A stretch of DNA of 42,472 bases. Origin: Hyphococcus sp. (GTDB taxonomy: Bacteria > Pseudomonadota > Alphaproteobacteria > Caulobacterales > Parvularculaceae). The translations under genes were made by a program, and so were the position numbers. How positions within the stretch are numbered: the stretch's first letter is position 1; every line of letters starts with the position of its first letter. The notes below the pieces were generated by a model that did no database searches, was not told where the DNA came from, and saw nothing but the letters and a program-made list of their open reading frames with translations. Location of the stretch: NCBI GenBank assembly GCA_021776245.1, contig JAJFGF010000063.1, forward strand, positions 1-42,472, read 5' to 3'. Of this stretch, positions 1 to 42,472 are shown piece after piece.

Positions 1-34
1 TTGGGGCCGTCGCGAAGATAGTGGGCTAAATTTA

Positions 35-96
35 CGGCCTTATGCAGCCGGCGCACCATGGGTTAAATCCTTTGGTGCGCCTGCTGCATAAGGCCG
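35..96. repeat. Long near-perfect inverted repeat (24-bp arms)
   Basis: The arms at 35-58 and 73-96 pair over 24 bp with one mismatch, around a 14-base loop. Neither side has a clear run of T, so a simple intrinsic terminator is not obvious, although it lies downstream of the amylase gene ending at 193. Beside it on the minus strand, at about 99-152, is a short open frame beginning MSKLQEAGLLIS and ending in a stop. It could be the tail of a transposase or chance. The block may be the edge of a mobile element that continues outside the window; I do not recognise its family. Confidence 0.6.
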
Positions 97-192
97 CTTA
101 TTCCAATCTCCTCTCGGAGATCAATAAGCCGGCTTCCTGTAACTTGCTCATGCCGCCATTAGGGCGCCCCGGTCAGTGACAGAGACGCCTCA

Positions 193-2442
193 TTAAAAGG
201 TCGGCGTGACCTCCGGCAAATCGACAACGCCGCCACTCGCGTCCGAAGACGTCGTTGCGGTCCGATTAGAACCGGATTCCCAGGTCACATTTCCCAGATC
301 ATCCTTGAGAATAAATTTGTATTCAACAGACGTCGCCGCAGGCACGCTTACGGGCAGAAACCATTTCCACCATTCGCTGGCATTCGGATTATGGAAGGCT
401 TCCACAGCTTTAGTGGGATCCCAGCCGCCAAGTTCAGGAATGTTTCCGACCACATAAGCCTGCTGGCCGGGTGAGGTAAACGCCACCACATGGAAAATCA
501 TCATGTTTTGATCGTTGGACAGAACGTTAAACGTGAAACCATTGCTGGTGCTAGCGCCCTTTTCCACGGTAATCGTTGTTTCTCCGGCGCTGACGGAGGG
601 GACAGTCACCGTCGCGCTGTTATAGGTATTTGAAACAACGGTTGCCGATGTCGCGCCGAATTTTACTGTGATGGCGCCGTCCAAGCCCGTGCCGAAGATA
701 GTGACATTGTTGCCGGAGCGGCCGACAACGGCTTGCATATCGCCGATTTTCGGATTGCTGCCGAGATTGGGATCGTAACTCCAGACGGCGACTTCCTGTT
801 GCGACAAGGTGAACGCGGAAATCTGGCCCGATGAAACCGTAGCGCTTGCACCGTCTAATTCGCCGGTCAGTTGGTCGGCATAGGCTCCGGTTGGCAGCGT
901 GGTCGAAATCGCCGGTACGTTGTAGGAATTAAACGGGCTGCGATTTACGGCTATAATCACTTCCTTGTCGAAAAATTTCCGCGACATCACCATTACGTCA
1001 GCAGTCGAGTAGAGGACATTCGTTTGCCCAAACGCAACGGCGTCATTCGCCTGTCTTAACGCCGATAATTTCTGAACGATTTTGTATGCCCGGGTCGTCT
1101 GATCGAACGTCGTGTCCGTTTGCATGAACACGCGGCCGCCATTTTCAGAAGAGTCCGCGCCGTTCACATACTGCTCGGTGCCGTAATAGATATTTGGGAT
1201 GCCTCTCGACACCAGGGTGATCGCCAGGGCGACATCCAGGCTGCGCGTATCGCTGTTGACGCGCAGAAAACGCGAGACGTCATGGTTGTCGATAAACGTC
1301 ACTGTCTGATTTTCATAGACATAATCATTGTCTGTGTACGAGTAGAAATTGGCCAAGGCGTTCATGTCTTCCGAACCGTTGCCGATGACATTGGTAAGCG
1401 TTCGAAAATATTCAAAATCAAGATTGTTGATGCCCGTGCGATCAGGAAATGAGATATATTCGCCATATTTGGGGTCGGGCTTGCCGATGAAAAACTCGCC
1501 AAAATGGGTAACTGCGCCGCCGCTTGCAGAATCAATAGCATCCCGGAAAGATTTCGCGAAGGCAGGGTTCATATGAAGCGTTGCGTCATGGCGGTAACCG
1601 TCAATGCCCTTGCCTTTCCAGAAGACGGCCGCATCTTCCAAATGTTTCGCCACCGCCGGCAGCTCGTGCGTGAAATCCGCCAGCGAACCGAGGTCTTTAT
1701 ATCTGTATCCGTAGCGGCTGGAGTCGCTGCCGCGATCGCCTATGTTGTGAAACCAACCTGGGTTTAGTGTGCCGTTTGGATCAGCGACCAGATTATCAGA
1801 GCTGCCGTCCAAATTCAGATCTACTGGATCGCCGTTGACGTCGAAAACAAAATTGCCGCTGCCATTGCGATCAGGCTCGAATAACTTGCCATTTTCAGCA
1901 GAAAATCCGTTTGTCGGGTTCTGCCAGCGGCTGGTGTGGTTGGAAACAAAATCAATAACGACCTTGATCCCTTGAGCATGCAGCGCATCCACCATGTCGG
2001 TGAAATCTTTCATGCCGCCAAAATGGGAATTGGTCCGGAAATAATTGCTGGCGTGATAACCGTGATAGCTGGACCAGGTTAGCGTGCCGCCGCCGGATTG
2101 ATAATCGATGATGGCTTCGTCACGATTGGCATAAGGGGCAGATATCCACACCGTCGTCACGCCCATATTTTTAAGATAGGGAATCTTGTTGACAATGCCC
2201 TGCCAGTCGCCGCCCTGGTAAAGCTTCAGATCGGCGCCCGTGCCGTCGAAAATCGACGAGGGCGAACCTGAGGGGATGTTGTTGGTGGCGTCGCCATCAA
2301 AAAAGCGATCCGTCAGGATCTGATAGACAACGTCTTTGCCCGTAACAGGGCCAAGGGAGGTTTGCGCTTCGGCGCCTGCCGTTAGCGCGGCAGTGATCAA
2401 CGACGCTAGTGACGCCGCCCTCGCGAGTGCGGAAAGGTTCAT
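193..2442 (-). CDS. Secreted GH13 amylase, cyclomaltodextrin glucanotransferase-like, with IPT and CBM20 domains
   Basis: Extracellular starch-active enzyme, either an alpha-amylase or a cyclodextrin glucanotransferase. Numbered from the upstream ATG at 2457, a signal peptide ends near residue 31. The GH13 barrel follows with all three catalytic carboxylates: Asp291 in GYRHDA, Glu321 in HFGEF and Asp393 in FIDNHD. An IPT/TIG domain covers about 567-645 and a starch-binding CBM20 about 650-750. This A/B/C-D-E order and the length near 750 residues are typical of CGTases and maltogenic amylases; the sequence alone does not settle cyclisation versus hydrolysis. I chose ATG 2442 because GAGAG lies just upstream, but ATG 2457 (five residues longer) is possible. 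It is divergent from the MFS transporter gene and shares a 370-bp regulatory region with it. Confidence 0.93.
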   Translation of the reverse strand: MNLSALARAASLASLITAALTAGAEAQTSLGPVTGKDVVYQILTDRFFDGDATNNIPSGSPSSIFDGTGADLKLYQGGDWQGIVNKIPYLKNMGVTTVWISAPYANRDEAIIDYQSGGGTLTWSSYHGYHASNYFRTNSHFGGMKDFTDMVDALHAQGIKVVIDFVSNHTSRWQNPTNGFSAENGKLFEPDRNGSGNFVFDVNGDPVDLNLDGSSDNLVADPNGTLNPGWFHNIGDRGSDSSRYGYRYKDLGSLADFTHELPAVAKHLEDAAVFWKGKGIDGYRHDATLHMNPAFAKSFRDAIDSASGGAVTHFGEFFIGKPDPKYGEYISFPDRTGINNLDFEYFRTLTNVIGNGSEDMNALANFYSYTDNDYVYENQTVTFIDNHDVSRFLRVNSDTRSLDVALAITLVSRGIPNIYYGTEQYVNGADSSENGGRVFMQTDTTFDQTTRAYKIVQKLSALRQANDAVAFGQTNVLYSTADVMVMSRKFFDKEVIIAVNRSPFNSYNVPAISTTLPTGAYADQLTGELDGASATVSSGQISAFTLSQQEVAVWSYDPNLGSNPKIGDMQAVVGRSGNNVTIFGTGLDGAITVKFGATSATVVSNTYNSATVTVPSVSAGETTITVEKGASTSNGFTFNVLSNDQNMMIFHVVAFTSPGQQAYVVGNIPELGGWDPTKAVEAFHNPNASEWWKWFLPVSVPAATSVEYKFILKDDLGNVTWESGSNRTATTSSDASGGVVDLPEVTPTF

Positions 2443-2812
2443 GTGTTTGGCTCTCATTCAAGCGTTGCAAGAGTTAAATTCGGCACGCAACCACGGGCCT
2501 GGCCAAAACCATTTGGTCAGCGAAGAAAAACAAAATAAACGCAAGTTGAACGCTTAGATCGTATCGCAGATACAGATTTGGTCAACGGCGCCAATGCTAT
2601 TTTTTTCATAAATTCACAAAGTGATATAGCTACGACGTCACCGTTGCATTTTATCTTCGAGTTTGCGAAACTTTGTAACTACATAAAATAATGAATTAAT
2701 TTCGGCCACAAGATTGCCCTTCTGTGTGTCAGTTGGGGAAAGTATCGACATATATAAAATTATGACAGATACTTTGTAAAAAATTACATTTCTATTATCA
2801 GGGAGGTTTGCA
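2443..2812. promoter_or_regulatory. Divergent AT-rich regulatory region between the CGTase-like gene and the MFS transporter
   Basis: No gene is visible here. For the rightward unit a plausible promoter is TTGGGG at 2733-2738 and TAAAAT at 2755-2760, spaced by 16. The operator at 2775-2788 would then lie just past the start of transcription, where a repressor would block. A good ribosome site, GGGAGG at 2801-2806, precedes the GTG start at 2813. A weaker palindrome, TGCGA-AACT-TTGTA at 2664-2677, has one mismatch in each half and might serve the leftward gene. The promoter boxes are read by eye and are uncertain. Confidence 0.5.
2775..2788. promoter_or_regulatory. Putative operator TGTAA-AAAA-TTACA upstream of MFS-lacI
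   Basis: Perfect five-base inverted repeat with a four-A spacer. The extended form TTGTAAAAAATTACAT recurs with one or two changes at 9166-9181 and 17947-17962, always upstream of sugar-locus transcription units. The MFS-lacI unit follows directly, so autoregulation by the LacI protein is the simplest reading. Classical LacI operators often carry a central CG, which is absent here, so another regulator is possible. Confidence 0.6.
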
Positions 2813-4396
2813 GTGCAGAAACCGACGCTCAATTTCTGGCAGATCTGGAATATGTGTTTCGGATTCCTTGGAATCCAGGTGGGCTTCGGACTGCAGAATG
2901 CAAACGTCAGTCGCATCTTTCAAACGCTTGGCGCAGATGTTGGCGCTATCCCAATTCTTTGGATTGCGGCGCCGCTGACCGGGCTATTGGTTCAGCCGAT
3001 TATTGGCTACATGAGCGACAAGACATGGGGACGGCTCGGACGGCGCCGGCCATATTTCTTTTATGGCGCCTTGGCGACGACTGCGGCGCTGCTGATCATG
3101 CCGAACTCGCCGGTATTGTGGGTCGCGGCGGGTATGCTGTGGATCATGGATGCGTCGATAAACGTCACAATGGAGCCGTTTCGCGCTTTTGTGGGGGATA
3201 TGCTGCCGCACCGACAGCGCACGGCTGGATTCGCGATGCAGAGCTTCTTCATTGGCGTCGGCGCCGTGTTCGCATCAGCATTGCCTTGGATTCTCACGAA
3301 CTGGTTTTCAATGGAGAATACGGCGCCGCCGGGCGTCGTGCCGGATTCAGTTAAGCTCGCATTTTACATTGGCGCAGCTTGTGTTCTTGCCGCTGTGATG
3401 TGGACCATTTTTTCAACCAAAGAATATCCGCCCGATAAACTTGCTGAATTCGAAGCCTCCGAGCCGCCGATAGGGCGGAAGAGTGAAGCGGCGGCGGGTG
3501 CGGCCGCCCGTGCGTCGACCTATTTCCGCTGGGGCGGCATATGCCTTGCAGCCGGCGGTGTTGCGACGATCATCGTCGCGCAAATTGCGCTTGGACGAAT
3601 AAGACTCGCGGAAGAGGCGCTGAAAGTGAATGACCTTTATATAGTTACGGTGGGTGCGGTTGTTTTTGGGCTGATTCTTATCGCCGCCGGCATCCTGAAG
3701 CAGCGCGGCGCAACAAGTAATCCGTTTTCTGACATTATTGATGATCTATTCTCAATGCCCCCGCAAATGAAGCAACTGGCGGTGGTTCAGTTTTTTTCAT
3801 GGTTTGCTCTTTTTTCAATGTGGATTTACTCAACCGCTGGCGTAACTGCCCATCATTATGGAACGAACGATCCAACATCCGCGCTTTTTAATAAAGGCGC
3901 TGATTGGGTAGGGGTCTTATTTGCAATTTATAATGGATTTGCGGCGCTTGCCGCTTTTACGATTCCGGTTCTTGCTGCAAGGACAAGCCGCAAGACGGCG
4001 CATGCTATAAACCTGATACTTGGCGGTGCAGGGCTTGCGTCTTTTCTTTTTATCCGTGATCCGCAATGGCTATGGGTTTCGATGATTGGCGTCGGCATTG
4101 CCTGGGCGTCGATTTTATCCGTGCCTTATTCGATTTTGTCAGGTGCCCTGCCGGCAAAAAAAATGGGCGTCTATATGGGCATCTTTAATTTCTTCATCGT
4201 CATTCCGCAATTGCTTGCCGCGAGCATCCTAGGCATATTTGTCAAGTATTTCTTCGGCGGTGAAGCAATTTACGCGTTGGCGCTAGGCGGTGCGAGTATG
4301 GGGATCGCCGCTGTTGCGACGATATTTGTTGAAGATTCTGCCGGATCACGTCTTAAAAAAGACTCTAAGGGACCAACGATTGCGGCGGGACGCTAA
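2813..4396 (+). CDS. MFS sugar transporter (maltose/maltooligosaccharide uptake type, GPH/SLC45-like)
   Basis: Inner-membrane proton-driven sugar carrier of 527 residues, expected to import maltose or short maltodextrins from the periplasm. About twelve hydrophobic segments are visible. The loop after the second segment holds the MFS signature as GYMSDKTWGRLGRRRP (about residues 63-78). A longer hydrophilic linker sits near 205-230. It resembles the MalY-type transporters found in Caulobacter and sphingomonad maltose loci; this is recognition by context and sequence style. The start is GTG with a strong ribosome site. Its stop overlaps the next ATG (TAATG), so it is translationally coupled to the LacI gene. 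Confidence 0.88.
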   Translation: MQKPTLNFWQIWNMCFGFLGIQVGFGLQNANVSRIFQTLGADVGAIPILWIAAPLTGLLVQPIIGYMSDKTWGRLGRRRPYFFYGALATTAALLIMPNSPVLWVAAGMLWIMDASINVTMEPFRAFVGDMLPHRQRTAGFAMQSFFIGVGAVFASALPWILTNWFSMENTAPPGVVPDSVKLAFYIGAACVLAAVMWTIFSTKEYPPDKLAEFEASEPPIGRKSEAAAGAAARASTYFRWGGICLAAGGVATIIVAQIALGRIRLAEEALKVNDLYIVTVGAVVFGLILIAAGILKQRGATSNPFSDIIDDLFSMPPQMKQLAVVQFFSWFALFSMWIYSTAGVTAHHYGTNDPTSALFNKGADWVGVLFAIYNGFAALAAFTIPVLAARTSRKTAHAINLILGGAGLASFLFIRDPQWLWVSMIGVGIAWASILSVPYSILSGALPAKKMGVYMGIFNFFIVIPQLLAASILGIFVKYFFGGEAIYALALGGASMGIAAVATIFVEDSAGSRLKKDSKGPTIAAGR

Positions 4397-5424
4397 TGGA
4401 TAGCCAAGAGACTAATAAGCGAGGCATGCGTCTGGAAGATCTAGCGGAACTTGCTCAGGTTTCAACGGCGACCGTATCGCGCGCGCTCAACGACAGCCCG
4501 CTTGTGCGAGACGATACAAAACGCCGAATCTGGAAATTGGCGCGTCAGCATCAATACCCATTTCGCCCGCAAATGCCTGCCATTCTTTCAGGCGCGGCGG
4601 CAACCATCGCTATCGCTATTCCGACGCCGCTTAGCCGGCGTGGCGCGCGTGTCGACCCGTTTTTTATGGAGCTGATCGGCGGCGTCGGCGAAGCTGCGCG
4701 AGAAGCGGAATGCGATATTATCATCTCGCATGTCGCGCCAAAGAATTTTGACGATCTTTCTGAACTGATTTCGTCGAGCCGGGCCGAAGGCGTGATATTT
4801 CTTGGGCAAAGCTTTCTGCATGAACGATTTAATCGTCTGGCCGCGATAGAAAATCGTTTTGTCGTCTGGGGTGCGGATTTGCCAGGACAGCGTTACTGTT
4901 CGGTTGGCAGCGACAATATCCGCGGCGGAAGCCGTGCAACAGCACATCTTGTTCGGCTTGGCAGAAAGCGGATCGCTTTTTTTGGAGACACTGAGGCGCC
5001 CGAAATCATGCAGCGATACACAGGGTATGTTCAAACTCTGGAGAAGGCGGGTATAGAGTTCGATCCACGCTTGGTTGCGCCGGTGCATTTTGAAGTAGAG
5101 TCGGCGGAGGAGGCGGTTGAACGCTTCATGGCGCAGGGCATCAAATTCGACGCAATTTTCGGATCCAGCGATCTGATTGCGTTGGGCGCCATTAGAGGTC
5201 TCATCAGGCATGGCAAAAGCGTGCCGGGCGATGTCTCGGTTGTGGGCTATGACGATGTTATGTTGGCTCGCTACAGCCATCCCTCTTTGACGACGATATC
5301 GCAAGATATGCCCAAAGCGGGCAGGTTGCTTGTGTCAAAATTGATGAATTCAAGCGGCACAAAAGAAATCCGTTCAGAGCGTTTGCCAACCGAGTTGATT
5401 GTCCGTGAGTCCTGCGGCGCTTAA
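4396..5424 (+). CDS. LacI-family transcriptional regulator
   Basis: DNA-binding repressor of 342 residues and the likely local controller of the starch locus. The helix-turn-helix near residues 11-35 contains the family pattern LAQVSTATVSRALN. A hinge follows, then a periplasmic-binding-protein-like effector domain from about 68, ending with the usual VVGYDD and HPSLTTI motifs. It overlaps the transporter gene by one base, so regulator and transporter are made together, which fits an autoregulated sugar-sensing switch. The effector is probably maltose or a maltodextrin (inference). The candidate operator is the repeated palindrome at 2775, 9167, 17798 and 17948. Confidence 0.92.
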   Translation: MDSQETNKRGMRLEDLAELAQVSTATVSRALNDSPLVRDDTKRRIWKLARQHQYPFRPQMPAILSGAAATIAIAIPTPLSRRGARVDPFFMELIGGVGEAAREAECDIIISHVAPKNFDDLSELISSSRAEGVIFLGQSFLHERFNRLAAIENRFVVWGADLPGQRYCSVGSDNIRGGSRATAHLVRLGRKRIAFFGDTEAPEIMQRYTGYVQTLEKAGIEFDPRLVAPVHFEVESAEEAVERFMAQGIKFDAIFGSSDLIALGAIRGLIRHGKSVPGDVSVVGYDDVMLARYSHPSLTTISQDMPKAGRLLVSKLMNSSGTKEIRSERLPTELIVRESCGA

Positions 5425-5478
5425 AGCGTTTTAGCTGAATCAATATCCAGCTAAAACGCTCAAAGTTTTAGTTTTATC
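5425..5478 (+). terminator. Bidirectional hairpin terminator after the LacI gene
   Basis: A perfect 13-bp stem (AGCGTTTTAGCTG at 5425-5437 pairing with 5448-5460) starts right after the LacI stop codon. T-rich sequence (GTTTTAGTTTTATC) follows on the plus strand. It lies between two convergent genes and may stop transcription from both sides. Confidence 0.75.
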
Positions 5479-5524
5479 ACCTTTTAGAACCGCGAAACCC
5501 AATACCTACTGTTCGCTCGCCGCC

Positions 5525-7189
5525 CTAACTTTGGCGCACAGCAATATAGCCTGACAGGGCCGGAAGCTGTTCAGGCAACCCCTTGTCGTTCGCGTTAAAA
5601 CCAACATCGATGATGCGTTTAAACCGTTGTTCACTCAACGGACGCCAAGCTTGTGTCTTCGAGCCTATATTAAACACGCATAATGCTTCTTCGTGATTTG
5701 CAATGCGATAAAACGCCAGCAAATCGTCAACGCCTTCTACGAAGGCGCACTCCCCACAGCGAAGAGATAGGATGTTCTTTCTGATGGAGATTAGTTTGCG
5801 AACGAAATGGAGCGTCGATTGATCGTCGCGTTCCTGAACGCTAATGGCCAGTGCTGCATGACGCGGGTCTGAGGGCAACCACGGCTCCGCATTCGAAAAT
5901 CCTGCATTAGGTGCCGTATTTTTCCATGGTAGGGGCGTTCTCGCGCCGTCGCGACCGAGGGTCATCGGCCAATTTACAATAGCTTCCGGATCCTTTAGCG
6001 CCTCAAAAGGCACATGCGCCTGCGGTAGCCCCAACTCTTCGCCCTGATAGAGGAAAGCATTTCCTCTCAGACTCATCAAAAGCATAGCGTAGAGTTTTGC
6101 AGCGCGCGCAATATATTCCTCATCCGCCCAACGACTGACGGCTCTGGGCGCGTCATGGTTGGAAAACGCCCAGGACGGCCAGCCTTCTTCATTCTTTCCG
6201 CCCCAGGCATTTACCGCCGATTTGGTCAATGAAGTAGTCAATTTGTCCGCATAAAGAAAAGAAAAGTTATAGGCGGAATTAAGCCTGCGGCCATTCGCGG
6301 TGAATTCTTTCATTTCGTCCAGCGGTTCGGCGCCGCCAACTTCGGCAACAGTAAATATCCCATCATATTCATTAGTCATTTTCCGGATGCGTTCCAGAAA
6401 TTTTGGAATATCCGGATGCGACTGATTATAGATGTGGAGCTGATATTCAAACGGCCGTGTAAACTGACGGCCGTCGCGAGGGGCTGGCGGATTATCCCGC
6501 AATTGCGGATCGTGCATTGCAAAATTGAGTGCGTCCAACCGGAAGCCGTCAACGCCGCGATCCAGCCAGAAACGGCCTACCTCTAACAATGCATCCTGAA
6601 CTTCGTGATTGTGCAGATCCAAATCAGGCTGAGACCGCAGAAAGTTGTGCAAATAATATTGTTGCCGCCGAGTGTCCCAGCTCCACGCGCGGCCTCCGAA
6701 TACTGATTGCCAATTGTTTGGCGCCGATCCGTCCACCCTTGGATCCGCCCACACATACCAGTCCGCCTTGGGATTAGTGCGGTCCTGGCGGCTTTCGGAG
6801 AACCATTTGTGCTGATCAGATGTATGCGAATAAACCTGATCGATAATAATTTTAAGCCCGAGACGATGCGCTTTATCAATGATGTGATCGAAATCCGACA
6901 GTGTTCCAAATATGGGATCGACATTGCAATAATCGGCGACATCATAGCCAAAATCAGCCATCGGCGAGGTAAAAAACGGAGACAGCCAAACGGCGTCGAC
7001 GCCAAGTTCGGTGACGTAATCAAGGCCCTCAAGGACGCCCTTCAAATCGCCGACGCCGTCACCTGTGGAATCGCGAAAGCTGCGTGGATAAATTTGATAG
7101 ATAACCGCTCCACGCCACCAGTCCTGCGCTGCGGCGGGATCAGACCTCTCGGCGATGAGCTTTGCGTTTTTCGCGTCAAGCACGTTCAT
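5525..7189 (-). CDS. Cytoplasmic GH13 alpha-glucosidase (oligo-1,6-glucosidase/GH13_23-like)
   Basis: Hydrolyses maltose and short alpha-glucosides to glucose in the cytoplasm; no signal peptide is present. From the ATG at 7189 the protein has 554 residues and keeps the catalytic set Asp219 (GFRLDA), Glu283 (TVAEVG) and Asp346 (FSNHDAPR). The opening WWRGAVIYQIYPRSF and the QPDLDLHN stretch are typical of bacterial alpha-glucosidases that attack small substrates. A TTG five codons upstream is an alternative start but would overlap the previous gene; the ATG has GGAG nine bases ahead. It follows the exported GH13 gene by five bases, so the two form one operon and its substrate is probably the product of the upstream enzyme after import. 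Confidence 0.93.
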   Translation of the reverse strand: MNVLDAKNAKLIAERSDPAAAQDWWRGAVIYQIYPRSFRDSTGDGVGDLKGVLEGLDYVTELGVDAVWLSPFFTSPMADFGYDVADYCNVDPIFGTLSDFDHIIDKAHRLGLKIIIDQVYSHTSDQHKWFSESRQDRTNPKADWYVWADPRVDGSAPNNWQSVFGGRAWSWDTRRQQYYLHNFLRSQPDLDLHNHEVQDALLEVGRFWLDRGVDGFRLDALNFAMHDPQLRDNPPAPRDGRQFTRPFEYQLHIYNQSHPDIPKFLERIRKMTNEYDGIFTVAEVGGAEPLDEMKEFTANGRRLNSAYNFSFLYADKLTTSLTKSAVNAWGGKNEEGWPSWAFSNHDAPRAVSRWADEEYIARAAKLYAMLLMSLRGNAFLYQGEELGLPQAHVPFEALKDPEAIVNWPMTLGRDGARTPLPWKNTAPNAGFSNAEPWLPSDPRHAALAISVQERDDQSTLHFVRKLISIRKNILSLRCGECAFVEGVDDLLAFYRIANHEEALCVFNIGSKTQAWRPLSEQRFKRIIDVGFNANDKGLPEQLPALSGYIAVRQS

Positions 7190-7194
7190 TAAAC

Positions 7195-9075
7195 TTAACT
7201 CCAACTATTCGATTTGCAAATAATGTATCCAAGCGGCGGCACGGTAACTTTTACGCTGCCCGTCGTTGTGGATTTTCGATTACACCGTCCCGAAACGGAC
7301 TTCCATGATTTGGATCGCGGATCAGCATTGATCTGCAGCGTCCGCTCACGAGATTCTGCATTAAAAACGATCAGATATTCTCCCCCGTCATCGTCGAGAC
7401 GCGATACTGCCAACAGGCTTCCCTGATGTTCCGCCATGCGCAACAGCTGTGCGCCGCGCCGCAGCGGGGCATGCTTATGGTAGGTGCGCGCAATATCTGA
7501 CAATGCGCGATAAAAGGGATGTTTGGCGCTGAAGTTAGAAATCGCGGTTGTGGCGTCCGTATCGATCAGGTCATTGTCGTTAAATGAGCTAACCAGGCTC
7601 GGAAACATATCCTCACGAGCCGCCTTGTCGTTCCCGTCGCTGTTGAAACCCTGTTCATCGCCGTAATATATTACCGGCACGCCGCGCAGGTAGAACATCA
7701 TAGCATGTGCGAGAATAACGCGCTTGGAAATTTCTTTGTCCGTTGCGTCTGGGTGCGCCTGCCGCGCAAACATTGCAAACCGGCCCATATCATGATTGCC
7801 GACAAACACCGGAAGCTTGGCGGCAGTCTTTTCGCCGCCCTCATAAAGCGCATCGGCTGCAAAGAGTTCTTCAAACCTGATCGCCGGCGCACCATCGACG
7901 ACAACGCTCTGCACCGCGGACTGAAACGCAAAATCAAGGACGAATGGCAAGCCGTCAACACGGGTAAAGCGTGCGAGTCCGGCGGGATTGGGACTATAGG
8001 CTTCTCCAAAAACATAGAAGTTCGGAATGCCTTGGTCTTCTGCATGCTCAAGAATCGCCGCGGAAAAGGCCTGCCAATATTCCGGATTGACGTGCCTTGC
8101 GGTGTCAATGCGGAAACCATCCATTTTATAGTTGGTAATCCAGTCCTTAAAGATCGTAATGAAACCTTCAAGCACGTGCGGATCTTCCGTAAAAAGATCG
8201 TCCAGCCCGCTGAAATCCCCGTAAAGCGAACTTTCTCCGAACCAAAATGAGTCGCCGCGATTGTGATAGTAACGCGGATCGTTCAACCAGTCCGGTTTCT
8301 TTACGTTTTCTTCGCCAGCCGGCACATAGGGCGTGTAGGCGTAATCATATCGCGTGAGGCTTTCGAAGTTGTCGCTGGTTTGATAATGCGGGTCATCGCT
8401 CATGAACCCGTCATTGATACGCGCGCCAGATGCGAGCCCCCGCGTCGAGTAAGGGTAGTCCGCCTTGGAGCGGTAAGGGCATCCTTGTCCTGGTCTGTCG
8501 GCGCCTTGATAATCAGGGTCGTGACATTCACGGTAAGAAATCACGTCGGCTGTGTGATTGGTGATAATATCCAGGTAGATTTTGATACCACGTTCATGGG
8601 CGGCGTCTACAAACTCTTTTAAATCATCGTTGGTTCCAAAGTGCGGATCGACTGAAGTGAAGTCAGTAATCCAATAACCATGATAACCCGCAGACTCGTC
8701 GCCGGGCGGACCCTGCACTGGTTTGTTTTTATAAATTGGCCCCAGCCATATCGCCGTTGCGCCGAGACCTTCAATATAGTCCAGGCGCGCCGTCAGGCCC
8801 TTGAGATCGCCGCCGTGAAAAAACCCTTTGTCGGCTGGATCAAATCCGTGATCGAGCCGGCCGCCTTCAATTCCACCGAGGTCATTGCTTGGATCGGCAT
8901 TTTCAAAACGATCCGGCAACACGAAATAAATAACTTCATCCTCGGGCCCGCGACTCAAATAGTCGCCAGCAGCCGAAGCCCCCGTAAACGGACTGCACCA
9001 GACAACAAAAATATAGGCGGCGAATGCGCCGCGGATTCGAAAAAACGATGCGGCGCGATGAAAACCCCTGAACAT
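7195..9075 (-). CDS. Exported GH13 alpha-amylase family enzyme
   Basis: Predicted periplasmic or surface maltodextrin hydrolase of 626 residues. The reading frame is open further upstream to 9240, but the ATG at 9075 is preceded by GAGGGGAG and begins a convincing signal peptide (residues 1-36, cleavage after ASA). The upstream extension is not signal-like and would run across an operator. Catalytic residues are Asp324 (GFRIDTARH), Glu358 (VFGEAY) and Asp429 (VGNHDMGRF). Cysteines near 184 and 199 could form a disulfide in the B domain. It heads an operon with the cytoplasmic alpha-glucosidase. Whether it cuts starch, dextrin or pullulan cannot be read from sequence. Confidence 0.9.
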   Translation of the reverse strand: MFRGFHRAASFFRIRGAFAAYIFVVWCSPFTGASAAGDYLSRGPEDEVIYFVLPDRFENADPSNDLGGIEGGRLDHGFDPADKGFFHGGDLKGLTARLDYIEGLGATAIWLGPIYKNKPVQGPPGDESAGYHGYWITDFTSVDPHFGTNDDLKEFVDAAHERGIKIYLDIITNHTADVISYRECHDPDYQGADRPGQGCPYRSKADYPYSTRGLASGARINDGFMSDDPHYQTSDNFESLTRYDYAYTPYVPAGEENVKKPDWLNDPRYYHNRGDSFWFGESSLYGDFSGLDDLFTEDPHVLEGFITIFKDWITNYKMDGFRIDTARHVNPEYWQAFSAAILEHAEDQGIPNFYVFGEAYSPNPAGLARFTRVDGLPFVLDFAFQSAVQSVVVDGAPAIRFEELFAADALYEGGEKTAAKLPVFVGNHDMGRFAMFARQAHPDATDKEISKRVILAHAMMFYLRGVPVIYYGDEQGFNSDGNDKAAREDMFPSLVSSFNDNDLIDTDATTAISNFSAKHPFYRALSDIARTYHKHAPLRRGAQLLRMAEHQGSLLAVSRLDDDGGEYLIVFNAESRERTLQINADPRSKSWKSVSGRCNRKSTTTGSVKVTVPPLGYIICKSNSWS

Positions 9076-9166
9076 TGCTCCCCTCTTCCTTGGCGTCTCA
9101 ACAACCGGCTGAGTTTTCGGCCATTCCTTACTCTTGCCAATAACGTCGACGTGAAGATTTGTAAAT

Positions 9167-9180
9167 TGCAAAAAATTACA
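9167..9180. promoter_or_regulatory. Putative operator TGCAA-AAAA-TTACA upstream of the GH13 operon
   Basis: Second member of the repeated palindrome, in the 325-bp region between the leftward GH13 operon (start 9075) and the rightward TonB-dependent receptor (start 9401). It differs from the copy at 2775 by one base in the left arm. It is 92 bases upstream of the GH13 start and could influence both divergent units. Confidence 0.6.
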
Positions 9181-9333
9181 TTCGTTCTGTGGCGAAATTG
9201 TCATATCTAAGGAAAACCTGCAAGCACTAAAAAGCACCATAGTAATAATAGGTTATGTGTGATGCGCTGGGTGCGTGATGGTGAATTATGGGTTACAAAA
9301 CGGGCGCATAATGTCATTGACTGATTTTGCAGT

Positions 9334-9347
9334 TGCATGAAATTGAT
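9334..9347. promoter_or_regulatory. Weak operator-like site TGCAT-GAAA-TTGAT before the TonB receptor
   Basis: The left half and spacer match the copy at 17948 except for one base, but the right half departs from TTACA. It lies 54 bases before the receptor start, and a possible -35 box (TTGACT at 9317-9322) is just upstream. I count it as a degenerate or half site only. The receptor's own ribosome site GGGAGGGGAA ends at 9398. Confidence 0.3.
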
Positions 9348-9400
9348 ATTTCTTTCATAGTCAAGGCATAACAGCCTAATGCCCGACAGGGAGGGGAATT

Positions 9401-12178
9401 ATGGATCGAGTTCACATTCGCCGCATTTTGCTCGGATGCGCGTCCAGCATCGCATTCGCGCCACTTGCTTACGCTCAAACTCAAAATGATGATGATCAAA
9501 AAGATGAAATCGTTGTCACCGGTTTTCGCAGCTCAATCGAAAACTCCGTAGCAACCAAACGCGACGCGAAGTCCATCATTGAAGCGGTTTCCGCTGAAGA
9601 TATCGGCAAATTACCGGATATCTCGATCGCTGAATCGCTCGGGCGCCTTCCAGGTCTCGCGACACAGCGTGTGAACGGCCGCAGTCAAGTGCTTTCGATC
9701 CGGGGGCTTGGGCCCGACCTTTCGACGGCGCTTTTGAACGGTCGCGAGCAGGTGACCACGAGCGACAATCGTGGTGTTGAATTCGATCAATATCCGGCGG
9801 AATTGTTATCAGGCGCGGTTGTTTATAAGACGCCTTTTGCCGGTCTGATTGGTCAAGGGCTTGCGGGTACAGTCGACATGCAAACCATTCGCCCGCTTGA
9901 TCGGAGCGGCCGAATTGTTTCCTTCAGCGGCCGTTATGAATTTAACGAAGACGGTTCTTTAAATCCTGACGCATCGGGGCAAGGTTTCCGCGCCACCGGC
10001 ACTATCGTCGATCAATTCATGGACGACACTTTCGGCGTCGCCCTCGGCGTCGCTTATCAGTCTTCACCGACACAAACCGAGCAATTCAACGCCTGGGGCT
10101 ACGCTGACGATGGCGCCGGCAATGCGCTCCTTGGCGGTTCGAAACCGTTTGTCGCCTCCAATGACCTCGACCGCTTCGGAATCATCGGCACGCTACAATA
10201 TGCGCCGACAGACGAATTTGAATCGACCGTAGATATTTTTTATTCAGACTTTAGTGAAGATCAACCACTGCGCGGAATCGAGTTTCCGCTCGGCTTTGGC
10301 GCCTTCGGCGTGACAACCGACTCGATCAATTCGATCGACAATGGAATCGTAACGGGCGCCACGTTCGGCAACCAAAGAGGCGTTATTCGTAATGATTTCA
10401 ATGAGCGGCGCGCCGACCTTTTCTCAGCGGGTTGGAACGGCCATTATGACAGCGACACATGGGGTGTCGAAATGGACATCAGTTATTCAAAAGCAGACCG
10501 CAATGACCGATTGATCGAATCCTATGCTGGCACAGGTTTTGGTGAGGCCGGTGGCGCTGCGGACACGCTGACGATTACGCGCAATCCGAATGGAACGTTT
10601 AACTTCGCGCCGATGATTGATTACAGTAATCCCAGCAATTTCGTGTTGACTGACCCGCTGGGTTGGGGCGGCGGCAACGATGTCGTGCAGGCCGGCTTTA
10701 TCAACGCGCCGGACACGACAGACGAACTTTGGCATCTTCGCGCCAGTGTTGATCGCGACCTGCACAACAGTTTCATCAGCAATGTTGAAGTCGGTGTCGA
10801 CTATGGAATGCGCGAAAAGTCTCGCAACATTGATCAGCAGTTCCTAACCATCGGTGGCGGACCGCTTTTCATTTCTGATGGTGCGATTACCACGGCGCCG
10901 ATTCCGACATCTGCTCTGCTCGAGCCGACTGGAATTGGTTTCCTGGGCATTCCGCAGCAACCAACTTATGATCCGTTGGCTCTGTTAGACAGCGGGTTCT
11001 ATAATCCGTTGTCCGTGTCACTCTCATCCTTCTCTGTCGCCCAGGACTGGACGGTCAATGAGGATGTGTTGACCGGCTGGGTAAAAATTGATGTCGACGC
11101 CAATCTCGGGTCAATTCCGGTTACGGGCAATATCGGCCTGCAAGTTGTCTATACAGATCAGACAGCGATGGGCTTTCGTATTCCGACCAGTGGCGTCATT
11201 TCAGGCACGCTTGGTCAAACGGCGGAATCGGTAGAGGAAGGCGATAGCTATACGGATTTCCTGCCGAGCCTGAATCTGATTTTTGAGCTTTCGGAAAATA
11301 CGCAAGTGCGCGTTGGCGCGTCGCGAACGCTTGCGCGGGCGCGCATGGACCAATTGAACGCCAGTCTGTCGCTTGGTGTGGACCTCACCAATCTTACGAA
11401 CACCGATCCATTTAATTCGACGTTCAGTGCGAATGGCGGTAATCCGTTCTTGCGGCCATATATTTCTAATCAGGTAGATCTGTCGATTGAGCATTATTTC
11501 GGCGGCGCCGGATATATTTCGATCGCGGGCTTCTATAAAGATCTCGACGATTTTGTGAATCCCGCCGATGGATTCCTGTTTGATTTTGCTGATTTCGTAG
11601 CCGGCGAGCTCACGCCGGCGCAAGCAGCGCAATTGGGAACAAGCGTAGGGTTCATCAACGGTCCTACCAACAATGGGTTTGGCGCCATTAAAGGCGTTGA
11701 ATTGGGTTTATCGCTGCCGGGTGAAATCTTTGATGAAGCGCTGTCGCCATTTGGTTTGATCACAAGTACGTCGTTTACCGATAGCGAAGTGACGTTGTTT
11801 GCGGAAGTTGATCCGACTATTAGAGGGACGATTACCGTGCCGGGCCTGTCGAAATGGGTTGTTAATTCTACACTCTATTACGAGAGCGGCGGATTTGAAG
11901 CGCGCGTTAGCCATCGCTTCCGATCGAAGTTTCTAGCCGAGGTTACGGGTATCAGTGCGACACGGAATTTCAGGGATGCGCTTAGCGAATCCATTTTTGA
12001 TGCGCAGATTGGTTATGCATTCCAAAGCGGCGCATTGGAAGGATTGAGAATCACCGTTCAGGGGCTCAATCTGACTGATGAACCCTTTGTGACGACGGTT
12101 TTTGGCCAGCCGCTGCAAGTGATCGACCACCAAAGTTTTGGCCGCACCTATCTTATTGGCGCGTCTTTCACATTCTAA
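9401..12178 (+). CDS. TonB-dependent outer-membrane receptor for maltodextrins (MalA-like)
   Basis: Active outer-membrane importer of 925 residues, powered through TonB. A signal peptide ends near residue 25 (AYAQ). The TonB box is visible as DEIVVTGF at about 35-42, then a plug domain (about 50-165) with the usual DIGKLPDISIAESL and RGLGPDLSTALLNGR motifs. A 22-strand barrel follows and ends in aromatic Phe (SFTF). It resembles the carbohydrate receptors of Caulobacter and sphingomonads. The substrate is inferred from its position between GH13 genes. It is transcribed alone, with a strong terminator after it, and is divergent from the exported GH13 operon. Confidence 0.93.
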   Translation: MDRVHIRRILLGCASSIAFAPLAYAQTQNDDDQKDEIVVTGFRSSIENSVATKRDAKSIIEAVSAEDIGKLPDISIAESLGRLPGLATQRVNGRSQVLSIRGLGPDLSTALLNGREQVTTSDNRGVEFDQYPAELLSGAVVYKTPFAGLIGQGLAGTVDMQTIRPLDRSGRIVSFSGRYEFNEDGSLNPDASGQGFRATGTIVDQFMDDTFGVALGVAYQSSPTQTEQFNAWGYADDGAGNALLGGSKPFVASNDLDRFGIIGTLQYAPTDEFESTVDIFYSDFSEDQPLRGIEFPLGFGAFGVTTDSINSIDNGIVTGATFGNQRGVIRNDFNERRADLFSAGWNGHYDSDTWGVEMDISYSKADRNDRLIESYAGTGFGEAGGAADTLTITRNPNGTFNFAPMIDYSNPSNFVLTDPLGWGGGNDVVQAGFINAPDTTDELWHLRASVDRDLHNSFISNVEVGVDYGMREKSRNIDQQFLTIGGGPLFISDGAITTAPIPTSALLEPTGIGFLGIPQQPTYDPLALLDSGFYNPLSVSLSSFSVAQDWTVNEDVLTGWVKIDVDANLGSIPVTGNIGLQVVYTDQTAMGFRIPTSGVISGTLGQTAESVEEGDSYTDFLPSLNLIFELSENTQVRVGASRTLARARMDQLNASLSLGVDLTNLTNTDPFNSTFSANGGNPFLRPYISNQVDLSIEHYFGGAGYISIAGFYKDLDDFVNPADGFLFDFADFVAGELTPAQAAQLGTSVGFINGPTNNGFGAIKGVELGLSLPGEIFDEALSPFGLITSTSFTDSEVTLFAEVDPTIRGTITVPGLSKWVVNSTLYYESGGFEARVSHRFRSKFLAEVTGISATRNFRDALSESIFDAQIGYAFQSGALEGLRITVQGLNLTDEPFVTTVFGQPLQVIDHQSFGRTYLIGASFTF

Positions 12179-12204
12179 CACGCTCAATCCTCCCGAGCGC
12201 AATT

Positions 12205-12241
12205 GACCCCGCCCGTATCCTATTGCCGGCGGGGTCTTTTT
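12205..12241 (+). terminator. Intrinsic terminator after the TonB receptor
   Basis: A nine-base perfect stem, GACCCCGCC (12205-12213) with GGCGGGGTC (12228-12236), is followed by a T run. It separates the receptor from the halogenase gene starting at 12330, so the halogenase probably depends on read-through or its own promoter. Confidence 0.9.
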
Positions 12242-12329
12242 GTTTCAATTGATGCGACTATGACAGATATTGATGCGAGCCTAATGTCGCCGGTAGGCTA
12301 TCAGCATTGCAGCAACGGGATCTTTCAGC

Positions 12330-13859
12330 ATGACCACCAACGATCAAGCCGGGCGTGCGATAGCAACGGTGCTGATTGTCGGCGGCGGCACGGCCGGCTG
12401 GATGGCCGCCGCGGTCCTTTCCAAGGCGCTCGGCAAACAGGTTTCAATCAGGCTGATTGAATCAGATGAAATCGGAACAGTCGGCGTCGGCGAGGCGACA
12501 ATCCCGCAAATTCATCACATCAACAGGTTTCTCGGGTTTGATGAAAACGACTTCATTCGCAGCACGCAAGCCAGTTTCAAGCTCGGCATACAGTTCAACA
12601 ACTGGGCCAGGCTAGGGGACAGCTATCTTCACGCTTTTGGCGACATCGGCATGCCGCTTGGGCTTATTCCTTTTCATCATTTTTGGCTGCGCGCGCGCGC
12701 GTCGGGAGACCAAAGCAGCCTTTGGGACTATTCCATCAACACGCTGGCCGCCATGCAGAACCGTTTTGACCGCATTGAGCAAGTTGGGTCTTCCAGGCTC
12801 ACCGGCATAAGATACGCCTTTCACTTCGATGCCAGCCTCTATGCACAATATCTTCGCCGCTTCGCCGAAACGCGTGGTGTGAAAAGATCAGAAGGCAAGA
12901 TCGTCGATGTCGCGCTCGATGGCGAGACCGGTTTTATCAGAACGGTTCGGCTTCAAAGCGGAGAGGAGATTGGCGCAGATTATTTTATTGATTGTTCCGG
13001 CTTTCGCGGTCTGCTGATCGAGGGCGCCCTCAAAGCCGGTTATGAGGACTGGACGCGATGGCTGCCTTGCGATCGCGCGGTCGCGGTGCAGTCCGAGCAT
13101 GGCGGCGTTTTTCGTCCATATACACAAGCGACGGCCCAACAGGCCGGCTGGCAATGGCGCATTCCGCTGCAGCATCGCGTTGGCAACGGCCATGTCTATT
13201 GCAGTCAGTTTATGACCGACCAGCAAGCCAAAGACATCCTTTTACGGAATATTGAAGGAAAGGCGCTGGGCGAGCCGCGTTTCATTCGCTTCACGACGGG
13301 CATGCGCAAGCGCATGTGGGTCAAAAACTGCGTCGCGCTGGGCCTGGCCAGCGGCTTCATGGAACCCCTTGAATCGACATCGATCCACCTGATTCAGTCA
13401 GCGGTCAGCCGCATCGTTTCCATGTTTCCCGACATGCGTTTCGATCCAGTGCTCGTCGAAGAGTTCAATCGGCAATCGCGGTTCGAGCTTGAACGCGTTC
13501 GCGATTTTCTGATTTTGCACTATCACGCCAATGAGCGTAATGATTCCGATTTTTGGAAGGGCTGTCGCGATATGACCGTGCCGGATGCGCTGACAGCGAA
13601 GATGGCGTTGTTCCGCGCCAGTGGGCGAATTTACCGTGAACATGAAGAGCTCTTTACGGAAACCGGATGGCTTCAGATTTTGCTCGGCCAGCGAATTATG
13701 CCCGCTGGGCGCCATCCGGTTGCGGATGTGCTTCCCGAAGGCGACCTTTCCGGTTTCCTTCGCGACATCAAGTCGTTGATCACGCAGGCGTCGTCGTCAA
13801 TGCCCTTACATGAAGCGTTTATTAACAGCCATTGCAAGGCGCCGGCGACCGGTCATTGA
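12330..13859 (+). CDS. Flavin-dependent tryptophan-halogenase-like protein (first copy)
   Basis: FAD-dependent halogenase family protein of 509 residues. The N-terminal nucleotide-binding motif GGGTAG is at 18-23. The lysine that carries the hypohalous acid intermediate in PrnA/RebH aligns with Lys84 (SFKLGIQF). The family motif WxWxIP is WQWRIP at 274-279, and the catalytic-glutamate segment EPLEST has Glu348. All key positions look intact, so it may be active. Family members near TonB receptors in Caulobacter, Brevundimonas and Xanthomonas include enzymes that brominate indole-type substrates; the physiological substrate is unknown. No flavin reductase is encoded nearby. It converges on the second halogenase gene, their ends overlapping by seven bases. 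Confidence 0.88.
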   Translation: MTTNDQAGRAIATVLIVGGGTAGWMAAAVLSKALGKQVSIRLIESDEIGTVGVGEATIPQIHHINRFLGFDENDFIRSTQASFKLGIQFNNWARLGDSYLHAFGDIGMPLGLIPFHHFWLRARASGDQSSLWDYSINTLAAMQNRFDRIEQVGSSRLTGIRYAFHFDASLYAQYLRRFAETRGVKRSEGKIVDVALDGETGFIRTVRLQSGEEIGADYFIDCSGFRGLLIEGALKAGYEDWTRWLPCDRAVAVQSEHGGVFRPYTQATAQQAGWQWRIPLQHRVGNGHVYCSQFMTDQQAKDILLRNIEGKALGEPRFIRFTTGMRKRMWVKNCVALGLASGFMEPLESTSIHLIQSAVSRIVSMFPDMRFDPVLVEEFNRQSRFELERVRDFLILHYHANERNDSDFWKGCRDMTVPDALTAKMALFRASGRIYREHEELFTETGWLQILLGQRIMPAGRHPVADVLPEGDLSGFLRDIKSLITQASSSMPLHEAFINSHCKAPATGH

Positions 13860-15409
13860 TCCTGACCGGCGCTGTCTTGGCTCTCTGCGTGCATCTGCGC
13901 CAGCACCTCTTTGTGATCGCGGAAATTGAGTCCCGAACGCGCGACAAAGTCGTCGATAATATTCAGGTCAAAACGTTTAAGATCATCCGTCGGCGGTTTA
14001 ATTTTATCCTGGTCAGGATAATTTCCATATCCGCCGAGGAGGCAAATCCATGACGTCAATGAATAATATTTGCTGATGTCTTGTTCGGCGATTTCCTTTT
14101 TTAAGTCACCACGCGAAAACCAGCACTGCAAAAGCTGTTGTAGCGAATCTGACAGCTTGTTGTTTGCAACATTGTCGCGCCAATATTCTGTATCGTTTCG
14201 CAACGCTGCCCGATAATGGCAAACAATATAATCGCGAACGCCCTCAAAGCGGGCGCTTATCTCCGCGTTGAATTCGTCTTCCTTTTCATTCGTGAAATTG
14301 CCTTTCTCGAGCGCCGCCATGAATTGCTCGACGGTCGCCTGGACCAGATGAAGAGCGGTCGCTTCCAGCGGTTCGATGAAACCCTGGGATAAGCCGACGG
14401 CAAGACAGTTTTTATGCCAGTGTTTCTCTACGCGGCCAACTTTCATTTTGAGATGGCGAGCCGCCACATCGCTGTCGAGCATTCCCAAATGCGTTCGCAA
14501 TTCAGCTTCCGCTTCGTCTGCCGAGCAATAGCGGTCACTGTAGACATAGCCATTGCCGGTTCTATTGGTGAGCGGAATATTCCACACCCAGCCGTTTTTT
14601 AGCGCCGTTGAGACGGTTTGCGAATTGGTTCCGGCAGTGTCGGCGGACGTTGGCATCACGACCGCAGCGTTGTTGAACAGGTTTTCCGCAAATGAGACGA
14701 ATTTGACGCCCAAAGCCTGCTGTAGAATGAGCGAACGAAAGCCCGTGCTGTCGACGAAGATATCGGCGGCGATTGCGCGATCGTCATCGAGTTTTAAAGA
14801 GGCGACATTTCCGCTTTCGGTGAGCAGAACGTCAGTAACTTTTCCCTCAATATGAGAGACTCCAAGTGATATTGCATGCTCGCGCAAAAAAGCACTGACG
14901 AGATAAGCATCGAAATGATAGCCATAAGCCATTTCAAAGGGGAAATGATGTGCGGCCGTGGGAGCGAGGCTGTTGTTTGCAAGATATGCGGACAGGAAAA
15001 AACGATCCGGACTGGCGTCTAAATCAAATCCTTGTCGGCGGAAATGGCTGTTGAAATAAAACGCCGGCGATGTGTGGAGGTCGACAGGTGAGGGGAACGG
15101 ATGAAAATAATGTTCATATCCGGGCCGAGCGGACCAGCCGTAAAAACTGATGCCGTTCTTATAGGTCGCGCTGCATTTCGGCATCCAGTCGGATTCCGCA
15201 ACGCCCAGATATTCAAAGAACGCCTTTAATTGCGGGGTTGAGCCCTCGCCGACGCCGATAATGCCGATGTCGGGTGATTCCAGGACGGTGATGTCGACAT
15301 TGCGATCCGCCCAGCGTTTCGCCATCAGATTGGCGGCCATCCATCCGGCGGCGCCGCCGCCGAGAACGAGGATTCGAAATGGACCATTATCTGCTTTTTT
15401 TGAAGCCAT
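13853..15409 (-). CDS. Flavin-dependent tryptophan-halogenase-like protein (second copy)
   Basis: Second family member, 518 residues, clearly diverged from the first. FAD motif GGGAAG at 18-23, Lys84 in ATYKNGISF, WVWNIP at 274-279, and EPLEAT with Glu349 where the first copy has EPLEST. It is the last gene of a leftward operon after the lipoprotein GH13 gene, overlapping it by one base (TAATG), so it is translationally coupled to a sugar enzyme. Reaction and substrate are unknown; halogenation is inferred from family motifs. No signal peptide, so it acts in the cytoplasm. Confidence 0.88.
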   Translation of the reverse strand: MASKKADNGPFRILVLGGGAAGWMAANLMAKRWADRNVDITVLESPDIGIIGVGEGSTPQLKAFFEYLGVAESDWMPKCSATYKNGISFYGWSARPGYEHYFHPFPSPVDLHTSPAFYFNSHFRRQGFDLDASPDRFFLSAYLANNSLAPTAAHHFPFEMAYGYHFDAYLVSAFLREHAISLGVSHIEGKVTDVLLTESGNVASLKLDDDRAIAADIFVDSTGFRSLILQQALGVKFVSFAENLFNNAAVVMPTSADTAGTNSQTVSTALKNGWVWNIPLTNRTGNGYVYSDRYCSADEAEAELRTHLGMLDSDVAARHLKMKVGRVEKHWHKNCLAVGLSQGFIEPLEATALHLVQATVEQFMAALEKGNFTNEKEDEFNAEISARFEGVRDYIVCHYRAALRNDTEYWRDNVANNKLSDSLQQLLQCWFSRGDLKKEIAEQDISKYYSLTSWICLLGGYGNYPDQDKIKPPTDDLKRFDLNIIDDFVARSGLNFRDHKEVLAQMHAESQDSAGQDQ

Positions 15410-16836
15410 TAGTTCTTAAGATACACTCGGTAGCTCCAGGGTGCCAGGATCAACGTGCTATCTGCGTCAAAGGTTATATCACCGCCCGCAAAATAATCCG
15501 TATAGGCGCCATGGTGCAGTGATTGCGGGAAAGACACCATCTTTTCTTCCGCGCTGAAATTCATGAGCGCGAAAATACCGTCCTTTTCGCCAAAGCGCAC
15601 GAAACTCAGAACCTTTTGCGGCTCGGAATTGAGAACAGAAATCATGCGCGCGCCGCCGGCGCCGTTCCACAACGCCCGGGTCTCATGTTTTAGCGCAAAG
15701 AGCTGTTTGTACAAATCCCCGACAGGGTGCTCACGCCAGTCAATCAGGTCCTTTTCGAAAAACGCCAGCCGCTTCGGGTTGCCCGCTTCCTGGCCGTTAT
15801 AGACTAGCGGAACGCCTTCTCCGACAACGGACAGAACGATGGCCGCCTCAAGCGCATCGCCGAAAAGTTCGAATTGTGTTCCCTCCCAGGCGTTTTTGTC
15901 GTGATTGCTGATAAATGTCATGCGATAGGCATCCGCAGGCCAGGCGCTTTCATTCGCCGAGTAGTATCCAAAGAGGGCGCCCACATCCGCCCCGTTTGCA
16001 GCGATGTCGTGCATGGCGTTATGCCAGTCCCACGCGTAGGTTGCATCAAATGCGCGTGCGTGCAGGTCGCGTGTTTGCCACTCAGCCAACATGAAAACCG
16101 GCCTGATTTCATCAAGCTCACGGCGGACATTGTCCCAAAAATCAAGCGGAGCATATCCGGCGACGTCGCATCGATAGCCGTCAATGCCCGCCTCTGCGAC
16201 CCAGTATTTCATCGCCTCGGTCATATATTCGCGTAATTCCGGATTTGAATAATCAAGATCGATAATGTCAGACCAGTCCCACCATGGCGTTGGACGAAAG
16301 TCGCCCTTCCAGTCGCGTTCATACCAATCGGCATGATCCGTTACGAGACTATTGTCCCAGGCGGTATGATTGGCGACCCAATCAAGAATGACATACATGC
16401 CAAGAGTGTGAGCTGCGTCGACAAAGGATTTTAAATCCTCGAACGCGCCAAATTCCGGATTGACGCCAAAATAATCTTTGACGGCGTAGGGGCTGCCGAG
16501 CGAGCCTTTACGGTTTTTTTCCCCGATGGGGTGGATCGGCATCAGCCACAAGATGTCTGCGCCCAGTTCTTTTATCCGCGGCAGTTCTTTCTGGGCCGCA
16601 GCGAATGTGCCCTCTTTCGTAAAATGACGGGTATTAATCTGGTAAATAACCGCATTGCGTGACCATTCGGGATGATCGATTTTAATATAAGGGTTCGGGG
16701 CATAGAGGCTGGCTTTGTCGGAGGGGCCCGTTTGGGCGCCGTCTTGGGCCCGCGCGCCGTTTGGCTTTCTTGCTTCGATGCCGTCGCAAGCGGCGATGGC
16801 AACGAGTGCGGACGCAATGGCGAGATATTTAGACAT
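15409..16836 (-). CDS. GH13 alpha-amylase family lipoprotein
   Basis: Membrane-anchored alpha-glucan hydrolase of 475 residues. The signal ends in a lipobox (VAIAAC, lipidated Cys17). The residue after Cys17 is Asp, which in enterobacteria marks inner-membrane retention, but that rule is not reliable here. Catalytic residues are Asp224 (IDGYRCD), Glu252 (MLAEWQ) and Asp313 (ISNHDKNAW). It is shorter than the other GH13 enzymes here and has no carbohydrate-binding domain. AGAGGA seven bases upstream supports the start. It lies between the 2OG-oxygenase-like gene and a halogenase in one operon. Likely role is trimming maltodextrins in the periplasm or at the surface. Confidence 0.92.
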   Translation of the reverse strand: MSKYLAIASALVAIAACDGIEARKPNGARAQDGAQTGPSDKASLYAPNPYIKIDHPEWSRNAVIYQINTRHFTKEGTFAAAQKELPRIKELGADILWLMPIHPIGEKNRKGSLGSPYAVKDYFGVNPEFGAFEDLKSFVDAAHTLGMYVILDWVANHTAWDNSLVTDHADWYERDWKGDFRPTPWWDWSDIIDLDYSNPELREYMTEAMKYWVAEAGIDGYRCDVAGYAPLDFWDNVRRELDEIRPVFMLAEWQTRDLHARAFDATYAWDWHNAMHDIAANGADVGALFGYYSANESAWPADAYRMTFISNHDKNAWEGTQFELFGDALEAAIVLSVVGEGVPLVYNGQEAGNPKRLAFFEKDLIDWREHPVGDLYKQLFALKHETRALWNGAGGARMISVLNSEPQKVLSFVRFGEKDGIFALMNFSAEEKMVSFPQSLHHGAYTDYFAGGDITFDADSTLILAPWSYRVYLKN

Positions 16837-16933
16837 GCGGATGTCCTCTGGGATCAGACTTTTTGTAGGGGTTGCGAAATAATCCGATAAAAAATCTATG
16901 CTGGGATTGGGTGCGGCTACGATACGGCCGCGC

Positions 16934-17638
16934 TTAGTTGACGGACGGTTCGGGTCTCAAAAAGCAATTGACCGTGAGACGCCCTCGCCGCGGGTCGTCG
17001 GGCAGGGGGGAAGTGTTGTCGATCGCGCTGCAATGCAGAATAAAGCCCCGGTATATCAGCATGCGGTTGAAAGCAGCGTCGACGGCGCCGATGCGTTCGA
17101 AGAAGGGCGCGCCGTCCTCTATATATCGTGGTGGCGGCAGGCCGCGTTCACGCACTTCGGTCTCAAGGGTTTGCTTGAATTTATTGAACCGTTCAGCGTT
17201 CACTGTTTCATAGCCGGTGCTGCAATGGCGATAAAAGGCGGTGCCGCCTTGCTCGTGTTTGCTCAGATAATAAAGGATCGCAATGCGCTTTTCCTCAACC
17301 CCGTCATAATGAGGAAATCGCTGGATCGGCAACAACGCTTCCGGAGGAGTTGTTACCATCGAATAAAAACATTCACTGCTCCAGCGTTCACCGATGATAT
17401 CGAAATGTTGTTCGAGAATATCTTCTGTTGAAGCTATCAGCGTTTGCGTGAATTCTTCGTCAACATATGCCCGCCGACCTGGAAAGTATGCGCCAATGTA
17501 TGAGAACGTTTTCGCGCAGGCGTCTTCAACAAAAGCTTCGGGGTGCGAGAGTGCATTGTCGATGACCACGACCGGCTGGCGCTGGTTTCCGAAATGCTCG
17601 ACATGCAGTGTCGATTGCGGAGACAGACTGATCTTCAT
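16934..17638 (-). CDS. DUF6445-type protein with 2OG-Fe(II) oxygenase features
   Basis: Protein of 234 residues from ATG 17638. It shows the pattern of a 2-oxoglutarate/iron dioxygenase: HxD as His110-Tyr-Asp112 (FPHYDG), a distal His202 (ILHCSA), and Arg220 (GRLTVN) placed to bind 2-oxoglutarate, with RIAILYYL and GGTAFYRH between as barrel strands. It matches the DUF6445 family as I remember it, often found beside TonB receptors and tryptophan-halogenase genes. An upstream ATG at 17776 would add 46 residues of poor quality; the family normally begins at the MKISLSPQ methionine. It is the first gene of the operon with the lipoprotein amylase and second halogenase. Substrate unknown. Confidence 0.75.
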   Translation of the reverse strand: MKISLSPQSTLHVEHFGNQRQPVVVIDNALSHPEAFVEDACAKTFSYIGAYFPGRRAYVDEEFTQTLIASTEDILEQHFDIIGERWSSECFYSMVTTPPEALLPIQRFPHYDGVEEKRIAILYYLSKHEQGGTAFYRHCSTGYETVNAERFNKFKQTLETEVRERGLPPPRYIEDGAPFFERIGAVDAAFNRMLIYRGFILHCSAIDNTSPLPDDPRRGRLTVNCFLRPEPSVN

Positions 17639-17797
17639 TTCGCACCTGACAATTTCTTCACGCGCCGCTTCGATCCTTTTAGGCGCAGCGCCATTTTGGT
17701 TGGTCCGAGGAAGAGGGGCAATGGTGACATCCTTCGTCGATGCGCGTGGGTAATGGGTGAAGTGGAGGGGCCTCATTGCCTGGACGATCTATTTGGC

Positions 17798-17811
17798 TGT
17801 AAGTTTTTGCA
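17798..17811. promoter_or_regulatory. Putative operator TGTAA-GTTT-TTGCA upstream of the DUF6445 operon
   Basis: Fits the pattern TGYAA-N4-TTRCA exactly in both halves, with a different spacer from the A-rich copies. It lies between the DUF6445 gene and the divergent GH97 gene, nearer the former. Confidence 0.5.
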
Positions 17812-17947
17812 TTATTTTCCGTTGATGACGCCCAAAAGAACAAGGCGTGAAAACCCACTATATATCAAAAAATCCCATTATAATAGAGGATTACGAGTAT
17901 GTGCGTTGTGCGGCGCAGCATGACGGATCAGTCTTGATCATAATTAT

Positions 17948-17961
17948 TGCATAAAATTACA
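17948..17961. promoter_or_regulatory. Putative operator TGCAT-AAAA-TTACA upstream of GH97
   Basis: The extended form TTGCATAAAATTACAT matches the 2775 copy with two changes and the 9167 copy with one. It lies 113 bases before the GH97 start, so the GH97-symporter-zwf unit is probably in the same regulon. Confidence 0.6.
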
Positions 17962-18073
17962 TAGGTCTGTAAGATTCGATGCTCGTGCCAGCGGCTGTTT
18001 GGCGTGGACTTGATGCGCCATGTTGGTGATCTGTCAGTCTTTGATGAAGCAATTATCGGGGAGTGAGAATATA

Positions 18074-20167
18074 ATGTCCGCAGCGCGATCGCGACTTTTG
18101 CAACTAACCGCCGCAGCCTTTTGGTTGTTATCCATGTTCGCGGCGCAAACAGCCGTTGCGCAGACCCCCGTTCAGGTGAGTTCTCCGGATGGCGAAATTG
18201 TCGTCACCGTGAGCGACGATAGCGGCAACGCGCAGTACAAGATCGATTATCGCGGCGAACAGCTCATCGCACCGTCGCGTCTCGGCATGCGTTTTAAAGA
18301 CCAAGAGGGTTTCGAGACCAATTTTGAAATCGTCGCAAGCGAAGTCGCGAGCGCTGATGAGACTTGGGAGCAGCCATGGGGCGAACGCCGATTTGTCCGC
18401 GATCATCACAATGAACTTTATGTGAAATTCCGGGCGATCGACAATCCGGATCGCCGGTTCGCGGTCCGTTTTCGTTTGTTCGATGACGGCGTCGGATTCC
18501 GTTACGAAATTGGGAAACAGAAAAAGCTTGGGAAAGTCGAAATAACAGATGAGCTGACGCAATTTTCTGTTGGCGAAAACACGACAAGCTGGTCGATTCC
18601 GAGCGGCGAATTCAATCGGTATGAATATATTTACAGCGAGACCCCTGCTGGCCAGGTTCAAGATGCGCATACGCCCATAACATTTAAGAAGTCCTCTGGT
18701 GTCCACTTCAGCATTCACGAGGCCGCGCTTGTCAATTACTCGGGCATGTCGCTCCAGCGGCTTCGTCCGGGAACGTTCAAGGCGCAGCTTTCGCGCTGGT
18801 CGGATGGCGTTCTTGTGAAAACAAAAACGCCTTTCGTGACGCCCTGGCGCACAATCCAGATTTCACCAGACGCCAAGGGGCTGTTAAATTCGGACCTGAT
18901 TTTAAACCTCAACGAGCCAAACAAGCTCGGCGACGTCTCCTGGGTCGAACCTGCAAAATATGTCGGCATCTGGTGGGAAATGCATATCCGCGATGCAAGT
19001 TGGGGGATGAAGCCGCTCCATGGCGCCACAAACGAGAATGTGAAGCGTTACATCGATTTCGCCGCAAGAAATGGTTTCAAAGGCATTCTTGTCGAAGGTT
19101 GGAATGTAGGTTGGGACGACAATTGGTTTGGCAACGGTAAAGTGTTCAGCTTTACGACGACCTATCCGGATTTCGATCTCGCTGCGCTCGCCGCTTACGC
19201 GGAGGAAAGGGGCGTGCGCATTATCGGGCACCACGAGACTGGAGGCGCGGCAACGCATTACGAGCGCCAGATGGAAGACGCGTTCGCGCTGTATGAAGCC
19301 AATGGCGTGCGCACCGTGAAGACAGGCTATGTCGCGGACGCTGGCGGCATCCAGCGCATAGACGACAAGGGCGTGGAGCGCTTCGAATGGCATGACAGCC
19401 AGTTCATGGTGAACCATCATCTCAACGTTGTGAAAGCGGCGGCAAAATACAAAATTGCAATCAATCCTCACGAGCCGATCAAGGATACTGGCCTTCGCCG
19501 GACCTATCCGAACTGGATCGCGCGTGAAGGCGCTCGCGGTCAGGAATTTAACGCCTGGGGCACACCGCCAAACCCGCCTGAGCACACAGCGATATTGCCA
19601 TTCACGCGAATGCTCGCCGGACCGATGGATTTCACACCCGGTATTTTCGACCTTGAGCCGAACAAAAAACCGCCTGTGCGTGATGACATGCAGCGTTCTG
19701 ATCCGTCGAACCGTCCACAAACAACACTGGCGAAGCAGCTCGCACTTTATATTGTGCTCTATAGCCCGATACAGATGGCGGCGGATTTGCCGGAAAACTA
19801 CGAAAAGCGTCCGGACGCTTTTCAATTCATCAAGGACGTGCCGACCGACTGGGAAGAAAGCATCGCGATCGCAGGCGAAATCGGAGATTTCGTCGCTTTC
19901 GCCCGCAAGGACCGCAACAGCGATGACTGGTACCTCGGTGCGCTGACTGATGAGGATACGCGAGAATTGGAGATCTCTCTCGACTTCCTCAATCAGGGCC
20001 AGGCATATGTCGCCGAAATATATAGGGATGGCGACAATGCTGACTGGAAAACACGCCCTTATGATATGATCATTGAACAACGCACCGTTACGGCAGACGA
20101 AATAATGACGCTGCCGCTGGCTGCAAGCGGTGGGGCGGCCGTCCGTTTCTACCCGACTTCGCGATAG
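18074..20167 (+). CDS. GH97 alpha-glucosidase (SusB-like)
   Basis: Calcium-dependent alpha-glucosidase of about 697 residues that would release glucose from maltodextrins in the periplasm. A signal peptide ends at AVAQ. The N-terminal beta-sandwich runs to about residue 270, followed by the barrel with family motifs GILVEGWNVGWDD, GHHETGG, NPHEPIKDTGLRRTYPN and REGARGQEF. Glutamates in these motifs fit the inverting alpha-glucosidase branch typified by Bacteroides SusB rather than the retaining alpha-galactosidase branch. ATG 18074 is preferred for its GGGGAG site and signal peptide; an upstream ATG at 18020 adds 18 residues. It is followed after nine bases by the sugar symporter that can import the released glucose. 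Confidence 0.92.
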   Translation: MSAARSRLLQLTAAAFWLLSMFAAQTAVAQTPVQVSSPDGEIVVTVSDDSGNAQYKIDYRGEQLIAPSRLGMRFKDQEGFETNFEIVASEVASADETWEQPWGERRFVRDHHNELYVKFRAIDNPDRRFAVRFRLFDDGVGFRYEIGKQKKLGKVEITDELTQFSVGENTTSWSIPSGEFNRYEYIYSETPAGQVQDAHTPITFKKSSGVHFSIHEAALVNYSGMSLQRLRPGTFKAQLSRWSDGVLVKTKTPFVTPWRTIQISPDAKGLLNSDLILNLNEPNKLGDVSWVEPAKYVGIWWEMHIRDASWGMKPLHGATNENVKRYIDFAARNGFKGILVEGWNVGWDDNWFGNGKVFSFTTTYPDFDLAALAAYAEERGVRIIGHHETGGAATHYERQMEDAFALYEANGVRTVKTGYVADAGGIQRIDDKGVERFEWHDSQFMVNHHLNVVKAAAKYKIAINPHEPIKDTGLRRTYPNWIAREGARGQEFNAWGTPPNPPEHTAILPFTRMLAGPMDFTPGIFDLEPNKKPPVRDDMQRSDPSNRPQTTLAKQLALYIVLYSPIQMAADLPENYEKRPDAFQFIKDVPTDWEESIAIAGEIGDFVAFARKDRNSDDWYLGALTDEDTRELEISLDFLNQGQAYVAEIYRDGDNADWKTRPYDMIIEQRTVTADEIMTLPLAASGGAAVRFYPTSR

Positions 20168-20176
20168 GAACGGGTT

Positions 20177-21739
20177 ATGGCGCTTGAGACAGTCGATCTT
20201 GTTATTGTCATTGGTTATGCGATTGCGTTGATTGCGATCGCGACATTGGTATCGCGCGAGAAGGTGGGCCACAAGAAAGATACGGCGGATTACTTTCTGG
20301 CGGGCAAGGCGCTGCCCTGGTGGGCGATCGGCGCGTCGCTGATAGCGGCGAACATTTCGGCCGAGCAGATTATCGGCATGTCGGGATCCGGCTACGCCGT
20401 CGGTCTTGCGATTGCTTCTTACGAATGGATGGCGGCGATCACGCTGGTGATCGTCGGTAAGTTCTTTTTGCCGATCTTTTTAAAACGCGGCATCTATACG
20501 ATGCCGCAATTTCTCGAACAGCGCTTCGGACCCAGCGTCAAATACGTAATGTCGGTGTTTTGGCTGGGGCTTTACACCTTCGTCAATCTGACAACGATCC
20601 TGTGGCTTGGGGCGACCGCGATCAATACGCTGACCGGCGCTGATATGATGCTCGGCATGGTTTTGCTGGCGATGTTCGCCGCTGCTTACTCACTTTATGG
20701 TGGGCTTAAAGCTGTCGCGCTCACTGACATCATTCAGGTTGTCTTGCTTGTGTTTGGCGGCTTGTTGATCGCCAACATCACGCTCAGCGCCGTTGGCGGC
20801 GGCAGCGCCATTGCCGGTTTCGGACGGCTGATGGCCGAGTTTCCCGAGCGTTTCGACATGATCCTGTCGCGCGACAATCCGGAATATAAAAACTTACCGG
20901 GGATTGGCGTTCTCCTCGGCGGCATGTGGATCATGAACATTTCTTATTGGGGATGTAACCAATATATCATTCAGCGGGCACTTGGCGCCAAGAATGTTAA
21001 GGAAGCGCAGGCCGGCATCATGTTCGCAGCTTTTTTAAAGCTCCTGATGCCATTGATCATTGTCGTGCCGGGGATTGCCGCCGTCATGTTGGCGCCGGAT
21101 CTCGCCAAACCCGATCAGGCCTATCCGGAGATGATGAAGCTGGTGCCGACGGGGATAAGAGGGCTAATCTTTGCTGCCCTCATAGCAGCGATCGTTTCCT
21201 CACTGGGCTCAATGATGAATTCGATTTCAACGATCTTTACGATGGACCTTTACCGGCCGCTGTTCGGCAAGGGGAAAACCGAACGTCAGCTCGTCGGCGT
21301 TGGACGGATCACAAGCCTCTCGGCAATTGCCATCGCCGTCGTCGCGGCGCGGCCTTTGCTCGCCGGGGCCGATCAGGTGTTTCAGATAATCCAGGAATAT
21401 ACCGGCTTCTTCACGCCGGGCATTGTCGTGATCTTTGTGCTCGGCCTGTTTTGGAATCGGGCGACGGAACTCGGAGCCATGGCGGCGGTGATCGGATCGT
21501 TTGCTTTGTCTCTGGCGTTCAAAATCTGGCTGCCGACGATGCCCTTTATGGATCGCGTTGGCGTCGTCTTTCTTTTGTGCATGGGGCTTGGCGGCGCCTT
21601 GTCGCTGCTGCAGCGTCCCTCGGGCGATGACAAGATTGTGAATCTTGCGGGCGTTTCGTTCAAGACCAGCACGCGGTTTAACATCGGCGCTGCCATCGTC
21701 ACCGCCGTCCTCATTATTCTTTATGGATTTTATTGGTGA
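20177..21739 (+). CDS. Sodium/sugar symporter, SSS family (SGLT-like)
   Basis: Sodium-coupled transporter of 520 residues with about 14 hydrophobic segments. It matches the vSGLT style: WWAIGASLIAANISAEQ near residues 48-64, an NISYWGCNQYIIQRAL segment near 252-267, and SSLGSMMNSIST in the segment that forms the sodium site. The probable substrate is glucose, since it sits directly between a GH97 alpha-glucosidase and glucose-6-phosphate dehydrogenase; galactose or another hexose cannot be excluded. Same operon as GH97, preceded by AGGAACGGG. Confidence 0.9.
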   Translation: MALETVDLVIVIGYAIALIAIATLVSREKVGHKKDTADYFLAGKALPWWAIGASLIAANISAEQIIGMSGSGYAVGLAIASYEWMAAITLVIVGKFFLPIFLKRGIYTMPQFLEQRFGPSVKYVMSVFWLGLYTFVNLTTILWLGATAINTLTGADMMLGMVLLAMFAAAYSLYGGLKAVALTDIIQVVLLVFGGLLIANITLSAVGGGSAIAGFGRLMAEFPERFDMILSRDNPEYKNLPGIGVLLGGMWIMNISYWGCNQYIIQRALGAKNVKEAQAGIMFAAFLKLLMPLIIVVPGIAAVMLAPDLAKPDQAYPEMMKLVPTGIRGLIFAALIAAIVSSLGSMMNSISTIFTMDLYRPLFGKGKTERQLVGVGRITSLSAIAIAVVAARPLLAGADQVFQIIQEYTGFFTPGIVVIFVLGLFWNRATELGAMAAVIGSFALSLAFKIWLPTMPFMDRVGVVFLLCMGLGGALSLLQRPSGDDKIVNLAGVSFKTSTRFNIGAAIVTAVLIILYGFYW

Positions 21740-21780
21740 GACGGTTAGTGATGCGCTGCAGCGACTGAGATACTTTCGAC

Positions 21781-23283
21781 ATGAGCACAGACGAAGCTTC
21801 CTCTTCGCCGCAATTGCTGCCGGTTTGCGCGTTTGATCTTGTCGTATTTGGTGCGGCAGGCGATTTGGCGCTTCGAAAACTCGTGCCGTCTTTATTTCAC
21901 CGCTGGCGCGATGGGCAAATCCTGGCGCAATCGAAAATCATTGGCGTATCGCGCACAGCGATGGACGATGCGAAATATCGTTCTTTGGCGCTCGAAAGTT
22001 TTAACAAGTTTCATCCCGGCGAGACGATCGACGACAAAGAATGGCGCTCCTTTAGCGAGCAACTGTTTTATGTTGAGCTTGATGCGTTGGACGAAAACGC
22101 GCCTTGGCAGACACTAATTGAGAAACTGGGCGAGCCAGTCGGAAAACAACGCATTTTTTATCTGGCGCTTCCGCCGAGCCTTTATGGCGACGTGTGCCGT
22201 AACATTGCTGCAGCGGGAATTAATACTGATGGCGCGCGCATTGTACTCGAAAAACCGATTGGTCATGATCTTGAGAGCGCCCGGGCGATCAATGACGCAG
22301 TCGGCGCCGTGTTCGAGGAAGAATCGATCTTTCGCATTGATCACTACCTCGGCAAGGAGACCGTACAGAACCTCATCGTTCTGCGCTTTATGAACTCACT
22401 TTTTGAGCCAGTCTGGAACGCAAATGCGATCGACCATGTCGAGATCACAGTGGCGGAATCAATCGGGTCGGGCACCCGCGCCAGTTACTATGATACGGCC
22501 GGCGCTTTGCGCGATATGGTTCAAAATCATTTGTTACAATTATTGTGCCTCGTCGCCATGGAGCCGCCGCTCGATCTTGAAGCCGATACGGTGCGGGACG
22601 AAAAAATAAAGGTGCTGCGCGCCTTAAGGCCGATCAAAGAAACAAGCGTTCGGGAAACAACGGTTCGCGGCCAATATGGCGGCGGTGCGTCGAACGGTGA
22701 AGCGGTTCCCGGTTACGCTGACGAACTGGGCAAGACATCCGCCACTGAAACTTTTGTTGCTCTCAAGGCGCATATTGACAACTGGCGATGGAAAGGCGCT
22801 CCGTTTTATCTCCGAACCGGAAAGCGCATGCAATCGCGGCGGTCCGAGATTATTATTCAGTTCAAGGATGTCGCGCATGCGCTTGTTTCCATGCGCGCAG
22901 ACGAATTGAAACCGGCGCGTCTCGTCATTCGTCTCCAGCCTGATGAAGGCGTCAGGCTGTTGCTGGTGACAAAGGAGCCGGGGCCGGGGGGCATGCGATT
23001 GAGATATGTGCCGCTGAACCTCAGTTATGCCGACGCTTTTTCGGCCCGTTATCCGGACGCGTATGAGCGGTTATTGATGGCGGTGGTGCGCAGTGATCTT
23101 GCCTTGTTTATGCGGCGCGACGAAGTTGAGGCCGCCTGGCGCTGGGTGGAGGGCATTCTCGCCGCCTGGCGCATGGATGCGACGCCGGTTCATGCTTATG
23201 TGGCAGGCGCCGATGGGCCGGTTCAAGCCGCGATGCTGCTCGATCGCGACGGGCGCGAGTGGTTTGATGGCGCAACCTATTGA
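21781..23283 (+). CDS. zwf: Glucose-6-phosphate 1-dehydrogenase
   Basis: Converts glucose 6-phosphate to 6-phosphogluconolactone with NAD(P)+, the entry step to the Entner-Doudoroff and pentose phosphate routes. 500 residues, normal length. The nucleotide-binding motif is GAAGDLALRKL near 24-34. The active-site signature RIDHYLGKE begins at Arg185, with the conserved His188 visible. EKPIG and the PFYLRTGKRM segment are also in place. It starts 41 bases after the symporter stop and its 3' end overlaps the start of pgl by 17 bases, a common operon order. It links periplasmic glucose release and import to central metabolism. Confidence 0.96.
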   Translation: MSTDEASSSPQLLPVCAFDLVVFGAAGDLALRKLVPSLFHRWRDGQILAQSKIIGVSRTAMDDAKYRSLALESFNKFHPGETIDDKEWRSFSEQLFYVELDALDENAPWQTLIEKLGEPVGKQRIFYLALPPSLYGDVCRNIAAAGINTDGARIVLEKPIGHDLESARAINDAVGAVFEEESIFRIDHYLGKETVQNLIVLRFMNSLFEPVWNANAIDHVEITVAESIGSGTRASYYDTAGALRDMVQNHLLQLLCLVAMEPPLDLEADTVRDEKIKVLRALRPIKETSVRETTVRGQYGGGASNGEAVPGYADELGKTSATETFVALKAHIDNWRWKGAPFYLRTGKRMQSRRSEIIIQFKDVAHALVSMRADELKPARLVIRLQPDEGVRLLLVTKEPGPGGMRLRYVPLNLSYADAFSARYPDAYERLLMAVVRSDLALFMRRDEVEAAWRWVEGILAAWRMDATPVHAYVAGADGPVQAAMLLDRDGREWFDGATY

Positions 23284-23551
23284 ACTTATTGAGTTTGGCG
23301 CACGAGCGCCTATGGCCGAGCGGCTCGCCGACGTCATCGAAGCGAAACTTGCGCGCGCCATAGCAACACGCGGCGTGGCGAGTCTCGCCGTTTCCGGCGG
23401 TTCGACATCGGCCGGCCTCTATCGCGTCCTGTCGACGGGAACGCTCGAATGGCGTAAAGTAACGGCGGCGCTTGTCGATGAACGCTGGACGCGGCCAGGT
23501 TCTTCCGGCTCAAACGAAACATTCATAGGCAATACTTTAATTGGGTATTAG
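23267..23551 (+). pseudogene. pgl: 6-phosphogluconolactonase, truncated at its 3' end
   Basis: The frame starts at ATG 23267 inside the end of zwf. It reads a normal lactonase N-terminus, including AVSGGSTSAGLYRVL and LVDERWTRPGSSGSNETF. After about 92 native residues it enters the left inverted end of the inserted element and stops at 23549-23551. The family is about 220-240 residues, so over half the enzyme is missing, including the active-site GMGxDGH region. The rest is not found to the right of the element. It is almost certainly inactive; the lactone also hydrolyses spontaneously and a second pgl may exist elsewhere. Confidence 0.9.
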
Positions 23552-23567
23552 GTAGCAAGAGCAGGAA
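23544..23567 (+). repeat. Left 24-bp terminal inverted repeat
   Basis: Exact inverse of 24379-24402. Its first bases supply the last Tyr and stop codons of the truncated pgl frame. Confidence 0.9.
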
Positions 23568-23610
23568 CTTTCAGCCTCCCGTTTTCTGCGGATTTCGCCC
23601 TGCTTGGCGC

Positions 23611-23724
23611 ATGTCGGAAAGCCATGTGATCAGCGCCCTACGCCGTAAACGGGCGGAACTGTCAGGCGAACTCATTGATCTGGAAAAGCAGCGTGCTGCC
23701 AATAACCTTTCCATTGACGGCTGA
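23611..23724 (+). CDS. Small ORF, 37 residues, coiled and charged
   Basis: Opens with MSESHVISALRRKRAELSGE and continues as a charged helix before stopping. It recalls the N-terminal half of short helical proteins (HVISALxRKRAELAGE type) often seen beside recombinase genes in alphaproteobacteria; this is memory-based. The usual second half is missing, so it may be a truncated copy. It lies wholly within the inverted-repeat element. Confidence 0.4.
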   Translation: MSESHVISALRRKRAELSGELIDLEKQRAANNLSIDG

Positions 23725-23848
23725 CCGGTGCGGAAAGCGCGCCCGAGGCACCGCTAACAGTTGACAAAGAAGCTGCGAGTAATTTGTGACGCTATATGAC
23801 GAACAGATGAGAACTATCCGCCAGCATCAAAATGCTTGGCCGGTTTAA

Positions 23849-24306
23849 ACCGTTCCAATAGCGAATGCGCTCAGTTTAAATGTAATCAAAGTCAGCAATT
23901 GGAATGATGAAATTTCGAGCATGATCCGCCGCGATGCGCAGGACGGCGGGGAGTCCGGGTATGTAATTTATGTCAATGCGCTGCACAGCGAAGTCCATCG
24001 GCGTTTTACGATTGCGCATGAATGCGACCACTTCGTTTTGCACCGGTCTTTGATTGGAGACGGCATTGTTAAAGACGCCCTTATGCGGGCACAAGGCTTT
24101 AGCAGCCGCGTTGAATACCAAGCGAACCAGTTTGCTGCGGACATGTTGATGCCGCGGCATTTGCTGGATCAGGCCAAGAACAACGGGTTGTAAACGTTAC
24201 CGCGTTGGCGACGGCTTTTGGCGTCTCCAGACACGCCATGTCTATTCGCCTCTACAAAGTGCCGTATAATGACAGCGGCGCTAGCTTTGCTGACGTTGGG
24301 CGTTAG
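23849..24306 (+). pseudogene. ImmA/IrrE-type metallopeptidase, decayed
   Basis: The open part from ATG 23921 to 24193 (90 residues) contains the zinc-protease helix RFTIAHECDHFVLH with an intact HExxH and the family tail EYQANQFAADMLMPRHLL. Family-like sequence extends upstream without a start codon (PIANALSLNVIKV from 23855) back to a stop at 23846. Downstream it resumes in another frame as VTALATAFGVSRHAMSIRLY to about 24267, ending at 24306. A single missing base near 24188-24190 explains the shift. ImmA/IrrE peptidases cleave repressors or antitoxins in mobile elements and toxin systems; no partner gene is visible. Confidence 0.8.
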
Positions 24307-24378
24307 TTTTTTGGTGCGCCTGCTGCTGACACCGACGTTTGCACAGCGAATAGCGTTTCTGCCGCCTCAATTGGGCGC

Positions 24379-24402
24379 TTCCTGCTCTTGCTACCTAATA
24401 CC
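24379..24402 (-). repeat. Right 24-bp terminal inverted repeat
   Basis: Exact inverse of 23544-23567. Sequence to its right does not resume the pgl gene. Confidence 0.9.
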
Positions 24403-24591
24403 GGTTCGATCGGAACCGCATCCACCAGCAAGTGACTCTGCCAAAATTGATTTGGGGCGCGTTGAGACGTGAGGGAAAGTTAGCCGCAGCAGCCAAATGA
24501 GCAGCTCCGAATTTCGTTCTCCGAATCCCTTGATGATGTCGAAAAGACACGAAATAATTGTCAATCGATTGGCTTACTGATTAAAAAATGG

Positions 24592-24665
24592 CGTCCCCGG
24601 CAGGATTCGAACCTGCGACCCCTTGATTAGGAATCAAGTGCTCTATCCTGCTGAGCTACGGGGAC
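24592..24665 (-). tRNA. tRNA-Arg, anticodon CCT
   Basis: 74-nt cloverleaf with all four stems: a 7-bp acceptor (GTCCCCG with CGGGGAC), D arm GCTC...GAGC, anticodon stem CTTGA/TCAAG around loop TTCCTAA (anticodon CCT), five-base variable loop, and T arm GCAGG-TTCGAAT-CCTGC. The 3' CCA is not encoded. It reads arginine AGG codons. The anticodon stem differs from that in the nearby orphan half, so the two come from different gene versions. Confidence 0.97.
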
Positions 24666-24790
24666 AATATTCTCGGAAGTTCTTGGTGACCACTTTCGAT
24701 TGCACTGCCTATACGGTTCGGAAAACGGTTCAAAAAAACTACAATTTTTCAACATATTGATCAAAAACGACAATTTAGCCTAGACACGCG

Positions 24791-24831
24791 GATTAGGAAT
24801 CTGGTGCTCTATCCTGCTGAGCTACGGGGAC
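24791..24831 (-). repeat. Orphan 5' half of a second tRNA-Arg(CCT) gene
   Basis: 41 nt identical to the 5' half of the intact tRNA at 39 positions, from the first base through the anticodon loop, where similarity ends abruptly. The two differences are in the 5' anticodon stem (CCAGA instead of CTTGA), and the partner 3' half is absent. Not a functional tRNA. It looks like the displaced part of a tRNA split in its anticodon loop. Confidence 0.85.
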
Positions 24832-25063
24832 AGCGCCGCTGCCAATCTAGGTCATCTTGCCGTCAATTGGAATCGCCGGAAGAGACTTGGAATCCACATT
24901 TCGCCCGGCGCCAGGGCCAATTTCGCGCTGTGTCAAAAGTGTTTTGCCGGTTCTCCCGTTAAATTCACGAAAACGCCGCCGAATCGTTTTCCTTCCGCTG
25001 ATTAACCGCCATAATTGGCGTTAATGATCCAGCGCGCCGGGCGACTGGTGTGGGAGAACTTTT

Positions 25064-28000
25064 ATGAAGCGCAGGGACGCGGCGATCATCGCCGCAGCTA
25101 TTTTGGCGGCTTTTGCCGGCGGTTTGCTGTTGGGCCGGGCGATTGCTCCTGATTCAGGCTCCGGCGTCACGCCAAACAGCCAGCAAATTGTCGGCGCTGA
25201 CCCGAGGGGCGCCGGACAGACGCGCCGGCCGTTTCAGAGGCGCCGCGCCGATAATGCCGAGCGCCCGGTCGCCGAAGTCCAAAAAGGTTTTGCTTACCAG
25301 CGCGTGATCCTTGATACGGGCTCGGATCTCCCCAAAGCCTGTTTTCAATTCACCCAGGCGCTCGATGACAGCGGCAGCGTCAATTACGCCGACTTTGTCC
25401 GGCTGACGCCGGATACCGGCGCCGCCCTCGACGTCGATGGTTCATCTTTATGTCTTTCCGGCCTGACATTTGACAAGGACTATCGCGCGCGGCTGCGCGC
25501 CGGGCTGCCGGGCAAGAAAGGCGACCGCCTGCAGCGCGCCGAGGAAGTCGTCATCGCCTTTGGCGACAAGCCTTCTTATGCGGGCTTTGCAGGCGACGGG
25601 GTGATCCTGCCGCGTCTCGAAGCGGACGGCCTGGGCATTGAGACTGTCAATGTGGAGAAGGTGCAAATCTCCGTATACCGTGTTTCGGACCGGTCGCTTG
25701 CGCAGAAACAAATCGCAGCCGGCGAGACCTCCGCAGAAAATGAATATTTCTATGTCTGGGGCGAAGAAAACGGCGAAGATGTCGGCGTTGAAATCTGGAA
25801 GGGCGAAATCGAAACGCCCGGCGGGCGCAATGAGACAACAACCACCGTATTTGCGCTTGGCGCGGCGCTGGATGCGTTAAAACCGGGCGCCTATTTTATT
25901 CGTTTGCGCGACGCGTCGCCGGGCGCGGCCAAAAACCGCATGGCCCAGGCCTGGCGCTGGATCATGTTCACCGACATGGCGCTGACGACTTATTCCGGCG
26001 CCGACGGCATTGATGTTTTTGTGCGGTCGATTGCATCGGCGCGCCCGATTGCCGGCGTCCAATTATCGCTGATCGCGGTCAATAACGAGATATTGGCGAC
26101 GGCGATCACCAATGCCGACGGCCGCGCCCGGTTTGAAGGCCCCGCCGTGAACGGGGCGGCGCCGCTGACGCCGCGCATGATCATGGCCAACGGGCCGCAG
26201 GATGATTTTGCGGCGCTTGATTTGCAGCGCGCGCCTTTGGATCTTTCCGACCGTAATGTCGCGGGCCGGGACGCCCAGTCAAAACTCGACGGCTTTGTTT
26301 ATCTTGATCGCGGCATCTACCGGCCCGGCGAGACAGCGTATGTTTCCGGCCTTTTACGCAACGATGCGGGGCGCGCCGTTAGCAACCGGCCGTTGACCGT
26401 GACGATCCGCCGGCCAAACGCAACCGAGGCGGATAAACGCCGGCTTGAAAAGCTGGAGATCGGCGGATTTTCTTTTGCCTATGACGTTCCTGCCTCGGCG
26501 CCGCGCGGCGTCTGGCGCATCGAGATTACCGCCGATGGTTATGACGGCGTTGTTGGCGCGGAGAGTTTTTCTGTTGAAGATTTTGTGCCCCAGCGCCTCG
26601 AAGTGTCGATTGAGGCCGATGAAAAAACACCGGTCAGACCCGACGCGGCGCGCGATATTACGGTCTCAAGCCGTTATCTTTACGGCGCCCCGGCAAGCGG
26701 ATTGGCGGTTGAAGCCGAAGCGCGCCTGCGTCTTGACCCCAATCCGTTTCCGGATTTTTCAAAGTTTCGTTTCGGGCCGGTAAACGGCCGCTTTGACGAA
26801 CGCTTTTTGACGCTGCCGAATTCAACAACCGACGCGGAAGGAAAAGCTTCCGTCGCGCTCAAAGTCGATGACGCGCCCAAAGGCTATGGCGCCCCCATGC
26901 GTGCGGATCTTGTGGTCGGCGTTGTCGAGCCGGGCGGGCGCGTCGTGCGCGAAAGCGCGCGCATTCCGGTGCGTCCTGACGACATCTATGTGGGCCTTAA
27001 ACTTGCCAATGACAAAACCGGCTTTGGCCGCGATGACAATGTTGAGGTCGAAGCGGTGCTGCTCGACTGGCAGGGCAATGTTGTCGATGGCGAGCTGGAA
27101 TGGAAACTGGTTGAAGAAGATTACTGGTTCGACTGGTATCGCGATAACGGCCAATGGCGCTGGCGGCGTTCGTTCCGCGATGTGCTGATCGCCGAGGGCC
27201 GCGGGCAAACAGGCCGTGAAAAGCTCGGGCGCCTTATCGGCCAACGGCTTGATACTGGAACCTATCGTCTGAGTGCAACGCAGACGGGCGGCAAGGCAAA
27301 AACCGACATTCGTTTCTATGTGGGCTGGCGATCCTATGCCGCCGGCGCGGACACGCCTGATCAGGCGGCGATGACATTGCAAAATGACAAAGTGGCGCCG
27401 GGCGCCCGCGCGCGATTGTTTTTAAACCCGCCATATGAAGGCGAAGCGATTATCGCAATCGCCACCGACCGCGTGCATCGCGTGCAACGTCTAAAGGTTG
27501 ACGCCAAAGGCCGCGAGATCATCATCGACACCGATCCCGCATGGGGCGCCGGGTTTTACGTTCTGGCGACAGTCGTGACGCCGCGCGATCCCGGCGACCG
27601 TCCGGTGCCGCGCCGCGCCATGGCGGTGACTTATGTGCCGTTCGATATGTCGGCGCGCAAACTTAATGTTGAGATCAGCCAGCCGGAAATATTGCGTCCC
27701 CGTTCGAGACTTGATTTGCCGATCGCCGTCGGCGGCGCCGCGCCGGGCTCGCCGGTGATGATGACCGTCGCGGCGGTGGATGAGGGAATTTTGCGTCTTA
27801 CGAAATTTAAGTCGCCCGATCCTGTCGATTATTATTATGGCAAGAAACGTCTCGGCGTCGGCATCCGCGATGATTACGGGCGTATTCTGCACGCAAATCT
27901 GGGCGCTGCCGCGCGCTTCGGCGGCGACCAGCTTGGCGGCGAAGGCCTGACGGTTGTGCCGACCAAATCGGTTGCGCTGTTTTCCGGAACATTGACGGTC

Positions 28001-30016
28001 GGCAATGACGGTAATGTCATCGCGCCGATTGACGTGCCTGACTTTAACGGCGAACTGCGCCTGATGGCGGTCGCCTGGTCGAAAGACCGATTGGGTTCAG
28101 CGTCCGAACCGATGACCGTGCGCGATCTCGTGCCGGCGGAACTTGCGTTGCCGCGTTTCCTCGCCCCCGGCGATGATGCGACCGCAACCTTGTTGATCGA
28201 CAATGTGGACGGTGAGGCGGGCGATTATGTTGTGACGCTCGCGGGCGAAGGTCCTGCGGACATTACGGCCACGCAGAGCTTTACCCTGGCGGAAGGCGAA
28301 AAAACCACAAGCGTCTTTCCGATCAAAACCGGCGAGACCGGGATTGGCGCGGTAAATTTATCAGTCGCTGGTCCCGGCGGCTTTTCCGTCGCGCGGTCCT
28401 ATCCGATCCAGTCACGCACGCCTTATTTTCCGGTCACAGAAGTAAGGACGGCGGCGCTGGAGCCCGGCGAGAGTTTTGTTCTCAATGATGCGGTCGCTGC
28501 GTCCTATGTTCCGGGATCCGCAGACGTAACGGTTTCCTTTTCCAGGCTGCGCGGCGTCGAACCGGGTCCGCTGCTCGATGCGCTTTACCGCTATCCTTAT
28601 GGCTGTTCAGAGCAGCTAACCAGCTCGGCGATGCCGCTGTTGTTTGTTGATATGCTCGGCGGCGAAGTTGGCCGCGATCCCGAACGCGCGGTGCGTCCGC
28701 GTGTGCAACAGGCGGTAAACAAGCTGCTTAATCGTCAGGGGCCGGATGGCGCGTTTGGTTTGTGGCGTGTTGGCGACAGCTGGAGTTCTCCATGGCTCGG
28801 CGCTTATGTGACCGACTTTCTTTATCGCGCCCGTAATGAAGGCTATGGCGTGCCCGAAGAGGCGCTCGACCGCGCTTACAATTCTCTTGCGGATATTGCC
28901 CGCATCGACCGCTGGTATCTCGCCAGCTATCAGACCAATGTTTATGAGGGCGGCAATAACAACGATACGCGTGACTATTTGCGCCGCCGGTCAGCAGCCT
29001 ATGCGCTTTATGTGCTGGCGCGCGCCGGCCGCGCGGATCTTTCTGATCTGCGCTATTTCCATGATGCGCTGCTTGATGAAACCGCAAGCCCGCTTGCCAA
29101 AGCGCATATTGGCGCAGCGCTTGCGATGATGGGCGATCGCGCCCGCGCAAACAGCGCATTTGAAAAAGCGGCGGCGGCAATTGGCTGGGATAACCGCGGC
29201 GATTACTACCAGACCGTGTTGCGCGATGCGGCCGGCGTTCTCGCGCTGGCGGTTGAAGCGGGACAGGACAGCAAAGTTGAAGCGCTGAGCGAGCGCTTCA
29301 TTGCGGCGATGAAAGATCCAAACCGCATGCATACCCAGGAAAAAGCTTTCGTCTTGCTGGCGTCGCAGGCGCTCATTCGCAACGCCGGACCGATGACGCT
29401 GAGCGTTAATGGCGAAGCCCGGGACGCATTGCCGCCGGCGCCGTCCTTCGCGCCAACAGCTGAAGAAATGGCCGGGGAGATTACCTATCGCAATGACAGC
29501 GATGGTCAGATATTCCGCTCTCTGACGGTTTCCGGATCGCCCTTGACGGCCCCTGCGGCGGTTAATCAGGGTCTTAGTCTCACCAAACGCATCGCGACCC
29601 GCGACGGCCAGCCGGCCGATCTTTCGGCGGTTCGTCAAAATGACCGCTTGATCGTGGTCTTAAGCGGTGTTGCGCTGGATAATCGCCAGCACCCGGCGGT
29701 CATTGCCGACCTGTTGCCTGCGGGCTTTGAAATCGAAGCGATCCTGAAACCCGAAGACGGCGGCGGGCAGGGGCGAAACGGTCCCTATCAATGGATTGGC
29801 GAGCTGGTCTATCCGCGTGTCGCCGAGGCGCGGGACGATCGCTTTGTCGCTGCGGTTGATATATCCGGCAAGCAGCGGTTTACGCTTGCCTATATTGTTC
29901 GCGCCGTAACGCCGGGCGCCTTCACCATGCCTGGTGCGGTGATGGAGGATATGTACCGGCCAGGCGTTTTTGCGCGCACCAGCGTCGGGCGCGTTTCAAT
30001 TGCGCCGGCTCAATGA
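25064..30016 (+). CDS. Bacterial alpha-2-macroglobulin (YfhM-like protease trap)
   Basis: Large periplasmic protein of 1650 residues that traps attacking proteases and tethers them through a thioester. An N-terminal hydrophobic segment (about 7-28) has no lipobox, so it is either cleaved or a membrane anchor, unlike the E. coli lipoprotein. Repeated macroglobulin beta-domains follow, including the FVYLDRGIYRPGETAYVSG region near 410 typical of the MG2 domain. The thioester motif is CSEQ, with Cys1181 and Gln1184 (YGCSEQLTS), inside an alpha-helical toroid domain. It overlaps the PBP1C gene by four bases (ATGA); this pairing is widespread and suggests joint defence and repair of the cell envelope. 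Confidence 0.95.
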   Translation: MKRRDAAIIAAAILAAFAGGLLLGRAIAPDSGSGVTPNSQQIVGADPRGAGQTRRPFQRRRADNAERPVAEVQKGFAYQRVILDTGSDLPKACFQFTQALDDSGSVNYADFVRLTPDTGAALDVDGSSLCLSGLTFDKDYRARLRAGLPGKKGDRLQRAEEVVIAFGDKPSYAGFAGDGVILPRLEADGLGIETVNVEKVQISVYRVSDRSLAQKQIAAGETSAENEYFYVWGEENGEDVGVEIWKGEIETPGGRNETTTTVFALGAALDALKPGAYFIRLRDASPGAAKNRMAQAWRWIMFTDMALTTYSGADGIDVFVRSIASARPIAGVQLSLIAVNNEILATAITNADGRARFEGPAVNGAAPLTPRMIMANGPQDDFAALDLQRAPLDLSDRNVAGRDAQSKLDGFVYLDRGIYRPGETAYVSGLLRNDAGRAVSNRPLTVTIRRPNATEADKRRLEKLEIGGFSFAYDVPASAPRGVWRIEITADGYDGVVGAESFSVEDFVPQRLEVSIEADEKTPVRPDAARDITVSSRYLYGAPASGLAVEAEARLRLDPNPFPDFSKFRFGPVNGRFDERFLTLPNSTTDAEGKASVALKVDDAPKGYGAPMRADLVVGVVEPGGRVVRESARIPVRPDDIYVGLKLANDKTGFGRDDNVEVEAVLLDWQGNVVDGELEWKLVEEDYWFDWYRDNGQWRWRRSFRDVLIAEGRGQTGREKLGRLIGQRLDTGTYRLSATQTGGKAKTDIRFYVGWRSYAAGADTPDQAAMTLQNDKVAPGARARLFLNPPYEGEAIIAIATDRVHRVQRLKVDAKGREIIIDTDPAWGAGFYVLATVVTPRDPGDRPVPRRAMAVTYVPFDMSARKLNVEISQPEILRPRSRLDLPIAVGGAAPGSPVMMTVAAVDEGILRLTKFKSPDPVDYYYGKKRLGVGIRDDYGRILHANLGAAARFGGDQLGGEGLTVVPTKSVALFSGTLTVGNDGNVIAPIDVPDFNGELRLMAVAWSKDRLGSASEPMTVRDLVPAELALPRFLAPGDDATATLLIDNVDGEAGDYVVTLAGEGPADITATQSFTLAEGEKTTSVFPIKTGETGIGAVNLSVAGPGGFSVARSYPIQSRTPYFPVTEVRTAALEPGESFVLNDAVAASYVPGSADVTVSFSRLRGVEPGPLLDALYRYPYGCSEQLTSSAMPLLFVDMLGGEVGRDPERAVRPRVQQAVNKLLNRQGPDGAFGLWRVGDSWSSPWLGAYVTDFLYRARNEGYGVPEEALDRAYNSLADIARIDRWYLASYQTNVYEGGNNNDTRDYLRRRSAAYALYVLARAGRADLSDLRYFHDALLDETASPLAKAHIGAALAMMGDRARANSAFEKAAAAIGWDNRGDYYQTVLRDAAGVLALAVEAGQDSKVEALSERFIAAMKDPNRMHTQEKAFVLLASQALIRNAGPMTLSVNGEARDALPPAPSFAPTAEEMAGEITYRNDSDGQIFRSLTVSGSPLTAPAAVNQGLSLTKRIATRDGQPADLSAVRQNDRLIVVLSGVALDNRQHPAVIADLLPAGFEIEAILKPEDGGGQGRNGPYQWIGELVYPRVAEARDDRFVAAVDISGKQRFTLAYIVRAVTPGAFTMPGAVMEDMYRPGVFARTSVGRVSIAPAQ

Positions 30017-32076
30017 TTGCGCGTTTTGCCATAGATCATTGGCGGCTCGCGTCGGTCCTTGCCGCGATGATGTCGATTGCGACAGCGGATTTGATCTTTG
30101 CGCCGCCATTGGACCGCGCCCGCGCCGTCTCGCCGCTGGTGACGGATCAAAACGGCGAATGGCTGCACGCATTCGCGAATGCTGACGGACGCTGGCGCTT
30201 TAAAGCTGATCTTGGGGCCATCGACTCATCATTTGTGGAGCGCCTTGTTCTTATCGAAGACAAACGGTTCTGGTCTCATTGGGGCGTTGATCCGCTGGCC
30301 TTGATGCGCGCGAGCGTGGTTTCGGCAAAGGCCGGCCGCGTCGTGTCCGGCGCTTCGACGATCACCATGCAGACGGCGCGCCTGTTAGAATCGCGCCCGC
30401 GCACATTTGGCTCTAAAGCGATTGAGATGATCCGGGCGCTGCAGATTGAGCGGCGGCTTACAAAAGATGAAATCCTCGAACTCTATCTGACGCTTGCGCC
30501 TTATGGCGGCAATTTGGAAGGCGTTCGCGCCGCAAGTCTTGTTTATTTCGATAAGGAACCAGGCCGCCTCAACGATGCACAGCAAGCGTTGTTAATTGCA
30601 CTGCCCCAGGCGCCGGAAGCGCGCCGTCCGGATTTGAATCCTGAAAATGCCCTGATTGCGCGCGCTGAAATTCTTGAAAAACTTACCTCTGCCGGCGCGA
30701 TTGCGGCAATGCGCGCGGCAGAAGCCGAGGAAGCGCCTGCGCCTGATCGCCGCCACGAATTTCCGCGCCGCGCCTATCATGCAGCGCAGCGCCTTGCGCA
30801 TGCGAAGGCGAAAGTGGACGCATCGGGCGTCATTCAATCGACGATTGACGCTGGTCTTCAGACGCGCGCCGAAGCGATGGTTACAGCCTATGCGAAGCGC
30901 TTTGAAGACGGCGCCACAGCGTCGCTTTTGATCATTGAAAATGAAACCCGCGCCGTGCGCGCCGCTGTCGGATCGTCGGGGCTCGATGTTGACGGCGGAT
31001 GGATTGATCTCACCAACGCGATGCGCTCGCCGGGATCGACGTTAAAGCCGTTTATCTATGCGCTGGCTTTTGAAGACGGACTTGCAGGGCCGGCGACGAT
31101 TATCGAAGACATGCCGCGTTCTTTCGGCGGCTATACGCCGGAAAACTTTGACCGGACATTTCGCGGCGAAGTGCGGGTGCGCGAAGCCTTGCAGCATTCG
31201 CTTAACCTGCCCGCGGTGCGCGCCCTTGACGGTATCGGCGCGACGCGATTTTCAGCGTTGATGCAGGCCGCGGGTGTTTTTCTGAAAACGCCGCATCGCG
31301 CGGAGACAAAACCCGGTCTGGCGCTGGCGCTTGGCGGCGCTGGCGTAACGGCTCAAGATATCGCGATGCTCTACGCGGCGCTCGGGGACGGCGGCAAGGT
31401 GAAACCGCTCGTTTGGACGACACCGCAGAAAGGTGACGCGCGTGACGCATATCAACTTTTTTCAGGGGAAACGGCGGAGCGCATCAGCGCCATTCTCAGC
31501 GAAGCGCCCGCGCTTGAAGGGAGAGCGCCGGCGGCGCTTTCCGTGGATGCGCCGCGCATCGCCTTTAAGACGGGCACTTCCTATGGCTATCGCGACGCCT
31601 GGTCGGCGGGTCATGGCGGCGGCTACAGCGTGGTCGCCTGGGTCGGCCGTGCAGACGGCGCGCCGAGGCCCGGTGAGACCGGACGCAAGGCGGCGGCGCC
31701 GCTGTTGTTTGATGTTTTTGACATGCTTGCGCGCGAAGGAAAAACCCGCGACGGCATCGGCGAGCCCGAAGCGGACGCCAATTCGGGCGCGCTCGTGGCG
31801 CGGTTCGATGCGCCGGCGCGGTCAACCCCGCCGGAGATTATTTTCCCGCGTGACGGCGTTGAAGTTTTTCTCGGCGGCGAAAGTCGCGGCTATGCGCTGG
31901 CGGCGCGCGGCGGCGGCGCCCAATATCGCTGGTATGTAGATGGAGAGCCTGTGCGCCGCGAGACATTAAGCGGCCGGGTGATCTGGAATCCGGCGGGCGC
32001 AGGTTTTTATGATGTCACGGTTGTTGACAGGGACGGACGGTCGGCCCGTTCAAAAGTCCGCGTTATCGCCGGATGA
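30013..32076 (+). CDS. pbpC: Penicillin-binding protein 1C
   Basis: Peptidoglycan glycosyltransferase/transpeptidase-like protein of 687 residues. After an N-terminal membrane segment, the GT51 domain shows the catalytic IEDKRFWSHWGVD (Glu82) and GASTITMQTARLL. The penicillin-binding domain has STLK (Ser342, Lys345), SLN (396-398) and KTGT (from Lys519). A BiPBP-C type beta-domain forms the C-terminus from about 595. Length and order are standard for PBP1C. It overlaps both the macroglobulin gene and the following nuclease-like gene by four bases each, giving a tightly coupled three-gene operon. Confidence 0.95.
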   Translation: MIARFAIDHWRLASVLAAMMSIATADLIFAPPLDRARAVSPLVTDQNGEWLHAFANADGRWRFKADLGAIDSSFVERLVLIEDKRFWSHWGVDPLALMRASVVSAKAGRVVSGASTITMQTARLLESRPRTFGSKAIEMIRALQIERRLTKDEILELYLTLAPYGGNLEGVRAASLVYFDKEPGRLNDAQQALLIALPQAPEARRPDLNPENALIARAEILEKLTSAGAIAAMRAAEAEEAPAPDRRHEFPRRAYHAAQRLAHAKAKVDASGVIQSTIDAGLQTRAEAMVTAYAKRFEDGATASLLIIENETRAVRAAVGSSGLDVDGGWIDLTNAMRSPGSTLKPFIYALAFEDGLAGPATIIEDMPRSFGGYTPENFDRTFRGEVRVREALQHSLNLPAVRALDGIGATRFSALMQAAGVFLKTPHRAETKPGLALALGGAGVTAQDIAMLYAALGDGGKVKPLVWTTPQKGDARDAYQLFSGETAERISAILSEAPALEGRAPAALSVDAPRIAFKTGTSYGYRDAWSAGHGGGYSVVAWVGRADGAPRPGETGRKAAAPLLFDVFDMLAREGKTRDGIGEPEADANSGALVARFDAPARSTPPEIIFPRDGVEVFLGGESRGYALAARGGGAQYRWYVDGEPVRRETLSGRVIWNPAGAGFYDVTVVDRDGRSARSKVRVIAG

Positions 32077-32822
32077 AGCGGCGCGTGTTTCTTTTCGCCG
32101 GCGCATCGGCGGGATTATTGGGCGCCGCCGCGAGGGGGCAGGAATTCAAAGAGCTGCGCGCGTTTTCCGGCGGCCGCTTTTACGACGGTGATCAGGAATA
32201 TGTCCTTGCTGATATCATCGCGCCGTCAGCCTTTAAGCTGAGCGACCGCGCTTCGACTTATTTCGGGGAATCAAAATCCGCCTTAAGCGCATTGCTGAGA
32301 GACGCGGCGATTGAATCTGAAAACGCCGGACCGCCAACACGATGGGGCGGGCGCATTGTTTATGCGCGGCGGGGCGGCGAACAGAAAACGCTTCAAGAAA
32401 CGCTTGTCGCGAGAGGCGCTGTTCGTGTTGAGCCGCAAACAGGCGACATAGAATTCATCTCGAAACTGTTGACACTCGAAGAAACTGCGCGCGAGAACAA
32501 TCGCGGGTTATGGGCGCTGCCGGACTATCGGGTGATTGACGCGGCAGATGCAAATTCCGCTATTGGCGCGTTTCATCTGATTGAGGGCGTTGTCGCCGCC
32601 GCCGAAAAAGTCAAAAGCCGGTTCTATCTTAATTTCGGCAGCGACTATCTTACCGATTTTACGGCCGGCGCAAGGGCCGCGCTTTACCGCAAATGGGCGG
32701 CGACGGGGCTCGATCTTGCAAGTCTGAAAGGCGCGCGCATTCGCGTGCGCGGCTTTGTTGAGGACATTAATGGTCCGTCGATTGACCTCAAGCATGTAAA
32801 ACAGGTCGAAGTCCTGGATTGA
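32073..32822 (+). CDS. Exported thermonuclease (SNase-fold) family protein
   Basis: 249 residues, with an N-terminal arginine pair and hydrophobic signal (MKRRVFLFAGASAGLLGAAA) that could be Sec or Tat. The central part fits the staphylococcal nuclease fold: VLADIIAPSAF in place of the usual LxGIxAP, RWGGRIVYARR, LQETLVARGAVRV and NNRGLWALPDY. A C-terminal region with YLNFGSDYLTDFT is common in this alphaproteobacterial group. The catalytic Arg/Asp/Glu set of true nuclease is not clearly complete, so activity is uncertain. Its start overlaps the pbpC stop (ATGA), placing it in the envelope-defence operon. It converges on carD. Confidence 0.8.
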   Translation: MKRRVFLFAGASAGLLGAAARGQEFKELRAFSGGRFYDGDQEYVLADIIAPSAFKLSDRASTYFGESKSALSALLRDAAIESENAGPPTRWGGRIVYARRGGEQKTLQETLVARGAVRVEPQTGDIEFISKLLTLEETARENNRGLWALPDYRVIDAADANSAIGAFHLIEGVVAAAEKVKSRFYLNFGSDYLTDFTAGARAALYRKWAATGLDLASLKGARIRVRGFVEDINGPSIDLKHVKQVEVLD

Positions 32823-32838
32823 AAATCGACCCGTGAAT

Positions 32839-33954
32839 TCAAGTGGCCGCCGCGGCAGGGGGCGCCGCCGCTGCCGCAGTCGCAGCAGCCGCTGCCGCTT
32901 TTTTCTTCAGCGTTGTTTCAAGTTCTTCGATCGCGTTGCCGAGATCGACCTTCTTTACCGCGGCAACTTCGCGGGCCATACGATCAAGCGCTGCTTCAAA
33001 CAATTGCCGCTCTGAATAGCTTTGCTCCGGTTGGTCTTCGGCCCGGAACAAATCGCGCACGACCTCCGCCACCAGTTTGATGCTGCCGGAATTGATCTTT
33101 GCATCATATTCCTGCGCCCGGCGACTCCACATCGTGCGCTTGATGCGCGCGCGGCCTTTGAGCGTGTTGATCGCGTCTTTGATGGTTTTATCATCGGACA
33201 GGGAGCGCATGCCGGCAGCTTTGGCTTTGCCGGTCGGAACCCTGAGTTTCATTTTTTCCTGGTGGAATTCGATAACAAAAAGTTCGATCGGAATGCCGGC
33301 GACCTGTTGCTTTTCAAGCGCCACGATTTTCCCGACGCCATGCGCCGGATAAACAATCTGATCGTTAACCTTGTAATCCTGCTTGGCGCTCGTTGATGCT
33401 TTTGCGTCTTGGGACGCCTTGGCGTCGGCTTGCGGCGCTTCCTTCAGCGGAATGGCCGTCGGCACCGGGATGGATGCGGCGACAGTCGTTCGGCGCGGCG
33501 CCTGGCCGACATTCGTGGGTTTTGGCCGCGGCTTGGGCGGCTCAACAACTTTTTTTGCTTTTTTCGATTTGGCGGCTTTTTTTGTCGGCGGTGCAGCCTT
33601 TTTGGTGGCGGTCTTCTTCGGCGCCGCCTTTTTCGCTGCGGTTTTCTTGGCGGCGGCCGGTTTTGCCGATTTTTTCGCCGGCGCTGACTTTGCCGCCGGC
33701 TTCTTTACGGGTTTTTTCGCAGCCGTCTTCTTTGCGGCGGGTTTCTTCGCGGCGGGTTTTTTGGCTGCAGCCGCCTTTTTGGCCGCCGGTTTCCTGGCGA
33801 CGGCTTTTTTTGCTGCGGCTTTTTTCTTGGGCGCCGGTTTTTTCGCCGCAGCTTTCCTTGCGGGGGCTTTTTTGGCGGTCGCCTTCTTCGCGGGCGCCTT
33901 CTTTTTCGCCGGCGCTTTTTTTGTTTTCGCCTTCGCGGCTTTTTTCGTCGCCAT
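32839..33954 (-). CDS. carD: CarD-family transcription factor with histone-H1-like N-terminal tail
   Basis: RNA-polymerase-binding regulator that stabilises open promoter complexes. The CarD part spans about residues 192-350: VNDQIVYPAHGVGKIVALE is the polymerase-interaction domain, and the helical DNA-binding domain contains the conserved Trp276 (RTMWSRRAQEY). Ahead of it, residues 1-140 are almost entirely Lys, Ala and Pro in repeats such as PAAKKPAAKK, like histone H1 or AlgP-type tails, and the C-terminus is poly-Ala. Typical CarD/CdnL proteins have about 160-170 residues, so this one is twice as long. It is third after fdxA in the conserved leftward cluster. The repeats may vary in copy number. 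Confidence 0.9.
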   Translation of the reverse strand: MATKKAAKAKTKKAPAKKKAPAKKATAKKAPARKAAAKKPAPKKKAAAKKAVARKPAAKKAAAAKKPAAKKPAAKKTAAKKPVKKPAAKSAPAKKSAKPAAAKKTAAKKAAPKKTATKKAAPPTKKAAKSKKAKKVVEPPKPRPKPTNVGQAPRRTTVAASIPVPTAIPLKEAPQADAKASQDAKASTSAKQDYKVNDQIVYPAHGVGKIVALEKQQVAGIPIELFVIEFHQEKMKLRVPTGKAKAAGMRSLSDDKTIKDAINTLKGRARIKRTMWSRRAQEYDAKINSGSIKLVAEVVRDLFRAEDQPEQSYSERQLFEAALDRMAREVAAVKKVDLGNAIEELETTLKKKAAAAAATAAAAAPPAAAAT

Positions 33955-34292
33955 AATCGTCTTGTCTTCCTTGCGCGCCGGCCATCGACCGGGGGGTGGT
34001 TAAAGTCGGTTAACGACCGGGCGGTAACGCTCCGGTTGTTCGCATCACGATTGTACAGGTATTTGGCTAGGCAAAAGCCGCTAGGCTGCTAAAGCGCTGG
34101 CATCGACCCGGTGGCGTCAACCGTTGTTACCGAATAAACCTATAATTTCAATAACTTGATTGTGTTCCTTAAATCGCCGGGTCAAATAGGAAACGCCTCG
34201 GCTTTATCCGTATTTCAGCGACCACATTAGCACAAAATTTCAATCGGCGCTACGCAATTTCCGCAGCGCGGCAATAAGGCTCGCAGGCCCCC
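33955..34292. other. carD upstream region
   Basis: 338 bp without a gene. It should contain the carD promoter. An imperfect inverted repeat at 34247-34269 (GCGCTACG/CGCAGCGC) lies just past the end of fdxA and could be a weak terminator, but it lacks a T run. Nothing else is recognised. Confidence 0.4.
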
Positions 34293-34634
34293 TCAGGAAC
34301 CTTCGCCGGGCTTGTCGCTAAAGTATTTCTCCAATTTGCCGGTTTTTTCCTCGGCGAATTTGTCCGCATCCGGCAAGGGATCGATTTTCACGGTTATATT
34401 TGGCCATTCCGCAGCATATTTGGTGTTCAGCTCAACCCATTTGTCCGCTTCTGTTTCCGTGTCGGGAATGATTGCCTCTGCGGGGCATTCCGGTTCACAG
34501 ACGCCGCAATCGATGCATTCGTCCGGGTGAATCACCAGCATATTCTCGCCCTCGTAGAAGCAATCGACGGGGCACACCTCAACGCAGTCGGTGTATTTGC
34601 ATTTGATGCATGCTTCAGTCACCACATAAGTCAT
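34293..34634 (-). CDS. fdxA: Seven-iron ferredoxin FdxA
   Basis: Small cytoplasmic electron carrier of 113 residues. By comparison with Azotobacter ferredoxin I, Cys9, Cys17 and Cys50 would hold a [3Fe-4S] cluster and Cys21, Cys40, Cys43 and Cys46 a [4Fe-4S] cluster; Cys12 and Cys25 are extra. The start at 34634 is chosen because [12 protein letters not shown] is the family N-terminus and AAGGAG lies ten bases ahead; an in-frame upstream ATG would add seven residues. It lies between the TerB-like gene and carD in a cluster conserved in alphaproteobacteria. Confidence 0.95.
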
Positions 34635-34666
34635 GTTGCGGCTGCTCCTTGCCAAATCTCGATCTC

Positions 34667-34713
34667 GAGCGTTTTCAGCGAAAATGTATCCGGTTTCGCG
34701 GTTCGAAAACGCG
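34667..34713. repeat. Short palindromic intergenic repeat (rhizobial RPE-like)
   Basis: 47-bp unit opening GAGCGTTTTC and closing GAAAACGCG, with an internal GTATCCGGTTTCGCG. It resembles the short palindromic repeats scattered between genes in rhizobia and relatives. It sits upstream of fdxA in the gap to the TerB-like gene. Confidence 0.6.
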
Positions 34714-34848
34714 CCTTGTCAACAATCTTGAGCGGTTTTGCCGAATCGGCGGGCGGTCAAAGCGCTCAAGTCTTCTTTACCTGCTCGCCGCTCTGACGCA
34801 AGCCCAAGATGCAAGCCACGACGCGAGCCTTGTGACAGGCAAAAATCG

Positions 34849-35298
34849 TTATTTCTTGTTCAATCTGGCGGCAACACGCGCGCGTGCGGCGCCGCTGTCC
34901 TGATCCTCCACATAGATCAGCCCGCAGATCCGCCGGATCAGCGTGTCCTCGAACGGGTCGCGCTCGCCATCCGACAGGACGATTTCCCAGAGTTGTTCGA
35001 TAAAAGCGATTTTTTCTTCTGCGGCCATCTCTTTGGCGATTCGGGTAAAGCGCTGAATATCGAGGGCGCCGGCCTGGGCCGCTTCGCCTCTGGCGCGTAA
35101 AGCGGCGGCGTCTGCGGTGGCCACGCCAAACTTCGCCGCCAGGGATTTGTCGATAATCGCCTTTTCGCTTTCCCGGTATTTTTCATCGGCGCAAGCGGCC
35201 TCAACCAAAAGCGCAGCGATGGCAAGCTGCAGCGGGTCGGTTGTCTCTGCCGCCTGTTTTGGCGCTGCAGTTTTTTTTCCAAACAGTTTGTCAAACAT
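34849..35298 (-). CDS. TerB-like (tellurite-resistance TerB family) protein
   Basis: 149-residue all-helical cytoplasmic protein. The short basic N-terminus MFDKLFGKK is followed by a TerB fold: LAIAALLVEAACADEKYRESE at about 25-45 with the acidic residues typical of the family, and LWEIVLSDGERDPFEDTLIRRICGLI near 103-128. The molecular function of stand-alone members is unknown and tellurite resistance should not be assumed. AAGGA seven bases upstream supports the start. It lies between the S4 protein and ferredoxin genes, all leftward. Confidence 0.85.
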   Translation of the reverse strand: MFDKLFGKKTAAPKQAAETTDPLQLAIAALLVEAACADEKYRESEKAIIDKSLAAKFGVATADAAALRARGEAAQAGALDIQRFTRIAKEMAAEEKIAFIEQLWEIVLSDGERDPFEDTLIRRICGLIYVEDQDSGAARARVAARLNKK

Positions 35299-35324
35299 GG
35301 GTCGTTCCTTAACTGGATCAGGGA

Positions 35325-35726
35325 CTAGCTTGTCTTGATCGCCTCGAGCGCGCGGCGATCTTTTTTTGTCGGCCGGCCGGCGCCTTTTTCGCGCGCAAAG
35401 TCAGGCTTTGGGCGCGCTGATTTCGGCGGAACCGGCGGCGATTGATCGTCATACAACAGCCGGGCCTCGCGCGCGGGGCCCCGCCGCAACGCGCAGTCCT
35501 TAATTTCGATAATTCGCAAGGCTTCGTTCCTGGTAAAGACCAGAACATCGCCGGCGCAAATCGTAAGGCTCGGTTTTTCTGCGCGCAACGTGATTTCGCC
35601 GCGGGTTATGCGAAGATTTCCATCGCTGACAAATTTCGATGCAAGGGTGCGCGTCTTGAAAAATCGAGCGTGCCATAACCATCGGTCAATTCGCTGTGTA
35701 TCAGGCGCGGCGTTGCCGGCCGTCAT
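35325..35726 (-). CDS. S4-domain RNA-binding protein (HslR/Hsp15-like)
   Basis: 133 residues. The S4 domain occupies about 11-75, starting with QRIDRWLWHARFFKTRTLASKFV, the signature of Hsp15-type proteins, which bind stalled 50S subunits carrying nascent peptide. A basic, disordered tail follows (KPDFAREKGAGRPTKKDRR), normal for this group. It overlaps the helicase stop by four bases (ATGA), so the two are translated together, and an RNA-related joint role is plausible. Confidence 0.9.
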   Translation of the reverse strand: MTAGNAAPDTQRIDRWLWHARFFKTRTLASKFVSDGNLRITRGEITLRAEKPSLTICAGDVLVFTRNEALRIIEIKDCALRRGPAREARLLYDDQSPPVPPKSARPKPDFAREKGAGRPTKKDRRALEAIKTS

Positions 35727-38700
35727 TCGGCAGTCTCAGGGGCTTTACTGGTTTTGGCGTCTTTCTTCACATTGGTTAGTTCAGCCTTGAGCCCGGCGAG
35801 CACCGCAAAAGGCGAATTTGGGTCGGCCTTTTTTTCGCGCGGCGGGTGACGGCGCGGCGCATTTTGTTTCCTGGGGCCGCGGCTCTTGTCGTGCTTGCTG
35901 TCATGCGCGCGTTTGCCTTTGCCGCGCTCACCCGGTTTGCCGGCAGATCTGGCGTCGCGCTTGGGCGCATGCGCCGGTTTGCGAGGCGCTGGACGCCACA
36001 GGGAAAGTTCTATTTCTTTTGGCGCATCGGCGACTTGCACGACCGGGGCTTCCTGCGCATTTTTGTCGGCGGGCGCTGAAGGCGCCGGCGCGGCTTCGGG
36101 CGCTGCGATTGCGCCGTCTTTTGTTTCAGCTGCAGCGGCGGCGCCTGGCGTCGGTTCCGCTGGCGCGGCGGCCGCTATTGTTTCATGTGATGTCTGTGGC
36201 GTTGATTCCGGCGGCGCTTCCACCGGCGCTGTCAGCGCCGAGGCTGGTTCCGTTGACTGCGGCGCGCTTGAAAGCGTTGCGGCGTCATTCACGATTGCAT
36301 CGGGGGCTGTTGCCTGAGATGTTGCAGCTTCAGCTGTCGCCGCGCCGGGCGCCGCTGCGCCCGGCGATGTTGCTCTAATTGGCTCCGCATCAGCTGTCGC
36401 CGCTTCAGGAGCGGGCGTCTCGATTTTACGTTTCACAATATGTTTGCGAAAGCCGAGTGAGCGCAGGATCGCTTCGAACTCTTCGCCGGAACAGCCGACA
36501 AGCGACATCATCTGCGACGACGTTTCAAATCCTTCACGTGTTTTTGCTTCATTGCGCGCGGTGCGGATAAGGCCGGCGAGGCGCTCAAGCATATCGATGC
36601 GTACGGCGCGTTCGCCGGACGGGCGGTAACCGCTGGCGTAATAATAAGCATGCGGCAGCTTGTCCGACATTTTAACGGAAACCAGCCCCGCCTTTGGCGG
36701 CGGCGTCTCGCCCGGTTTGCGGTCCGCCCACAGCGCCCAGAGAAGCGTCAAAAGGCTTGCGGGCGCCGGTTTTAAAAGCGCTGGCATATGCAGCGTATAC
36801 TCGCCAAAGCGGATGCCGATTTTTCGCAGCTTCGCGCGCTCTTCCTGGGCGATTTGCTTTAATTCATCGGCAAACTGGGTGCGTGACGTGGCGCCGAAAT
36901 TTTCAACGACGCGATATGCAACGCCTTTGGTGAGGCCGTTGAGCGCATTGTCGCCGTCCGCGTTGGCGGCAGTTTGAAGGACAACGAGCGGTCCCAGCAA
37001 TCCCTCGATCCTGGCCGTAACAAAATCTTTCAACCGGTCTTCGACCCGGCCGCGCATATTGGGCGTGATATCGGAAAGCCCTGATATCACCACATCCGGC
37101 CGTAGCGCAGCAGGGCCTTTGGTCAGTTGCGCCACTTTTGCGGACCGCCAAAAGATCGCCCCGTCATCGCCGAGCGTCAGATCGCCGGGCGCCGCATTGG
37201 CAAGCGCTGCGGCGCGCGCAGCCATAATCGGCCGCAGCGCTTTTTCGCCGGCAGCGCGTAAGGATTTCGCCTCGGCGCCGATCGCGCGCGGATCGACAAT
37301 GAACTCAAACCCCAAAAGGCGGCCGATAAACTGGCCTTCCACAATCACTTCTCCGTCGTCGGTAACCCCAGCAAGTAGAGGGGTATCATCTTTCAGGCGC
37401 TTTAACAGCGCCGATGTGCGCCGATCAACAAAACGTTGTGTCAATTTCTCGTGCAGCGCATCCGAAAGTCTGTCTTCTATCGCGCGAGCGCGCTCTTGCC
37501 AATAAGGCGCATTTTCGAGCCACATGCCGCGATGGGAAAGATAAGTCCATGTCCTGATATGGGAAATGCGCGCGGAAAGTGCGTCAATGTCGCCGTCAAT
37601 ACGGTCCAGCGGTTCGATTCTGGGCGCCAGCCAGGCGTCGGGGACGCGACCGTCGCGCATAAGCAGGAGATAGATTTCGCCCAGTAATCTCGAATGCTGG
37701 TCATGAGTGATCTTACGAAAATCTGGAATCTGACAAATATCCCACAATGTGGATAACGCGGCGCCGCCTTTGGCGATATCGCGAATATCATCATGGGCAA
37801 GCAGGCGGTGAAGCGCGTCTTCGTCGTCTTCCCGCCGCGAGCGGATGAATTCCATGCGCGGCGCGGATTGGTTAAGCGAATGAAGAAGCGCGGGAACCGA
37901 TGAAAGATCGATCCGTTCCGATCGCCATTGCAGGGCGGTAACCGGATCGAATTGATGATCTTCGATCGCCTGCGTAATGTCCTCGTCCAGTGGCGCGCAA
38001 TTGGCCGTAACGCCGAACGTCCCGTCGCGAATATGCCGTCCGGCGCGGCCTGCAATCTGCGCCATTTCCGCAGCCGTCAAATTGCGACCCGACCGGCCGT
38101 CGAATTTTCTTTTTGCTGCAAAGGCAACATGGTCGATATCCATGTTAAGTCCCATGCCGATGGCGTCGGTCGCGACAAGATAATCAACGTCGCCGGAATG
38201 ATAGAGTTCGGCCTGGGCGTTGCGGGTGCGCGGCGACAGGGCGCCGAGGATGACTGCTGCGCCGCCGCGCTGTCTGCGAATTAGTTCTGCGGTGGCGTAA
38301 ACCATGTCCGATGAAAAGGCGACAATCGCGGTGCGGCGCGGCAGGCGCGTGACTTTTTTTGAACCTGCGTAAGAAAGCCTGGAAAATCGTTCTCGTGAAA
38401 GAAACCGTATATCGCGAAACAGCCGCTGCAGCACAGGCCGCATCGTGTCCGAACCCAGCAACAGTGTTTCGGAAGTTCCGCGCGCGTGAAGAATGCGCGA
38501 CGTAAAAATACGGCCCCGTTCACGATCCGCCGCCAGTTGAACTTCATCGATTGCGAGAAACTCAACTTCACGTTCCAGCGGCATGGCCTCGACTGTCGCC
38601 ACCCAATATTGCGGAGAAGGCGGGATTATTTTTTCTTCGCCGGTGACAAGCGCCACAGCGCGCGGGCCCTTCAGTTTGACGACGCGGTCATAAATCTCGC

Positions 38701-38860
38701 GCGCGAGCAACCGCAGCGGCAGGCCGATCATGCCTGAGCGGTGCGCCAGCATTCGTTCCAGCGCGTAATGGGTTTTGCCTGTATTGGTCGGGCCCAAAAC
38801 CGCTGTCACGCGACCGCCGCCGGCCGGGGAAAAATCGTCAAAGGCGAATGAAGAGGGCAC
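35723..38860 (-). CDS. Suv3/MgpS-like superfamily 2 RNA helicase
   Basis: ATP-dependent helicase of 1045 residues. Walker A is GPTNTGKT at 23-30 and the DExx box is DEVQ at 105-108. A second RecA domain contains VATDAIGMGLNMDIDHVAF and QIAGRAGRHIRDGTFG. Residues past about 840 form a long Ala/Pro/Glu-rich linker and then a strongly basic segment (KPAHAPKRDARSAGKPGERG and onward) before a conserved-looking end FAVLAGLKAELTN. Suv3 relatives unwind RNA and partner with RNases; the bacterial function is little known. First gene of the cluster that continues with the S4 protein. Confidence 0.92.
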   Translation of the reverse strand: MPSSFAFDDFSPAGGGRVTAVLGPTNTGKTHYALERMLAHRSGMIGLPLRLLAREIYDRVVKLKGPRAVALVTGEEKIIPPSPQYWVATVEAMPLEREVEFLAIDEVQLAADRERGRIFTSRILHARGTSETLLLGSDTMRPVLQRLFRDIRFLSRERFSRLSYAGSKKVTRLPRRTAIVAFSSDMVYATAELIRRQRGGAAVILGALSPRTRNAQAELYHSGDVDYLVATDAIGMGLNMDIDHVAFAAKRKFDGRSGRNLTAAEMAQIAGRAGRHIRDGTFGVTANCAPLDEDITQAIEDHQFDPVTALQWRSERIDLSSVPALLHSLNQSAPRMEFIRSRREDDEDALHRLLAHDDIRDIAKGGAALSTLWDICQIPDFRKITHDQHSRLLGEIYLLLMRDGRVPDAWLAPRIEPLDRIDGDIDALSARISHIRTWTYLSHRGMWLENAPYWQERARAIEDRLSDALHEKLTQRFVDRRTSALLKRLKDDTPLLAGVTDDGEVIVEGQFIGRLLGFEFIVDPRAIGAEAKSLRAAGEKALRPIMAARAAALANAAPGDLTLGDDGAIFWRSAKVAQLTKGPAALRPDVVISGLSDITPNMRGRVEDRLKDFVTARIEGLLGPLVVLQTAANADGDNALNGLTKGVAYRVVENFGATSRTQFADELKQIAQEERAKLRKIGIRFGEYTLHMPALLKPAPASLLTLLWALWADRKPGETPPPKAGLVSVKMSDKLPHAYYYASGYRPSGERAVRIDMLERLAGLIRTARNEAKTREGFETSSQMMSLVGCSGEEFEAILRSLGFRKHIVKRKIETPAPEAATADAEPIRATSPGAAAPGAATAEAATSQATAPDAIVNDAATLSSAPQSTEPASALTAPVEAPPESTPQTSHETIAAAAPAEPTPGAAAAAETKDGAIAAPEAAPAPSAPADKNAQEAPVVQVADAPKEIELSLWRPAPRKPAHAPKRDARSAGKPGERGKGKRAHDSKHDKSRGPRKQNAPRRHPPREKKADPNSPFAVLAGLKAELTNVKKDAKTSKAPETAE

Positions 38861-39001
38861 GGGAGAATGAAGGCCTTGATCTGCCGGAAATACGCTGCAG
38901 CGCCGTTGGCGCTTGAGCGATCAGGGGCGCTACAGAAATTTCAATATATGACGATCGCGCGGATTCTCAAACAGGCAGCGATCAGCCGCGCGGCGCTTTA
39001 A

Positions 39002-40834
39002 TCAGCCAGGCGAGGCAAGTTCTGAAATCGCCGGCGCGCCGGTCCACGCGTTGAGCTTTGCCCACAATTTCTCTTTACCAACGGGTTTTGGCAGATAATC
39101 GTTCATGCCTGACGCCAGACTTTTTTCTCTGTGTTCTTCCAGCGTATGGGCGGTCACACAGATAATGGGAATGTGATTCATGTGATATTGGTTTTCATAC
39201 GCCCTGATTGCTTTGGTCGCCTCATAGCCGTCCATATTCGGCATTGAAATGTCCATCAGGACAACATCGAAATTTTTGTTTTTATAGGCTTCGAATGCTT
39301 CGCATCCGTCATTGGCGAATGTCACGTCATGGCAACGTTCGCCGAGTAAATGTTTCAGGACAAGCCGGTTCACTTCATTGTCTTCAGCCACCAGAATCCG
39401 GATGCCTGTGGGCGACCCGGCGTCAGGCGCGTCTTGGGCGCATTGCCCGGGAAGCGCTTGTGGCTGGGCGGGGTCGAGGCTGACATGGGTCTCTTGTGGT
39501 TCAAAAGCGGGAGGCGCTGAATCTGATATGACCGCCAGTTTTACGCCGACGGTGAATTTGGAGCCTTTTCCCTCGACCGAGCGCACGTCGATATCGCCGC
39601 CCATTGCGCGGGCGAGCAGTTGTGAAATCGCCAGGCCGGCCCCTGTTCCGTCATAGCGCCGTGTGGTTGACGATTCTGCCTGCGCAAACTTGTCGAATAT
39701 ATTAGCGATGTAATCTGTGGGAATGCCGATCCCGGTGTCTTCGACATCAATTGTCAGGGTGAGATCGCTATCCTTGACGGCTCCGGAAAAATTGACGCGA
39801 ATCGAACCCTCATTGGTGAATTTCAGTGCGTTTTTTAAAAGGTTGAAGAGAATGCGGCGAAGCGCCCCTTCATCGCCGCGCACCATTTTCGGCAGCGATT
39901 CGTCAAATGCAAGTTTGAAATCGATATTTCTTGTCTTCGCCCGCGGTTCAAAATGCATTCTAAGCTGTTCTGCCAGAGCACGTAGTTCAAACGGTTTGGA
40001 TACGAGCTTTTCATCGCCGGCCTCTATCTTTGACAGATCGAGAATATCGTTGATGATGGCGAGCAGCGATTGGCCGGAATAGGATATTGTATCGGCATAT
40101 ACCCGTTGCTGTTCATTTAACGGCGTATTTTCGAGCATTTCCGTCATGCCGAGAATGCCGTTCATTGGCGTACGGATTTCGTGGCTCATATTGGAAAGAA
40201 ATTCCGATTTGGCGCGATTGGCGGTTTCAGCTTCTGCGCGCGCTTCGGAGAGTTTTGCCGCCGCGCGTTCCATCTCTCTTTGAAAAATAGCGGCGCTGCC
40301 CGTCAGCACCAGCAAAACCATCGTCAGACCGACAAACAGCCATGATGACAGCGTTTCCGGAGTCGTATCGTAAACGCTTGGAGGGATGGACTGGTTGTTG
40401 AGATGAAGGACAAGATAGGCGGCAAAAACCAGGATTGCCGCGCCGATCCCTTCTTTCCATCCCAAAAACAGCGTCGCCATCATTGCCCATGGCAACATGA
40501 ATAACGGCGCGCGCGAATACATGCCGCCCGACGTAAGCGGCACCGCAACGAGTGCGACAAAAATAAACCCAAGAAAAAAGAAAGCGACAGCGCGAAGATT
40601 ATTGGTGAATGCAAGCACGACAGGGCAGGCAAGAAGAACTAACGGGGCCAGAATTGCGACCATTGTTTGTATGGGGTAGGCGGCATAAGACGCCTCGAAA
40701 TTGCGCAGTCCGGAAGCAAGGCCAACCGCCGCCGCGATAAAGCACATGACCAGGAGACACCGCTTGCGCGCCGCGTTTAAATGGTCCCTGTCAGTAACCG
40801 GCGGCCAGAAAAAACGGGCAAGATTGGACTTCAT
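39002..40834 (-). CDS. Hybrid sensor histidine kinase with receiver domain
   Basis: Inner-membrane kinase of 610 residues. Five or six membrane segments fill about 25-185, with no large periplasmic sensor domain. The dimerisation domain has the phosphorylated His218 ([12 protein letters not shown]). The ATPase domain has [15 protein letters not shown] and GTGAGLAIS. The receiver domain (about 478-595) has Asp528 ([12 protein letters not shown]) and Lys583. No cognate response regulator or phosphotransferase is adjacent, so it probably signals through a distant partner. It is monocistronic between the helicase and rpmB, and the signal is unknown. Confidence 0.93.
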
Positions 40835-41052
40835 CGGGCGTTCCCACGGCTAAGTCCCCCTTTGCGACCTTCCTAATAAAGGGATAGTCTTACTTATTAT
40901 TTACCACAGATACGGTTTGGGGGCCTTGAACCCTCCAGCCCGCGCGGCTTGACGGCCTGTTATGGGTCCGGTAAACGACGCCGCTTCGCTTCAGGATTTA
41001 ATTACGGGCGAGCGCCCCAAGCCGGCGCGCCCCTAACTTTAAGGCTAGACCC

Positions 41053-41331
41053 ATGGCGCGCCGCTGTGAATTGACAGGCATCGGTCCAATGACCGGCAAC
41101 AATGTTTCCCACGCCAAAAACCGCACAAAAAGGCGGTTTTTACCGAATTTGTGCAATGTGACATTGCATTCGGACAAGCTTGGCCAGGGCTTCAAATTCA
41201 AGGTTTCAGCTTCGACGCTGCGCACGGTGGACCATATTGGCGGTCTGGACGCCTTTTTGACCACGGCTGACGACGTCAAATTGTCGACGAACGCCTTGAA
41301 AGTGAAGCGCAAACTCGCCAAAGCTTCCTAA
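41053..41331 (+). CDS. rpmB: 50S ribosomal protein L28
   Basis: 92-residue ribosomal protein. The start [33 protein letters not shown] is the classical L28 N-terminus, and the alphaproteobacterial-type C-terminal extension ([11 protein letters not shown] and the basic KVKRKLAK end) is present. A short AAGG precedes the start. Its CxxxG pattern lacks the second zinc cysteine pair, as usual in C-minus forms. Core gene that anchors this part of the window as ordinary chromosome. Confidence 0.97.
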
Positions 41332-41368
41332 GAGGCGTTTAGCCCTCCGGCCGTTGAGGACGGGAAAA

Positions 41369-42073
41369 ATGGAAGCGTCGGCTGCGGTCGAAAAACACCA
41401 TTCCAAAGAAACAGCGCTACAGCGCTTCGCCCGCCATACGGGCGAGTTTTCGACTGCGTTCAGCAGGATGATGATGCTCGCGGCGGTTTTGACGCCTGTC
41501 CTGCTCACGTCGTTTTTGACCGTCGATATTCCGATGCGAATGTTCGACGGGTTTTTTGGCGAGCGCTTTGCGGTGCGCCCGTCCAACTGGCTGAGCTATG
41601 GCGGTCTTTTTATGGGCGGCGCCGTGCTTGTGACTATTTTGTTTGCGCGCAAATATGGAGGGGACGAGGCGTCACGCGCAGTCACCGCCTCCTGGGGCCT
41701 CGCTGCCGTCGCGGTTTTTGCCGAGCTGTCTTATCTCGCGCCGGCGCTCGAAGGCGGCGATATGCCGAGCGTCCGGTTTACAATTGTATTTGTCGCCAGC
41801 GCCATGGCCGGGCAGTATATTGCGGCGAATGTTTATGATGTGGCTCGCGGCGGCGGAAATTGGTGGCGGGCGCCGCTTTACGCGGCGCTGTGCGGCTATA
41901 TCGTCTATGTCCTGATTTATTTTCCGGGCATTTATCTCGGCGCCGCCGCGCCCTGGCTCAATTGGATGATCGGCGATTTTGCCATCAAAGTGCTGCTCGC
42001 ATTTGCATTTCTGCCGCTCTACGGAATGCTGCGCAAACCGTTAAAGCCGCAAAGCGGCTATGGCGGCGTTTAG
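41369..42073 (+). CDS. Membrane protein, possibly VUT/queuosine-precursor-transporter related
   Basis: 234 residues with about six hydrophobic segments. The layout, LFARKYGGDEASRAVTASWG after the second segment and AMAGQYIAANVYDVARGG in the middle, recalls the VUT family, where QLLDVxVFDxLR follows a similar helix, but the match is weak and I do not assign a function. I chose ATG 41369 with GAGG ahead; a TTG 15 bases upstream is possible. It starts 37 bases after rpmB and may share its transcript. Its stop codon lies at the edge of repeat-like sequence. Confidence 0.65.
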   Translation: MEASAAVEKHHSKETALQRFARHTGEFSTAFSRMMMLAAVLTPVLLTSFLTVDIPMRMFDGFFGERFAVRPSNWLSYGGLFMGGAVLVTILFARKYGGDEASRAVTASWGLAAVAVFAELSYLAPALEGGDMPSVRFTIVFVASAMAGQYIAANVYDVARGGGNWWRAPLYAALCGYIVYVLIYFPGIYLGAAAPWLNWMIGDFAIKVLLAFAFLPLYGMLRKPLKPQSGYGGV

Positions 42074-42074
42074 G

Positions 42075-42102
42075 GCGTTTCCGAGATAAAGTGGATTCCT
42101 GT
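42075..42102. repeat. Partial intergenic repeat unit
   Basis: Contains CGTTTCCGAGATAAAGTGGA, a form I recall from dispersed palindromic repeats in rhizobia and relatives. Only one half is evident before the sequence changes to the IS remnant. Confidence 0.3.
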
Positions 42103-42172
42103 GTATTGGATGCATGCTATAGATGCTGCGGGAAGGAGGCCGTTGGATTCCTGGTCTTTGAAGACCGTAAGC

Positions 42173-42472
42173 CGGCTTGGCCCCTTCCCGATACGCCTCG
42201 AAGGCGCGCCGGTTCATGGCGCCGTCGATGATCCATGGCGCGGTCAGCCCGTCATGACGCAGGCCAGCGATAAAGGTCTGTGTTTTCCAGTGGCCGAATG
42301 GTGCGGTTGCGCGCAAGCGTTCGCCGCACAACGACCGCCCTCGCGCTCTGGTCATTTTGGTGTTGACCGATGTTTCATCGATAAACACCAGGCGATGCGC
42401 TTCGCGGGCCATGCGGGGCTGACGCCAGACCTTCCATAAAAGACGCCCCGCCCTGACGTCAGCGCGTTCGGA
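42173..42472 (-). pseudogene. IS630-type transposase fragment
   Basis: On the minus strand the frame runs in from the window edge and reads LLWKVWRQPRMAREAHRLVF followed by IDETSVNTKMTRARGRS, the first catalytic Asp region of IS630 DDE transposases. It continues through HWKTQTFIAGLRHDGLTAPW and RRAFEAYREG. Similarity ends near 42173, before the second catalytic Asp (the DNxxSH motif), and the frame then reads unrelated sequence. The element is therefore broken at this end; its 5' part is outside the window. Not functional as seen. Confidence 0.85.

Follow-up and report, generated by a model that had tools for sequence, protein, structure and literature searches.

Flavin-dependent halogenases of the kind found in a starch locus of Hyphococcus sp. 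are, as judged from gene neighbourhoods in related genomes, associated with a type of TonB-dependent receptor and not with starch, as the linkage was present whatever the glycan. This recurrence beside sugar receptors suggests that the enzymes serve sugar uptake rather than the making of antibiotics, and we consider it very probable that they are coupled to receptor function. The window, the whole stretch of 42,472 nucleotides of contig JAJFGF010000063.1 that was analysed, carries two such genes, halA and halB, together with a gene for a predicted oxygenase.

The halogenases and their locus

HalA (12330–13859, plus strand, 509 aa) and HalB (13853–15409, minus strand, 518 aa) are encoded convergently with a tail-to-tail overlap of 7 bp. 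They lie between a TonB-dependent receptor of the TonB-Xanth-Caul type (9401–12178, plus strand; TIGR01782, 551.8 bits against a cut-off of 310), which is the only member of TIGR01782 above cut-off in the genome, and a lipoprotein GH13 amylase (15409–16836, minus strand; PF00128, 111.6 bits) with the lipobox IAAC, read by eye. The coordinates of the two halogenase genes are exactly those of the convergent arrangement described in the first-pass annotation. The gap of 151 bp between receptor and HalA contains a terminator-like hairpin followed by a T-run (12205–12241, plus strand), so that HalA need not share the receptor transcript; the hairpin was recognized solely by eye and does not appear in the output of a separate scan. 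The start codon of HalB and the stop codon of the amylase share one base (junction TAATG), as the claim of translational coupling implied, and coupling itself is therefore plausible. The GH13 and HalB frames overlap also in six out of six other loci of the genus with an adjoining GH13 gene, according to automatically assigned starts. HalB and the amylase belong to a same-strand run whose first gene encodes a DUF6445 protein (16934–17776, minus strand; PF20043, 241.7 bits), which the earlier gene inventory had overlooked.

Upstream of the receptor lie genes for a GH13 amylase (7195–9240, minus strand; PF00128, 215.2 bits), a GH13 alpha-glucosidase-like protein (5525–7204, minus strand; PF00128, 422.1 bits), a LacI-family regulator (4396–5424, plus strand; PF00356 and PF13377), an MFS sugar transporter (2813–4396, plus strand; PF07690), and a GH13 amylase with a CBM20 starch-binding domain (193–2457, minus strand; PF00128, PF00686). 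On the other side, a GH97 protein (18020–20167, plus strand; PF10566, PF14508, PF14509) and an SSF symporter (20177–21739, plus strand; PF00474) are encoded. With a TonB receptor, glycan enzymes, an inner-membrane sugar transporter and a sugar regulator, the locus corresponds to the CUT loci of Xanthomonas and Caulobacter (TonB receptor, GH, MFS, LacI; PMC1790865), here as a set for starch or maltodextrin. It differs by the addition of the halogenases and the predicted 2OG oxygenase; the word halogenase is absent from the text of the CUT paper.

As previously noted, no biosynthetic cluster was seen in the window. The reported absence of a flavin reductase held for the 19 window proteins scanned, none of which matched flavin reductase families, but not for the genome, which encodes one PF01613 reductase elsewhere, outside the window. 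Besides HalA and HalB the genome carries two further PF04820 genes, and no receptor match was obtained among the ten neighbouring proteins scanned for these.

By motif set and family score, HalA and HalB are intact flavin-dependent halogenases of the variant A type. Their PF04820 scores of 648.6 and 415.3 bits, respectively, are far above the curated cut-off of 21 bits. HalA shows GGGTAG at position 18, Lys84, WQWRIP at 274 and EPLEST at 345 (Glu348 and the halide-site Thr350), and HalB shows GGGAAG at 17, Lys84, WVWNIP at 274 and EPLEAT at 346 (Glu349, Thr351); these motif columns were invariant in an alignment of 18 sequences. Both the scores and the alignment agree with the initial description of the pair, which shares 31% identity, as diverged halogenases with intact motifs.

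Receptor linkage and slot-specific lineages

In 13 genomes chosen for HalA relatives, 69 out of 102 PF04820 genes were located at most 2.5 kb from a TIGR01782 receptor, where approximately 2.9 were expected, and 87 out of 102 were receptor-linked once neighbouring halogenases were chained. With chaining, 73 out of 79 high-scoring halogenases in these genomes fell into carbohydrate TonB receptor loci; the lower-scoring ones were less often linked (14/23). Among 15 genomes picked for the absence of HalA, one out of nine PF04820 genes lay beside a TIGR01782 receptor. The recurrence beside TonB receptors anticipated in the first-pass annotation was thus confirmed, and a lack of co-occurrence with sugar receptors in other genomes, named there beforehand as the refuting result, was not found, as co-occurrence was clearly present.

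A full-length receptor was found within 600 bp in 54 out of 60 loci hand-picked from the HalA matches of the order. The glycan enzymes of these 60 loci, counted with purpose-built profiles, varied (GH13, 38; GH97, 23; GH3, 10; GH43, 9; GH115, 7). Of the proposed starch-locus pairing, the link to the receptor therefore stands but the specificity for starch does not. For the annotation of loci, profile family matches were given priority over the open-frame caller, since the caller, which uses no family models, was unreliable in high-GC loci. Among the 25 loci listed from beyond the order, a receptor was present in the 1.5-kb flanks of 19; of the remaining six, four had a second halogenase and two had SapC and Cupin_8. 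Individual genomes carry several halogenase-receptor loci. In the parts of the literature covered, which do not extend to the Xanthomonas halogenase study of 2019 that PMC7336383 cites, no description of these halogenases with carbohydrate TonB loci was found.

A view that every starch-clade receptor has halogenases was discarded as a product of sampling from halogenase matches, as a receptor-first search yielded starch loci with normal gene content but without halogenases. L308 and L309 (halogenase approximately 2.15 kb away), L321 (outgroup) and L324 (receptor at a contig end) were left out of the comparisons, and L169 and L182 (halogenase approximately 7 kb away) were additionally left out of the receptor test. 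The linkage might be explained by long co-inheritance of neighbours inside carbohydrate loci, without joint function. Such an explanation would fit the halogenase-free starch loci and the restriction of halogenase-linked receptors to few clades (8 changes on the receptor tree), but it is very unlikely, considering that halogenases and receptors are found together in this way beyond the order too and alongside differing glycan enzymes, that several such loci are present per genome and that the second slot of the window is filled by another halogenase lineage.

Within the receptor loci, the halogenases sort by slot into slot-specific lineages, as far as the tree of 145 out of 179 halogenases indicates. 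Slot labels changed 17 times on this tree, compared to a minimum of 69 in 200 label shuffles, which do not preserve kinship. The catalytic Lys, Glu and Thr were kept in 56/56 sequences of the receptor-adjacent slot S1, to which HalA belongs, in 32/32 S2 sequences and in 12/12 HalB sequences. HalB forms a clade of its own (12/12, support 1.0) and occupies the slot that belongs to a BrvH-like enzyme in starch loci elsewhere; across the genus, most loci have a different lineage in slot two. The pair reported earlier as recurrent is thus real and usually consists of two slot-specific lineages, but in the window the second is the separate HalB lineage. An S2 enzyme is present at the position of the window's HalB in L083, and HalB, S2 and HalA occur together in one run in L013.

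The best solved relatives of HalA are 9luq, 6y1w (Xcc4156) and 6frl (BrvH); within the compared stretches it is 49.5% identical to Xcc4156 and 45.4% to BrvH. Its halogenase fold is supported through these close sequence relatives, and BrvH (6FRL) and Xcc4156 (6Y1W) possess the same catalytic set. S1 sequences and Xcc4156 share a clade of 61 tips (0.904), and Xcc4156 clusters with the halogenases from SapC/Cupin_8 receptor loci (0.997); the position of BrvH is unsupported (0.2). Like halA, the BrvH gene adjoins a second halogenase gene (PMC5945002). According to their descriptions, whose text, figures aside, does not contain the word TonB, BrvH and Xcc4156 are brominases without a known native substrate that act on indoles and not on free tryptophan, and the active site of BrvH is sufficiently open to admit larger substrates (PMC5945002, PMC7336383).

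HalB falls outside the clade of Xcc4156 (33.4% identity to BrvH, 31.6% to Xcc4156), and its fold is supported through a model (pLDDT 90.1) whose PDB matches are SttH, PyrH and AbeH (Foldseek TM ~0.8). The free-tryptophan halogenases PrnA, RebH, PyrH, SttH and Thal, which are part of antibiotic pathways, share fold and chemistry motifs with HalA and HalB and are the closest solved relatives of HalB in both sequence and fold; nevertheless, their identity to HalB is approximately 28–35%, and no antibiotic pathway was seen in the window. The halogenases might act on a small aromatic compound such as indole, a tryptophan derivative or an algal or plant phenolic, for signalling, detoxification or deterrence, and be co-expressed with the locus because the glycan reports the host. 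This fits the closeness of the HalB fold to SttH, PyrH and AbeH and the 24-tip clade (support 1.0) that HalB forms with PyrH and with halogenases from loci without a receptor. It also fits a Tyr-Tyr pair of HalB near the tryptophan-binding loop (Tyr454, Tyr455, Glu461 and Phe465 in RebH; PMC5945002), but HalB shows a gap in the loop in a comparison confined to RebH relatives. HalA aligns with BrvH, which is without this loop. BrvH does brominate indole and not tryptophan, but its turnover of indole is poor, as far as described (PMC5945002). Moreover, the constant partner of the halogenases is the receptor type and not the glycan, and as many as four halogenases, each conserved separately, accompany one receptor, which fits several sites on one large target better than a single small substrate. 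We therefore regard a small aromatic substrate as rather unlikely.

A predicted oxygenase and the search for a target

On the basis of fold and metal motif, DUF6445 is a predicted Fe(II)/2-oxoglutarate oxygenase. H156-x-D158, H248 and R266 were invariant in 24 out of 24 sequences, and again in a set of 35, constituting an HxD...H metal triad and a distal basic residue; the true start of the gene is probably internal, near 17638. The model (pLDDT 94.7) shows a double-stranded beta-helix fold, and nearly all of the 50 Foldseek matches listed are 2OG/Fe oxygenases. The best PDB matches were HygX, OGFOD1, PasI, AndA, Tpa1 and P4H, with a TM of approximately 0.5 and thus a likeness at the level of the fold only; they include small-molecule enzymes, HygX first. 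When DUF6445 relatives were retrieved with a query alignment from halogenase loci, a halogenase was present in 62 and a receptor in 61 of the 70 loci that measured 15 kb or more among those of the best 80 of 262 relatives, the 10 shorter loci being left out. No halogenase was present in eight of these 70. DUF6445 was encoded in 22 out of 58 halogenase-linked starch-type loci versus none out of 13 halogenase-free ones, in a comparison not corrected for kinship.

The partners in halogenase loci are of oxygenase-type families, namely DUF6445, Cupin_8 and 2OG-FeII_Oxy_5. Their predicted hydroxylase character would suit a halogenase fold turned to a different flavin reaction, such as hydroxylation or the release of hypohalite or peroxide as a defence, with no specific halogenated product. 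Speculation in a deep-sea study assigns hypochlorite or redox functions to enzymes of this sort (PMC11337851), and one of the four xylan-locus halogenase lineages retains the fold family but not the catalytic set (Lys 3/12, Glu 1/12, halide Thr 0/12). On the other hand, the full catalytic set is present in every S1, S2 and HalB sequence of the tree, and relatives are described as active brominases (PMC5945002, PMC7336383), which makes a different reaction improbable.

Residues of 87 linked and 58 unlinked receptors were compared, also by clade, followed by 58 linked versus 13 halogenase-free starch-type receptors. No tryptophan was common to both halogenase-linked receptor clades and absent from the unlinked receptors. 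Trp422 was invariant in both starch-type sets, Trp232, Trp422 and Trp550 were kept in 13/13 halogenase-free receptors, and the mean tryptophan count was higher in the latter (12.0 versus 9.8). As halogenase-free receptors keep these tryptophans, the receptor either works unmodified or is not the target, and a fixed receptor tryptophan found no support as substrate. Trp557 was dropped; it is lost in two sister pairs, yet a Trp in only 4 out of 58 linked receptors. Tyr142 and Tyr523 were commoner in linked receptors, yet kept in 13/13 halogenase-free starch-type receptors. The positions that differed between the two starch-type sets were Asp418, Tyr917 and Phe433, among which only Tyr917 changes with halogenase loss. 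Residue 917 was Tyr in 43 out of 58 linked versus 2 out of 13 halogenase-free receptors, and its change tracks halogenase loss in the sister pair L323/L322 and in one out of three members of a second group, but not in a third pair. Tyr917 is a weak lead to a modified receptor site, confounded as it is by kinship.

A possible working model is MibH, a peptide tryptophan halogenase named in PMC5945002. We claim no membership, and the starch loci differ in that no conserved precursor peptide gene was found: among 471 small frames from 55 starch loci, none recurred in over three loci under the BLAST limit applied. The most widely shared small frames were from the genus, and several were located 5′ of the receptor, where they perhaps represent a control region. 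A search for a shared operator among the locus promoters gave only weak 18-base similarities.

A possible modification module

We tentatively propose, at somewhat less than even odds, that HalA, HalB and DUF6445 form an accessory cytoplasmic oxidative-modification module of the carbohydrate TonB receptor locus. FADH2 would be supplied by a general flavin reductase, and HalA and HalB would convert O2 and halide, bromide being preferred by the studied relatives, into a hypohalous species and act on an aromatic ring, the two slots at different sites. DUF6445 would hydroxylate the same target. This target would be a polypeptide made with the receptor system and not a free metabolite, candidates being the not yet exported receptor chain and a surface protein encoded in the locus, and its modification would tune the behaviour of receptor or surface protein on starch. 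Our confidence in a protein target is likewise somewhat below even odds.

HalA and HalB have no obvious signal peptide, as read by eye, and the receptor and the amylase are exported. This separation was counted against the module, together with the position of HalB in the PyrH clade, the unlinked halogenases, the DUF6445 loci without halogenases, the small-molecule fold matches of DUF6445 and the receptor tryptophans. In a broader and more speculative version, which we hold to be doubtful, slot-specific halogenases would act together with Fe/2OG oxygenases, in some cases partnered by a catalytically dead halogenase, on several aromatic sites of the carbohydrate TonB receptor or its surface partner, so that site-programmed halogenation or hydroxylation would be routine in sugar uptake.

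For the search for native substrates, the evidence on halogenase loci points to carbohydrate TonB receptor loci and not to secondary metabolism. The receptor, two halogenases and the predicted Fe/2OG oxygenase represent a testable unit, for which receptors of the same type without halogenases offer natural controls. In addition, DUF6445 gains a proposed function class, and a dead but conserved lineage of halogenases has been identified. Should the target prove to be a protein, these bacteria would routinely halogenate or hydroxylate proteins in the course of sugar uptake.

The starch locus and its two halogenases

The 4.1 Mb host genome, whose close relatives were recorded as Marinicaulis and are now Hyphococcus (Parvularculaceae), carries a starch/maltodextrin locus (193-21739). 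It encodes GH13 enzymes, of which one bears a CBM20 domain, a GH97 enzyme, transporters of the MFS and SSF families, a regulator of the LacI family and a TonB receptor of type TIGR01782 (9401-12178, +). The halogenases HalA (12330-13859, +) and HalB (13853-15409, −) are positioned between this receptor and a GH13 lipoprotein amylase (15409-16836, −). They overlap by 7 bp and are 31% identical over 467 columns, and their motifs, described as intact in the first-pass annotation, are complete in both. On the minus strand DUF6445 (PF20043; 16934-17776), the amylase and HalB follow in succession, one base being common to the amylase stop and the HalB start. Receptor and HalA are separated by a stretch that holds a hairpin with a T-run (12205-12241, read by eye). 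The enzymes are members of known families, and the gene set is that of a TonB-receptor carbohydrate locus of the CUT type. The word halogenase was absent on word search from the accessible text of the CUT paper (PMC1790865) and of a review of sphingomonad receptors (PMC7142613). A description of halogenases associated with carbohydrate TonB receptors was not found in the literature searched, which mostly left subscription journals outside its scope, and its absence is therefore no proof of novelty.

Downstream, a frame resembling by eye the start of a 6-phosphogluconolactonase (23267-23551) overlaps the G6PD gene (21781-23283) at its end and stops after ~94 residues. After it come a tRNA-Arg gene (24589-24665) and what looks by eye like a fragment of an IrrE-like metallopeptidase, and the region from this frame to 25064 looks like an insertion scar. 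Next to it (25064-32076, +) stands a tandem of a bacterial alpha-2-macroglobulin and a PBP1C-like penicillin-binding protein with a BiPBP_C domain, a common pairing. A transposase-like fragment, IS630-like by eye, runs off the window end (42041-42472, −).

Linkage of halogenases to TonB receptors

To count linkage, 13 genomes were selected because they contain HalA relatives, and all their 102 PF04820 genes were compared with all their 139 TIGR01782 receptors, after pieces of one frame had been joined. Sixty-nine of the 102 genes lay within 2.5 kb of a receptor, where random placement expects ~2.9, and 87 were linked when chained through neighbouring halogenases (73/79 above 500 bits, 14/23 below); one to four halogenases accompanied 51 of the 139 receptors. 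Fifteen genomes picked for lacking HalA yielded nine more PF04820 genes, one adjoining a TIGR01782 receptor. The host genome has four PF04820 genes, and for the two outside the window (loci L005 and L006, contigs C50 and C65) no receptor was found among the ten neighbouring proteins scanned; pheT, PilZ and TPR-sulfotransferase genes neighbour one, and SDR, beta-lactamase-like and sensor-kinase genes the other.

Among 60 loci picked by us from HalA hits, a full-length receptor was present within 600 bp in 54 and a receptor match somewhere in 58. Of 25 halogenase loci outside the order with available DNA, 19 had a receptor in the flanking 1.5 kb; four others had a second halogenase, and the remaining two SapC with Cupin_8. 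Eleven halogenase loci were taken from plasmid records, nine of them annotated, all nine with a TonB receptor annotated close by; glycan enzymes of the plasmid loci include GH43, GH9, GH95, GH16, GH3 and GH32 in addition to starch enzymes. What stays constant beside these halogenases is the receptor type, neither a glycan nor a biosynthetic pathway.

In a tree of 179 halogenases, grouping followed largely the locus position, each lineage spanning many genomes. Of the 56 halogenases of the receptor-adjacent starch slot (S1), 54 fell into one 59-member clade (support 0.985), those of the second starch slot (S2), elsewhere held by a BrvH-like enzyme, 32/32 together (0.909) and the HalB lineage 12/12 together (1.0), and those of xylan-type loci formed separate lineages. 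Position labels changed 17 times on 145 tips compared to at least 69 times in 200 shuffles, which ignore kinship, and 15 times after curation for HalB and two loci with swapped order. Of nine starch loci examined in the genus of the window, eight contain HalB and one (L019) has S2; Novosphingobium, Qipengyuania and Sphingomonas likewise have HalB relatives in starch loci. At locus L083, from a related genus, S2 occupies HalB's place; L013 has all three, HalB, S2 and HalA, in a single run of overlapping genes, and L084 HalA only. We read this as a slot retained while one halogenase replaced another. Co-inheritance alone, against which such replacement speaks, appears improbable as the source of the linkage.

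Catalytic Lys, Glu and Thr are kept in 56/56 S1, 32/32 S2 and 12/12 HalB enzymes. One lineage of xylan-type and related receptor loci (n = 12; one gene each in L031, L111, L114, L116, L123, L127, L129, L130, L131, L137, L140 and L142) retains the catalytic Lys in 3/12, Glu in 1/12 and the halide Thr in 0/12, with two or three intact paralogues alongside; judged by these residues, it is a candidate pseudo-enzyme partner. A non-halogenating use of the fold would suit this lineage, and a deep-sea study (PMC11337851) speculates, in its accessible part, that such halogenases have redox roles when viruses interact with receptors; set beside the residues kept in the other lineages, such a use is unlikely.

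Candidate substrates and partner oxygenases

According to the accessible parts of two reports (PMC5945002, PMC7336383), indoles but not tryptophan serve as bromination substrates for BrvH and for three Xanthomonas halogenases, and BrvH has slow indole turnover and an open site. Xcc4156 clusters with halogenases of SapC/Cupin_8 receptor loci (support 0.997), whereas HalB belongs to a 24-tip clade (support 1.0) that also contains PyrH and halogenases from non-receptor loci. Small-molecule substrates, consistent with indole bromination and less so with a constant receptor type, are possible though rather doubtful.

No tryptophan separated receptors with a halogenase nearby (87 linked) from those without (58 unlinked) in both linked clades. 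Tyr142 is Tyr or Phe in 85/87 linked and Tyr in 13/58 unlinked receptors, and Tyr523 is also commoner in the linked ones. For a receptor-first comparison, 20 regions were chosen mainly for lacking a listed halogenase; the halogenase-free starch-type loci found in this way had none within the 16-18 kb examined. All 13 of their receptors retain Trp232, Trp422, Trp550, Tyr142 and Tyr523 and have on average 12.0 tryptophans compared to 9.8 in halogenase-linked starch-type receptors, and therefore a single fixed receptor tryptophan is not supported as target. Tyr917 is Tyr in 43/58 linked but 2/13 halogenase-free starch-type receptors, otherwise mostly Phe, a contrast confounded by kinship: most of the halogenase-free receptors come from a single family, and sister pairs bear it out only in part. 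Tyr917, variable receptor loop sites or other proteins may be the target; a conserved small peptide gene was not found in the loci.

Pfam gives DUF6445 no function, and its name was not found in the literature searched. Its H-x-D, H and R are invariant (24/24 in one alignment, 35/35 in another), its structure model has a pLDDT of 94.7, and Foldseek matches include HygX, OGFOD1, Tpa1 and a prolyl hydroxylase (TM about 0.5), enzymes of small molecules as well as of proteins; on these grounds it is predicted to be an Fe(II)/2OG oxygenase. A DUF6445-first search gave 262 relatives, of which the nearest 80 were kept. Among the 70 resulting loci of at least 15 kb, 62 had a halogenase, 61 a receptor and seven neither, counts not fully independent of halogenase linkage since the query was built from seven halogenase loci. 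DUF6445 is present in 22/58 starch-type loci with a halogenase versus 0/13 without, uncorrected for kinship and with some loci incomplete. An Asticcacaulis plasmid locus (L039) carries DUF6445 among GH92, GH2, GH115 and GH28 genes, together with a TonB receptor and a formylglycine-generating-enzyme-like protein; no halogenase was found in the 18.8 kb examined, so a receptor locus may have DUF6445 and lack a halogenase. Other receptor-halogenase loci bear Cupin_8 with SapC, or a TPR-2OG oxygenase.

Some known members of these hydroxylase-type families act on proteins, and the OGFOD1, Tpa1, NO66 and P4H fold matches of DUF6445 agree with protein-acting hydroxylases. As the receptor type is constant, several halogenase lineages are maintained side by side and the partners belong to such families, we tentatively favour the view that halogenases and partners form an accessory module, which would modify a protein of the receptor system as its putative substrate.
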